From Craterostigma plantagineum (lineage: Eukaryota; Streptophyta; Magnoliopsida; Lamiales; Linderniaceae): a DNA stretch of 64,000 nucleotides. Below are positions 1 through 64,000 of the stretch, in pieces. A model generated the notes under the pieces. It was given only the letters and a program-made list of their open reading frames with translations, was not told where the DNA came from and made no database searches. The position numbers and the translations under genes are program-made. Each line of letters starts with the position of its first letter. The stretch's first letter is position 1. The DNA lies in the NCBI GenBank assembly GCA_027422505.1, contig JAPQWV010000743.1, positions 184,715 through 248,714 on the forward strand, given 5' to 3'.

Positions 1-1352
1 GTTTCAAGTCACCACCACATAGTTTCTCTCTCGCCGACGGCCACCCGTCGTCTTGAGCCATCGCCATGGAGTTGTTTCTCAGATTTTGTAATTTTTCGGA
101 ATTATTTTGTAGTTATTTTGTAATTCTAACAGGTTTTATGGGGAAAAAAACTGAAATTTTCTTTCGAATATTCGATATCCGCGAATACGAATCGATTTTT
201 AGGATTCGAATACGAATCGAATCGAATACAAATACTTGAAAAAATTAACGAATACAATTGAATATTATGATATTCGATTCGATTCGGTTCGTTTGCAAAA
301 TCATATCCACCAATTTCATCCAACATCTCATCTAAATCATCATCTAAATCTGGCATCCTATCGTCCACCCGATTGCTAGCATGATCATTATCTGCATCAT
401 CACCGCTATGATCTATATATACTCGTTCCCCATGTAACACCCATTCAGGATAATTATATGTGAACCCGTTAGTGTACAAGTCACATTTCACGTCTTCAAG
501 AGTTTATACCTTGTATGTGGCAAATACTGCAAGGACATGGAATCAGACCGTTACGCGTCTTCATATTCTTTTTTGCAAAATCAAGGAATGATTCACTCCT
601 TTAATATATGACTCCGAAAAAGTATTTGTTTCTTTCGTCCAGCTCTTATCCATCGTTGCACCTACAACCATAAAACGTCTTCCCATCAATATTTTAATAC
701 TTAATGTGCATTTCGTACACGTTGATCAGAGACTCGGGTCTAACAAGCAAGAAAATCGCAATACTCTAAAATCAAGAAACTAGATCTATGCGAGATTTTT
801 GGGTTTAAAAGGCCAAGCAATGAGGTGAAAAGAGTGGGTGTTTTCTACCTGATGTCGTCGATGGCCTTCTAGAATCTGATATTGATTGTTGGTGCTGTTG
901 GATTATTGGAGAAGTAGAGAGATCGGCAAGTTTTGAGAGGATGACTTCTATTTTGGGAATTAATTAATTAGCTTCTCTTTTCATTTTTCTAATGACAAAA
1001 CATAATACTCTAATACATATTATTGGTTAATGCATTGCCAACAGCTTCTCTTTTTTTATGTGAGGATTTTTTTGTCACATAAAATTTATTTATTATTAGG
1101 ATATTTATAACTATATGTGAGGATTTTATTTATCACATTAATGTTTAGCTTTTGTGAGGAAATATATTACTATTATGTGATGAAAAAACAATTTCCTCAA
1201 ATAATTATATTTCACTTATGAGGAAAAAAATTTCCACATTATATAATAGTTATTGTGAGTAAAAAATTATTTCCTCAAATAATCTAATTTTATGTGATGA
1301 TTTTTATGTTATCACAAAAACATGGTCACATAGAATAACATTTTTTGTATTG
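1..1352 (-). mobile_element. CACTA (En/Spm) transposon, 5' part, degenerate
   Basis: The element reads on the minus strand. Its outer end is at 1341-1352, where the minus strand reads CAATACAAAAAA, one base from the CACTACAAAAAA end typical of plant CACTA elements. Just inside (about 1040-1330) are many copies of TATGTGAGGA / TCCTCACATA-like words in both orientations, matching the subterminal repeats where the transposase binds. Further in is a transposase-associated domain fragment (126-653). The other end lies outside the window. About 140-300 is rich in ATTCGAATAC-like words and may be a separate small insertion. The superfamily assignment rests on the domain plus the end; the boundaries are approximate. 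Confidence 0.7.
126..653 (-). pseudogene. CACTA transposase N-terminal (transposase-associated domain), frameshifted
   Basis: Minus-strand reading starts at MDKSW (codon at 651-653). It continues in a second frame with FLDFAKKN and IPCPCSIC, then in a third frame with CDLYTNGFTYNYPEWVLHGE (about 431-491). These blocks, in this order, are the signature of the plant transposase-associated domain found at the start of CACTA TNP2-type transposases, including its Cys-rich CPC..C part and the final WxxHGE. At least two frameshifts and an in-frame stop separate the blocks, so it cannot give a working product. After HGE follows an acidic tail rich in Asp (about 300-430), also usual for this family. 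The catalytic transposase core is not in the window. Confidence 0.72.
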
Positions 1353-1810
1353 ATGATGGGAGAGGTCAGAGCCTCGCTTACGTGGTGAGGCATTTTATAG
1401 GGTAGATATTTGCTGGCAAGTAAGGCGAGAAATGGGTTGATTTGATGGGTCTCTTGACTTCAAGTTGTGATCTTATTACTTAATTTTCAGATTTGGAATG
1501 GGTTCAATGTTTGCTTTTTTGACTGTTGTTTCTTCTATTCTTGGCTGCAGACTTGAGATGTCTTGTTCTTGATCTTTTTTAATTATGCTCTGCTCTTCAT
1601 AAAGGATTCTTGGTGAATTCACTACTAAACTACACAACTGAACAGAAGCAGGTTATATCTACCACCTATCATCCTGCCTCTGAGGACACAGGAACTAACT
1701 AAAGCCATCCCATTCCCAACATTATATATTATCAGACTCCACACACCATTTCTCAACATTTACTTACATCAAAATCCTCAAGCACAATCACTACCAATAC
1801 ATGCATACAA
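1353..1810. other. Intergenic stretch before the tandem triplication
   Basis: No gene or recognisable element is seen. The flank right after the CACTA end reads atgatgggag. There is no long open frame and only ordinary AT-rich composition. Confidence 0.5.
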
Positions 1811-2413
1811 ATTGTCAGCCACATCATATCACGAATAGCTCGCAGGTGATGAATCAAAAAAGATAAGGTGACAAAATTTCATCATTGCATCCCATTCATA
1901 TAACATGTTGCAAACAAGCAAGCAAAAAATATAAACTCGTCAAATACTCCAAAAGGAAAGAAAGCTTGTTCTACAAACAAAATATAATAAAAACGTAAAA
2001 TATTGCATCAAGGAACGGAGAAGAGACACGTGGGAAGGAAACAATCTTCCGAACCCTCAGCCTGGGTCCTAAAACAAATTTTAATCTCTTCTCAATTTCG
2101 ACCCATCATCCAATCAACGCATGCGAAAATCTATAGTCAAATGCGGGCGCTTAGAGGTCAATTAAAGTGCGTACGACGCAGAAAATATTATGAAGATGAT
2201 GTCTGTAGCTAACAAATACGCTTCCAATATTGCGATGAAAGTGACGAGTTCCTAATGACAATCCTGGATAGATGGCAAACGAGCTCCTCCATCTACCCAT
2301 GCAAACCAGTCCGTCCAGCACAAACCATTCTTAATAACACAATCATAGAATACTATTCGGTAGGAATCGCAATCCTTTGAACTCTAACCAATGGGAACCA
2401 CTATGTTGTACAC

Positions 2414-3167
2414 TTAAAATGAAATCTCCAACAGTTGTACGACAAGCAAGTCATGCCCATCATCGATGAACGAAAACGAGCACATGCAAATACAATCCTC
2501 GGGATGAGGATAACGAAGATACTTGTAGAGGTTAGTAGGTCGTTCAGAAGAGCAGTGGTCGTAGATCAGGGAGAGGAGTCCACCCTTACATAGCAATATC
2601 AAATAACTCAAATTTTCCACAGTCAGGTCAATAGTAGAAAATGAAGAACTCAATACTAGTATTTTTTTCCCATCAGGTGTTGGACAAGACAAGCCATGAG
2701 ATTATGCTTGCAAAAACTGCACCGGACTATCGACATCAATTAGCATAGCACTGGTCAATGTCACAACCTCTCGTGGCAGTGAAAAGGACTAGGAGAGGTT
2801 ATGGCGACGATCATGGTACTGATATTGAAGAAGGCAAATCATATTTGTGCAGCTCTTTTTCCATCCTAACCTGATTTATTGAAAAACGGATGAGGGTTGA
2901 GTGGACCATAGGCATCATCACCGCTTGCATCATCATCTAAATCCAATAGAGACAAGCAATGACACACGTCGAAGACATCGTTTCCATAAGAAAAGATGCT
3001 ATCCACGTCAGATCAGAACGCAAAAGCAAGCTAACCATATCTTACCAAATGTAGATTTTCCTTCGCCATCCACAATCGAGGGTACCCACAACAGCCGGAT
3101 TTTAGAAGACAAACAGAATACATCTCCATCTTCGCGATCGCGATATCCCTCTATGCTTATGGTATGA
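2414..3167 (-). pseudogene. Triplicated gene fragment, copy 1 (unknown, kelch/F-box-associated-like)
   Basis: Minus-strand blocks shared by all three repeat units are seen here. An upstream block around 3060-3150 encodes VPSIVDGEGKSTFGKIW. A downstream block at 2414-2692 reads CPTPDGKKILVLSSSFSTID, then PTNLYKYLRYPHPEDCICMC, then FSFIDDGHDLLVV. Frame changes relative to copy 2 (for example after STIDLTVENL) show single-base indels. The FDIAMEEWTHLP-type text seen in copy 2 and the alternating hydrophobic strands resemble beta-propeller proteins of the kelch or F-box-associated kind. I do not recognise a specific family, and that reading is only a guess. The gene would need several exons; none of the three copies is intact. 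Confidence 0.35.
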
Positions 3168-3888
3168 CTTGATCGATCGACTGAGAAAAAATTTAGATTA
3201 GGGATCTGTCGTTTATCACTTAATTTGATATCGAAATGAAGTTGGACTGATCCATTGGATGGATTAAAGACAAATTAATGGCCATCAAATTAAAGAATGA
3301 CCCAATTTCTCAAAAATAAAATTATAGAAATTTTCGATTTAATTATTAAAAATAAAGAGAGAATTGCCAGCCACATCATATAACGAATAACTCGTAGGTG
3401 ACGAATCAAGAAAGATAAGGTGACAGATTTTCATCATTGCATTCCATTCATACAACTTGCTGTTAGCTAGCAAGCAAAAATATAAACTCGTCAAGTACTC
3501 ATGAAAGGAAAGAAAGCTTGTTCTACAAACAAATATAATAAAAACGTAAAATATCGCATCAAAGCAGAGACACGTGGGAAGGAAACAATCTTCCCAACCC
3601 TCAGCCTGTTGGTAACATATTTTATCTCTTCATCATTTCGACCCATCATCCGAATCAACGCATGTGCAAATATCTATAATCAAATGCGGTGCTTGTCTTC
3701 GAGTTCAACTGATAGCGCTTCCAATATTGCGTTGATAGCGGCGAGTCCTAATGAAATCCTGGATAGAATGACAAACGAGCTCCTCCATCTACCCATGCAA
3801 AACAGTCCGTCTAGCACAAACCATTCTTAACTAACATAAACACATAATACTCTTCGGTAGGAAATTGCAATCCATTGAACTCTAACCA

Positions 3889-4694
3889 CTAGGAACCACT
3901 CTGTTGTATATTTAAAATGAAATCTCCACAAGTTGTAACGACAAGCAAGTCATGCCCATTATCGATGAACGAAAACGAGCACACGCAAATACAATCCTCG
4001 GGATGAGCATAACGATGATACCTGTACAAGTTAGTAGGTCGTAAGAAGGGCTGGGGGCTTAGATCAGGGAGATGAGTCCACTCTTCCATTGCAATATCAA
4101 ATAACTCAATTTTTCCGCAGTCAAAGTCAATAGTAGAAAATGAAGAACTCAATACTAGTATTTTTCCCATCAGGTGTTGGGCAAGCCATGGGACTATGCT
4201 TGCAAAATTGCATCGGACTATCGACATCAATTAGCATAGCAGCACTCAACGTGACAACCTCTCGTGCAGGAAAAAGACTAGGAGAGGATGACGACGACGA
4301 CGATGATGATACTGATATTGAAGAAGGCAAATCATATTTGTACATCTCTTTTTTCCATCCCAAATAGGTAGACGGTCGAGCTAACAACCGCAAAATACAG
4401 ATACACCTAAACTAGATTTATTGAAAAACGGACGAGGGTTGAGTGGAACATAGGCATCATCACCGCTTGCATCGTCATCTAAATCCAATAGAGACAAGCA
4501 ATGACACACGTCGAACACATCGTTTCCCTAAGAAAGATACTATCCACGTCAGATTCAGGAACGGAAAAGCAAGCTAACCATATCTTACCAAATGTAGATT
4601 TTCCTTCGCCATCCACAATCGAGGGTACCCACAACAGCCGGATTTTAGAAGGACGAACAGAATACATCTCCATCTTCGCGATCTCGATATCCAT
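3889..4694 (-). pseudogene. Triplicated gene fragment, copy 2 (best preserved)
   Basis: Minus-strand pieces, in order, are: 4479-4694 (MEMYSVRPSKIRLLWVPSIV, then GEGKSTFGKIWLACFSVPES); 4127-4393 (YKYDLPSSISV, a poly-Ser run from the trinucleotide tract, then REVVTLSAAMLIDVDSPMQF); and 3889-4230 (GKILVLSSSFSTIDFDCGKI, ELFDIAMEEWTHLPDLSP, CICVCSFSFIDNGHDLLVV). Between them are stops and frame changes. ELFDIAMEEWTHLP resembles a kelch-type strand, where a variable is displayed and a W sits before LP. The poly-Ser tract comes from an expanded GAC/GTC repeat and differs in length between copies. The original gene was probably multi-exon; the product is unknown. Confidence 0.38.
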
Positions 4695-5801
4695 CTATGC
4701 TATTGTATGACTTGATCGATCGATTGAGAAAAAAGTTAGATTAGTGATCTGTCATTTATCACTTAATTTGATATCTAGTTCAAATTAAAAGTTGGATCGA
4801 TCCATTGGATGTATTAAGACAAATTTTTGGCCATCAAATTAGAGATAACCCAATTTCTTAAACAAAATAAAATTGGTAAAATTAAATATGAAATATGGGG
4901 CCAGGGCCAAACCAGGCCGAAACGACCTAATATACTTCGATAAGTCTGTTGTGCTATTTATTTATAGAAACAATATAAATATAACAGCAAAAACCTAAAA
5001 TGGTCCTCAATGTTTACCATGTGGATCAATATGGTCCTCGATGTTTCTCGAGGACCAATATGGTCTCGAGTAGTCCCGATGTTATCAAAAATACCAAATC
5101 AGTCCCTATGTCAGTTGACAACTAATTTTGACTGTTAAGTGACTTGTGATTGGCCAGTCCAAAAAATTGTGAATTACCATTAAAAAGGGAAAAATGATCC
5201 AAAATACTCACAAACATCCAACAAAAAGGAAAAGATATTAACAAACTAAAAAATAAAATAAAATTATAGAGAAATTCTTTTTGATAATAATTAAATAAAT
5301 TAAAAATAAAGAGAGAATTGCCAGCCACATCATACCACGAATAGCTCGCAGGTGGTGAATCAAGAAAGATAAGGTGACAAAATTTCATCATTGCATTCCA
5401 TTTATATAACTTGCTGCAAGCAAGCAAGCAAAAATATGAACTCGTCAAGTACTCGCAAAAAGAAAGAGAGCTTGTTCTACAAACAAAATATAATAAAAAT
5501 GTGAAATATCGCCTCAAAGCAGAGACACATGGGAAGGAAACAATCTTCCCAACCGTCAGCATGGGGTCCAAAAATAATTTTAATCTCTTCATCAATTTGA
5601 TCCATCATCTGAATCAATGCATGAGCAAATATCTATAGTCAGATGCTGACGATCGTCTTTGAGGTCAACAAAAAGTGCATGTGATGCAGAAAATATTAGA
5701 AGATGATGGCTGCAGCTAACTAATTGCGCTTCCAATATTGCGACGATAGCGACGAGTTCCTAATGACAACCCTGGATAGCATGATAAACGAGCTCCCCCA
5801 T

Positions 5802-6631
5802 CTACCCATGCAACCAATCCGTCCAGCACAAACCATTCTTAATTAACACAAACACAGAATTCTCTTCGGTAGGAAAATGCAATCCTTTGAACTCTAACCA
5901 CTGGAACCACTCTTTTGTATATTTAAATGAAATCTCCAACGCTTGTAACGAAAAGCAATTATGCCCATCATCGATGAACGAAAATGAGCACACGCAAATA
6001 CAATCCTCGGAATGAGGATAACGACGATACTTGTAGAAGTTAGTAGGTCGTGAGAAGAGCAGTGGTCGTTATCCAGGAGATGAGTCCACTCTTTGATAGC
6101 AATATCAAATAACTCAAATTTTCAACAGTCAATGTCAATAGTAAAAAATGCAGAACTCATTACTAGTATCTTTTTCCCATCAGGTGTTGGACAAGCCATG
6201 GGACTATGCTAGCAAAACTGCATCAAGACTATCCACTCAATTAGCATAGCAGCAGCCAATGTCACAACCTCTCGTGGCAGTGGCAAAAGACTAGGAGAGG
6301 ATGACGACGACGACGATGATGATAATGATACTGATATTGAAGAAGGCAAATCATATTTGTACAGCTCTTTTTCCACCCCAAACAGGTCGAGGGTCGAGCT
6401 ACAACGCACAATGCAGATACACCTAAACTAGATTTATTGAAAAACAGATAAGGGTTGAGTGGAATAGGCATCATCATGGCTTGCATCGTCATCTAAATCC
6501 AACAGTAACAAGCAATGACCCACGTCGCACACATCGTTTCCATCGCCATCCACGACCGAGGGTACGCACAACCGCCGGATTTTAAAAGGACGAAGAGAAT
6601 ACATCTCCATCTTTGTGATCGCGATATTCAT
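5802..6631 (-). pseudogene. Triplicated gene fragment, copy 3
   Basis: Minus-strand blocks are: 6434-6631 (MEMYSLRPFKIRRLCVPSVV, then GNDVCDVGHCLLLLDLDDDA); 6209-6409 (YKYDLPSSISV, a poly-Ser run, then REVVTLAAAMLIEW); and 5802-5993 (CSFSFIDDGHNCF, FPTEENSVFVLIKNGLCWTD). Compared with copy 2 it has lost about 80 bp, which fuses the DGDG block directly to DVCDVGH. The last block (VFVLIKNGLCWTDWLHG) looks like the start of a further propeller strand and is the furthest downstream part seen in any copy. It is decayed like the others. Confidence 0.35.
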
Positions 6632-7199
6632 CTATGCTTATTGTCTGACTTGATCGATCAATTGAGAAAAATAGCTAGATTAGGGATCTGTCATTTATCA
6701 CTTAAATTGATATCTAGTTCAAATTAAAAGTTGGACTGATCCATTAGATGGATTAAGATAAATTAATGGCCATCAAATTAAAGAATGATCCAATTTCTTA
6801 AATAAAATAAAATTGGGCAAAATTAAATATGATATATGGGGCCAGTGCCAGACCAGGCAGAAAAGACTAATATACTTCGATAAGTCTGGTGTGCTTTTAT
6901 TTAAACATGAATAGAAACAATATAAATATACCACAACAAAACCTAAAATGTTCCTCAATGTTTACCATGTGGACCAATGTGGTCCCCGATGTTTCTCAGG
7001 GACAAATTTAATCGCCGATGTTATCGGAAGTACCAAATTGGTCCCTCCGTCAGTTGACAGCTAGGTTTGACCATTAAGTGACACGTGTCAACTTGTGATT
7101 GGCCAGTGCTAAAAATTGTGGACTAACATTAGAAAAGGAAAAAAATTCCAAAAAGCTCAAAAAAATCCAACAAAAAGGAGAGGATATTAATAAATTAAA

Positions 7200-7930
7200 G
7201 AATACAGTAAAAGTATAGAGAAATTCTTTTTAATCGTAATTACATAAATTACAAATATAGAGAGAAAAAAATATTCTAAAATTAAAAATACAAGGATAAT
7301 GAAATAAATTAAATACAAATTAATACAAAAGACAGAAATTCTTCAGAATAAAAAACTATTCTAAAATATAATATATTATAAAAATATCTCTAAACAGAAT
7401 TTTCGAGATCTGGGACGATTTCATCCTCGTTAATTTGATAGGGCGGGGTCGGATATTCTAGTGATCTTTCATAGGAATTTTTTTAGTGCAATTTCAGTAG
7501 AATTCTAATAAAAAATTTCTGTTTTGTTTTTTATAATATATATTATTATATTTTAGATAACGGTTGCATCTCAGTAACTTGGCAGGGATAAGGACAGAGA
7601 TTCTCGTAAACTTCAAATGGTAATTTTATCTTTATGTTTGTTTAATTACATTTTTGTTTATATTTTTATTTTCATTCTAAAGATTTTCTATCTTTTGTAT
7701 TAATTTGTATTTAATATATTAAACTTTTCAGTATACTTTTAATATTAATATATTTTTTATTCTCTCTTTATTTTTAATTTTGTTTTAACTATTATTTACA
7801 TTCTCAATAATTCTATTTTATTTCTATTAATATTTTTTTCTGTTTTTTATGAATTTTTGTTATATATTTATTTTATACATCTTTCAAGCAGACTTAACTA
7901 CTATTTTTCCCGATTCTGTTGATCAATCTA
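7200..7930. repeat. AT-rich stretch with a large imperfect inverted repeat
   Basis: No gene is seen. The left arm (about 7200-7385) and right arm (about 7490-7850) are roughly complementary. For example ACAAATTAATACAAAAGA at about 7315 pairs with TCTTTTGTATTAATTTGT at about 7690, and AGAGAGAAAAAAATA at about 7260 pairs with the region near 7750-7770. The outer part of the left arm is also the tail of the tandem repeat unit. A MITE-like or foldback origin is possible. Confidence 0.5.
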
Positions 7931-7959
7931 TTTTTCTTAATTAAGTATCAAGTGATGTA

Positions 7960-10638
7960 TGTCATAGTAGGCTAGGGCATCCTTCAGCTCAAGTCTTTGA
8001 ATTGTTTAGGAACTCTGTAAAACGAGAGTGTAAAAATTTGCCCCTTGGCAAAACAGAAGAGAATTATGTTTCTATCAGATAAAAAATCTACATGTGCAAG
8101 CTTTGATTTAATACATTATGACGTGTAGCGACCCTTCTATGCACCTTCGCACTAGGACATCAATATTTTGTGACCATTGTAGATGATCACACACGTTGTA
8201 CCTGGATTATCATGAAAAACAGAAGTCTGAAGTTCAGTCTGTGATTTCTTTCATCTTGCATTGGTTGAAACTCAGTTTAATTCTAGAGAAAAAACTGTGA
8301 GGACAGACAATGCGAGGGAACTTAACATGTCTTATTTGCTGAAGAATAAGGGAATTATACATCATTATTCTTGTGTCCAAACACCACAGCAAAACTCGGT
8401 TGTTGCAAGGAAACATCAACACTGTTAAATGTGGCTTGTGCTCTGTACTTTGAGTCTAAGATTCCTATAGAATATTGGTCAGTGTGTCTTGACAGCTGCT
8501 TACTTGATCAATAGGATTCCTTCGGTTCTTTAAATAACAAAAGTCCTTATGAGTTACTTTTCCAAAGACCAGTAGATTATTCTTCTTTTCGAGTTTTTGG
8601 TTGCTTGTGTTTTTGTTCCACCCTTAGTGCTCTTCGACCGGCCACGAGCTAAGGAGTGTTTTTCATTGGATATCCAAATGGGATTAAGGGTTATAAAGTG
8701 TTAGACATGGCAACAAGGTAAGTGATCATATTAAGAGATGTTAGGTTCAAAGAAGATGAGTTTCCCTTTAGAAAAGAAGCTGCTTCAAAGGACTCATTGA
8801 ACCCTTTTTCTTTTCATGTCTTGCCGTAGTCTTCCATGGTGAATCCTGTGTTAGAAGAAGTTTTTATTCACCAGGTTCTACTTCAACAGAGGACAACTCA
8901 CCCCAAGTCACAAGATGCTCTTACCTTACCAGATTCACTATTCAAAATCATCATGAGCAGAATCTTGCAGGGGACCAGGAACAAGACTCTGAGTACCTAG
9001 AAATTGAAACAGATCTTCAGTCTCAGGAACATTAAGAACTTATAAGGTCATTCAGACAGCCTAAGAGGCTACAATATCTGGACGACTATCATTGTAATAA
9101 CCTGTTAGACAAGAGAGTCTTATTCCCATTGTTCAAGGTGCTCACTTACCAGAATTTCTCAAAGGATTTCAATCATCCAATGCTATGAGTTTGGAGAGGG
9201 ACCTGCTAATTTCCTGCAAGCCTCTCAGTCAGAAAGATGGATGGCAACCTTAGAGGAGAAAAGTCCATAGTCACTCTACCGAGAGGGAAGAGACCATTGG
9301 AAATAGTTGGGTATACATACTCAAATACAATTCCGAAGGACAAATTGAAAAACACAAATCTCGTTTGGTGGCAAAGGGGTGTGATCAAAGAGAAGGGGTG
9401 GATTACATCGACATCTTTGCACCTGTGGCGAAGCCCAACACAAGATCATCTTATCCTTAGCTGCAAAACTGAGGTGGAATCTTGTGCAAATGGATGTAAA
9501 AAACACATTCTTAAATGGAGAGCTATCTGAAGAGGTTTATATGAGACTTCCTCAAGGTTTCGGCAGCAGATATGCAAAGGGAGCAGAAGCTAGGAAAGTA
9601 GGTTGCACAGGTCAATTTATGGTCTCAAACAAGCTTCGAGATAGTGGAATAAAAGGTTCACTGATGCTGTTACAGACTATGGTTTCTTGTTTCACCTAAA
9701 CTCAATCTGATCACACACTATTCACCAAAGGAAAAGGAGACCAGTTGGTTGTGCTGCTCTTGTATGTTGATGATGTCATCTTAGTTGGTCCATCAGCTAG
9801 TGAGATACATCAGGCCACCTTCTCAGCTCATGTTTAAGTGAAAGACATGGGGGAGTTGAAGTTCTTCCTTGGAATAGAGGTAGAAGTGAGGCAGAGATAT
9901 ATCTTACACAAAGAAAATATACTCTGCAATTACTTGAAGACACGTGGTACATCAATGCCAAGCCACTAACAGCACCTATAAGTCATGGTGACAAGATCAC
10001 AACCAATGATGGCGAGCTACTAACTGATCTGTTCCAGTATATGAGGCTAGTTGGGCGAATGTTATACCTCACTTTTACAAGACCAGACATCGCTTATGTT
10101 GTGCAAGCTCAGTCAGCTCATGTCAGCACTAGAACGGTTCATCTAAGGTAGCACATCACCTACTGAGATACTTAAAGAGCTCACCAGGTCAGGGTCTGTT
10201 TATGTTTTCAGAACAGAATATAACTCCCAATGCTTTCTGATGCTGATTGGGCAGTTTGTAGAGATACTAGGATCAATTACAGGGTATTGCACTTTTTTAG
10301 CGAACACCTTCATCACTTGGAAGGCAAAGAAACAAGCTACTGTCTTGAGGTCTTCGACTGAAGCTGAGTATAGAGAATTAGGTGTTGTGGTAGACGAAGT
10401 TTTGTGGATCAAACAGTTGGTAGCAGAATTACATATAGATAGAGTTCAAGTCCCAATGATCTACTGTGATAGGCTTTCAGCCCTAAGTTGCTTCAAATCG
10501 AAAATTCATGAGAGGTCTAATCATATGATGAATGGAGCGATCAAGTTACTCCCTGTCAGAACAGAATATCAACTAGTAGATTTTACTAAACACTCAATGG
10601 ACCTCAGATCAAAGACTTCTTACTCAAGATGTCTGTAG
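7960..10638 (+). pseudogene. Copia A pol polyprotein remnant
   Basis: Integrase text [20 protein letters not shown] and [15 protein letters not shown] gives the catalytic D..D..E region with PQQN. Reverse transcriptase gives VQMDVKNTFLNGELSEEVYM near 9485-9540 and the active-site YVDD at 9763-9774. RNase H gives TGYCTFLANTFITWKAKKQA, TVLRSSTEAEY (10330-10375), VLWIKQLVAELH and MIYCDRLSALS. Frame changes and stops occur throughout (for example before 8100, near 8520, 9270, 9699 and 9836). The longest open part is the RNase H block, 10240-10638. The catalytic residues are still readable but no full product can form. Confidence 0.8.
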
Positions 10639-10669
10639 TCGATTATACCATCCATATGTGGGGGGATTT

Positions 10670-10759
10670 TGAAAAATAAGAAAGGTAGATTAAGCTAAGT
10701 TCATGTGCCTTAGTCTCGGATGTTGCGAAGCAGTGGAAAGCTAGAGGGAGAAGAAGCAT
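10670..10759 (+). repeat. Copia A 3' LTR, left part (U3)
   Basis: It begins TGAAAAATAAG right after a G-rich polypurine tract and ends with AGCAT, the left target-site copy of nested element D. It continues at 15313. No second copy of this LTR is seen in the window, so the call rests on position, PPT and the R-U5-like far end. Confidence 0.55.
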
Positions 10760-10927
10760 TGTTAGGCTAAAGATATTTGCCTCAATGAATGATTTGCGTT
10801 GATATGAACCTTATTAATAGAGTACAAGGATATCACTATCTACGGAAATACAATAACTACCAAATAATAAAAGATAAATCAAGATTTGATATCATTATCA
10901 TTAATATTGATATCATTATCATTATTA
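10760..10927 (-). repeat. Element D 3' LTR (168 bp)
   Basis: Near-identical to 15140-15307. On the plus strand it starts TGTTAGGC and ends CATTATTA. It contains two direct copies of TGATATCATTATCATTA. On the coding strand the ends are TA..CA rather than the usual TG..CA. LTRs this short are unusual for an element that carries gag-pol. Confidence 0.93.
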
Positions 10928-13900
10928 CCCCCCCCCCCCCCCCGCATGCCAAGCGTTGGATGACGATCGACGCGAAGCTTGGACCGAAACATTTCGAAAA
11001 GTGGTCGAGACAGACTTTTGGTAAAAATATCAGCGAGATGAAGAGAAGACGGAACAAACTGAGTCGTCAGACGACCATTTTCAACAAGCTCACGAACAAA
11101 GTGGCAATCAATGTCAATGTGTTTTGCCCTCTTATGCGATATCGGATTCTGAGTAAGGAATAATGCACTCTTGTTGTCACAGAGTAAAACAGGCGGCGAA
11201 GAAGGAAGTGCATGCAAATCACGAAGCACATTACACCATATCAACTCAGCAGATGTATTCGCGAGGGCTCGATACTCCGATTCACAGCTGGAACGAGCCA
11301 CCGTTGGTTGCTTTTGGCACTCCATGAGACAAGGTTGGGCCGAGAAAAATAGCGTATCCGTAAGTTGATCGTCTAGTGTCTAGGCAGCGTGCCCAATCAG
11401 CGTCTGAGTATTCGAGCAAGGAAGAAGATCCTGGTGTGAAGGACAACCCATAACTGAGTGTACCCTTAACATATCGAAGGATACGTTTGACAGCCTGAAA
11501 ATGATCAGTAGTAGGGCGTTGTTGAAATGGCTGACTGTGTTGACAGAATAAGCTATATCAGGACGAGTGATCATCAAATATTGTAATGCCCCGACCAAGG
11601 ATCTATAGAGAGTAGCATCCGAGAAATCAGTCCCTGCGACGGTAAAGTTGGCACCTGGAGCAAGTGGTGTGGATACGGGTTTAGAATCAAGAAGATTCGT
11701 GCGAGTAAGGATGTAACGAGCATATTTGGACTGACTTAAGAACAGACCGGATGAGGGATATGAAACTTCCAATCCAAGAAAATATCCGAGCTTCCCAAGA
11801 TCTTTTGTAGCGAACTCCTTTCGAGGCGAGACAACAACTTCATAACGCAGGGGTATTGTTGCTTGTTACAATGATGTCGTCAACATAGACCAACAGATAA
11901 ATGAGAATATCATCTCGTCGAAAGACGAAGAGAGAAGTATCAACAGTGCTGCATAGAAAACCAAGCTGAAGCAAGAAACTGCGAAAGCGCTGATACCACG
12001 CGAGAGGGGCCTGTCGAAGTCCATAGAGAGCCTTCTTAAGACGACAAAAAGTAGTTAGGGTGCAGTGGATCTCGATAAACCCCGGTGGTTGTTCCATGAA
12101 GACGGGTTTGTCGAGAAAACCATTGAGAAAAGCATTCTTGACGTCTAGTTGGTGGAGCGGCCAACACTTCATTATGGCAAGAGATAATATGATGCGAACA
12201 GTCGAAGCCTTGACCACAGGGCTGAAGGTGTGAGTGAAGTCAAACCTAGGAACTTGGCTGAAACCTTGAGCGACGAGCCGAGCTTTGTAACGGTCCACAG
12301 AGCCATTTGCAAGAAATTTTGTGCGATATACCCACTTCGATCCAACAATATTTGTTTTCGAGGGTCGTGGGACAAGATCCCATGTGTTGTTTGAACGTAA
12401 CGCCTCCATTTCCTCATTCATTGCTTGGACCCAATGAGAATGTTTAAGAGCTGACTTGATCCCTTTAGGTTCGGAGACGGCTGTAAGAGCAGAGTATAAA
12501 GAGTGTGACTCCACAAGAGCGGCGTCGGCGGATATCGGGGTTTGAAAATGCCCAGTTGGGCTCTAGTTCGCGTGGCATGAGTGCGCAAGGGAACTATAGG
12601 TTGCGGTGGTGTAGAGTTCGCATGCGACAGTGGCGGAGTGGCCGGAGGAGTTGGCGCTTGTGGAGGATGATTAGGTGGAGGTGGCGTTTCAAGATCCTCG
12701 ACGACAGGACAAAACTGACATGGCATTTGTTGACGACCACCAGTCGATGAATGAGATTGAGTGTCAGCTGTGTGATCAACGGTTGGTGCATGAAGACCCA
12801 CATTTCGAAACTCGGATATGTCCAGCATAGAAGAAGGCGAGAACTGGTCGATGAGATAAAGGGGAAGCATGTTTCATCGAACTTAGCATGTCGTGTGATG
12901 AATATACGAGACGAGGTAGTATCCAGACATCGAAAACCTTTGTGGTGTGTACTGTAGCCCATGAAAACACACGGCAGACTACGGGCTGAAACTTAGTTTT
13001 GACATAATCTCGAAGACAGGGAAAAACCCGACAGCCGAAGACATGGAACGAATCGTATGCAGGCGGTCGACCAAAAAGTAATTCAAATGGAGACTCTTGT
13101 TGAGAACTAGCGTGGGAAGGCGATTGATGGTATAAACCGCCGTGCTGAAAGCATCGACCCAATAGTGCATGGGAACTGATGAGTGAAATAGCAACGAAAG
13201 ACCCATTTCAGTGATGTGTCGATGTTTGCGCTCTGCACGACCATTTTGGGCTGGCGTGTGCGGGCATGACATTGAATGGTGTATTCCACAAGAAGCAAAA
13301 CGATGTTGCAACCTATTATTAGTGAACTCAGTCCCACCATCGCTTTGGAATTGTTTTATTTTCCCTGAAAATTGATTTTCCACAAAAACTTGAAAATTCA
13401 TTAACACATCAACGAAATCAGACTTCGCCCGTAGAGGATAAAACCAACAGAATCGGGAAAAATCGTCGATTAATATGGCATAATATCGAAAACCATTTAT
13501 AGAGGTAACAGGCGCGGGGCCCCACAAATCACAATGAATAAGTCCAAGGCCGCCGAAGCTCTTTTTTCATTATTATCAAACGACAATCTGCTACTTTTGG
13601 CCACCTGACAAGTACTGCAAAGTTTTGGCAATGGCATAACTGAAGTAACAGAAAGTAAGCCAAGACTCTTTAACAAAGAAACTGTAGAATGTGCTACATG
13701 CCCAAGCCTAGAGTGCCATAATTCAAAAGAGGCATGTAGTTTCTTATTGTGCAAAACCGCAGAGAAGACTTGTGATTGAGAGTCCTCTATCATGTGTGCC
13801 TGTTGCGATTAGCTGGCCGGTATCCCGATTCTGAATACGAAACTGTGAATCAGTGAAAAGAACTTGAACAGGAAATTCGCGAGTTACCTTGCTAACAGAT

Positions 13901-14100
13901 AATAAATTCTTCGTAAGGCCGGGTACAACAAGAGCATCTTGTAAATGTAAGTTACGCGAGAGAGATAGACAACCCGTATGGGTAATAGATAAGTTCGCAC
14001 CGTTACCAACTGTCACATGATCTGCACCAGAATAGGAGGACAGGTTGTCAAGTGTGGATGCATCTCCAGCCATATGAGCCGAAGCCCCTGTATCCAGGTA
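10879..14100 (-). pseudogene. Copia D pol: protease, integrase, RT, RNase H (frameshifted)
   Basis: Minus-strand domains in order: protease motif WYLDTGASAHM (about 14065-14100); GAG-pre-integrase FELWHSRLGHVAHSTVS and CSTCQVAKS (about 13600-13730); integrase FSRFCWFYPL, FQSDGGTEF, CPHTPAQNGRAERKHRH (about 12980-13500); reverse transcriptase WVQAMNEEMEAL, QLDVKNAFLNGFLDKPVFME, LVYVDDIIV with YVDD at 11876-11887; RNase H ECQKQPTVARSSCESEYRAL, LLCDNKSALFL, HIDIDCHFVRE (10950-11325). Open blocks are 13744-14073, 13497-13793, 12979-13527, 11840-12514, 11380-11772 and 10879-11325. Overlaps between neighbouring blocks show single-base shifts rather than large deletions. All catalytic motifs remain readable. 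Confidence 0.9.
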
Positions 14101-14153
14101 CCAATCTGAAGGGTTCGTCTGAGAGACTGAACAACTGGCGGAGAAAGCTTCGG

Positions 14154-15053
14154 CTAGGTTGGCTGTGTTCGACGGCCGGGAAGAACGGTCGTAGCTTCGA
14201 TCAAAACGCCGTGGGCAATCAAATGCGTCGTGGTCAGTTTCACGACAGAAAAAGCATTTGGGAGTATAATTCCGACGGCCCCTGCCACCATTTCCATTAC
14301 CGTAATTGTTACGGTTACTACGCCCTCTAACACTGTTAGAGCCTCGTCGACGACTGTTGTTGGATCTGTGTCCACGAGCATGGGTGACTGTTGTGAACGC
14401 AGCCTGCGAAACAGAAGAATAATCAACAGTTTATGAAATAACTCGTGACTTTGCGCCCTAGCATATAGTGTCATGAAATCAGGTAAGGGATCCTGAGCCA
14501 TTTGCGCCGCCGTGAAGCTCGAGAATTCGGGGTCAAGTCCTAGCAGGAACCAGTGGGATTTGTCCGTCTCATCAATTGGTCTCCCGATCGCAGCAAGTTG
14601 ATCGGACAACGATTTGAAGTGTCGAGCATATTCGGCGACAGACTGGGTACCTCGTTTAGCGGATAGAATATCATCCTTGAGGCTGAGTTCGCGAGCCTTG
14701 GAGTCGTGACTGTAAGCACGAGCGAGAGCCTGCCACACGTCACGTGAAGATTTGCAGCCGATTATGACGGCCATAGATTCTTCTGTCAAGGTCGACACAA
14801 GAAAAAACTTTAACATCTGATTTCGTTGAAGCCATTTGGTGTATTCAGGATTGGGAATAGATGTTCCCGTAGCATTATCAATGATGGCAGACGGAGCAGC
14901 CGATGAGCCATTAACCAACGACATGAATTGTTGAGTAGTGAGAAGTGGTTCGACTTGGGCGTGCCATAACAGGTAGTTGGAGGAGGAGAGTTTGATATTA
15001 ACCATGTGAATCATGGTTGAGAGAGGAAGCGTTGGTGTATCTGACGCAGCCAT
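14154..15053 (-). pseudogene. Copia D gag (UBN2-type) with zinc knuckle, one frameshift
   Basis: It starts at ATG 15053 (MAASDTPTLPLSTMIHMVNI), 86 bp inside the 5' LTR, so this start fits the usual layout. It contains the plant Copia gag core: LSSSNYLLWHAQVEPLL, SRDVWQALARAYSHDSKARE, LKDDILSAKRGTQSVAEYAR, GRPIDETDKSHWFLLGLDPE. After YARAQSHELFHKL (about 14440) the frame shifts. In the neighbouring frame the basic Arg/Asn/Gly-rich stretch and a CCHC zinc knuckle (CFFCRETDHDAFDC, about 14215-14255) continue towards the protease. The open frame through 14154 after the shift is therefore not the original reading. Confidence 0.87.
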
Positions 15054-15139
15054 GGAGAGGGTCGAGAATGGCGCAGAGAAGCGGCGAGTAGGAGATGGCT
15101 GTAGGCGTAGGGTTCCAAGCCAATATTAGGCTGATACCA

Positions 15140-15307
15140 TGCTAGGCTAAAGATATTTGCCTCAATGAATGATTTGCATTGATATGAACCTTATTAATAG
15201 AGTACAAGGAAATCACTATCTACGGAAATACAATAACTACCAAATAATAAAAGATAAATCAAGATTTGATATCATTATCATTAATATTGATATCATTATC
15301 ATTAATA
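15140..15307 (-). repeat. Element D 5' LTR (168 bp)
   Basis: It differs from the 10760-10927 copy at about four bases. It is flanked on its inner side by the primer-binding site TGGTATCAGCC (minus strand) and on its outer side by the target duplication AGCAT. Confidence 0.93.
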
Positions 15308-15312
15308 AGCAT

Positions 15313-15638
15313 ATTTGCTAAATTTGAATTAGAAGTTGCGATTATCTCAGTAGAGAAACGTGGATGACGCTGACGATTTATGCAACAAACAAAGGAAGGT
15401 TCGTTCAACAACTCTTGGCGCCTACTTTTAAATATTGCTTGTTGAGATCATTTGCGTGCAATTAACATGTCTCTGTGTGTGATTTAGTGTGTGCTATTTT
15501 CATCTCAGAGTTTTGATCAAGAGCTTTGTGCTCATCTGAGAATTCTCTGTAATCTGTAATCTCTATCTAATAAGAGATCGTCGTTCTCCGTGGATGTAGG
15601 ATTAAGTAAATCCGAACCACGTTAATCTGTATTCTACA
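15313..15638 (+). repeat. Copia A 3' LTR, right part (R-U5)
   Basis: It continues the LTR broken by element D. It contains AACTCTTGGCGCCTACTTTT, a TGTGTGATTTAGTGTGTG region, and the end GTAATCTGTAATCTCTATC..GGATGTAGG..TCCGAACCACG, which is typical of R-U5 in plant Copia LTRs. It ends near TTCTACA at 15638; the exact end is inferred. Confidence 0.55.
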
Positions 15639-15657
15639 ATTCGTATTCACTTTTTCA

Positions 15658-15947
15658 TAGAATCAAAGTTTGTAAAATTGAAATCACATTATACTTTAGA
15701 CTTTTTATAATATTATATAACTTTGACGGTAAAAAATTACGTTGAATTCCATTTAGTATTATTATTCTTAAAATGGCGAAAACAGTTTGATTAAAAGATT
15801 GCCCCATTTTATCCATAACTCGAATTGTTTTCGCCATACGTCATTTTAAGGATAATGATAGTAAATGAAATTCAACGTAATCGTTTACCGTCAAAATTAT
15901 ATAATATTATAAAAAGTCAAAAGTAAATTTTATAAACTTCGATTCTA
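15658..15947. mobile_element. Foldback/MITE, 290 bp, long terminal inverted repeats
   Basis: The left arm (15658 to about 15783, starting TAGAATCAAAGTTTGTAAAA) pairs with the right arm (about 15826-15947, ending TTTTATAAACTTCGATTCTA) over about 120 bp at roughly 85-90% identity by eye, leaving a loop of about 45 bp. No protein is encoded. No clear target duplication is seen. It lies about 600 bp upstream of the HHO gene start. Confidence 0.78.
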
Positions 15948-16479
15948 AGAGTATTAAAAGCAATTCTATTATTTATTCAAAAGGATTAATGTAGCGTAAT
16001 TCGTCTTTTTTTAATTCTAATAATCGTCAAACTTTCATCGAATATTCCAATCTTTTTTTCTTACTGCATGTCCATTCATTTCTCTTTTCAATGAAAGAAT
16101 TGGCTTTGAATGTGAACTAATCTTAATGTTTGCCTCATATACAGTGTGTCATTAACCCATCAATGAATGCAACCACAAGGGAATAAAAGACAGACCATTA
16201 TCCCCAAATAAAGAAAAAAAGAAGTAGAAATTAACCTTTTAAATAAAATAGTGAAACTATTACAGTAATTCCTCGCGTCAAATAAAAAAACGCCAAATAT
16301 AATAATTTGGAGGAATAAACATAATTTCCACTTCAAAAATATTATAATGTAAAATGCAATAAATTGCGAATACCACGTAATATTTGACCATAATAAATTT
16401 AAACACAATGCACACATAATAGAATCTTTTCATATTATTAGAAACAAATAATCACTAGCATCCACATTTCATTTTGCCA
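15948..16479. other. Upstream region of the HHO-like gene
   Basis: AT-rich; nothing coding is seen. It probably holds the promoter of the gene starting at 16557. Confidence 0.5.
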
Positions 16480-16488
16480 CTATATAAG
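16480..16488 (+). promoter_or_regulatory. Putative TATA box of the HHO-like gene
   Basis: CTATATAAG lies about 70 bp upstream of the ATG at 16557, a usual distance if the 5' UTR is short. Confidence 0.5.
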
Positions 16489-16556
16489 TCAGTCCCACAA
16501 CCCACAATTTCATGCACACTTATTATTATTCCGACAGTTACTAAAAGTAAAATATA

Positions 16557-18020
16557 ATGGCTTCCGAAAAAAACACCAATGTTGAGAAAATATTTGAAAA
16601 GAGATCTGATTTTTATCCCAACAAAACCATTTTGAATATTCTCAAAGAAGTATCGATGGTAGATGATGTTTCTGAGAAGCTATCACGGCTTGAGTTTTAT
16701 GCAACCCTTTTGAAGGCCGAATTAAGAAAGCTTGATGGGTTCAAACGTGAACTTCCAATGTGCATGAGCTTGTTCAACGATGGTCATCTATTATTCTCTA
16801 TTTTAAGCTAAGTATATATATAAATATATATATGTATGTATGCATGCGTGTTCTTATATTTACATATGTATAGGTATCGAAATGTTGAACGAGGAAAAGA
16901 TGAAGCTGAAGGGAAAAGGCGCTGAGACCGAGGAAGAGCTGATGTCGTCGAAAAGTGATGGGAATGGAAAGTCAAAATCGTCAAACGACATAAGTGATAA
17001 GAAGAATTGGTTGAACTCAACTCAGCTTTGGAGCGCTTCGGTTCAGTACGACGGAGACGACCAATTTGGTAACGCTGGAAATCCAAAATCTTTCGCGAAC
17101 CCAAAATCTGTGAGTCGTTTTATTTCTTAGATCTATTTTCATCGATAAGTGTTCAGATCGCGGCGGCTGCGCTGACCATAAACATGAGATGACCTAATGA
17201 CTATATGCTTCTATATTTTATCATCCAGGAAATACTAACACCTTGTTTTATTCCTAAGAATGTTGGATTAATATTTATTTATTGATTCGTATTCAATTCT
17301 AATTTCGATTTTTTTTTCGAAAAGTATCATCAAGGAGATAGGCGTTTGCAATTCGGAGGAGGTGCATTTGTATCCTATGAAAATAGGGCTTTTTCAGTCA
17401 AATCTGAAATGGTAGAAAACCCTAAATCGAAGAAGCCAAAGCTTACAGCGGCGCCAAATGAAGAGCCACGTGAGAAGAAGCTAAGGCGTTGCTGGTCATC
17501 AGAGCTTCACAACAAGTTCATCGATGCGCTGCATCTACTCGGAGGAGCAAATCGTACGATAATTTGTTTGTACTCTCACTTTATTTTATATCGGTTTTTA
17601 CGTATTAAACAATGCGTGACTATTTCATCTCGACAATAAATATTAAATCAGTATTATTTATTTTTTTTTTTTTGCAGTGGCTACCCCTAAGCAAATTAGG
17701 GAGGTCATGGAGGTTAATGGGTTAACTAACGATGAAGTAAAAAGCCACCTGCAGGTATACATATTTACATACATATATATCCTCAATTTCGAAACACAAT
17801 AAAGTCCTAATATTTTCCGTACTTCCAAAACCATGGCTAAACATAGTCTTATTTTTTTTGCGGTGATTTCAAGAAATTTCGCATTCATCTTAGAAAGATG
17901 GAAATTTCTCAACAAGCAAACCTCTTGTCGGTGGGGCCCAATTCGACGTCTAATGAAGGTTCTTCGTCGAAGGAAAAGGGTGTGAAGGAGGAAGAGAGCT
18001 CGGAGTCCAAGGGGATATAA
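16557..18020 (+). CDS. HHO: HHO/HRS1/NIGT1-like GARP transcription factor (5 exons)
   Basis: Exons, all with GT-AG junctions and a continuous frame, are 16557-16782, 16874-17109, 17325-17553, 17678-17754 and 17874-18020, giving 304 residues. The N-terminal part (residues about 40-80) has the family hydrophobic block [20 protein letters not shown] followed by [19 protein letters not shown], which in HHO/NIGT1 proteins is a coiled-coil-like dimerisation region. The GARP MYB-like DNA-binding domain begins at about residue 197: [54 protein letters not shown], including the SHLQK..R signature. The C-terminus is short and Ser/Glu-rich. Family members are nuclear repressors in nitrate and phosphate starvation responses; that role is inferred here. 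KFRIHLRKM replaces the more common KYRLHTRR. No break is seen. Confidence 0.92.
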
Positions 18021-19183
18021 GATGGAAGATTCCCTTGTCATATTTCTTTTCGATTTTTCATGCAGGAAATAATTTCGATAAAGCGTTATCAAATAAACCT
18101 TATGAACAATGAGTTTTTGCGGACATTTTGTGGCTGTTTTTAGCCAGTTTTTTTCGTGCTGAGCGGAATTTTTCGCGAGGGATTTTGCGGATTGTTTTGA
18201 ACATTTAATTTGACGTGCTTAATATGTTTTGTTATCTTTTAAAAACAAGACAGGTTTCATGTCTGCCTTTGCAAGGCGGATAACATGAAATATCATTCCT
18301 CACATTTATTGTTTTATGTATAAAGTATTGTCTACTGAGGTTTCATTGCAGTAAGAAAGCTAGGGTTTCATCCATGAAGGAGGAGAAGGAATGAAGGAAG
18401 GACAAAGACGAAGAAGAACAGTCTCAATTTCGGGAAATAAAATAATTAATGTATTGTTTACTTTGACTTGTGGATGATTTGTTGGGTTGACTCATCAAGG
18501 CCCATATCCATTTTGAAAAAAAAAAATGTATTAGGGCTTTATTTGTTAGATTTGTTAGAGTTAACAAATGTATCAGTTTGTACGCTTATATGGTATAGTC
18601 ATGACTATATCATTAACGAAATTAGACATATTTTTTTTTTATTTGAAGATTGAACATATATTTGTCAGAGGAAAAAAAATATTTAAGTATATCGAAGAAA
18701 AATTGTAATCATCAAATTAGTAGAGACCGAAATTATATTATCTCGCCACCCAACCCGTTAGAGCATGTCCTACGAAAACCTTTATCCCTTTTTTTCATGA
18801 GCTTAGCTATTTTAAATAATGGTTAAATACATTTTTAGATATTTGGTTCATAATTATATATAAATCATGTGTTTATGTAATCCAATTCTGAACTCATGCC
18901 TACGAGTTTAGATAAACACACCGCATCAGATGTGTTTATCTAAATCCACTAACGAAGCACACATTTATTTTATACAATTAGTTTTATGCAAATTTACTAA
19001 TTTAAGCCATTTTAAATATAAAAAGAGCCACCAACGAGCACTTAAAGGGCTGAAGCAAAAGCCCACTTTCTTTACTAGACCATACAGAGACCCAACATCC
19101 CAAGCCCACATTCGAAGGCATGTCGCGTGATATTTTTCTAGTTTATTAAGAGAGAGCAAATGAGTGAGAGTAGCTGCCCATTG
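18021..19183. other. 3' flank of the HHO-like gene and intergenic DNA
   Basis: The first part is probably 3' UTR. No gene is seen. A perfect 14-bp hairpin lies at 18907-18944. The rest is AT-rich with no recognisable element. Confidence 0.5.
18907..18944. repeat. Perfect 14-bp inverted repeat (hairpin)
   Basis: TTTAGATAAACACA at 18907-18920 and its exact complement TGTGTTTATCTAAA at 18931-18944 are separated by 10 bases. Confidence 0.8.
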
Positions 19184-19191
19184 ATTGGTCG

Positions 19192-20261
19192 TAGGGATGG
19201 CAACGGGTAGGGTATGGGTGGATCCACTTAGACCCATACCCAAACCCAATTAAATAGATGGGTATGGATCTATCTAATATTTGATGGGTCCAATTAATTT
19301 AGGTATGGACCCAAATCCATTAAATTTAACGGGTAAACGGGTCTTAATTGGGTATTGAACAGATCTTCAACTTTTAGCAAAAAATTAACTAAATGAGCTA
19401 ATAAGTACTTTGTAGTATCAATTGATATAACAATAACAATGATATCAATAGTCATTAAGCTGTAAATAAGAAATGATTACAAAGTTTGATGTTTTAGAAT
19501 TACGATAACGAAAAAACTATTCATTTCATGTAGTAAATCAATGCTCCAAGTCCAGGTCCATTCTTCAAATATCATCTTCAAACTGAATGATTAGAATAAC
19601 CTTTAGTTTAAATGGTTTTGGTAGGGCTGTTTTGTTCGGTATAAACCGTACGAACCGAAATCTCGGTTTGACTAAATTCAAAACCGAGTACGGACCGAAT
19701 TACTGACCGAATTACTCGGTTCGGTATTCGGTTATACCGAATTATAATTCGGTTTTAAAAAAACAAAAAAAAAATTAAAATTGAAAAAAAATTAAAAATA
19801 AAACATATATAAAAAAAATAAAATAAACAGAAGGGCTGGGCCGTCACTTTTTGTTTAATATAAAGTATATGTTTAATTTTAATTGATTTATTTTTTAAAT
19901 ATAAAATAGGAAATTCGGTAATTCGGTTCGGTACAGTTTACCAAACCAATATATCTGTACCGAGCCGAATTACCGAAAATTTAGTTTTTTTAAAACCGAA
20001 TACCGAACCGAATTTTCGGTTCGATATTCGGTTTGTACTGAATTTTCGAATTTTCTGTCAGTTCGGCCGGTATTCCGAATTGCGCACACCCTTAGGTTTG
20101 GTAAAATGGGTAAATGGGTATACCCATTTAAGATCCAAATTAATTTAATTGGGTCTGGGTCTAGTCCATACCCATTAAATTTGATTTGTAAAGATCCATA
20201 CCCATAATTAATGGATAGGGTCTTATGGGTATGGGCCGGGTCCAAAAAATTGCCATCCCTA
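19192..20261. mobile_element. hAT-like MITE (TAGGGATGGCAA family) carrying a nested MITE
   Basis: Terminal inverted repeats are TAGGGATGGCAACGGGT at the left and TTGCCATCCCTA at the right. Flanking 8-mers ATTGGTCG and ATTGGTAA agree at 6 of 8 positions, consistent with an aged 8-bp hAT target duplication. Subterminal parts are made of repeated GGGTATGG / CCATACCC words in both orientations. A second element (19622-20094) interrupts it. It has no protein. Confidence 0.72.
19622..20094. mobile_element. hAT-like MITE nested in the previous one (GGTTCGGT-rich)
   Basis: The left end is TAGGGCTGTTTTG and the right end GCGCACACCCTTA. Flanks are GGTTTTGG and GGTTTGGT, a probable target duplication differing by a one-base shift. 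The subterminal sequence is made of CGGTTCGGTA / TACCGAACCG words on both sides of an A/T-rich centre. Confidence 0.68.
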
Positions 20262-20673
20262 ATTGGTAACGCAATCAATATAATTACTATGTAACCTTAA
20301 TTTTATATTTCAATTATATCCTTTATAGTAACTATAAGTTAATATAACGTATTTAAATAGGCACGCACTAGTATTGTATAAACCGTGACACGTCTACTGA
20401 ATTCAATTCAAAGTGTTTGGTTGAAATGGTCATAACTTTTAACTAACATCAAAGTGTTTGGTCGTACATTGTTACGTTTAATATCATTGATTTTAAAAAC
20501 ATATATATTGTTCCTCGTAGACGAGATTAATTTTTTCTTAGATGGGCTTACGGTTGTCCAAGTCAATAATCATAGTCGATTGATACGATGATGAAGCCCA
20601 TAGATAACTGAAATTGAGATATTTCATTTGATAATGAGATATTGAACAAGCATGTCACACATCAATTTTCTAT

Positions 20674-21051
20674 TAGAGTTGTCAAAACGGGCCGAGCCCG
20701 TCGAGTGGGCCCGCCCACCATGAAAAATAGGCGAAGTGGGTTGATCAATTCCGGGCGCGTTTAAAAGCGGGACGAAAAGGGCCATCCCGTTTGGGCCGCA
20801 GGTTGAGGTGGGTTGGGACGGGTCGGGACGGCTGGCCCGCCAGTAATATATATTATCTTTATTTATTATGTATGTATATATTATAGGAGTATATATTTTT
20901 GTATGCTAAATCTTAATACTTACATTAGTAGCCCGCCAACCGCTGTGAGGCAAGGCACCCTATTAGTTTAGTAGTCCGTTATGTTGACGGGCTGGCCCGC
21001 CCCGCTCCGTTTAACGGTGGGCGGGGCGGGGCTGGCCATTTGACGGCTCTA
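20674..21051. mobile_element. hAT-like MITE (TAGAG..GTCAAAA family, GGGCC-rich)
   Basis: TAGAGTTGTCAAAACGGGCC at the left and GGCCATTTGACGGCTCTA at the right form the inverted repeat. Internal words GCCCGCC / GGCGGGC repeat in both orientations around an AT-rich core. Flanks give only a weak match (TTTTCTAT against ATTTCATA). Confidence 0.68.
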
Positions 21052-21565
21052 ATTTCATACCACTAGAATTCAAGAATTAGAAATCGGTTTATTCTATAAT
21101 TTTCGTCTTCAATGCGGAATGGCTTGAATAGGTCTCCTATGATATTTAATTATCATTAAACCACAATAATAATACATTATAATAATAAGCATAATTTCTA
21201 TTACACTCTCAACTGTCGAAATTTAATATTTCTTCTAAAAATAGTAAACAAAGGTTAAACTGTCTAATCAGAACAAACGAAATTTGGTCGATTGAAATCA
21301 TTCTCTCTCTCACCTACACCACACGCATTATCTATCCCTTTCCTCATCTCCATTTCTTTGATTTATATATATTTATATATATTTTCCCCTTATTGCAGGT
21401 GGAATATAAAAAAAAACAAGTAAATCCAACGTATATATAGTTAGGGACAGGAGCGTGCGTTTCCCCCGTCCGTCGTCGTAACGTAAACCGCGGACTTTTT
21501 CCCGCGATTTACCGTCGACGATAGAATCCGCCACCAATTCCCCACCGGCGCCGCGGAGCTGAACA
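21052..21565. other. Promoter and 5' UTR region of the MAPKKK gene
   Basis: No gene is seen. TATATATATT-like tracts at 21364-21380 could serve as a TATA region. A GC-rich leader runs from about 21450 to the ATG. Confidence 0.5.
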
Positions 21566-24519
21566 ATGCACTGGTGGCTGGGCGCTTTCAGCTCGTCGAA
21601 GTCGCAGACCGTTGAGGACGACGCCGTCATCGTGCTGAAGCCTGGCGGCTTCTTCTCGTCGCGGAGGAGCAGGCAAATCGCGCGGGCGAAGAAGCTGAGG
21701 GAGAGGGAAGCCAGCGATTCGTGGCGGTCGTCGGGGAGCCATGCCTCGTGCTCGTCATCCGCTAGGTCCGCGCCACAGCCGTTGCCTCTGCCGGAGCTAG
21801 ACGTGGCGCTTCATAGAGACACAGCAAGATCTAGCGCGTCCAGCGTGCCGCTTCCATCTCCGGACACCGTGCCGAACGACGTTGTCGATCCACTCAGTGG
21901 AAGGTATTTGAAATTGATTTGGGTATAAAAACCGAAAATTCGTGGCAGAGGAGTCGTTAATCTATGTCTAATTTCATTGGTTTGGTAGAACTCCATGAAT
22001 TGTGTTCGTTAGATAATTGTTTGGAGCTTGCCGTTGGGTAGTCATGATTGTTTTTTTCTTTTTCCTATATCATCCTCAAATTTGCTTCTCAATCGCCAGT
22101 TTGCGATAACAGCGATGTTTCTTCCCTGCAATCGCTATGACTATTCGTTAAAGTTTATTGCATTGCACATTCCTGAAATGCTGATTCCATTAGATATGGC
22201 GTGATTTTCAGTCTTTGTTTCTAAATATCTCAGAAGATCAGTAGGCCAAGACACACCCAAAAACACGGAGTATCCGAAGCACGCCCATCGAGGAAGTCAT
22301 CAAAAGCCAATAACCTTAAATTGAATCCTTCAGACAGCTACAACTTTAGCATTCCCAGCAGTTGCCCGACGAGTCCTTCTTCAAGCCCAGTGTTGAGCCC
22401 CCAAAGAAACGAAATGTGGGCGTCATCTTATTACACGCCACCTCTCGGAATTTTCCAGGTCTGGTCTGCCCCAGAGATGCCTCATTCCGAGGCTAAGCTG
22501 GGCCTAGGCTATCAGACTCCTTGCGAGAGAACAGCACCAAGTCTTGATAATTCGCCTCTTCAAAGCCCTAGAATTATCGGGACAAGTACTTGGAAGTCCA
22601 GCACGCCCATAAACAACAGAATATCGGCTGACAAGCCATTGGCGGGCTGGGAAAGTAACGCTGGGCATCCCTTGCCTCTCCCTCCGGGGGCTATATCTTC
22701 TTCTCAACCTGGTCCAATATATTCGGTTGAATCAAATTTGGACTCTCCAGGGGTTACTTTACATATGCCTTCGACACCAAGCTCCTCAGTTTCAGCTAAC
22801 AATGGCCATTCGCAGTTTTCGTCGATCAGTCCAATGGGAAGTAAACCTGAAGTTGTCCCCAGGAAGTCAAAATGGCAAAAAGGGAAGCTCATTGGGAGGG
22901 GTACATTTGGTAGTGTTTATGTGGCTTCTAACAGGTATTGGCTTTGCAGAGGATGAGTGCTTCTTCGAGAACTCAATTTTGCGTCATTTAGTAGCTGAAT
23001 TTGATTTGCAAACAGGGAGACTGGCGCCTTGTGTGCCATGAAAGAAGTCGAAATTTTACCAGGTGACTCAAAATCTTCTGAGAGCATTAGACAACTGGAG
23101 CAGGTATGCATCTTTCTTTGGCTGCTTTTGGAGCATCAATTCAACAGAATGTGTAATTATTTTTCTCACTTTTTTCTTACAGGAGATCAAAGTTCTCAGC
23201 CATTTGAAGCATCCGAATATTGTGCAGTACTATGGCAGTGAAATAGTGAGTGAATAATCTCTACAGGTTTGCTATCTTTTATCCATTGTGCTTTAGTTTG
23301 AAACCCACACAAACTAAATTCACGCAGATCGGTGACAAGTTCCACATATATCTCGAATATGTTCATCCTGGTTCAATCAACAAGTTTATTCATGACCATT
23401 GTGGAGCTATCACAGAATCAGTTGTCCGCAACTTCACCCGCCATATTCTCTGTGGGCTGGCTTATTTGCACAGCAAGAAGACAATTCATAGGTGAGTAAG
23501 CTATATATTTTTGTGATACGTGCAGCTTGTTGTTGCCTCCTTTTTTATCGCCAACTATCTCAGGGACATAAAAGGCGCTAACTTACTGGTTGATGCCTAT
23601 GGTGTCGTAAAACTAGCTGACTTTGGGATGGCGAAACATGTGAGTTCGTTTTTCCAATATTCTCTGAAAGCTCAACGATGTACCATAATGTCAAATTTTC
23701 TTTGATTTTATACGAACGATTGTAGCTGACTGGTCAAGCGTCACATCTGTCGTTGAAAGGTAGCCCTTATTGGATGGCTCCAGAGGTACACAGGGCTTGG
23801 TTTTCTTTTTTCCGTCTAAATAAAATTTCTTTTCTCCAAAATACAACGATTTCTTTTTTTTTTTTTATTTTGTTTTGTTTTGCCATTGCAGCTACTGCAG
23901 TCATCTATGCAGGCAGATTCAAACTCAGACATCGCCTTAGCAGTCGACATTTGGAGTTTAGGTTGCACTATAATCGAAATGATGAACGGAAACCCTCCTT
24001 GGAGCGAGTACGAAGGAGTAAGCTCTCTTCGAAAATATTATTCAAACATAATTCTCACTACATTAGTGACATTTGATCTTCCACTATTAAACTCACACTC
24101 TGTCCACTAAAAAAGGCTGCAGCATTATTCAAGGCCTTGAAGGAGTCTCCACCTATACCTGATTCACTATCTGCCGAAGGCAAAGACTTTCTAAACTGCT
24201 GCTTTCGTAGAAACCCAGCCGATCGGCCGACGGCAATGAAATTGCTAGAACATCCATTCTTGAGCAGCTACTCCCACCAATCCGATCCTTTCAACCAACC
24301 AATCATGGAGACGAGATCATCGGTGATCATTCATTCTTCTCTTATCGTAGTAGCATCTATGTAATAACATTTTCAAGAATCTTATACTGATAATTCTCAC
24401 TTTGGTATATATAACAGGATAATCTACAGTTCCACAGAGACCGTTCAGCTAATAGAACAACAGATCAACAAGGACCTTTCTCCTTCGACTCCAATATCAA
24501 AAGGGGGAAAATTGGGTAG
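21566..24519 (+). CDS. MAPKKK5-like: MAPKKK, YODA/MAPKKK3/5-type protein kinase (10 exons)
   Basis: Exons: 21566-21903, about 22245-22934 (acceptor at 22242 is also possible), 23016-23103, 23183-23245, 23328-23491, 23564-23639, 23726-23785, 23892-24017, 24116-24322 and 24418-24519; about 637 residues with a continuous frame. The N-terminal half is Ser/Pro-rich and regulatory. The kinase domain covers residues about 322-580: Gly loop IGRGTFGSVYVAS, catalytic Lys in CAMKEVE, catalytic loop HRDIKGANLLV, DFGMAKHLTG, GSPYWMAPE, DIWSLGCTIIEM. EYVHPGSINKFI and LSHLKHPNIVQYYGSE are hallmarks of the plant MEKK/YODA branch, which phosphorylates MKKs in immunity and development cascades. The start MHWWLGAFSSSKSQT fits the MRWW-like family start. 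The C-terminal tail is short. The gene looks functional. Confidence 0.93.
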
Positions 24520-24999
24520 TACCACATAAGCATTGGGCTGAACTTCCACATTCACACCATTGCTTGAAGCTATTCCTACTTCGTCCACACTGAGCGTGAC
24601 GCACGACCCAATGTTCAATGTTTTCGGGGTACGATGGAAGACAAGGCCATCGATCGCTGTTGTCCTGAGAAAGGCGGTTCGCCCCGTCATTGAATGTTGT
24701 GGCGTGTAAAGAAAGGGGGACATCGGTTGGTTGGTCGGTTTCTGGTATACATGCTTAGTAGCTGAAGGCTTCTTATGTTGTGGTTTGTAATTGTACCACG
24801 AAAGACGCCAACATCTTCAGTTCAAGGTGAAGAAAGATAAAGAATTTTCCTGTAATTATTTATGTCAATGTAAATCTTTATGTTCAACGGATTCCTAATT
24901 TTTTTTGTGTAAATTTTGCTTGAATGTCATTAATTATTTAAAACAAACAGTAATCTTGATGTGCTGCTTTACTTTTGTAGTTATGTTGTGATTTGATAG
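24520..24999. other. 3' UTR and flank of the MAPKKK gene
   Basis: No further gene is seen. The sequence is probably transcribed 3' UTR up to about 24900. Short minus-strand open frames here are chance. Confidence 0.5.
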
Positions 25000-25390
25000 T
25001 GTCACACCTCTCATGTACTTAGAAAATTTTTCGCAATCTAAGCCCTAATGTCATGGCAACATTGTGGCCTTGCCAGCATCTAAGCTCGATCACGCGCTCA
25101 GCCCAATTCACAGCGACTGTGCGGAATACGGAATGCGCCTGAAATACGTTCTTCTCGATTACGACAAGTTACGCTGATTCGAAGTGTTCGTTGTGTTTCT
25201 TGAACCGATCTGACACCAAAAGCCGAGAACAAACACTTGTATTACACGTCACTCACTCAACACGAGCACTTGCTTAACTAAGACAACACGACACAAGACG
25301 TCAAACTCGAGGGACACACTTTATGGCTTGGTATTTTTGTCCGGTGCTCCCATTAATGTTGCTCATCATCATCATCATCATACCTTGAAT

Positions 25391-25873
25391 TGGATCTGAA
25401 GTTCGGGCGGGCCAGCCCGCAGGCCCGAATTGAGCGGGTTGCCCGACTGTTAGCGGGCCGACCGGGTTGGCCCGAAATTCTACGGACCTAAGATTCTTAG
25501 GCCCAAACCCATTGTGTGATGGGCTGGGCCAGCCCGTCGAGCTAATGGGCCTATATTTTTAATATTTTTGTTATTTTTTATTTAAAAATCTTTTATTGTT
25601 TCAAAAATAATTATATTTAATACTATTATTATACCCAATATTACGAATATATAGTTACAAAAAAATCTCATATCTCATAAATTCATAAAAAAAATATTAT
25701 ATTTTACTTCTCAAATTGAATTTTACAAATATTATATATAGAAAATAAAAGAAACAATAAAAATACAAAGGGCAAATAGGCCCGGTCATATTTCGGGCTC
25801 ATCAAAATAAAGCCCAAACCCGGTTTTTAGGGCCGGGCTGGCCCATAGGATCCGGCCCAAATTTTCAGCTCTG
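25391..25873. mobile_element. hAT MITE with perfect 8-bp target duplication CCTTGAAT
   Basis: It is 483 bp. CCTTGAAT is present at 25383-25390 and 25874-25881. The left end (TGGATCTGAAGTTCGGGC) and right end (GCCCAAATTTTCAGCTCTG) form an imperfect inverted repeat of the known CAGAGCTGAAA..-type plant hAT ends. Subterminal parts are repeats of GGCCCGA / TCGGGCC around an A/T-rich centre. Confidence 0.85.
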
Positions 25874-26037
25874 CCTTGAATGACTTGGCCCGGAGCCTAT
25901 TTATAGAGCTCGGCCAAGGCCCATTCATCCCATGTGTTGGCAAGGAATCTTGCCCAACCTAACACATGTGTTGGAATATTTTCGGATCTAGACCTAGATC
26001 TACATCTAGATCTTGCCCAAGCCATCTATTTGTTGTC

Positions 26038-27122
26038 GGTGTTTTAAAAAGCGTATTGCACAGTGCGTAGCGTTTTAGTTCCGATATTGCGTAGCGTAGA
26101 TATATAAATAACAATACATATTTAGCTCTTGTTCTCGGCTGAATAATCTCCATGAGCTCTAGGCTCTTCTTAACTTTCTGCTTCCAAAAATATTTAGCTC
26201 AACGGAGGCTTTTAATGAGTGGTTCCAACTCCAAATTTCTGGTGAAAATGATCAGGAGGAAGTTGTCCAGCGACTTCACAAGCTATGCCACTTGTCATGC
26301 TGGAAGACAATCTGTGCTAAGCATACATAGAGCCCATTTATTTTTCAAGCGTGCCATATCATTTTTCATTTTCATTTCAAAATGCAATCATAAGAGATAT
26401 ATGGACTTGATCTCCTTGAGTAATTGTTTTTCACTGAATAAATTACTATATTTTGTTCTCTTTATTGGCGATCTTCTAGTTCTTAAGCATTCCTTCTCAG
26501 AAGGTTGAAATCTGATGTGGAGAAAGATTTACCTCCAAAGTAGGAGACAATACTCAAACTCGGCATGTCTCAGATGCAAAAGCAGCACAGTCGCTCATTG
26601 TTGCAGAAAGATCTTAAAGTTGTAATGCTGGCAAACATTATATTAGTATTTTGATCATGCCACATACACGACAAAAGAAATAGATATATAATACAATACA
26701 AGCAAACAAACCATTATAAAAGAAAAAGAAATAATGGTGAACATTAATCTAATTATATTTAAGCACACTTCATGAGCTATATAAATATATATAATTATAT
26801 GTATTGATATATACATATATGTGTGTGTGCGCGTGCATGTGTGTTAAATTTTATTATTTTCAAACTTTAAGTAAATTTTAATTTTATATTATTTCTCTAA
26901 TAAAATCTTTGGCGTACGATGTATGGAAAAATTTAAGAATTAGCCGCCACATCGCCTTAGTTTGAAGTTAGGATATTTTATGATTTTTATTTATTTATAG
27001 CTAATTAAAAAATTAAAAAAGAATTTTAGAAATGCTATTTTATTACGCTACAACGCGTTTTACAAAAACTTTACGCTATATACGCTAGGAAGCGTGAAAC
27101 ACTGATGCTTTATAAACATTGC
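26038..27122. mobile_element. Pack-type DNA transposon with captured ISWI gene fragment
   Basis: It is 1,085 bp, flanked on both sides by TTGTTGTC (26030-26037 and 27123-27130), an 8-bp target duplication that becomes 9 bp if T/C is allowed. The ends are imperfect inverted repeats: the left has TGTTTTAAAAAGCG and GCGTAGCG words, and the right carries TACGCTAGGAAGCGTGAAAC and TTTATAAACATTG. The interior holds a piece of a host chromatin-remodeller gene including an intron (26142-26630). No transposase is present, so it is non-autonomous. hAT (8 bp) or Mutator (9 bp) both fit. Confidence 0.72.
26142..26630 (+). pseudogene. Captured fragment of ISWI-type chromatin-remodelling ATPase (CHR11/CHR17-like)
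   Basis: The first block (26142 to about 26280) translates to NNLHEL, a stop where the family has Trp, then ALLNFLLPKIFSSTEAFNEW and FQLQISGENDQEEVVQRLHK. This is the SNF2 helicase motif III-IV region of plant ISWI proteins. An intron-like stretch of about 210 bp follows. A second block after an AG acceptor at 26500 gives RLKSDVEKDLPPK, a stop, ETILKLGMSQMQKQ and LLQKDLKVV, which is the next exon in these proteins. Stops and an inserted two-residue LQ show it is not functional. Keeping the intron shows the capture happened at DNA level. The frame at 26152-26508 is a different, meaningless frame. Confidence 0.8.
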
Positions 27123-27774
27123 TTGTTGTCCAGCTGCCGGAGTCGTGCGCCTCACCTACACAAGCCCAATGCCATATCCGGCATGACGTCCTTTGAGCCT
27201 GTGTCGTTGCCCTTACCCGAGCCGACTGCATCATGTCGTCCAATTTCGACTAGGCTCGCCCAGCTTCGCCCAAAATCGCGTGTCGTTTCCTGCCTGCCTT
27301 GGCTGGCCGCACGACCTTGTGTGGCTTAGCTGGACCCGATTGTGCACATCACCTACGCGTCTCTTTTGGCCAAGGCACCTCCTCAGCTGGATGCCCCACG
27401 TCTTGTCACCTAAGCCGCGTGTATGCCCCGTTGTTGTCCGCGTCTTGTTTTGCCAACTTACTCAGCGAGCACCTTAAAAGTCCTAACTCAGCATACGTCC
27501 CGTACTGCATACCTCGTCGCGCCTTCCAGCAGCGCCCCGCTCGATAGGCCACCTCCGAGTCTTGATGCTCGGTCATTTCTAGCTTACTTTAATTTTCAAT
27601 CGCACCATCCCAACTAGTCTCGTCGTCGGGTACGGTCGGTCGCCCTCCGGCCTCCGTTGACCACGGCCACGGTCACTAGCGATCGACTACATAACAGATA
27701 GTGTGGATCACGCAAACTCATTATACATGTTGTGATTGGTCATGTAACTTGGAGGAGAATTTTATTTTCCAACA

Positions 27775-27962
27775 ATTGGTATAAAAAAATAACCTTGTTG
27801 ATATTTCATCCTAAAACCGATTGGACATGTACATTAGCTCATCAATTTATATGTTAAGTCTCAATCTCTCATGACTCCTCAAGATACATGTAGCTTAGGG
27901 TTTCTCATTTCCAAGTGCTACTAAATGATTTTAGAAAGAAATTTTGCTTGGGCTTATATAGC
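27775..27962. other. Short spacer before Sirevirus-like element B
   Basis: AT-rich, no gene. It ends with ATAGC (27958-27962), the left target-site copy of element B. Confidence 0.6.
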
Positions 27963-29637
27963 TGTTGACCCTTTTGGTCCATGCATGTTAGAGAGTTTTG
28001 ATGAACGATGTAATTGTAATGACGATAGGTCTATAAATTAAGCAATTCGATTTGTGATTAATGAAATGTCTAAAATATTCGATCTTGCATGATATATGAG
28101 TTTAAACTGATTAAATTGTTGAATATTTGATCCGCATATGATTCTGTCTGTTGATGTGACTATGTGATCGCATGTTATAGACAGCCCATATGATAGGATA
28201 TATCGTACTGTGCTATATATGGAAATAATGCATGAGATATCCTACTGAGTTATAAAAGGAAAATATGCTGTTTATATATGGAAAGTGATATATCCGTTGA
28301 TATTTGCTTATTCCTGGACGAAAATCACCTATACGATTCTTGCATGCTTTGCACTGAATTAAATGTGCTATATTGAATTAATATCTTTCCTTATGCTGAT
28401 TGAAATATTATATTTAGGAAAGATTTGATTTGATTGACTTTGTGGGTAAGATGCATACGCTTTAAACGGATGAGATCTCTAAAATAAGGAAAGTTCGGTC
28501 ATGATTGATAAATTGAATTTAGTATGCTCTGATATGATTTATGTGCTAAACATGGTAAATATATTGATTAAATGCTATGTGCTGTATATGAAAAACGTGC
28601 TGATGTGATGCTATCTCGTGTGATATATTTGGAAAGTGAATTTGGACTGATTTACGCTACAAACAGATAGCAGGGAATTATTTATGGAAAGTTCTGATAT
28701 GGTTATTATATACGAAATGCTTGAATATGCTTGAGAACGAAATTGTGATTTTATATGGAATATAATCATGCTTAAATGTGCTATATGAGCGTTGTGATGA
28801 TTAATTAAGAGCATGATCTATATGGTACGATTGACTCGAATATTACATGAAAACTATACTTGATTTGGTGATTATTATATGATTTGACTTTCCATGTAAA
28901 GTGCTGTTTGAAAAGAATTATATATGAGTTGCACTTCAGATTTTCAAGGAAATCTAGAATTTGCGAATATAAGCCCACGAGAGATCCTTGAGCAGAAACA
29001 AAGAGATTCCTGAGTTCCCATTTGCGATAGCTTTCTGCCTTACTGAGCGTTAACTTGCGTATCCATCACTGAGCGAGTGATTAATCAGATATTCCATCAT
29101 CCCCTGACATACATTCTGTCTTCGGACGTGAGCAATACCAAGGAGGCAAGGTCGACGTTTACGCACACGTGAAGGGAAGGACGAGTTTCGGGGGCCCTTC
29201 GGTAGCGAGCTGTGTCTGTCGGGATCAGGAGATTCCGAGGAACGAAACTCGGCGTGTGGTAACCTAGTGTGTCTAGTGTTCGACTTGTTTAGGTTGTGTA
29301 TTGGGCTAACCAATCAGTTTTGTATCCAGCTACGGTGCATTATAGTGATTGGTTAAACTCTTGGGAAGCAAATCCCAAGGAGAGGAGTAAACTCCAGTTG
29401 GGGATATAACCTCTATAAAAATCCTGTCTCGCATTTACTTTTCAGTCATTTCGTTATCGCTGTGATAGAGACCCGAAACACATCCGACGGTACTAGGATA
29501 TAACAGGCATACTCGTCACAATATCATTAGGCATATCTAAGTCACCACACTAATGATTTGTGAAAAGAAGCATAAAATTTTATAAGCCTAATTCACCCAC
29601 CCCCCTCCCCCCCTCCCTTAGCACATTTATATCTTCA
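27963..29637 (+). repeat. Element B 5' LTR (1,675 bp)
   Basis: It starts TGTTGACCC and ends ATATCTTCA. It matches 37316-39010 with scattered substitutions and small indels, for example a longer C-rich run at 29595-29618. A TATA box (TATAAAA, 29414-29420) lies about 225 bp before the LTR end. It contains several copies of a TATATGGAAA-like word. Confidence 0.94.
29414..29420 (+). promoter_or_regulatory. TATA box in element B LTR
   Basis: CTCTATAAAAATCC, conserved in both LTRs (also near 38798), lies in the expected promoter position before R-U5. Confidence 0.55.
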
Positions 29638-29639
29638 TT

Positions 29640-29651
29640 TGGTATCAGAGC
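29640..29651 (+). other. Primer-binding site of element B
   Basis: TGGTATCAGAGC, two bases after the LTR end, is complementary to the 3' end of initiator Met tRNA as in most plant Copia elements. Confidence 0.85.
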
Positions 29652-29695
29652 GGGTTACTCAAACGACGGGCCTAACAAACCTGAGTTAAGATCTA

Positions 29696-31533
29696 ATGGC
29701 TTCTTCGAGTTTTGATGTTTTTGCAGAGTGACAATCCTATTCTAGGCCACCACTCTTCGATGGAACAATCTATGCTATATGGAAAAACCGTATGAAGGAA
29801 TTCCTCTTGCTACTGACTATGACCTGTGGGATATCATCACGACTGGACCTCACAATCCCAAGAAGCGGATGGAACTCCAAAGAAAGGTTCCGAGTACGAT
29901 GCGACAGACAAGCGAGGAATATCCTTGAATGCCAAAGCTAAGAACATGATCGCCTGCGCGCTTACAAGAGAAGAATACAATCGTGTGAGTTCATGCGAAT
30001 CTGCCAAGGATATGTGGGACATGCTTCAAGTCACACATGAGGGAACCACTCGAGTTGTACAAGAAAGAATAGCCCTCTTAACTTACCATTACGAGCTGTT
30101 CAAAATGGAGGACAACGAGACCATAAGCCATATGTACGCGAGATTCATGAACATCATCAATCAAATGTTCTCGTTGGGAAAGAAAATACCGGACTGTGAG
30201 AAAGTGCGGAAAATACTGAGATCTCTTCCAAGAGAATGGAATCCCAAAGTAACTGCCATCTACAAAGCAAAGGACTTGGACGAACTTTCCGTGTCAGAAC
30301 TAATCGGGTCTCTTACCATCTACGAGATGACTCAGATCTCCATCAAAGAGAAACCAACCGTCCGAAATCAACCAACGTTGCCTTCAACACCGAACAAGGA
30401 AACGATTCAGAAGGTGAAGAAGAAACTGAGGAGGAACTAATGGAGCAGATTGCCATGCTGACCAGAAAGTTTGAAAAGTTTCGGATGAAAAGAAAGTTCA
30501 AGGGAAACTCCAAGTTCCAACCGAGGAACAGGGGAATATCGTCATCCGGGAACAACGTGCAAAAATGTTTCAAGTGCAACAAGCAAGGCCACTTCGCCTC
30601 AAACTGCCCGATGGAAAATGGTGACAAAAAGGTAAAGAAGCAGAAAGCCATGGTTACTAACTGGGAAGAGGCCGAAAGTGAAGAGGAGGAAGATCTCGCT
30701 ACATGGCCAATGATGATGATCAGGTATCAAATTCATCCACTATTAAGAAAATATTATTTCTGAATGAATTATATGCTAGGCAAGATGAATCTCATGATAA
30801 CGCTTCCTCAGTCCCTGAAGTAGATGAAAAGAAAGAGATGTTTGAAATAATCCAAAACGCAGAAAGAAGGATTAAGTCGCTGAACTTACAAGTAAAAAGC
30901 TTGGTTAGACAACGCGATGACGTAGCTAGAGAGAAGCATCAAACGGATCTAGAAAATGAGCGCCTGAGAGCCGAACTAGAAACTCTTAAGGAAGAAAAAG
31001 CCCTATGTAATTGCGGAACTCTTAGAAAGAAAGAAAATATATCTAGAGACATGTCTGTTCTTAAGGACTTCTTAGAAGGAAAATGTCGCACTAATGATAG
31101 ATTTATTGAAGGACAACAAAATCTTGACATGTTACTCAGTATTCCCGCTAATATTGGAACATCAGGACTAGGATATTCCATGACACATGAGCATGTTGCA
31201 CCACCTACTGTTAGAAAACCTAAGTGTTTTTCATGCGGCCGTCAAGGTCATTATGCTAACCACTGTTTTCTGAAGAGAGCTGACAAAGCTAGATATGTCT
31301 GGAGGCCAAAGAAGATTCCTGAAATCTCTAACACTGACCAATCAGTGTTCAAGAGATCACAGTCTGTAACACATGATATATCACGTGTGAACAGAAGTTA
31401 TTTCTCTACTAACCAGTTAGGAACCAATCAAAGTTGGGCACCTCAGAAAAGAAATGATTCATGTAGGTACAAAGAAGAAAATCCAGCAAGAAAAACAAGT
31501 GGTACCTCGACAGTGGGTGTTCACACCATATGA
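29696..31533 (+). pseudogene. Element B gag with two zinc knuckles, frameshifted
   Basis: ATG at 29696 begins MASSSFDVFAE, followed by a stop, then RPPLFDGTIYAIWKNRMKEF. The UBN2-type gag core is at 29826-30440 (CESAKDMWDMLQVTHEGTTR, VVQERIALLTYHYELFKMED, DCEKVRKILRSLPREWNPKV). In the next frame (30236-30763) come an acidic linker and the first CCHC knuckle CFKCNKQGHFASNC (30566-30606). A third frame (30703-31533) holds a coiled-coil-like stretch (RRIKSLNLQVKSLVRQRDDV) and a second knuckle CFSCGRQGHYANHC (31225-31266). A coiled coil plus a second knuckle is typical of the large Sirevirus gag. At least two frameshifts and one stop break it. Confidence 0.88.
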
Positions 31534-34500
31534 CAGGCGATTGCAGTAAGTTTGTGTCGGTGAAAGCATATGACAGAGGATATGTCTCCTATGCCGACAA
31601 CACAAAAACTAAGATTATTGGAGTTGGAACTGTAGGTAACACTTTACATACTACTATAGATGACGTATGGTTGGTTAAGAATCTAAAACATAACCTTATT
31701 AGCATTAGTCAATTATGCGATAAGGGTCATAAAGTTACTTTTCAAAATGATAAGTGTGTAGTTAGAAATGATGACAAGGTTCTATTCAGTGCATCTAGGG
31801 ATAGAAATATCTATTGCATAACTCTTGATGATATCACTGACCAAAATGTCAAGTGTTTAGCAGTTACACAGGATAACACCTGGTTATGGCACAGACGCCT
31901 AGGACACGCCAATATGGAATTACTGTCTCATATCACAAGCAATGCACTGGTACGAGGTGTTCCTGACACAAAGTTCGTCAAGGACAAAACATGCAAGGCA
32001 TGCCAAATGGGCAAGCAGACCAAGACATCGTTCAAAAAAAGAATGTGATATCTACATCTAGACCTCTGGAATTACTACATCTCGACCTTTTTGGTCCTGT
32101 TCAAACGATGTCTCTGCGAGGTAAAAGATATGCCTTTGTCATTGTTGATGATTATTCCAGGTATACTTGGGTGATATTCCTTGCACATAAGAATGAGGCA
32201 CTAGATAACTTTGCATCACTGGTGAAGAGACTAGAAAATGAAAAGAAATGAATCTGTGTAGGATACGTAGTGATAACAGACTGGAATTTGATAGTAAGTC
32301 ATTTGCATCATTCTGTGATCAGTACGGTTATAGTCATAACTTCTCTGCCCCTAGAACTCCCCAACAGAATGGCGTAGTTGAACGTAAAAATAGGGTATTA
32401 CAAGAAATGGCTAGATCTATGTTACATGAGTATGATATTCCTAAACAGTTCTGGGCGGAAGCTGTCAGTACAGCTTGCTATGTGTCTAACCGTGTCTTCT
32501 TTAGGCCGATATTAAAGAAAACTTCTTATGAATCTGGCATGGTAGAACTCCAAATATAAGTTACTTCCGTGTGTTTGGATGCAAATGTTTTATCTTGAAC
32601 GATAGAGATAAGAGAGGAAAGTTTGACTCTAAGGTTGATGAAGGGATATTCCTTGGTTACAGTCTTCACTCTAACGCATATCGTGTTTATAATAAGAGGA
32701 AGCTGACTGTTCAGGAATCCATACATGTTACTTTTGATGAGATACCTAATGCAGATGCTACTGATGAGGAAGGTATAGATTTGCCATGTGCAGATTTACA
32801 GGTTACTAAAGACGATAACGACGATATTCCGGAAGACGAAAATGTAGAGACACTGGAACCAGAAGCTGATGAGCTGCAACCTAGAAAATGGAAACACGCT
32901 TCCAGTCATCCAACAGATCAAGTGATAGGAAATATCAGATCTGGAATCAAAACTCGAGCAACTATACGAAATCAAGATACGGATGAATCTCATGATGTAC
33001 TACTTTCAATGATGGAACCAAAGACAGTCCATGAAGCTTTGGATGATATATCCTGGGTCTCTGCCCTGGAAGATGAGCTGGCTCAGTTCGGAAAGAGCCA
33101 AGTGTGGACACTCGTAGAGAGACCGGGTGAAAAAATCCATCATAGGGACCAAATGGGTCTTCCGCAACAAACTCGACGAACATGGTAATGTCACAAGAAA
33201 CAAAGCGAGGTTAGTTGCAAAAGGTTATTCCCAGGAGGAAGGTATTGATTTCGATGAAACTTTTGCTCCGGTAGCTAGATTAGAGTCTATACGTGTCTTA
33301 CTTGCATATGCATGTTTTAAACGCTTTAAACTTTTTCAAATGGACGTAAAAAGTGCATTTTTAAATGGCTTTATAAATGAGGAGGTTTATGTAGAACAAC
33401 CACCGGGCTTTGCTAGGGAAGATTTTCCAAATCATGTTTTCAAATTGAATAAAGCATTATATGGCTTAAAGCAAGCACCTAGGGCATGGTATGAAAGGCT
33501 AAGTTCTTGATTGACATAGGATTTTCGACTGGAACTATTGATAACACGATGTTTATTAAGTATGAAGGTGATCACATGATACTGGTCCAAATATACGTTG
33601 ATGATATCATATTTGGTAGTACTAATATCCTTCTTTGCGAGGAATTCTCTAAGTCTATGCAGAAGGAATTTGAGATGAGTTTAATGGGTGAGCTGAACTA
33701 CTTCCTTGGGTTGCAAATAAAGCAACTTGACGATGGAACTTTCGTATCCCAGACGAAGTACAACAAGGAACTGCTGATAAAATTCGGGATGAACGATTCC
33801 AAAGCGATTTCCACTCCCATGCATCAGACCACCAAAATAGACAGTGACAAATCAGGTACACCAGTTGATCAAACAGAATATCGAGGTATGATCGGAACCC
33901 TTCTTTACTTACCTGCTAGTCGCCCTGATATTATGTTTGCTGTTGGTATGTGTTCGAGATATCAGTCTGACCCTAGGGAATCTCACTTAACAGCAGTTAA
34001 GCGTATACTTAGATATATCAAGGGTACTGAAAATTTTGGTCTGTGGTACTCTCATACGGATGAATTCCCATTAATGGGATATTCCGCCGACTATGCCGGC
34101 TGTAGGGAAGATCGGAAAAGTACTAGTGGAACTTGCCAATTACTTGGAAATTCCCTGGTAACTTGGTCTAGTAGAAAGCAAAATACTGTTGCCCTCTCCA
34201 CAACCGAAGCTGAATATATGGCCTTAGGAAATTGTTGTCAATAATTTCTTTGGATGAAACAAACCCTTAGTGATTTTGGGTTAGGTTATGACAAAATTCC
34301 TATTATATGTGATAGCACTAGCGCCATTAGTATTACTAAGAATCCCGTGTATCACTCTCGTACTAAGCATATTGAGGTTAAACATCATTTTATACGAGAC
34401 GATGTTCAGAAGGGGAATATCAGTGTGGAATTCGTAAGAACAAATGATCAGCTTGTTGATATCTGCACAAAACCCCTAATTGAGGCAAGATTCTGCGACA

Positions 34501-34553
34501 TCCGTGATCGACTGGGAATTATCGAGCTAAATAAGGTTAGTAAATCTGCCTAA
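31497..34553 (+). pseudogene. Element B pol: protease, integrase, RT, RNase H (frameshifted)
   Basis: The protease motif DSGCSHHMTG is at about 31507-31540. GAG-pre-integrase TWLWHRRLGHANMELL and CKACQMGKQTKTSF lies at 31870-32035. Integrase: LHLDLFGPVQTMSLRGKRYA, VDDYSRYTWVIF, RIRSDN, TPQQNGVVERKNR (32040-32560). [53 protein letters not shown] with YVDD at 33594. RNase H: EDRKSTSGTCQLLGNSLVTW, LSTTEAEYMALG, HIEVKHHFIRDDVQKGNISV (34080-34550). Frames break near 32040, 32250, 32560, 33130, 33510 and at a stop near 34242. Motifs are readable and close to consensus, so decay is recent. Confidence 0.92.
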
Positions 34554-35098
34554 TTCTATCATTTACTCTAGGTTATTCTATTTTAGATAGAAATCCATAG
34601 TTATCCTATCTTAAGATATTCATTCAGCCCTTAGAATATTTCCGTGGATCAGATCTTTTCCTTAAGTGTAATTCTCATATTTTAGGAAGAAATTCGTAGT
34701 TATCCCTTCCAAGACATTCTTCAGCCATCTAGTTTATTTTAGGAATATCCGATCTTCTGGATCTGTCCTTGAATGTGATCAGGTTGTTTTAGGAAGGAAC
34801 TCATAAGATATCTTTCAATTCTTTCAGTTATTTTAGGGAACTCATTTATTTAATATATATTCCTATTCAGTCCAGTCACATCCCTTCCTTAATTATGAGA
34901 TCCCATCAAATCAGTCCGATATTTCTGACAGTTTTCCACTCTCTACTTTGAAATTTCAAATTTAAAATTTTGAAATCCATCCTTATCCCTTCCAAAAATT
35001 AAACCGACTCCATTCCTTTAAAAGATCCAAACCGTTCTTCAACCTTCATCATTCAATCATCTTCTTCAAATTTCTCCTCGACCTTCAAACCTTCATCA
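34554..35098 (+). repeat. Pol to env-like spacer of element B, with degenerate repeats
   Basis: Three imperfect copies, about 115 bp apart, of a block beginning ATTTTAG(G/A)(A/T)AG(A/G)AA and containing ATAGTTATCC, ATTCTTCAGCC and a TCCGATCTTCTGGATC-like part lie at about 34570-34850. It is non-coding and probably leads into the env-like reading frame. Confidence 0.5.
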
Positions 35099-36662
35099 AT
35101 GGCAAGAACTTCCGGATCCAAAACTGTTCTTCTCGAATCATCCAGCCGTAAGCGCAAGGAACCCACGTCAGACGAAGACTTATCCGATGCCGCTCCAGAC
35201 TCATCCACGCCAGTTTCACCATCAACCACTCCTGTCCGAAAAACTCGTTCAAAAGCCAAATCAGTTGAGAAAGGACCATCTCCCAGTAAAGCTCCCAAGA
35301 AGAAGAAGAAGAAAGGCAAGAAAACAACCCCTGTGAAATCACCCGAGCCTGAAAAATCTCTCTCGAGTCAAGAGAATGCTGAAGAAATTCATGACGAAAC
35401 CCACAAATCTCGCTCTAGAAGTCCAACGCCAAAGGAAACCCATAAATCTCCTTCCCCACTTGATAGGGCCTCGCCGTCTCCACAACTATCTCCAAAACCT
35501 TCAAATATCCCATCTATTGATCTGTCCAAACCCAGTGAGATCCCAGTCGAAATGCTTTTTCTGGAAGAAAGCAACCGCACTACCTATAAAAGCTTCAGCA
35601 ACATAGATATAGCTCGCGGTCGCGGAGTTGCATTCGACAAGCTACCTCCTAGAAACGTTATCACATGGCTTAAGGACTATGGATGGCAGCAATTCCTGAG
35701 GCTCAACCCACCCTTCTACCCTGAAGTCGTCAAACTCTTTTACGCCAACTTCGACTACGATGAGTTCGAAGGGCATATCAACATCCGTTCCTATGTTCTC
35801 GGTCACAAGATCGCGTGGACCGTTCAGAAGATGAATGCTATGCTAGGAGTTGCTGATGAAGGCCTTTGTCATTACGACATGAATGATTGGTGCCACGCTG
35901 AAGAGTTTGACCTCAGTAATGTCCTTCGTACCCTCTGGAATACCCGCACAAAGCCCCGTTTCTCAGACGGTGAAGCACTGAACCAGCTCCCTATTGACTT
36001 CTTCTTCCTGCACAAGCTGCTCAACATGACCCTCTGGAGTGCCAAAATAGGAAGTGGCGGCCACTCAACAAGATGAACTTCATGAGCACCTTCGCGGTCT
36101 ACATGGTATCCCAGAACCTCAAGTTCAACCTAGGATATGTCATCATGAAGCATATGATCCAGGCTTTCGAAAGCAAAGACAAAGCGCTGCCCTATGGCAC
36201 GCTGCTCACTCACTTGTTTGAGTGCGAAGGTATTGTCCTGCCGCCGGGGTTGGGAAGACACATCCGTCCACTTCGTGAACCAAGTGACCTTGAAGCGCAT
36301 GGGATTCACTTCACAAAGAGCCAAGGTTGGTTTAAGGCCAAGGAAAATCGATCAGTGGATAGCGCCCAGAAACGGTCGGCTGCAAATGGGAAAGCGAAGG
36401 TCAAAAGCGACGAGGACGATGACTACGAGGATGAGCTGACGTAGGGAAGGCAGGAATCTCCATGTTGTGCCGCGATATCTCCGATATCAATGCTGATAAT
36501 CAGAAGTGCTTCCGTAAGGTCAAAGAGCAGTATACCGAGTTGTCGCTGAAGCTGTCCAAGCTCTCAAAGCTGGTCAAGAAATCCCTTCCTAAAGCCGCCA
36601 ATTCTGAGACATCTTCAAGCAGTAGGCTGCTCCGCATGATCCACGCTCTTAGTTGCTCCTAG
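35099..36662 (+). pseudogene. Element B env-like region (putative plant transposon protein domain), frameshifted
   Basis: The first open part, 35099-36076, starts MARTSGSKTVLLESSSRKRK. It has a Ser/Pro/Lys-rich disordered N-terminus with a strong basic run (PKKKKKKGKK, nuclear-signal-like), then a folded region RGVAFDKLPPRNVITWLKDY, LNPPFYPEVVKLFYANFDYD, IRSYVLGHKIAWTVQKMNAM, DFFFLHKLLNMTLW. The next frame (36073-36444) continues MVSQNLKFNLGYVIMKHMIQ, LPYGTLLTHLFECEGIVLPP and an acidic end. A last piece (36462-36662) is a Lys/Leu helix. This is the conserved domain of the extra reading frame after pol in Sireviruses, sometimes called env-like. I see no signal peptide or clear membrane segment, so an envelope role is not supported by the sequence. 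Confidence 0.75.
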
Positions 36663-37002
36663 GATTTTCTGCTCTATTAGTATCGTTTTTAGGTCTTAAG
36701 TGTGCCTCCCGCCTTTTTTTTATGATGAAGGGGGAGTAGTAAGGTAAGTACTAGGCGGTTAAGGTCTAGGTATATTGGTGGTTGGTGTTTAGGGAAGTTC
36801 GTTGAACCCTTATCTATATAATATTTGCTTTTATGATATATCCTTGATGCTTCTATGCGTTTTCGATATTTTACTCTGATCTCCGGATATATCTGTGCTA
36901 ATTTCTAAATCTTACACTCAGATACTTAACTGTGAAAATTGACGTGTGTGAGATTTCTTAGCTGAAATGATTATATGATTGCGTGAATCACGCTTGGAAA
37001 AT

Positions 37003-37315
37003 GCGCACTTAGGCAGGGGGAGCTCAATCACGGGTAAATTTTGAATTTTGTACTCAGGATATAACGTAAAAATGACATGATATGTCTGCACTTAGACAGG
37101 GGAGCAAACTCATTCATGATATATCTTTGCATGTCATATAGATGAATGCACTTAGGCAGGGGGAGCAAATAGGTATCATACGTGATTAGGTAATATCGTA
37201 TGCTCTTATGCAATTATGGAATACTTAGACATATGCGCTAGGACTTGAGAAATCGAATATGCTTACATGCGTATGTGCTGCATCAATTACATGTCATCAT
37301 CAAAGAGGGGGAGAA
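37003..37315 (+). promoter_or_regulatory. Multiple polypurine-tract-like blocks before the 3' LTR of element B
   Basis: The block GCACTTAGGCAGGGGGAGC occurs at about 37004-37022, again as GCACTTAGACAGGGGAGC at about 37088-37107, and again at about 37144-37165. The PPT adjoining the LTR (GAGGGGGAGAA) is at 37305-37315. Repeated PPT-like blocks upstream of the 3' LTR are a known Sirevirus feature. Confidence 0.7.
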
Positions 37316-39010
37316 TGTTGACCTTTTTGGTCCATGCATGTTAGAGAGTTTTGATGAACGATGTAATTGTAATGTCGATAGGTCTATAAATTAAGCAATT
37401 CAATTCATGATTAATGAAATGTCTAAAATATTCGATCTTGCATGATATATGAGTTTAAACTGATTAAATTGTTGAATATTTGATCCGCATATGATTCTGC
37501 GATCTGTTGATGTGACTATGTGATCGCATGTTATAGATAGCCCATATGATAGGATATATCGTATTGTGCTATATATGGAAATAATGCATGAGATATCCTA
37601 CTGAGTTATAAAAGGAAAATATGCTGTTTATATATGGAAAGTGATATATCCGTTGATATTTGCTTATTCCTGGACGAAAATCACCTATACGATTCTTGCA
37701 TGCTTTCCACTGAATTAAATGTGCTATATTGAATTAATATCTTTCCTTATGCTGATTGAATTATTACATTTAGGAAAGATTTGATTCGATTGACATTGTG
37801 GATAAGATGCTACTAGATGGTATACGCTTTAAACGGATGAGATCTCTGAAATAAGGAAAGTTCGGTCATGATTGATAAATTGAATTTAGTATGCTCTGAT
37901 ATGATTTATGTGCTAAACATGGTAAATATATTGATTAAATGCTATGAGCTGTATATGAAAAACGTGCTGATGTGATGCTATCTTGTGTGATATATTTGGA
38001 AAGTGAATCTGGACTGATTTACGCTACAAACAGATAGCAGGGAATCACTTATGGAAAGTTCTGATATGGTTATTATATACGAAATGCTTGAATATGCTTG
38101 AGAAAGAAATTGTGATTTTATATGGAATATAATCATGCTTAAATGTGCTATATGACCGTTGTGATGATTAATTAAGAGCATGATCTATATGGTATGATTG
38201 ACTCGAATATTACATGGAAACTATACTTGATTTGGTGATTATTATATGATTTGACTTTCCATGTAAAGTGCTGTTTGAAAAGAATTATATATGAGCTGCA
38301 CTTCAGATTTTCAAGGAAATCTAGAATTTGCGAATATAAGCCCACGAGAGATCCTTGAGCAGAAACTGACAAAGAGATTCCTGAGTTCCCATTTGCGATA
38401 GCTTTCTGCCTTACTGAGCGTTAACTTGCGTATCCATCACTGAGCGAGTGATTAATCAGATATTCCATCATCCCCTGCCATACATTCTGTCTTCGGACGT
38501 GTTGTCTTCGGACGTGAGGAATACCAAGGAGGCAAGGTCGACGTTCACGCACACGTGAAGGGAAGGACGAGTTCGGGGGCCCTTCGGTAGTGAGCTGGTC
38601 TGTCGGGATCAGGAGATTCTGAGGAACGAAACTCGGCGTGTGGTAACCTAGTGTGTCTAGTGTTCGACTTGTTTAGGTTGTGTATTGGGCTAACCAATCA
38701 GTTTTGTATCCAGCTACGGTGAATTATAGTGATTGGTTAAACTCTTGGGAAGCAAATCGCAAGGAGAGGAGTAACCCCCAGTTGGGGATATAACCTCTAT
38801 AAAAATCTTGTCTCGCATTTACTTTTCAGTCATTTCGTTATCGCTGTGAGACAGACCCGAAACACATCCGACGGTACTAGGATATAACTGGCATACTCGT
38901 CACAATATCATTAGCATATCTAAGTCACCACACTAAGGATTTGTAAAAAGAAGCATAAAATTTTATAAGCCTAATTCACCCCTCCCCTCGTAGGCACATT
39001 TATATCTTCA
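37316..39010 (+). repeat. Element B 3' LTR (1,695 bp)
   Basis: It matches 27963-29637 and starts TGTTGACCT. It has a small extra duplication near 38495-38515 (a repeated TGTCTTCGGACGTG-like word) and a shorter C-run. It is followed by the target duplication ATAGC. Confidence 0.94.
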
Positions 39011-39620
39011 ATAGCAAACTACAAATAATCTATTAATATATAATATTGATAAGGTAAATACGATATGAAGTTTTATTCATCATAAAGCGTTTACTTTTGG
39101 ACGCTTGGCTTTAGTTAACTTTCTTTTTATCTTCCCACTGTTGTGGTAGTTAAGATTTTATCCACCTATGATTTATGAACATATATATGTGGTGCGTGTT
39201 TGTTATATGCAAATACATAGTAGTCACACAAGACTCCCTTGTTTGCTGGACAGAAAGAAAAACGATATTCAGTTCTTGCAATAACATACCTGTCGTGGTG
39301 TGACGTCTTGTATTTTATTGGTATATTGGCTGAAATTATTTTTAAGAGTATGATTATGATTCCATAGAGGAGTGGATATTACCAGACTAAGCTCATGAGT
39401 GTTGGATGCTATGTAGAACCAATTGACAATAGAGTAACTTATAATCTTATACTCGAATTCAATTGATTTATCTATATTAAAACGTGTGGTTACGTTCAAT
39501 AACCAACGATTGGATTCGGTATGCAATAACAATGTTTTTTTTTCATCCATCAATTAAGCCCAATAATATTATTCCTTACTATTTTGGAAGAAAAATACCT
39601 ACGGCAACAACAAAAAAGGT
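39011..39620. other. Intergenic stretch and 3' flank of the P450 gene
   Basis: The start is the right target copy of element B. The last part is probably the 3' UTR of the minus-strand P450. Nothing else is seen. Confidence 0.5.
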
Positions 39621-41516
39621 TCACAGCTCCGCGATAGGCACGGCCAACAAAGGTTGAGCCTTCACCAAAGTGAATCCAAACTCATCATCCATGTTCAAAT
39701 CCTCGGGCTTTAACCCACCGTCGATCTTCCAATCGAAGCAGTTCAACAAAGACCCGATCATCAAAGGAATGGCCCTCATAGCCAACGGCAATCCCGGACA
39801 AATTCTCCTTCCCGCCCAAAGGGAAGCAATTCGAAATCCCGCCCCTTAACGTCCAACTCAGAGTCCAAAAACCTCTCGGGCCTAAACTCCTCGGGCCCGT
39901 CCCATATCGAAGGGTCCCTAGCTATGGTCCATACGTTGACCAAAACCTGCGAGCCCTTGGGCACGGTGTAGCCGCATAGCTGTAAGTCTCGATCGGCCTT
40001 TCTCGGTATCAGAAGCGGCGCCTGTGGGTGGAGCCGTAATGTTTCTTTCACCACGCACTGAAGGTAAGGCAGGCTCGAGATTCGCATTTCGTCCACTACT
40101 TTTCCTTTTCCGATGACTTTTTCTAGCTCGGCCTTGGCTTTCTTTAGGACGTAGGGGTTCTTTAACAGTTGAGCCATGGCCCACTCCACCGTGGCCGAGG
40201 TCGTGTCCGTCCCGGCGATAAATAAGGCCTGTCATGATTCCGAAGAGAGAAAGGATAGTTATTACAACAATAAGTTCAGGCTTAGATATTTTTTCAGTCC
40301 CGTAATTTAGAAGACATCATTATAAGGACAACGAATTTAGGAGTTGACATTATGTACAATTTCTTTCAAATTTAAACAACTTAGGGACATGATACGTCAA
40401 AATCCTTGATCATGCCACAATTATAGGGTTTCGACATATAATTTTAGGATTTTGAAATTAGCGAATGGAGACAATAACTTTCAAAATTAAGCAATTTTTG
40501 GGAAAAAAATCTTAGGATTCGTGCATATAATATCTCTATATTACCTAAATTTGAAAGTTATTTGTTTTCACTCTTAAATAAATAACCGGTTAGTTTATTA
40601 GGAGACCAAGTTGTGGAAGGAGACTAACGATGAAGAGATGTTCCATGTGGGTCCTGTCTATATCTTCAGGGCTCTTCTCACATATGTCGAGGAGCACATC
40701 GAGGACGTCCTTCTCCTTCGCCGGCGTCGCATCTCCGGCGCCGCCTTTGTTCTTCTCCAGCCTCTTCTCTATCAAATCCCTAAAGAGATCGATCATCTTC
40801 TGAAAGTAAACGGTCACCTTCTTCCTCGTGCCTTGAACGTCGAGACCACTTATTAAAGGGAAGTAATCGGACAAATTAGGTTTCCCACACTCGAGCACGA
40901 TTTCAGTCACCAGCGACTGAAATTCCTCCGCCGAGTCGTCGGAGAACAGATCGATGGAGAAGATGGTGTTCGACAGCAGGTTCAGGCTCGTCCTAAACGC
41001 CGCCCGGCCAACGTTCACGGCGGCGCCGCCGTCGCACATCTCCTTGCAGTAACCCACGAGCTCCTGCACCTTCTTCCGCCGCAGTTCCTGGGATTTTGCG
41101 AGGCTGCCGGCGGAGAAGATGTTGGAAATCGTCACCCTTCTCAGGCTGCGCCACCTGGGCTCCGTCGGAAGGAAGGCCATGCCGTACTTGTCGTGGTCGA
41201 GGGCTTTCAAGGCGTCGGCCACGGCCCTGTTGGAGAAGGAGGCGTCTTGCTTCTGAAGAAGCTCCTTGGCGGCCGCCGGCGAGGAGACGACGACGGCAGT
41301 GACCTGGCCGAGCTTTATGGACATGATGGGACCGTAGGTCTTGGCTAGTCCGGCGAGGGAGACGTGTGGCTGTTTTCCGACCAAGTGTAGGCTGCCTATG
41401 AGTGGGAGTGGGGTGGGCCCCGGCGGTATTTTCTTGATTCTGTATTTTAGGATTTGAAGTGCGTGGATTAGAACGGTGGCTAAGATTATGCTTAAGAGGG
41501 TTATTACAAGATCCAT
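39621..41516 (-). pseudogene. CYP76-like cytochrome P450, one-base frameshift at the heme motif
   Basis: Minus strand: exon 1 is 41516-40629 (296 codons), exon 2 is 40228-39621, with a 400-bp phase-0 GT-AG intron in the place usual for CYP76. Exon 1 has an N-terminal membrane anchor (MDLVITLLSIILATVLIHAL), the hinge KKIPPGPTPLPLIG and the W..LRR helix C. Exon 2 has the I-helix oxygen motif AGTDTTS, the K-helix KETLRLHP and FRPERF. At the heme loop the reading is PFG then a shift: one base is missing in the run at 39813-39816 (plus strand CCCGCCCAAAG), so GRRICPG is found only in the next frame. The rest then runs to a normal stop at 39621, for about 498 residues. CYP76 enzymes are ER-bound oxidases of monoterpenes, diterpenes and other natural products; the substrate is unknown. 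It could be a real pseudogene or an assembly error. Confidence 0.88.
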
Positions 41517-42033
41517 GTTTTTAATTGAAGTTTGTTTAGGTGAATGGTGTGTGTATGTACTTGGTTTTTGTCCAAGCTTAAATATATATAGGGGGAGGTC
41601 TATTTGCGTTAGGAAAAAAAAATTCATTTAATTTTGAAGATATGCTTTTAATTCATTTCTAGAAGAAGTCCATAAAGAAGAGAAATAAATCCTTCCGTTT
41701 GATGACTAATATTCGATGTATAAGTGCAAGAAAATCTCTTTAGTTCATATCCAAAGTCCATGTAAATATATATTTTTTTTTTTAATTATGCAAAGACCTC
41801 TACTGTGATATAGAGTAGTTCACTAAGCTTATATACAAATCGCGACATTAAAGTATCTCAAACACAAGTGACAAGATAACCGACTGAACATATTTTTTTT
41901 TAAATGATATTCACATTTTAGCATTGTTTTCGTATTTAGGAACATAAGACATAAAACCGTGATAGTAGTTTTTTTTCTAGAAAGATCACTTGGTTTTACA
42001 ACGCTTGTTCAATATGTAAGTATTATAAAGGCT
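41517..42033. other. P450 promoter region and intergenic DNA
   Basis: On the minus strand a TATA-like run CTATATATATTT (41581-41592) lies about 65 bp upstream of the P450 ATG. The rest is AT-rich with no gene. Confidence 0.5.
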
Positions 42034-43132
42034 TTTTAAATAAAATAATGCAATTTTAATCAAAATTTAACAAAACGGGATAATTTCGATTGAAATTAAT
42101 AAAATAGGACGCATCATTAAAGGCGACGTCGCGACCAATAGCCGCGATGATAACGTGGCACGAAAGAAAAAATGCGTTCATTAAATTTTTGTTTTTTATT
42201 TTTTTATTTCTTTTATTAAATGTTCACTTCTCTTTTTTTATTTTTATTTTTAATTTATATTTATGAATTATAAACCCCAGCAAATCATAATATTGTCGTT
42301 ATCATTTGATTACAACATAAATTTCAATAAACGCATCTAATTTATTGTTTGTTTCGCGAGGATTAAAATGATATGCATATCTTATATTTCGATAATAAAA
42401 AATATTCTTTTTTTTATATATTAAAAAAATACATAAATTGGAATAAATTTGAAGCGGTATCACAGACCCATGATGTGGTATCACAGACCCATAAAGTGGT
42501 ACCACAGACCAATGAACTGTTATTGCAGACCAATGACTATTAGTCCAGAGTAATGAAGTGGTATGAGGGAGTGATGAAGTATTTTTGAAGAAAATGGGGC
42601 TCACAGTTAATTGTTTTTAACTAGATATCTTTTCAAAGTTTATCCAGTTAATTATTTTTTAAATTTATTCATTTTTCAATTTATAAATATAAAATTTTGA
42701 TTATCGAAAATATATGATATGCATATCATTTTAATCGTCGCGAAACAGGCAATAAATTAGATGTGTTTATCGATTTTTATTATGTAAATCTCATGAAATA
42801 ACGATGATTTTGTAATTTGGTGGATTTTATAAATAATGAATATAAAATAAGTTTAAAAAAAAGAGTGTACAACACCACTAATGGGGGCGACGACACAAAC
42901 CAAAGAAATAAAAAATAAAAAAACAACCATAGCCGCATCTATTAGACGCGGCGTCGCGCCTAGCCTTTGTTGGGCCTTTAACGGGCCCAACGCGTTTTTT
43001 ATTGGTGCCACATCATCATCGCGGCTCCGCGACGTTGCGTTTAATGAACGCGTTTTGCCCTATTTTATTAATTTCGAGCGAAATAACCGCATCTATTAAA
43101 TTGTGATTAAAATTGCATTATTTTATTTAAAT
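42034..43132. mobile_element. MITE-like element with long inverted arms, about 1.1 kb
   Basis: The left arm (from 42036, TTAAATAAAATAATGC onwards, about 100 bp) pairs with the right arm (ending GCATTATTTTATTTAA at 43130). The arms include AAATTAATAAAATAGG and GCGACGTCGCG words. A second, inner pair (42280-42400 and 42690-42830, sharing ATGATATGCATATC and AATAAATTAGATG) makes a two-layer palindrome. No protein and no clear target duplication are seen. Confidence 0.65.
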
Positions 43133-43489
43133 CCTATTATCAATTAATAACATATAGACTGGCGAAAGAAATTGGTATGGTATATGATTTGACACCGCGA
43201 CCTTTTTGTGTGGTATGGAAATCAAACACGATGCTAAAAAGAAAGTATTGAAAAGTCGCTATTCAAACGCATGGTTAAGACTAAACGTTGCATGCGATGT
43301 TTATTTTCTTGTTCAATGAGCGGGCAAGTACGAATTACTACCATCCTTTGTTGGACAGTTTAGATACTTCTCTTGGAAATAAATTACATAACTGTTTATA
43401 TGTCTCTATTTGGAAGCCATACCTTAAAAATCTTACACGTCTCTTTCCTTTCTTGGATTGAAGAAGTTTGAGATATTTAACAAATAATA
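43133..43489. other. Intergenic stretch
   Basis: Nothing recognisable is seen. Confidence 0.5.
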
Positions 43490-43994
43490 CGGTAGAAACT
43501 CAATAAATTAATACTCGATAATTTAATAAACTCTTTATATAATATTTCCGGCCGGTCCCGACTCGGGGATAATGTACTAAATTAATAATTCTCTAAAATT
43601 ATAAGATAATAGACTTTTGATAATTTCTATAGGTCCCGCATAAATTATAAATTAACAATTTCATATGTAAAAACATTCTCATAGTACATAAACGGAGATT
43701 ACTTGAAAAATGACCCCATTGTCATTTGTTTCTTGTTGAAATCAATTTCCCCTTGCATATTCTCTATAATTGTCCTTAACGTTGTAAGAACTTCTGGTGT
43801 TGTTTTCTCATAGGTCAACAAGAAAGTTTCTCTTGCATTTGATGTTTGAGAAGTTTGAAATGTAATATACACTATAATTAATAAGATATTAATTTATCGA
43901 TAAAATAATAATTATTATTTATCGATTAATTAATAACTCTTTTAATTAATAATTTGACCGGTCCCAACTGTATTAATTTATAGAGTTTCTACTG
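43490..43994. mobile_element. MITE of the CAGTAGAAACTC type, about 505 bp
   Basis: The left end CGGTAGAAACTCAATAAATT and right end AATTTATAGAGTTTCTACTG are inverted repeats of an end widespread in eudicot genomes. Internal GGTCCC and TTAATAAT words also pair (for example GGCCGGTCCCGACT at 43548 and GACCGGTCCCAACT at 43957). No certain target duplication is seen. Confidence 0.7.
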
Positions 43995-44546
43995 TATAAC
44001 GTTTAATGGAATACAAAATGGTTCGATTTTATCTGGTTATTGTGTTGTGATAGATATCAACTCTTGACATTTATGAGCGGATTAAAGTAGAAATTTGAAC
44101 AACACCCTAAAAATAATGTCCAAGAATTAAATGAAACGTGACCCACTTTCGTCTCTTAAGATCGTCAAAGAAATTTACTGTTGCATTATCTAAATCTCAT
44201 GAATGAAAAGTAGTATGTGATTCAAATCTATCAAATAAGTTACTTAATGAGCCTTTTACAAACATACAAGTGACCGAACTTAGTAGATTATTGCACCTTG
44301 TCAGCAACTACAATTGCACAGTTTAATTATGTTCCAACTGCGTGTAATTGAACAGTCGACGATGTTTATTCTGGCCAAAAAAAAAAAAAGCATTGGACTT
44401 TAGAAACATTTTTGTTAAAGATAAATTTTACCTTGCAGCAACATGGACAAATGACTTAAACATCAACACTATATGAAGCACGCTCGAATGCGTGTGCCCC
44501 ATTCATAAGTATATAATTTTATTTATGGTACAAAAATTTTATATAT
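43995..44546. other. Intergenic stretch before element C
   Basis: No gene is seen; there is an A-run at about 44377-44389. Confidence 0.5.
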
Positions 44547-45345
44547 TGTTAATCTTGACCATTCAGCATTGACAATGTTGGGGTAACATTCTAGCCAACA
44601 TTTGTTGGCCGAGAATGTTCACTTTCTCAGTTTTATCTTTCATGCCCAAAACTAATCTTGTAATGACGTGGCATTTTTTCTAGTGTTGAGCAGGACTTCT
44701 TCAAAGGATGGAACGGATCAAACCGCGTGGAAGAAGTGTAGATTAGCTAGAGCGAAAATAGGAGTGAAGCATGCTAAAAATAGGGAGCTTGGAGAACAAG
44801 AGAAGACTGAGTACTTGGAGCTGACCAAGTCGAGTCCCAACGGTCACTAACGGACCAAATCCACTTAGTGGACGTTAGTGGACGTTGTGGGAGGTTGCCA
44901 AGTCATTTGGACAAGTCTTTCACGAGTTGAAGACATATATAAGTCGAAGACTTAACCATTTGAAGGGACGACGAACACTGAGCGAAAGTTAGAGCATCTC
45001 AGAGCAAGAGTTATTTATTTTCTAAGTCTAGCTTTTAGAGGTCGTGAGATCTTGTAGGTTTTAGAATCCTTTCTGATTCGTTCCGTTTGCTAGATTAGTG
45101 TTAAACTATCTTTTTCGATAGTTTGTAATCCATATTTCTAGTGGATTTTTAAGCCGTGAGGCTCGCAGCAAGTTATTGGACTTGCTGCACAAAAACATCA
45201 TTTGTGTTCGTTTCGTTTCGTCGCTAAGTACTTACAATTCCGCTGTGCGTTCAAAAGAGTGAGAGTGAGTGTTAGCCTAACATCGTGTCCAACATCAGTA
45301 TACAACTTAGCGTTTTTACATCCATTGTGTACGGGACCCCCTTCA
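44547..45345 (+). repeat. Element C 5' LTR (799 bp)
   Basis: It starts TGTTAATCTTG and ends ACCCCCTTCA. It contains two copies of the 27-bp motif (44575-44601 and 45269-45295). A 60-codon open frame at 44668-44850 is identical in the other LTR, but this only reflects LTR similarity. Confidence 0.93.
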
Positions 45346-45348
45346 AAG

Positions 45349-45361
45349 TGGTATCAGAGCC
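45349..45361 (+). other. Primer-binding site of element C
   Basis: TGGTATCAGAGCC, three bases after the LTR end, matches initiator Met tRNA. Confidence 0.85.
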
Positions 45362-45399
45362 AACGCTTGACGTTATTAAGCGCTTAACATCCTCTACAA

Positions 45400-47421
45400 T
45401 GGATATTACCAGTTCAAATAATATCGGCAAAGTCCCTGTTCTTGACGGCACCAACTACGCGTATTGGAAGGTCCGAGTTCGTCAGTGCATCAAGTCAATT
45501 GACGTGCGAGCATGGGAAGCAGTACTTCACGGGTATACTCCACCAAGGACAGAACCAGATGCAGATGGAGAGGTCGTCGACAAAAGCCGGTCGAACAATG
45601 GACGGTAGCCGAGCGAAGCCTAGCAGAGTTCAATGACAAGGCACTCAACGCCATCTTCTCTACGGTGGATATCTTTATGTTCAAGATCATCCAGAATTGT
45701 ACAACGGCTAAGAATGCGTGCTTGAGAGGTACTGTGAAGGTGACACAACGGTGCGAGAAACCAAACTACGCCTGCTTCTTAGTCAATTTGAAAACATCAG
45801 AATGAAGGAAGACGAGGACATCACGACGTATTTTGGAAAGCTCTTAACCATTTCCAGCGAGTGTGCCAGCCTAGGAGATCCTCTGTCGAACAAGGTATTA
45901 AATTCTAAAGCTATTCGTACACTAACTGAAAAATTCAATGTGAAGGTTTCAGCTATCGAGGAATCACACAACCTAGCCACCATGGACTTCAACTTCTTGA
46001 TGCACATTTTGAAGAATTATGAAACCAATCTTGAAGTCCAAAAGAGGGCCGCACGTGGTAAGAGTCTCGCACCGGTCACCCAACCATCCAAGGATCTGAT
46101 CGAGGTCGACCCCAGTAACGATGAAGACATGGCCATGGTCGTAAAGAAATTTGCGAAGTATTTCAAGAAGAAGAATGTTGTACAAAATGTTGGCCCAACA
46201 TTCAGAAAATGCCAAAATGCCAAGGCTGAACCATCTTTAGCTCCTCCGTTCCCTAAACAAAAGCCTTTTGGGAGGCTAGACGGAAAGCCAAAGAAGAACA
46301 TCAATTATGAGGCAACCAGATGTTACGAATGCCAAGGTTGGGGCCATTTTGCCAATGAATGCGCAAACACAATTCGCAAGCGTGGTGTTAAGGTTATGTG
46401 GATCGACCTCTCAGACGATGAAGATGAAGATGAAGAGGAAGAGCCTAAACAATCATCAGTAATCATCCAGTCATTTTCTGACGACGAAGATGATGAAGAT
46501 CAGCAAATCGGTCTTACAGTGGTAACTGATGTTGAGCCAACATCTGACTCAACATCGGTAAAACATATTATTTTTTATTATGATGATTCAAACTGTCTTG
46601 ATGGTGTTTTGAGTTGTGATGAAACAGAACCTGAAACCGAGGGTTGTGAAGATGCCTTCAAGCTGCTGCCCACGCAATACGAATTGGAAAAGTCAGACAA
46701 CACACAACTCCGTGCCGCGGTGAAATTGTTGGCCGAGGAAAATGAGAAAAATGAAAAGGTTATTGAGGGCTTGATGGATGGCATGAACAAGTTGGAAGCC
46801 GCATTGACCCGAAAGGACATGGAGATAGACACGCTTCAAAAGCGAGTCAATGAGGCCGACGAGACCTTTGCTAAGTGGAACAGGAGTAAATCCAGCCATA
46901 AAAAGGTATTATCTCTTGGTATTTATTACAAGCAAGGTCTAGGATATAACGGTCAGTCTGCAAGTGATAGTACGAAACTTCTGTCTCATGTGAAGCCTAA
47001 GATTGTTTTTGTTAGAGATCAATCTGTGAATGACAAAGATGAAATTGTGAATCCTAAGAATAGTCCCGAGCATGTGACCCTAAAAAGTGATGATAAATCC
47101 TTTATGTGTGAACATTGTAAGAAGTTAGGTCATGTAAAGTCATACTGCTGGAAATTGAAGCGGGAGATTTCTGCAAAAAAATCGATGTCGGCTGAAATGT
47201 CATCCAACATATCGGTCAACATTGAGAAATCAGTGTTGAAGGGTATGTCTGGAAAAAGTTCAGCTGGCTCAGCTTCGATGTCTAGCAAACAGAATGCGGT
47301 TAAGTCATCTAAGAAAGCTTGGATCAAGAAATCTGGACATAAATGCCTTGTAGTATATACCTCTTTGCGAGCTAACGTGACAGGTTCATGGTACTTCGAT
47401 AGCGGGTGTCCCGACATATGA
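45400..47421 (+). pseudogene. Element C gag with coiled coil and two zinc knuckles, frameshifted near the start
   Basis: MDITSSNNIGKVPVLDGTNY begins at 45400, with YAYWKVRVRQCIKSIDVRAW as the usual gag start. The frame breaks near 45590 and again near 45720. The remaining 45718-47421 is one long open frame: LRLLLSQFENIRMKEDEDIT, LNSKAIRTLTEKFNVKVSAI, the first CCHC CYECQGWGHFANEC (46321-46362), an Asp/Glu-rich stretch, a coiled coil (LAEENEKNEKVIEGLMDGMN), and a second knuckle CEHCKKLGHVKSYC (47106-47148). It ends at the protease start WYFDSGC, after which one base is missing. Two clear copies of the 27-bp motif lie in its variable acidic regions (46175, 46529), plus a diverged one at 47196. 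Confidence 0.9.
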
Positions 47422-50369
47422 CGGGTACCAAGGAGTATCTCAGTGATTATAAGCCTTTAAACAGTGGATCTGTGACTTTCGGAGGTGGTTCTAAGGGTCG
47501 GATTCTCGGCAGAGGCAGATTGAATGTGCCCGATCAACGTACTCCATGTAGACGGGCTTGTTGCAAATCTGATTAGCATAAGCCAGCTGTGCGATGATGA
47601 CCTTGAGGTAAGGTTTAATAAGGAGTGTTGTGAAGTTTTTACCGATATTCTGTTCTAGTAATGGCGGGTAAGAGATCTAGCGACAATTGTTACCTAGTTG
47701 GTGACAAATCTGGTGTGAAGGACGTGTGTCAACTTTCAAAGGCCGAGGACGATGTTGTGCTTTGGCATTACAAATTGGGCCACGTCAGCTACAGAACATT
47801 GGAGCAACTTATCAAACATGACGCAAACAGAGGCATTCCGAAGCTTAAGGAGTTTGGTAAGGTTGTTTGTGAGTCGTGTTTGAAGGGTAAGCAAAACACA
47901 TGTTAGTCACAATGTTGACCAACAAGCTTCCCAACATTTTAAAACTGCTCACTGTTTTCAATTAATTCACATGGATTTGATGGGTCCTATGGAAGTTGAT
48001 AGCATAGGAGGTAGGAAATATGCGTATGTGCTCGTGGATGATTTTTCTAGATATGCATGGATTTTCTTTCTTAGGGAAAAATCAGAATCGTTTGAATTCT
48101 TCAAAAATTTTTGTGGTATGATTCGAAACAATTTCAGTGCATCTATCTTTCGAATTAGGTCTGACCATGGTAGAGAGTTTGAGAATCAGTTCTTTGATGA
48201 ATTCTGTGATAAGAAAGGCATTGTTCATGAGTATTCATCTCCTAAGACGCCCCAACAAAATGGGGTTGCCGAAAGGAAGAATAGGACTTTACAAGAGATG
48301 GCACGTGTTATGTTACTTTCTAAAAATGTGTCTAAGCGTTTTTGGGCTGAAGCTTTGCATACCGCATGTCACATTTCAAATCGTTGTTCTTTAGGCATGG
48401 TACAAAGAAAACTTCGTATGAACTGTTGAATGGTAAGAAGCCTACGGTTAAATACTTTCATGTCTTTGGATGTTTTTGCTACATGTTGAATGATCGTGAA
48501 TATTTGACCAAGTTTGATTCGAAAAGTGATAAATGCATCTTCCTAGGATACTCGTCTAATAGTCGTGCTTATCGTGTTTATAACTTGCGTCTGAAATCTG
48601 TTCAAGAATCAGTGAACGTCGTATTTGACGATGCTACTGATCTTAGCAACATGCCTCCTCAAGTTGATATTGCAGATGTTATACAAGCGGGTAACGAACC
48701 AGAGGAGCCTGCGGATGACAATGTTGAGCCAACATTGGACTCAACATCTGAGCCAGAACAGAACGAAGAAGCTGGTCCCAGCGGAGTTCGACGTGATCCG
48801 CCAGCTAAGATTCAGAAAGATCATCCCACTGATCTTATTATTGGAGATGTAAACGAAGGAAGAAAGACCAGAGTCAAACCTCGAAAGGATTACAAGACTA
48901 TGGTAAGAAATGTATGCATGAACACAGTATACACTGAGGTACGATTTAATTGTTTTGTTCTGAATTAGAACCGAAGAATGTCCTTGAAGCTCTTAAGGAT
49001 AATTTCTGGAGAAATGCGATGCAAGAGGAACTCTTGCAGTTCGAGAAAAACCAAGTCTGGACCTTAGTCCCACGGCCGAAAGACATTAATGTCATAGGCA
49101 CGAGGTGGATCTTTAAAAATAAATCCGATGAACTTGGTAGGGTGGTTAGAAACAAAGCACGTTTAGTAGCTCAGGGTTATACTCAAGTAGAAGGGATAGA
49201 CCTTGATGAGACGTTTGCTCACATTGCTAGGTTAGAGTCGATTAGGCTTTTGTTGGCTTAACATTACATTACATTACACCAAATGGATGTTAAGTGTGCT
49301 TTCTTGAATGGGTATATTGATAAGGAAATCTATGTTGAAAAGCCTAAAGGGTTCGAAGATCCTCATTATCCTAACCATGTTTAAGCTGCAGAAAGCATTG
49401 TACGTTGAAGCAAGCTCCTCGAGCTTGGTATGCGAGGTTAGCAACATTTCTACTTGAGTTCGGTTTCACTCGAGGTGAGGCGGATCAAACTCTTTTTGTT
49501 AAAAGGGTTGGATCCGAGATTTTGATTGCTCAAGTATATGTTGATGACATTGTTTTGGCTCGAGCTCACAAGTTCTATTAGATCAGTTTGTGCAGGCAAT
49601 GAACACTACTTTTGAGATGTCGATGATTGGCGAACTAACCTATTTTCTAGGTTTGCAGATTAAGCAAAGTAGCGATGGGATCTTTATGTCCCAAGAGAAG
49701 TACGCGAAGAACACAGTCAAGAAGTTTGGACTGGACACGGCGAAGGTAATGAAAACTCCCATGGGTTCTACGCAAAAGGTAAGTAAAGATGATGTTGGGC
49801 AGAATGTTGACCCAACATTGTATCGTTCTATGATTGGCAGCTTACTATACTTGTCTGCGAGTAGACCTGACATAATGTATAGTGTTTGCGTATGTGCTAG
49901 ATATCAGTCTGAACCTAAAATGACGCATCTTAATGCTGTTAAGCGAATACTTCGTTATGTGAGTGGATCGTGTAGCCTAGGACTATGGTTCTCCAAAGAT
50001 ACTAATTTGAGTCTTGTAGGCTATAGCGATGCTGACTGGGCCGATGACGAGGATGACAGAAAGAGCACAAGTGGCGGCTGTTTCTTCCTAGGTAATAATT
50101 TGGTTGCATGGTATAGTAAGAAACAAAATTGTGTGTCTTTATCTACTGCTGAGTCCGAATATGTTGCGGCGGGTAGTTGTTGCACGCAATTATTGTGGTT
50201 GAATAGCATGTTATGTGACTATGGGTTAGAGTGCGAATCTGTGCTTATGTATTGTGATAACCTTAGTGCTATTAACATCTCTAGGAATCCCATTCAACAT
50301 TCTCGTACCAAGCATATAGACACTAAGAATCAGTTAGCAGACATTTTTTACGAAAGCATTGGATTCTGA
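47380..50369 (+). pseudogene. Element C pol: protease, integrase, RT, RNase H (frameshifted)
   Basis: Protease text runs from DSGC (about 47398) into TGTKEYLSDYKPLNSGSVTF. GAG-pre-integrase is VVLWHYKLGHVSYRTLEQLI and CESCLKGKQ (47750-47905). Integrase: MDLMGPMEVDSIGGRKYAYV, VDDFSRYAWIFFL, RIRSDHGREFENQFFDEF, TPQQNGVAERKNRTLQEMAR (47971-48429). RT: ELLQFEKNQVWTLVPRPKDI, NKARLVAQGYTQVEGIDLDE, YVDD at 49537. RNase H: DDRKSTSGGCFFLGNNLVAW, SLSTAESEYVAAGSCC, LMYCDNLSAINISRNP (50040-50340). The frame breaks near 47421, 48420, 48970, 49260, 49385 and 49560. The RNase H end after SRTKHIDTK is shortened, jumping to NQLADIF. A 27-bp motif copy is built into the RT to RNase H linker (49792-49818). Confidence 0.9.
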
Positions 50370-51541
50370 AAGGTTTTCGGACCTGAAGAAATCCATAGGT
50401 TTGCACATGTTAGTTTAAATGTTGGTCCAACATTTGGATCAACATAGCATATGTCGAATTTGATAGTTGCAGCTTTAATGTTTGGTTTAATATTCTATTC
50501 TGTTTTCCTGTGAAATGACTTGATTCTTCTTGATTGGTCCCTAAATGAACCCGATCCCTCTTTTATAGGCTCTTGGTAATACGTCCCTAGGTACACGGCG
50601 TTCGCTGTGACGATGTACTCTTTGCGACCAAAAATCCAATCCTTTTTGTGTATTAGCATGCTCATAAACTCTCGGCTAGATATAGGTATTTGGTAATAAG
50701 ATTCCTTAGGTACCCGGCATTCGCGGTGACGATGTATACTATGCGACAAAAAGCCTAACCTTGAGGCTGAGGGTATAAGGGCAGTGCATTAATTCCGTTG
50801 GATATGTGAGGTGAAAGGGTAGGAATAAAGGGAACTGATTTTGAGAAGGATTAAGCAGATAAGTCTAGGATTACGGAATTAGAATGTTGAGTCAAATGTT
50901 AGGGCAACATGTGTGACTGTCAGTTTGATATTGCTACATTTTGTGCTTTTTTCTTTATTCGTGTCTGCTTTTAGTACTATTTTTGTTAGTCTTTTGTGTC
51001 TATGTTTAGAAATCTCTCAGAATTACATTTTAAACTCGAAGAACAGCTTGTTACATTTGTCTCAAGTCGTCATCAACGTCGCTCAATCGGTTAGTATTTC
51101 TTGATTCTACCTTGACTTTTGACTTAGTTCTTTTGGTTGAATCATGATTCGAAGTGCTCCTATTAACTCGCATGACTTGGTCTCCCAACTGCTTTTGAGG
51201 TGCTCGCATGATGAATTAGTCTATTTACTATTTTTAGCTTCATGCTTTGAAAAATCATGACTTAATCTGATCTTATCCAGTCTAAGCGGTTTTTCTCCTT
51301 GTGCTCAACGGTTACTTTCGTGCCCATTAACTCCATGACGAGCAAAATTAACTGCAGTGACCGCTGTATCTAGCTCGATTTAAAAGTGGTAGATTATATG
51401 ATTATTTTTAACTTGTCATATCATCCCACTTGCTTCACTTCGATCTCTATCTCTAAAATTGCTCTCTGTGATCCGTAGTTCATTAGGGTTCTGTATTTCG
51501 CTCAGATTTTCTTCTTTGATTCACTTTTCTCAGCTGAAATC
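50370..51541 (+). other. Element C non-coding spacer between pol and the env-like region
   Basis: It holds two good 27-bp motif copies in opposite orientation (50419-50445 and 50884-50910). A short direct repeat is also present: TAGGTACACGGCGTTCGCTG at about 50588 against TAGGTACCCGGCATTCGCGG at about 50707, each followed by TGACGATGTA and GCGAC. No gene is seen. Confidence 0.6.
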
Positions 51542-53406
51542 ATGTCGAATTCTCCTTCTCAACCGAATGTTGACCCAAAATTCGACCCTAATCTCATTTA
51601 TCCAGTTCCTGTGCAAGTTATTCCAGGTCCGATGGACATCGTGGTGTACACTGGTCCTTTTCAGCCACTCCGGCCGGCCAGACCACCGCCTCAGACCACC
51701 GAAGAACAAGCGGCGCCACCGCAGCCCTCATCAGCAGACCCCCAACGGCGAACCCTAGCCAAGAACCCGCAGCGACGATGACAAGTCAAGAAGACGATGA
51801 TGTGCCACTGGGAACTCGTCTCCGATCACTCAAGAAACGGCGGCGAAACAGGGCTGAGGATGCTCTGCCGACCTCGTCTGGTGCAAACCCAGCTCCGACA
51901 GACCCAATTTCGACCGAGCCACCAGTGTCTGAACCATCGCAGGCCAAGGAAACCCCTGTTTCCGTGAACCCTCCATCATCCGACGAAATTCCGGCAAGAA
52001 AGGCGACGAAATCTCAACCAGGAACCTCCAAGAAAAAGAAGAAGCTCAGGCCAAGAAGTCAGCACCTATGCAGAAGAAGCGCCGAAGTGGTCGCATTCGC
52101 CGAGCGCTGAACCCTTCGTCAAATGCCGACGCCCCTATTGCACTCTCCAGCGATTCTATCGACACCATCGTTGATTCCACAACATACGACGGCGTCGACT
52201 CAGAGATCTCAGATGAGGACTTCAAGCTTTCAGGGGGAGAAACGCCGACCTCTGTCTCGGAGTCCTTCACAGCCTCAGACAAACCAGTAAGCCATGACGA
52301 GGAAGATGCCGACCTCGCTGAGACCTTAGAGTCTCTGAAAAAGAGATTGGAGAAGCGAGCTGGGAAGAGGCCAATGGAGAGTGAGAACAGACCCTCAAAG
52401 AAGGCGCGGACTGAGGAAACATCGCCCCCTAACAGCAGCCACCGTGTCGCTACACCAGTCCCTGGTAATGAAGATGTTGGGTCTGATGTTGACTTAATAT
52501 TGGAAGACTCAGACTGGGAGAGTGCACTGCCCAAACGCAAATTCTACCGCCCAGCCAACGAGGAGCTGTGGGAATCCCTGAGTCAGAGACTCTTGAGGGT
52601 GGAAAGGGTCGTGGATGTGGCTAGCTTCAGGAAGTACGGGGTGATGCAATTTTTGGACATATGGTGACAAGCTTAGGGACATACTGTGAGGAGAAGTCTC
52701 GTAAGTATGGGAAAGGTTTTTGAGGGGGAGGCTCTATGATTTCTCGTCTAGGTCGATTAATAGGTTTCTTCAGACCCCTGAAGTAGATATGGGATATGAG
52801 TATGATAACGATGCTGTGGTGAGGTTCATTACTGGGGGTAGAGTGACGAGATGCGAAGGGAATTGTGCAGGTAGTTCGCTTACATCCTTGTACTCTGTTT
52901 TGTTCAAGATAGGGGTGTGTAGTTGGTTACCTACATCTAATGAAGTTAGGGTGACTGAAAGCATGGCTCATTTGCTTTATGCACTGGGTCAGAATCTGCC
53001 TATAAATTGGGGGAAGTATATCCTTGATAACATGTCGAACCAGGCTGAGAAAGTAGGGAAGGGGATTCTCCCTTATCCCTCAATTATCTATTGGGTTCTT
53101 TTACAAGGAGGCTTTCAACCAACCCGGCGAGACTCAGTGACTACTCAACGCAGCCCTTATCCTGTCCAGCAGAACCATTTGGTGGGCTCAGACAGAGTTG
53201 TGGACTTACCCTGGCGCACCCCTGAACAGCTAGAGCACGATGTTGACCAAGATGTTGGGTCAACATTTTTGGCGGAACAGGCCCTTAAAATTCTGGAGGA
53301 GTCTATCTCAGCGTTGGTAGCTCAAAGAGATGCCTTAAGGAGGTTCATTTCTTCCCAAAAAGGGGGAGATAGGGCAGAAGGAAGTGAGAGCAGAGCCAAG
53401 AGCTGA
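51542..53406 (+). pseudogene. Element C env-like region (putative plant transposon protein domain), frameshifted
   Basis: Open parts in successive frames are 51542-51781 (Pro-rich, MSNSPSQPNVDPKFDPNLIY), 51778-52110 (Ser/Pro/Lys-rich), 52068-52667 (basic start MQKKRRSGRIRRALN, then acidic, then LPKRKFYRPANEELWESLSQ) and 52720-53406 (RGRLYDFSSRSINRFLQTPE, GSSLTSLYSVLFKIGVCSWL, ESMAHLLYALGQNLPINWGK, LPYPSIIYWVLLQGGF). The layout (long disordered basic and acidic N-terminus, then a conserved helical domain, then a coiled tail) matches the element B region, although the sequences differ greatly. The frame breaks near 51780, 52090 and 52670. Motif copies sit at 51567 (partial), 52474 and 53240. 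No membrane signal is seen. Confidence 0.72.
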
Positions 53407-53881
53407 GGATCAAGGTGGGCCAAGCGGGGCAAAGACGGCGAAGGGGAAAGTGCTGAAGCAGGGGGAGAAAGAGTTAGTGAAGCAGAACAAGTTCAGACTG
53501 AAGAAAGAGCTGGAGTTGGAGCAGAAGCGGAAGCTGGTGAAGAAGCTAGAGGAGAACAAGAAGAGGAGTCGATCGATAGTCTAAACATTTAGACCTCGAT
53601 CTTTTGTGCATGCGCTCTTTTGTTTTTTTTTTGTGCATTACTACTTTGATTTCTCTTGTGTGTTTTTGTTTTGGACCATGTCTTTTATTTTGCAGATTTT
53701 TCAGGACCGCTTATGGCGTGTACTAATTAGTAGTACTTTGAATAGTTTTTAGTACTATTCTGTTTTTCGTCTAACTCTAACCATTTTTTGTTTGTGGTTG
53801 AGTTGATGTTGCCTTCAGGGGGAGTATTACTAAGGATAACTTCTGCTTTGGTTTTGGGAAGAAAGATAAAAAGGGGGAGAT
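53407..53881 (+). other. Element C 3' non-coding region and polypurine tract
   Basis: A Lys/Glu-rich open stretch (53384-53584) continues the env-like C-terminus in another frame. PPT-like blocks TTCAGGGGGAGTA (about 53814) and AAAAAGGGGGAGAT (53868-53881) lie before the LTR, again a duplicated PPT. Confidence 0.6.
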
Positions 53882-54691
53882 TGTTAATGTTGAGCATTCA
53901 GCATTGGCAATGTGGGGTAACATTCTAGCCAACATTTGTTGGCCGAGAATGTTCCCTTTCTCAGTTTTATCTTTCATGCCCAAAACTAATCTTGTAATGG
54001 CGTGGCATTTTTTCTAGTGTTGAGCAGGACTTCTTCAAAGGATGGAACGGATCAAACCGCGTGGAAGAAGTGTAGATTAGCTAGAGCGAAAATAGGAGTG
54101 AAGCATGCTAAAAATAGGGAGCTTGGAGAACAAGAGAAGACTGAGTACTTGGAGCTGACCAAGTCGAGTCCCAACGGTCACTAACGGACCAAATCCACTT
54201 AGTGGACGTTAGTGGACGTTGTGGGAGGTTGCCAAGTCGTTTGGACCAGTCTTTCACGAGTTGAAGACATATAAGTCAAAGACTTAACCATTTGAAGGGA
54301 CGACGAACACTGAGCGAAAGTTAGAGCATCTCAGAGCGGGAGTTATTTCTTGAAAGAGTTTTTCTTTTCTAAGTCTAGCTTTTAGAGGTCGTGAGATCTT
54401 GTAGGTTTTAGAATCCTTTCTGATTCGTTCCGTTTGCTAGATTAGTGTTAACTATCTTTTTCGATAGTTTGTAATCCATATTTCTAGTGGATTTTTAAGC
54501 CGTGAGGCTCGCAGCAAGTTATTGGACTTGCTGCACAAAAACATCATTTGTTTTCGTTTCGTTTCGTCGCTAAGTACTTACAATTCCGCTGTGCGTTCAA
54601 AAGAGTGAGAGTGAGTGTTAGCCCAACATCGTGTCCAACATCAGTATACAACTTAGCGTTTTTACATCCATTGTGTACGGGACCCCCTTCA
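53882..54691 (+). repeat. Element C 3' LTR (810 bp)
   Basis: It matches 44547-45345 with few substitutions and one insertion near 54349-54366. It contains motif copies at about 53910-53935 (one base deleted) and 54615-54641. Confidence 0.93.
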
Positions 54692-55350
54692 TGTATGATA
54701 TAATGAAATATGTAAATTAGTAAATAATTTATAAGGATTTAACTAAAATCAAATAAAAATTAAGAGATTAAATTATAACTTATACACGAAAATTGACATA
54801 CCAAATTGGAAGAGCAGTTATACTCTGGAATGTGTCCCAAATATATATATATATATAAATATATTGGGCAATTTTATGTGAACACCATAACAGTCTATGT
54901 GGCATGCCACGTCATTAATTACCTTAAATTAAAGATATAATAAACCTAAATTAGCCTAAATTAACAACGGCCGGATATGGGAGTTTAATTTTTTACTTTT
55001 TAACTTGTCGCAGTTTTTTAACAGGCGAGGGGCGATCGACAGCAGTAAGCGACCGGTGACTGGCGGCTATCGGACAACGGCAGGACATAGAAGAAAATTT
55101 TATTTTTAAATTTAGGCTAATTTAGTATTACTATATTTGATTTAATATAATTGACGATGCGGCGTGACACGTGGACGATGCTCACGAATGGTACCCACAT
55201 AAGCTGAGCATCATAAGACTACTCTATATATACATATATATCAACTCAACATAATTCAAGCCCACGATACATTTCAATTTTCTTTATGCCAATCAAGGAT
55301 AGTCCAAAAACAATACAAGGGGAAGAAAGTATAACAGAGATTGATGATCA
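54692..55350. other. Intergenic stretch with a TA microsatellite and a possible MITE
   Basis: A (TA)n run is at about 54841-54857. Between about 54870 and 55205, TTTATGTGAACACC..CCACGTCATTAATTA at the left and TAATTGACGATGCGGCGTG..CCCACATAA at the right are weakly complementary, perhaps an old MITE. The last part is 3' UTR of the GDSL gene. Confidence 0.45.
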
Positions 55351-57161
55351 TCAGAGATCTCTAAGCTTTCTGAGATTCATGGGAGAAACATACTTCTCAT
55401 CGCCATCGACCAACTGCTTCGCAAGGATGAGGTTCGCAGCTTCGCTCGGATGGTAAGGATCCCAAAAAACATGCTTGTCTCTGTCCGAACACATGCTCGA
55501 AGTGGGCCCGCAAGGTATAATCCCCGCAAACTGCCCTCCATTTCCACAGCAAGCTTGGCTCGCCGTCGTAAACCCTAGAAAAAAATCGAATCATTCGCAA
55601 CAAACCCTTTTCGATGGGAAATTCAACTTACGATCGATTTCTTCGTCGTAATTTATTACCGTATTTTGAGTAGTTTGTGATGAGCTCCATCACGAGGGCG
55701 TAAACGTTTGCGTGCACGAAAGTGGCGCCCGATAGGTTTTCATTGAGTTCTTGGAGGAGGTCCTTGAGCCTGGCGTTGTACTGCACTGCGAGCTTGTTGG
55801 GCAATGAAACACACTCGTCTACGCTGAGTTGGTTGATCGTCTTTTGGTAGGGAATGCATCCTATGGGCCCGACGTTCCCCACCACGAACTTCCTCGCGTC
55901 GAGTTGGTACAGTCTCTGTCATTATGATATACCTAGCTTGGGTAAGTTTTCGAATGGAACTTCGACACGCAGTCTGCGCATGCCAAAAATAATTTGTCGA
56001 TAAACCATACGCTGCAATGGAGTTGCTTATTGGGGATAAATTCGGTTTCAGGACACCCAACCTGGGAGTTGCAGTTCAAAGACACTAACTTTCAGTATTG
56101 AAGCAACTCGATGGCATATAATAATGGTTTTAACGCATTGCGTTCCTAAATTGCTTCAATGATGAAAGTCAGTGTTTTTAAGTTGCAGCTCTTTAAGCTG
56201 GTTGTCCTAAAAGTGCCATCACCCTTTAAATTATGCAAAAAGTAAACCCTAGTTATAAATGCGATAAGATCGTTTTGAAATAAAGTTATGGGTGTCGATA
56301 GTAACCGTAAGTTGTCCACATAGATGATTGATCAGATCGTCCACGAAGGCTTCTGGGGTTTGAGAGATTCTTGCACCCGTTGAGATCACTGGTAAGAGGT
56401 AGTTATTCAAGAAGTCATTAGACCCTATGGTGATGGAGAATATCGATTTCTTCCCGATGAAATCCTTAGCCTTCGACGAGCCTAATAAGCTATCGATTTG
56501 CTTCCTTGTGATGTTGAAGTAGTCTACTTGGATGTCCATAGATAGCCTATTCACCTTCATAAAAAAAAAAGACACAAATACATGACATTTTTTCCCCACA
56601 ACAGACCGTAAAGAACAAATTGGATAATATATTGCAAGTGAATTTCATTTTTGAGTTATATACTTACGAATATTCTCCCCGTAGCGTTCATGATTCCTCC
56701 GCCGCCTGAAGCATAGTTGACGCCGTGTAATATAATTTTCCCCGTCGTGTTAGGAGCGAGAAAAGGTTCAGCGTAATGTGTCATTCCTAATTCCTCTCCT
56801 AATTACACAGGAAAAAAAGGTAGATTTAGGGTTTCGAAGATTTACACAAATCACAATAGCACATTTGAAGATTTTTAAGAGATTTTATTACCAACAATAT
56901 CTCCTATAGTTCTTCCATTGGTGTATCGACCCGTCGGCTTCCCGCCAGAAGCTTTAAAATCGATGCCATTCGGCGAAATATTAGCCCTAGAAAGTGTTGG
57001 GAGATAGTTGTTGTTCCCCGCGTCGACTAAGGAATCTCAAAAATAAACGAAGCTCCTTTGGACAAATCGTCGTCGTCGTTCTGTGAAAATGCGAACGAAC
57101 TCAAAAACATTACTACGATGGTTATTAAGGCCAGAATCTGATTAACGTTGAAGGCGGCCAT
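55351..57161 (-). pseudogene. GDSL esterase/lipase, five exons, one-base frameshift in the GDS motif
   Basis: Minus-strand exons: 57161-56892, 56798-56668, 56554-56306, 55915-55660 and 55574-55351, all GT-AG, about 365 residues if the shift is ignored. The start has a signal peptide (MAAFNVNQILALITIVVMFL), so the protein should be secreted. Block I should read GDS(L)VDAGNNNY. The sequence gives GASFIF, then one G is missing near 57036, so DSLVDAGNNNYLPTLSRA is in the next frame and a stop follows in the original frame. Other blocks are intact: NYASGGGGI (oxyanion Gly), GSNDFLNNY (Asn), and DPYHPSEAANLI with the catalytic Asp and His; also VVGNVGPIGCIPYQ and QACCGNGG. The family hydrolyses lipid or ester substrates, often in the cell wall or cuticle. 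The break falls at the nucleophile Ser motif. Confidence 0.9.
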
Positions 57162-57671
57162 GATATTGATGAAGTGATGGTTCTAGTTAGTAGCATTGAG
57201 CTCCTTAGTAATGGCAAGTATATATTGTACGATATTTGAGTGGTGAGGTTTCATTGATTGGTAAGAAACTTGTAAATTGAGTTAATGTAAATCCAGAGTT
57301 GTTGTCGTCTATTGGTAAGACCCTTTTTTGGCTTGAAAGATGTTTGTTTCTCTATGGTTAGGTGATCAACGAGCATGGACTAAAGGTAAAGGAGCTATTC
57401 TTTATTACAAGAATATGAAGCAAGCAACTTGAATCGTGTTTTCTATGTAGGCAATGCGATTATTGACTTCGTAGATTACTTATTCTTCAAGAAATTATAG
57501 AGTTAGGTTCAACTTAGAGACATGATAAAATAATTACCATCATTGGGCTTGTGGCTTTATATGTATTTGGGTTGCATCGAAAACGGACCAACTATAGAAT
57601 TTGGCTATGTAGCATAAGTTGGTTTGATCAGTTAATTGATTGGTTAAGCCGTGATTTAGAACCTAATCGAT
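57162..57671. other. GDSL promoter region and intergenic DNA
   Basis: A TATA-like AGTATATATTG (about 57214-57224, read on the minus strand) lies about 55 bp upstream of the GDSL start. Nothing else is seen. Confidence 0.5.
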
Positions 57672-57993
57672 GAAATCGTCTGTCCCACCCTCTGTATCCC
57701 ATTTCCTGTCCCATTTAATCACAGCCATTGATTTTTTGATCTAGGGGCTAACAGATTTTCTCACTAATTTTAAATTATTTTAACTCCACAATTCACCAAA
57801 TCATAAAATCACTATTATTTTATGTGATATATATGATAAAAAATATATAAACATCACCAATTTATTCCTTATGTTATGATGATCAAAATGATATCCATAT
57901 CTTATATTTTTCTGTATTCGTAAGAATCACTAATTTTTAAATTTCGTATTTTGGGACATAAAGTGGGATAGAAAAAATGGGACAGGAGATTTC
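57672..57993. mobile_element. MITE, 322 bp, with 16-bp terminal inverted repeats
   Basis: GAAATCGTCTGTCCCA at the left and TGGGACAGGAGATTTC at the right pair with two mismatches. TCCCATTTCCTGTCCCATTT pairs further in with AGTGGGATAG / AATGGGACAG. The interior (ATGATATCCATATCTTATAT) resembles the inner arm of the 42034-43132 element. Confidence 0.7.
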
Positions 57994-58082
57994 ATGCGAA
58001 TCATTATTTCCCCTAACTTTCGTCGTTGACTATTGCTCTACATGAAATTCATCAATATCTAAACCATCAAAATAAATTAAAC

Positions 58083-58763
58083 TAGGGGTGAGCAAAACCG
58101 GATATCCGGATTTCCGTATATCCTAAATTCGGATATCCGGATTTTCGGATATCAGAAAATATTCGTATCCGGTCCCGTTTTAATCGGATACCCGAAAAAT
58201 CGGTTATCCGTTTTATTCAGATATTTAAATTGATATCCGCATCCGATTTTTAAATTTATTTTTTTAATATTTTCCTTTCAAATCATTTTTTTTATTTCTT
58301 ATCAAAATAAAAAATATATTTTTTCATATAAAAATTTCTACACAGTAATTAACACCATATGTTAATTTATTATTCAAAATTACATAATAAATAATAAGCA
58401 CAGTACCAAAAAATTCACATTAATTTTAACTTTCATCTCGAAGTTTTGTTATTTTTATTTATAAAGGTTTTTGCAATAATAAAATAATATAAATAATAAA
58501 TATTTCTACTTTGAGGATATTTTTCCTTTTTTGACCTTCGTTTTTCATTTGGGCTATTTTTTATTTTTTTATAAATATAAAACCGGATACAGAATATTTG
58601 GATTTTAGACAAACCACTATTCGTATCCGATCCGGTTTGTTTTAAATAAATCGGATCGGATATACGATCCGGTTTTTAAAATCGGATATCCATTTTATTT
58701 TTGGATTTTGAAAATCAGATACCGGATCGGAATCCGAATTCGGATATTTTTGCTCAGCCCTTA
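58083..58763. mobile_element. hAT-like MITE, GGATATCCGGAT-rich
   Basis: The left end TAGGGGTGAGCAAAACCGG and right end TTTTTGCTCAGCCCTTA are inverted repeats. Subterminal parts repeat CGGATATCCGGATTT-like words around an AT-rich core. The target duplication is not clear. Confidence 0.72.
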
Positions 58764-59377
58764 AACGCATGATAATCTGCATAAACTCCACTTTATAAGC
58801 GAACTAATTTCAACGGCTCACGAAAGCGGTTTCACATTTATCTGAATGTCTATTTGTTTCACATTTCAAGGCCCTAAATTATCTCCTTTGTCACCCTAAT
58901 CTAACATATGCATTAGAGTTCTATTATGAGTTATGGCATCAGTTAGATGTAGATAACCTGGCCAAGTTTCATTAGCTCATTACTTGAATTGAATTCAATA
59001 TTTTTATCACTACGTAACTGTTAAATAAAATAAAAATTAGAAGAAAAAAAAAACAAGAACGAATTTGCCCACAAGGAAATCGGTCGACTCGACGATATAT
59101 CCGAAATCCAACCAACTAACGTGGTCACTTGTAGAAAAACCAATAAAATCCCAGCAGATCAAGAATTCATAATACAATATTCATCATGCCATGTATTAAA
59201 CAACTTGCGTCGAGCACCATTCATTACACACAGTTTTACGACAACCACATCCTTTCATCAAATCATGTAATGAAACTAATCAACACATGCAATAAATTAC
59301 TCCCACGTAATTAGTTCCTCATCGGACTCAGTTTGCTCCCATTATTATTACGATAATCACAACAACCGTCCACCTCT
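58764..59377. other. Intergenic stretch, 3' flank of the WD40 gene
   Basis: No gene is seen; the last 200 bp are probably 3' UTR of the minus-strand gene. Confidence 0.5.
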
Positions 59378-60790
59378 TCAAAATTCCCGCCGATGATTCG
59401 CCGCCGGCGTCTTAAAGCTCGGCATTTTCTGAACTCCGATCGAATCAGGGTTAACCTTCCATATCTTCACCGACTTATCGAGGCTGCCACTGTACAGAAC
59501 ATGTCGCGAAATTACCCTTTTGTCCTCCTCCACGGCCAAGCACTTCACCGGCCCTTTATGCCCACTCAAAACCGACAAACAGATGTGATCCTTCCCATCT
59601 TTTCTCCACACGCATACGTTGGTATCCGCCGACCCAATGAAGAGCAGATTCCCCGCCGTCGCCAGGCAAAGCACGGCGAGCCTATGGCCCCTCAGAACTC
59701 CGCCGTGGGCGGGGAGCTCGTCCCTTTCCCAGTAGTTCACGAGCCCGTCCGACGAGCCACAGTAGAGCACGGTGGAGAGTGGGTCGACGGCCAAGGAAGT
59801 CACGGCGCACTCTTGCTTCAGAAGGGTTCTTGAAAAGCAGTGCTTCGTCCCTTTGTTCCACTGCTTCGGGGCGGCCCTCCTCCACTCCTTGACGGTGCCG
59901 TCGGCGGAGCCGCTGAAGACCATCCCGTCGAACCCCGAGACCACGGCGTTCACGGCGTCGTCGTGGGCGGAGATCGACTCCAGGCACTTCGAGTCGGCGA
60001 CTCGCCACACTTTGATCGTCCTGTCCCAAGAAGCTGAGTAGAGGAGGGCGCCGTCCTCGCTCAGGCTCAGGGAAGATATGGCGTCGACGTGCTTTATCCA
60101 TATGGCGCTGCGATTCCTCCTCGCTTCCACGTAGTTGCTGGGCTTGAAAGAGCTTTTCACCTTGGCCTTGAAGGTGGGCAGAGCCCCGACCGTTTGTGAT
60201 GGGCCGGGTCCTTCTTGGATACCTTCCATACCCGTATTTTGCCGTCTTGGTGGCCGGTGAAGATTCGGCCGTCGGCGATTACGATGGCCTTGACCAGCCC
60301 GAGTCGATTTGAAGCCTGAGAATTCCTTTTGGTTCTTCCAAACCCTAATGTTGGTGCTGTCCGAGCCCGTTGTAGAGGAGTTCGCCGGCGGTGGCTAGGG
60401 AATATATGTGGCCCTCCTCTCTTATGAGGGAGCCAATTAGGCGGTGTAGGGATGGGCTTCGTCGGCCGGCGTCGCTGCCGTGTGGTTGGTCACGGAGATT
60501 TGGACATTGGGGACGATGATGCTGCTGGTAATAATGACGATGGAGGGGATGATGCGCTTTGGTCCCATGACGGGCTTAGGTAGGGCGGCGATTGATCGAA
60601 CGTGGTGGTGCTGTGGTGGTGGTGCTGCGGCGGCGGGCTGTTCTCTGACGCGGTGCTGAATCTAAAGGATATGATGATGATGATCGTCTTGTTGGTCGGC
60701 GGTGGCGTGGAGTATGATGCCTAATGTCTGTCTTTTCGACGTGATTGTGTTGTTTATGTCGTTTTCTTTTCTTGAACTCTTCATATTATG
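59378..60790 (-). pseudogene. JGB: JINGUBANG-like WD40-repeat protein, frame broken in the N-terminal part
   Basis: The intronless minus-strand C-terminal part (60229-59378) is one open frame of 283 residues with five WD40 repeats: HVDAISSLSLSE..SASWDRTIKVW, AHDDAVNAVV..SGSADGTVKEW, ECAVTSLAVD..CGSSDGLVNYW, GHRLAVLCLA..GSADTNVCVW and GHKGPVKCLA..SGSLDKSVKIW. Upstream, the text of the first repeats is readable in other frames: [48 protein letters not shown] and [20 protein letters not shown]. Frame breaks lie near 60195 (one G missing), 60300, 60362 and 60493. The N-terminus is His/Ser/Pro-rich (PPPQHHHH); a possible start is ATG at 60790. JINGUBANG negatively regulates pollen germination in Arabidopsis; a similar role is inferred. 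The first frame of the open part (MEGIQEGPG) is not the true start. Confidence 0.82.
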
Positions 60791-61062
60791 TTTTCCTTTT
60801 TTTTTTTCTTCTTTTTTTTTTTTTAGATTCTGAATTGAGGAGAATGATCGAATGAAGGGATTTGATTGTGTGTAATGATGAAGAAGAATGAGATAGTATT
60901 GGAAGGCAATGGGGACTATTTCCACAAGAAAAAAAGACATAAGAGAGAGGAGAGATTAATGATGAAATAGTTGTGTGACGTGTTAAGAGATAATTACGGC
61001 GATGGAGTGAATGTAAACAGACACATTCGGATATATGGTCGTTTATATGGTTGGGGTGTGAC
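60791..61062. other. 5' flank of the WD40 gene
   Basis: It has T-runs at 60797-60824 (A-runs on the coding strand). The plus strand ends with GGTGTGAC, the left target copy of the next MITE. Confidence 0.5.
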
Positions 61063-61498
61063 ATAGAGCCGTCATCGTCCGCGGCCGGCCCCACCCCTCC
61101 CTGCCTAAGGGTGGGTTGGGCTGGGGATTTTTAAGGCTAGCCTCCTAAACGGGCTAGCCCGTGCGGCCCGTGGGCTAGACGGGGCAGGGCACGTGCCGGC
61201 CCGCCATTTATTTTAGTTAATTTATATTATATATTAAATGTATACTAACTTGATTAGATGAATTAATTAATCATTTCAATGTAATTAATGATGCACTTAT
61301 AATTAATAAAAAGTTGAGTATATTTAAATATCATAGTAATTAAATAATTCTTATATAAATTAAAAAGATCAAAATAAATAAAAAAAGTTCCAGGCGGGCG
61401 GGCTGAGCCTCAGTTCTGAATGCCCGCCATGCCCCGCCCGCCAAATAGTGGGCTTTGGCGGGTTGCACACGCCCTGTCGGCCCCTTTTGACAGTAGTA
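61063..61498. mobile_element. hAT MITE with perfect 8-bp target duplication GGTGTGAC
   Basis: It is 436 bp. GGTGTGAC is at 61055-61062 and 61499-61506. The ends ATAGAGCCGTCATCG and CCCCTTTTGACAGTAGTA are an imperfect inverted repeat related to the 20674-21051 element. GGCTAGCC / GGCGGGC words flank an AT-rich core. Confidence 0.82.
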
Positions 61499-61506
61499 GG
61501 TGTGAC

Positions 61507-62024
61507 GAGGTAATTGGATGCTCAATTTTTAATCAATTTGAAGGCATCGATTCAATATTTAGATGAATAAAAAAAGTTACATATGAACGAAGCCGCAAAA
61601 CCGAGCATGTGAAATCGTATAATTATAACTTTGAAATTTCTAAATTTGTTAATATATATTGTATGAAACGAAGCTCGTGAACTTTTTGTCCGTCGACTTG
61701 TATCCAAAATTTGACTTTTATTATTTACGTACAAGTGATATGTTTGTACACGTACTCGGTTATGTGTTGACTCGACTCTATTTTATATAAATTATCATAT
61801 TATTTTGTTGATCTTCGTCCAAGTTAATAGTGGCGGTCGCTGCCGTTTTTTTCCCTATAGTAAATTCCAACTAAATATACAGAAACGTTCATGCAAAGAT
61901 AAATATAGTAAGGCTTCGTTTGATATCATTGTTTATGGATTACGTGGGTATAAGTTATTTGTGAATGGCTATACAAGGATTTTTGTTGATAGTGTATTTT
62001 ACATGTTTGATATGTGTATCAATC
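61507..62024. other. Intergenic stretch
   Basis: AT-rich; no gene is seen. Confidence 0.5.
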
Positions 62025-62230
62025 AGTGGCGGAGCTAGAGAACGAGCCTAGTGGGGTCCATATTATACAGTAAAAAATTTCATCTAAGTGGGTCTATTTA
62101 CTTAATAAAAATTAGATAACCTGTGGGCTCCATCCCCTTATATTTCTTAAATTATACCTATATTATTGATTTTCTAATAAGAATTAATAAAAGAAAAAAA
62201 AAACTCAGTGGGGTCCATTGCATCCCACTG
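62025..62230. mobile_element. Small hAT-like MITE (CAGTGGCGGAGCT type)
   Basis: The left end CAGTGGCGGAGCTAGAG is a widespread plant transposon end; the right end GCATCCCACTG pairs with it. Flanking 8-mers GTATCAAT and TTATTTAT agree only partly. AGTGGGGTCCAT occurs near both ends. Confidence 0.6.
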
Positions 62231-62501
62231 TTATTTATGTAATGATATAAGTGTGTTGATACATGTGTTTGAGATGTGTATAGGTGTGTATGAATTAGTG
62301 ATAACACCCCATAACCATCTTGAAGGTGGGTATGCATATCCAAGTCCTATAACCAAGATACTTGTAATAGACGTGTACAGCCGTACAAGGCATGCATGGC
62401 TATTCACAGATATCAACACGAGAACTTATTCATACACACCCCATACTCACGCATATCCACGTATCAAACGAGCTCTTAGTACTATTTACCCTAACTTATT
62501 A

Positions 62502-62768
62502 GTACTACATCCGTCCCACTTATTTCTTCCAATCTTTCTATTTCGGGCGTCCTACATAAGTCTTCTCATTTCCATTTTTGGTAAAAAATTATTCCACTAA
62601 GTAAACTCATTACACCATTAATATTAAAAAAAAAGTCTTCTTGATTTGCGTGTCTACTAATAACTTTTCGCTCTCCATACCTCAAAAGGTGTAATTAAAA
62701 TAATTTGGTTTCTTAATCTCCATGCCCACTAATCTTTGGGAAGAAAATAGCGGGACAGAGGAAGTACT
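62502..62768. mobile_element. Stowaway-like MITE (CTCCCTCCGTCCC type)
   Basis: The left end TACTACATCCGTCCCACTTA and right end GCGGGACAGAGGAAGTA pair, matching the very common plant mariner-type MITE end CTCCCTCCGTCCC. TA at each end is the expected target. Confidence 0.75.
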
Positions 62769-63239
62769 ATTTTTATGTGTTGACTGTTATTGTTTATATA
62801 TTAGTTCTATTTACGCTAACCCAAATCAGAGTACACATGCGAATTGGACCAAAATAGAGTAGGCTGAAGAATAATAGTCGCCGCGTACACAAAAGGCCCA
62901 TTAATATATGATTGCATTGAGGCATTTTCTTTTTCAAAAAATTATTATTGTATCAATAGAATTCAAGATTATATTACATATAAAATCATATTTTACGACG
63001 TCCGTTACTCAAAACCAGGGGCGTTGTTTCATTTTCTCAGGCCCCTATTGGCAAAATTATAAATTGAATTCTTCCCCCTCACGGATAATAAATCTAATTA
63101 TGTCATTATCTTAATTGACGTAATAATACTATTATATGTAGTTTCAAGGCAGAAGAAGAAACTGAACAAAAATCTCCCAGTCACAATCTACAAATCCCAT
63201 TATTTTTCTCACCACTTCCAAGTTCAACTTTACTTACTT
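62769..63239. other. Intergenic stretch
   Basis: Nothing recognisable is seen. Confidence 0.5.
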
Positions 63240-64000
63240 TAGTATCGATATGGTCCAGAAGCTAGGCGGGCAAAAAACAAAAATAATAGAGAATGGGATA
63301 GGCCCAATAAGAAGGGCAAATAAAGCAAGATATTCTACAGTGTATCGGGAGCTGCGAGGACCTCAGGGGACGGATAATAACCCCTGGGCAAAACAGGGTC
63401 TCCTGGGCACTTTGATAGCTGAAAAAACAGTATAAAGAAGGAAGGAGGCGGGAAAAAGCGTGTCAATCCAGGAATGGGCTGCGTCACTGGGATTACTGGT
63501 CAGATGTGACCACTGTGCAAAAGCTGTCCTGACAGGGCCATTTCTTATTGTACATCGTATCAAGCTGTCACTTTCCCAGGAAATTCGTGTCTAGCCTTCC
63601 CTAGCCCGCGTAGCTCCTATAAGAAGCAGCACTTGGATATTTTCAACGGCATCATCATTTCAAGAGACAAGGAACATCTCATAATTCTATGTAAAACACA
63701 TAAAATATTCTCTTTTCAAGTACTTAGTATATTTTATGTAAGAATGAGCGAGCCGAGTGTGTAATCTGTCCAGAATAGTGAAAGAAGTCTTTTCGGAGCG
63801 CCGGACGTAGGACCCTAAAAGTCCGAACCACGTATATCTTGTGCCTTTTACATTTACGTCCCTTTTCACGTCCTTAAGCACCCAACGCACTCCTTATAAC
63901 TTTGAGATATTAAACCTACCGTTATATAAGATTTCCCGAACCATATCAAAATTCTTTGATGTGGGAGAACCCCACATCAAGTATATACTCAAATCAAAAC
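63240..64000. repeat. LTR-like sequence reaching the window end
   Basis: CCTATAAGAAGCAGCA at about 63616 resembles an LTR promoter. GGACGTAGGACC..GTCCGAACCACG at 63804-63831 resembles the R-U5 part of plant LTRs (compare TCCGAACCACG near 15611 in element A). A 10-bp hairpin TTGATGTGGG / CCCACATCAA at 63956-63980 follows. No coding domain is seen; the call is tentative. Confidence 0.35.

Follow-up and report, generated by a model that had tools for sequence, protein, structure and literature searches.

Why should a single retrotransposon carry the same three-hexamer DNA motif in its LTRs, in its non-coding spacer and within its genes? The question is raised by a 64 kb window of Craterostigma plantagineum DNA (the whole stretch analysed, 64,000 nt), in which a first-pass annotation had described about a dozen copies of a 27 bp unit, ATGTTG-N3-CAACAT-N6-CAACAT, along one element, here called element C (44547-54691). 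Element C is a Sirevirus-type copia element with the following parts:

44547..45345, plus strand, 5' LTR, TGTTAATC... to ...CCCTTCA (self-BLAST)
45349, plus strand, primer site TGGTATCAGA, after the 5' LTR
45718..47421, plus strand, gag ORF (PF14223)
47971..48429, plus strand, integrase core piece (rve)
48366..48968, plus strand, SH3-like domain and linker piece (PF25597)
49590..50369, plus strand, piece with the reverse transcriptase end and downstream pol (PF07727)
51542..53406, plus strand, ORF3 region in broken pieces (PF20167 in piece 52720-53406)
53872..53879, plus strand, terminal polypurine tract AGGGGGAG, beginning 10 bp before the 3' LTR
52232, 52723, 53361, 53460 and 53817, further AGGGGGAG octamers (six in all)
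53882..54691, plus strand, 3' LTR (self-BLAST)

The LTRs are 96.2% identical (self-BLAST, 44545-45345 vs 53880-54691; K2P divergence 0.017), and three octamers besides the terminal one lie within 0.6 kb of the 3' LTR. The only domain match of ORF3 was to PF20167 (54.6 bits), a family named putative plant transposon protein, and a single-sequence structure model of an ORF3 piece gave a mean pLDDT of 37.6, useless for fold inference. The ORF3 pieces contain several basic, lysine/arginine-rich runs, which count for ORF3 as a DNA-binding candidate.

The motif with its fixed inner spacing is real. With up to three mismatches allowed among its 18 hexamer bases it has 16 matches in the window, every one inside 44575-54641 and all within element C, compared with a mean of 0.10 (largest 1) in 100 dinucleotide shuffles. 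Six copies are exact (46175, 46529, 48721, 49792, 50419 and 53240). When positions were scored on the 18 hexamer bases with a cut of at least 13, element C gave 32 positions, which merge into exactly the 15 loci annotated earlier, and the remaining 53.9 kb of the window gave 11 positions scoring 13 and none at 14 or above. About two positions scoring 13 are expected per element length, so that loci 47900 and 51567 (both 13/18) could be chance. The loci and their scores are:

44575..44601, plus strand, 5' LTR, 17/18
45269..45295, plus strand, end of 5' LTR, 15/18
46175..46201, minus strand, gag, peptide NVVQNVGPTF, 18/18
46529..46555, plus strand, gag, peptide DVEPTSDSTS, 18/18
47196..47222, plus strand, weak copy in gag, other codon phase, 14/18
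47900..47926, minus strand, weak copy just 5' of the integrase core, 13/18
48721..48747, plus strand, linker after the SH3-like domain, peptide NVEPTLDSTS, 18/18
49792..49818, minus strand, just past the reverse transcriptase match, peptide DVGQNVDPTL, 18/18
50407..50445, both strands, non-coding copy with four half-sites, 18/18 on plus from 50419 and 17/18 on minus from 50407
50884..50910, minus strand, non-coding linker, 17/18
51567..51593, plus strand, weak copy near the ORF3 start, peptide NVDPKF, 13/18
52474..52500, minus strand, ORF3, peptide DVGSDVDLIL, 16/18
53240..53266, minus strand, ORF3, peptide DVDQDVGSTF, 18/18
53909..53935, plus strand, 3' LTR counterpart of 44575 with one base lost, 14/18 ungapped
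54615..54641, plus strand, 3' LTR counterpart of 45269, 16/18

Two loci lie in each LTR, two in the linker and nine in coding regions, which bears out the earlier claim that the motif occurs in LTRs, spacer and coding sequence alike. A few details of that annotation need adjustment: the copy at 45269 has three mismatches, 47196 fits imperfectly, and the 3' LTR copy, which has indeed lost a base, starts at 53909 and corresponds to the first site. The top over-represented hexamer of element C is ATGTTG/CAACAT itself, with 40 occurrences against an expected 6.5 and no more than 13 in any of 200 shuffles, and 22 of the 23 exact half-site pairs counted are at offset 9, 12 or 21. A search of all 5-mer dyads ranked the same spacings first in element C, with z up to 15.9. 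In each control segment, the four best-scoring dyads were homopolymeric or AT-rich (z up to 14.9), a GACGA direct repeat (four copies, 1-9335), or none reaching four copies. Shuffled sequence, proposed earlier as a check, reproduces neither the motif counts nor the hexamer excess, and the shuffles and control segments rule out chance or base composition as the source.

Each copy comprises one inverted pair of half-sites, with hexamer starts 9 bp apart, and a third half-site at +12. The hexamer had been taken as the half-site, but the half-site is longer, about RNYCAACATY in element C. Of the 60 flank positions in ten copies, 55 carry the purine or pyrimidine that this symmetric half-site calls for, the rule having been derived from those same ten; for the four non-coding copies among them the count is 20 of 24. 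The ten strong copies are divided equally between the two orientations (5/10 each way), and the four half-sites of 50407-50445, the first being ATGTTA, form a near-full palindrome. Copies 46529 and 48721 also have spacer letters in common; in most other copies the spacers and outer flanks vary while the hexamers hold. Within one LTR-to-LTR period, thirteen loci follow one another at regular intervals (mean 718 bp, CV 0.25, P 1.5e-5 over thirteen gaps), although this depends on three weak sites, the ten strong sites alone giving P 0.06, and the even spacing may follow domain linkers.

In the six strong coding copies, every base left open by the peptide fits the motif, which is the largest match that the peptide allows (6/6); the per-copy P values, 0.00009 to 0.0013, overstate this fit, as the copies were picked for matching. 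One codon phase is common to eight of the nine coding loci, that of 47900 being judged against the integrase frame downstream, and the exception is 47196. Peptides of the paired form were found six times in the sense frames of 45346-53882, five in ORFs and one in non-coding sequence, and all six use the motif codons. A DNA or RNA signal fits the repeats better than does a peptide.

Relatives were sought by protein and DNA searches. The gag search returned 10 proteins; the best, from Primulina at 30% identity, lacks the gag motif peptides, which counts against the binding-site explanation given below. The plus-orientation peptide of the linker piece (48366-48965) was found in none of the 120 proteins listed among 135. 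For the pol piece, the best 120 of 7987 proteins were considered. The full minus-orientation peptide occurs in 5 of the 250 proteins examined, each time at the 49792 site: P0016, P0017, P0019 and P0084, all from Anisodus, and P0033, with P0014, the fifth listed Anisodus protein, one residue off. These matches are weak support, because the stretch at 49792 is conserved in copia proteins anyway. Among viral contigs, the exact motif pattern turned up once in each of 10 stretches, which is attributed to chance, and protein searches with alignment A1 and with the pol and ORF3 pieces gave zero confirmed relatives; the search of genome contigs yielded two remote copia pieces, at 42% and 36% identity, in contigs labelled bacterial and lacking the exact 15-base core. 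A literature search by titles and abstract starts, covering few subscription papers, found no comparable array, and PMC11656987 lists CAACAT[GT]G as a negatively weighted k-mer whose origin is unknown.

A second Sirevirus-type element lies upstream in the window and carries a motif of its own:

27963..38989, plus strand, element B, with LTRs at 27963-29607 and 37316-38989
29916..29923, plus strand, GGAATATC; all 12 window copies are in element B
30533, 31172, 32173, 32434, 32645, 32823, 34078, 34414 and 34742, other internal GGAATATC copies
29088 and 38459, GGAATATC copies in the LTRs of element B
28197..28204, unstranded, GATATATC; 10 of 12 window copies are in element B
28287, 31375, 33045, 34012, 36835, 36886 and 37118, other GATATATC copies in element B
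37553 and 37643, GATATATC copies in the 3' LTR of element B

Elements C and B share a polypurine octamer that begins 10 bp ahead of the 3' LTR and recurs several times in the linker, copia-type pol domains, and the env-type feature of an additional ORF that follows pol and precedes the 3' LTR; the gag domain (PF14223) was matched in C. The pol domains of element B are PF25597 and PF07727, with integrase found by tblastn, and its PF20167 match scored 36.7 bits, under the cut-off of 45. The one piece tested 5' of its integrase (30682-31530) gave zero Pfam matches. Its terminal octamer is at 37306, ahead of the LTR at 37316, and its four octamers all lie within 0.6 kb of that LTR; one more occurs elsewhere in the window, at 41590. 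Counted over 27963-37315, element B has 33 GRNATATC sites, against 3.3 in shuffled sequence and a maximum of 10 over 200 shuffles. There are zero such sites in element C, and the element C motif is absent from element B. Its main 8-mer, GGAATATC, is not self-complementary, six of the ten internal copies fall in listed ORFs and are spread over all three codon phases, and the element B motif lacks regular spacing (P 0.29). The peak 8-mer z values were 10.7 for B, 6.7 for C, 7.8 for 1-9335 and 7.4 for 18671-27962; as the latter two, control segments, also exceed the shuffle range, an 8-mer excess alone is no Sirevirus marker. The copia-bearing segment 9336-18670 peaked at 4.6, about the mean of the B and C shuffles. 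What is new in this analysis is that the neighbouring Sirevirus carries a different dispersed motif, also in coding sequence.

Repeated protein-binding sites occur in some mobile elements, such as the Suppressor-of-Hairy-wing array of Drosophila gypsy and the subterminal TNPA and Ac transposase arrays, but these form one non-coding block or lie at the ends only, whereas the element C sites also span coding sequence. Closer to hand are the RM boxes of Sireviruses (Bousios et al. 2010, PMC2829016), for which that paper gives 8 to 32 copies per element, a CGG-CCG core in 12 of 13 published RMs, and clustering in the LTR and linker, with a few at the env start, to form CpG islands; the function of both the motifs and the env-like gene was left open there. 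The element C motif resembles them in being short, dyad-symmetric, numerous and different between elements, and in occurring both in the LTR and ahead of the env-like gene. It differs in its AT-rich core, its third half-site and its copies throughout gag, pol and ORF3, and the motif of element B is a single 8-mer. As had been supposed, its sequence is unlike the palindromes tabulated in PMC2829016: the CGG-CCG core is not the element C motif (one loose CGG...CCG occurs in each LTR), and the copies do not cluster as RM boxes do, in the upper LTR and ahead of env, nine of the 15 loci being coding.

In the VANDAL DNA transposons, according to PMC5735166, VANC21 reads a short motif that is dense in its own TEs, at tandem, same-orientation, non-coding sites. 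VANC motifs are family-specific, dense in one TE family and rare elsewhere; within the window, the motif of element C is likewise dense in a single element, and as among VANDAL relatives, related elements bear different motifs; the VANDAL reader is TE-encoded and removes silencing over the element. Sequence-specific anti-silencing as described in PMC5735166 and PMC10398659 concerns DNA transposons, whereas element C is an LTR retrotransposon. Its sites, unlike those of VANC21, are dispersed and in both orientations, with 9 of 15 loci coding, and the VANDAL reader is a known protein while ORF3 is only a candidate.

We tentatively propose that the motif copies are element-specific sites for a DNA-binding protein, a reading that may be right but that we hold with considerable doubt. 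The three RNYCAACATY half-sites of each copy would be bound by a multimeric, sequence-specific protein, most likely encoded by the element itself, with the nuclear-looking ORF3 product as first candidate; this protein would bind all along the integrated copy and prevent its silencing, much like the VANC proteins of VANDAL transposons. The protein as reader, ORF3 as that protein and anti-silencing as the effect are the steps that we infer.

It is unlikely that the sites act in RNA, as hairpins or as alternative pairings exposing the third hexamer, with a role in packaging, dimerisation or genome compaction. Local folding energy is in the lowest 3% of 600 random positions for 5 of 13 sites, but four sites (45269, 47900, 50884 and 51567) fold ordinarily. 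Permuting the spacers among the ten strong copies slightly weakens their sense hairpins (P 0.032; antisense P 0.13), which counts against the protein-site view because an action in RNA would predict it; the effect is, however, marginal. Sense hairpins also beat random element spacers (0/300), a comparison that partly reflects the R/Y rule, and near-palindromes fold regardless. By eye, hexamer changes occur without clear compensation, GGAATATC of element B could not pair with itself, and no Rfam family was found in 44500-54750 at gathering scores.

A host transcription factor or chromatin protein, either exploited by the element or used by the host to recognise it, also seems an improbable reader. 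The two sites per LTR are possible promoter elements, and RAV-type AP2 domains bind CAACA, which would favour a host factor, but a promoter role leaves the many gag, pol and ORF3 copies unexplained, and keeping a silencing site at the cost of codon choice would not be expected. Adjacent related elements with unrelated motifs also suit an element-specific reader better. It is very unlikely that the 27-mer was spread through the element by short duplications or template switches and has no present function: the spacer letters common to 46529 and 48721 are what this would leave, yet most spacers and outer flanks differ though the hexamers persist, and without selection it is harder to see how eight of the nine coding loci, with both orientations represented, came to share one codon phase. 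That the repeated unit is a peptide, (N/D)VxPT, with the DNA motif as by-product, is extremely improbable and already largely refuted, for although the coding loci share a phase and similar peptides, and the 120 listed proteins include five from Anisodus tanguticus, four of which retain a compatible peptide at 49792, the LTRs and linker, which cannot be peptides, carry the identical DNA motif, the two orientations encode different peptides and the strong copies have codons at the motif maximum (6/6); a peptide driver is rejected on the codon fit.

If element-specific protein sites are indeed what the motif copies represent, a broader and more doubtful extension is that Sireviruses in general carry a lineage-private motif, maintained through LTRs and coding sequence by silent-site selection and read by a fast-changing, env-like ORF3 that would protect the integrated copy from silencing, the RM boxes being one local form of it. 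That an LTR retrotransposon has one motif inside its coding sequence, and its neighbour a different one, allows a direct test by finding the reader. Each element is as if it bore its own address label, legible to a DNA-binding protein, and if this is true, retrotransposon genes can hold a second code at their synonymous sites, with consequences for selection tests on such elements.

Element C is a 10.1-kb LTR element that harbours the motif ATGTTG-N3-CAACAT-N6-CAACAT (27 bp, three half-sites, scored out of 18 hexamer bases). It specifies copia-type gag, integrase, SH3-like and reverse transcriptase pieces, and a third ORF with PF20167. There are six AGGGGGAG octamers, the last of which begins exactly 10 bp 5' of the 3' LTR, and an octamer at this distance is what Bousios et al. 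(PMC2829016) report as marking all of their Sireviruses. By the same sign (octamer at nt 37306, 10 bp ahead of its 3' LTR), element B is also a Sirevirus. The LTRs of C differ by a K2P distance of 0.017 and its reading frames are fragmented into pieces, so we regard C as a decayed copy of fairly young age. Features in and near the two elements are:

27963–38989, element B, Sirevirus-type
40590–41627, minus strand, cytochrome P450 ORF, between B and C
44547–54691, element C, Sirevirus-type
51542–53406, ORF3, the third ORF region of C
59378–60394, minus strand, WD40-repeat ORF

The first-pass annotation described the motif as repeated through C, and this was borne out: at three or fewer mismatches there are 16 matches in the window, every one within C, a count that shuffled sequence does not reproduce (mean 0.10, 100 shuffles). 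When every position was scored with no fitting step, a threshold of 13/18 recovered in C exactly the 15 loci of that annotation. The weak copies at 47900 and 51567, although recovered (both 13/18), could be chance, as 11 positions outside C also score 13 (none reaches 14). ATGTTG was the top hexamer (40 observed, 6.5 expected), and in an exhaustive 5-mer dyad search ATGTT/AACAT, at offsets 10, 12 and 22, ranked first in C. The top four dyads of control segments were homopolymeric or AT-rich, a GACGA repeat (first segment), or lacking with at least four copies; some had z values near that of C (14.9 vs 15.9).

The ten non-redundant strong copies lie five in each orientation, and one symmetric rule governs the bases flanking every hexamer, giving a half-site of approximately RNYCAACATY. 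Of the 60 flank bases, 55 obey this rule, and the figure for the four non-coding copies is 20 of 24, but the rule was derived from the same copies, making its P value indicative only. A single place (nt 50407–50445) has four half-sites. The 13 gaps per LTR-to-LTR period average 718 bp (CV 0.25), an evenness matched by uniform placement in 1.5e-5 of trials with weak sites included, by three random weak sites added to the fixed strong ones in 9.5e-5, and at P 0.06 for the ten strong sites alone. The spacing is only suggestive, as domain linkers of similar period could yield the same evenness.

The codon position of the motif start is common to eight of nine coding loci (six strong, plus 47900, judged by the integrase frame downstream, and 51567), the exception being 47196. 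All six strong coding copies hold the maximum motif bases their peptides permit, and paired-form peptides in sense frames are written with motif codons in 6/6 cases (one in non-coding sequence), although copies chosen for motif match do not provide a calibrated selection test. The analysis shows that the regular entity is the DNA motif, not the peptide. No coding locus fell inside a Pfam match in a scan that excluded the ORF3 start. Relatives of C were compared as proteins. At 49792, a peptide capable of the full motif is kept in four of five Anisodus tanguticus proteins (60–72% identical) among the 120 listed, but this stretch is generally conserved in copia proteins. The gag motif peptides are absent from a Primulina gag relative. 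Taken together, the protein hits indicate a flowering plant as host. Copia pol pieces were also seen on contigs labelled bacterial (Corallococcus, L011:3463–4203; Bryobacteraceae MAG, L012:3314–4078), probably eukaryote contamination.

Identity between B and C is 60% in integrase (78 residues) and 54% in pol (248 residues). The C motif is absent from B, also when four mismatches are allowed. The strongest 8-mer of B itself, GGAATATC, occurs 12 times in the window, always within B (z 10.7; maximum of 150 shuffles, 6.8), and six of the ten internal copies lie within listed ORFs, across all three codon phases. A wider form picked after inspecting the data, GRNATATC, has 33 sites in B (shuffle mean 3.3, maximum 10), none in C and 10 in the remaining 42.8 kb. 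Five are in the 5' LTR, 19 in nt 29823–34600 and nine beyond, without even spacing (P 0.29).

The z of the B 8-mer stands out against all segments compared. Values of 7.8 (nt 1–9335) and 7.4 (nt 18671–27962) exceed the shuffles of B and C. The copia-bearing control segment 9336–18670, which is without the octamer, peaks at 4.6, close to the average for shuffled B and C. The exact 8-mer of C (z 6.7) scores above all shuffles of C (maximum 6.2) and below the segments at 7.8 and 7.4, as the C motif is gapped. On its minus strand, segment 9336–18670 has ORFs for copia gag and reverse transcriptase, and nt 1810–7266 holds diverged direct repeats (~0.1 to 1.1 kb, 84–91% identical). The z of 7.4 reflects six dispersed copies of GGCTGGCC/GGCCAGCC, which occurs seven times in the window (nt 20830, 20990, 21030, 25410, 25527, 25836 and 27301).

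The C array is a real, unusual feature. The copies might possibly act as RNA hairpins, since on the sense strand they fold a little more strongly than they do when spacers are permuted (P 0.032), though not clearly so on the antisense strand (P 0.13). With two unrelated, private, element-wide motifs in sister elements, the simplest reading would be sequence-specific self-recognition. Because the half-sites are symmetric and occur in both orientations, they suggest a multimeric DNA-binding protein as the putative reader. ORF3 of C has basic, nuclear-type runs, and its pieces found no match in B by tblastn. By analogy with the VANC proteins of VANDAL transposons, an anti-silencing precedent (PMC5735166, PMC10398659), we infer that the candidate ORF3 protein could hold off silencing. 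The C array is best filed among element-specific motif arrays, in a new form and with a putative function.
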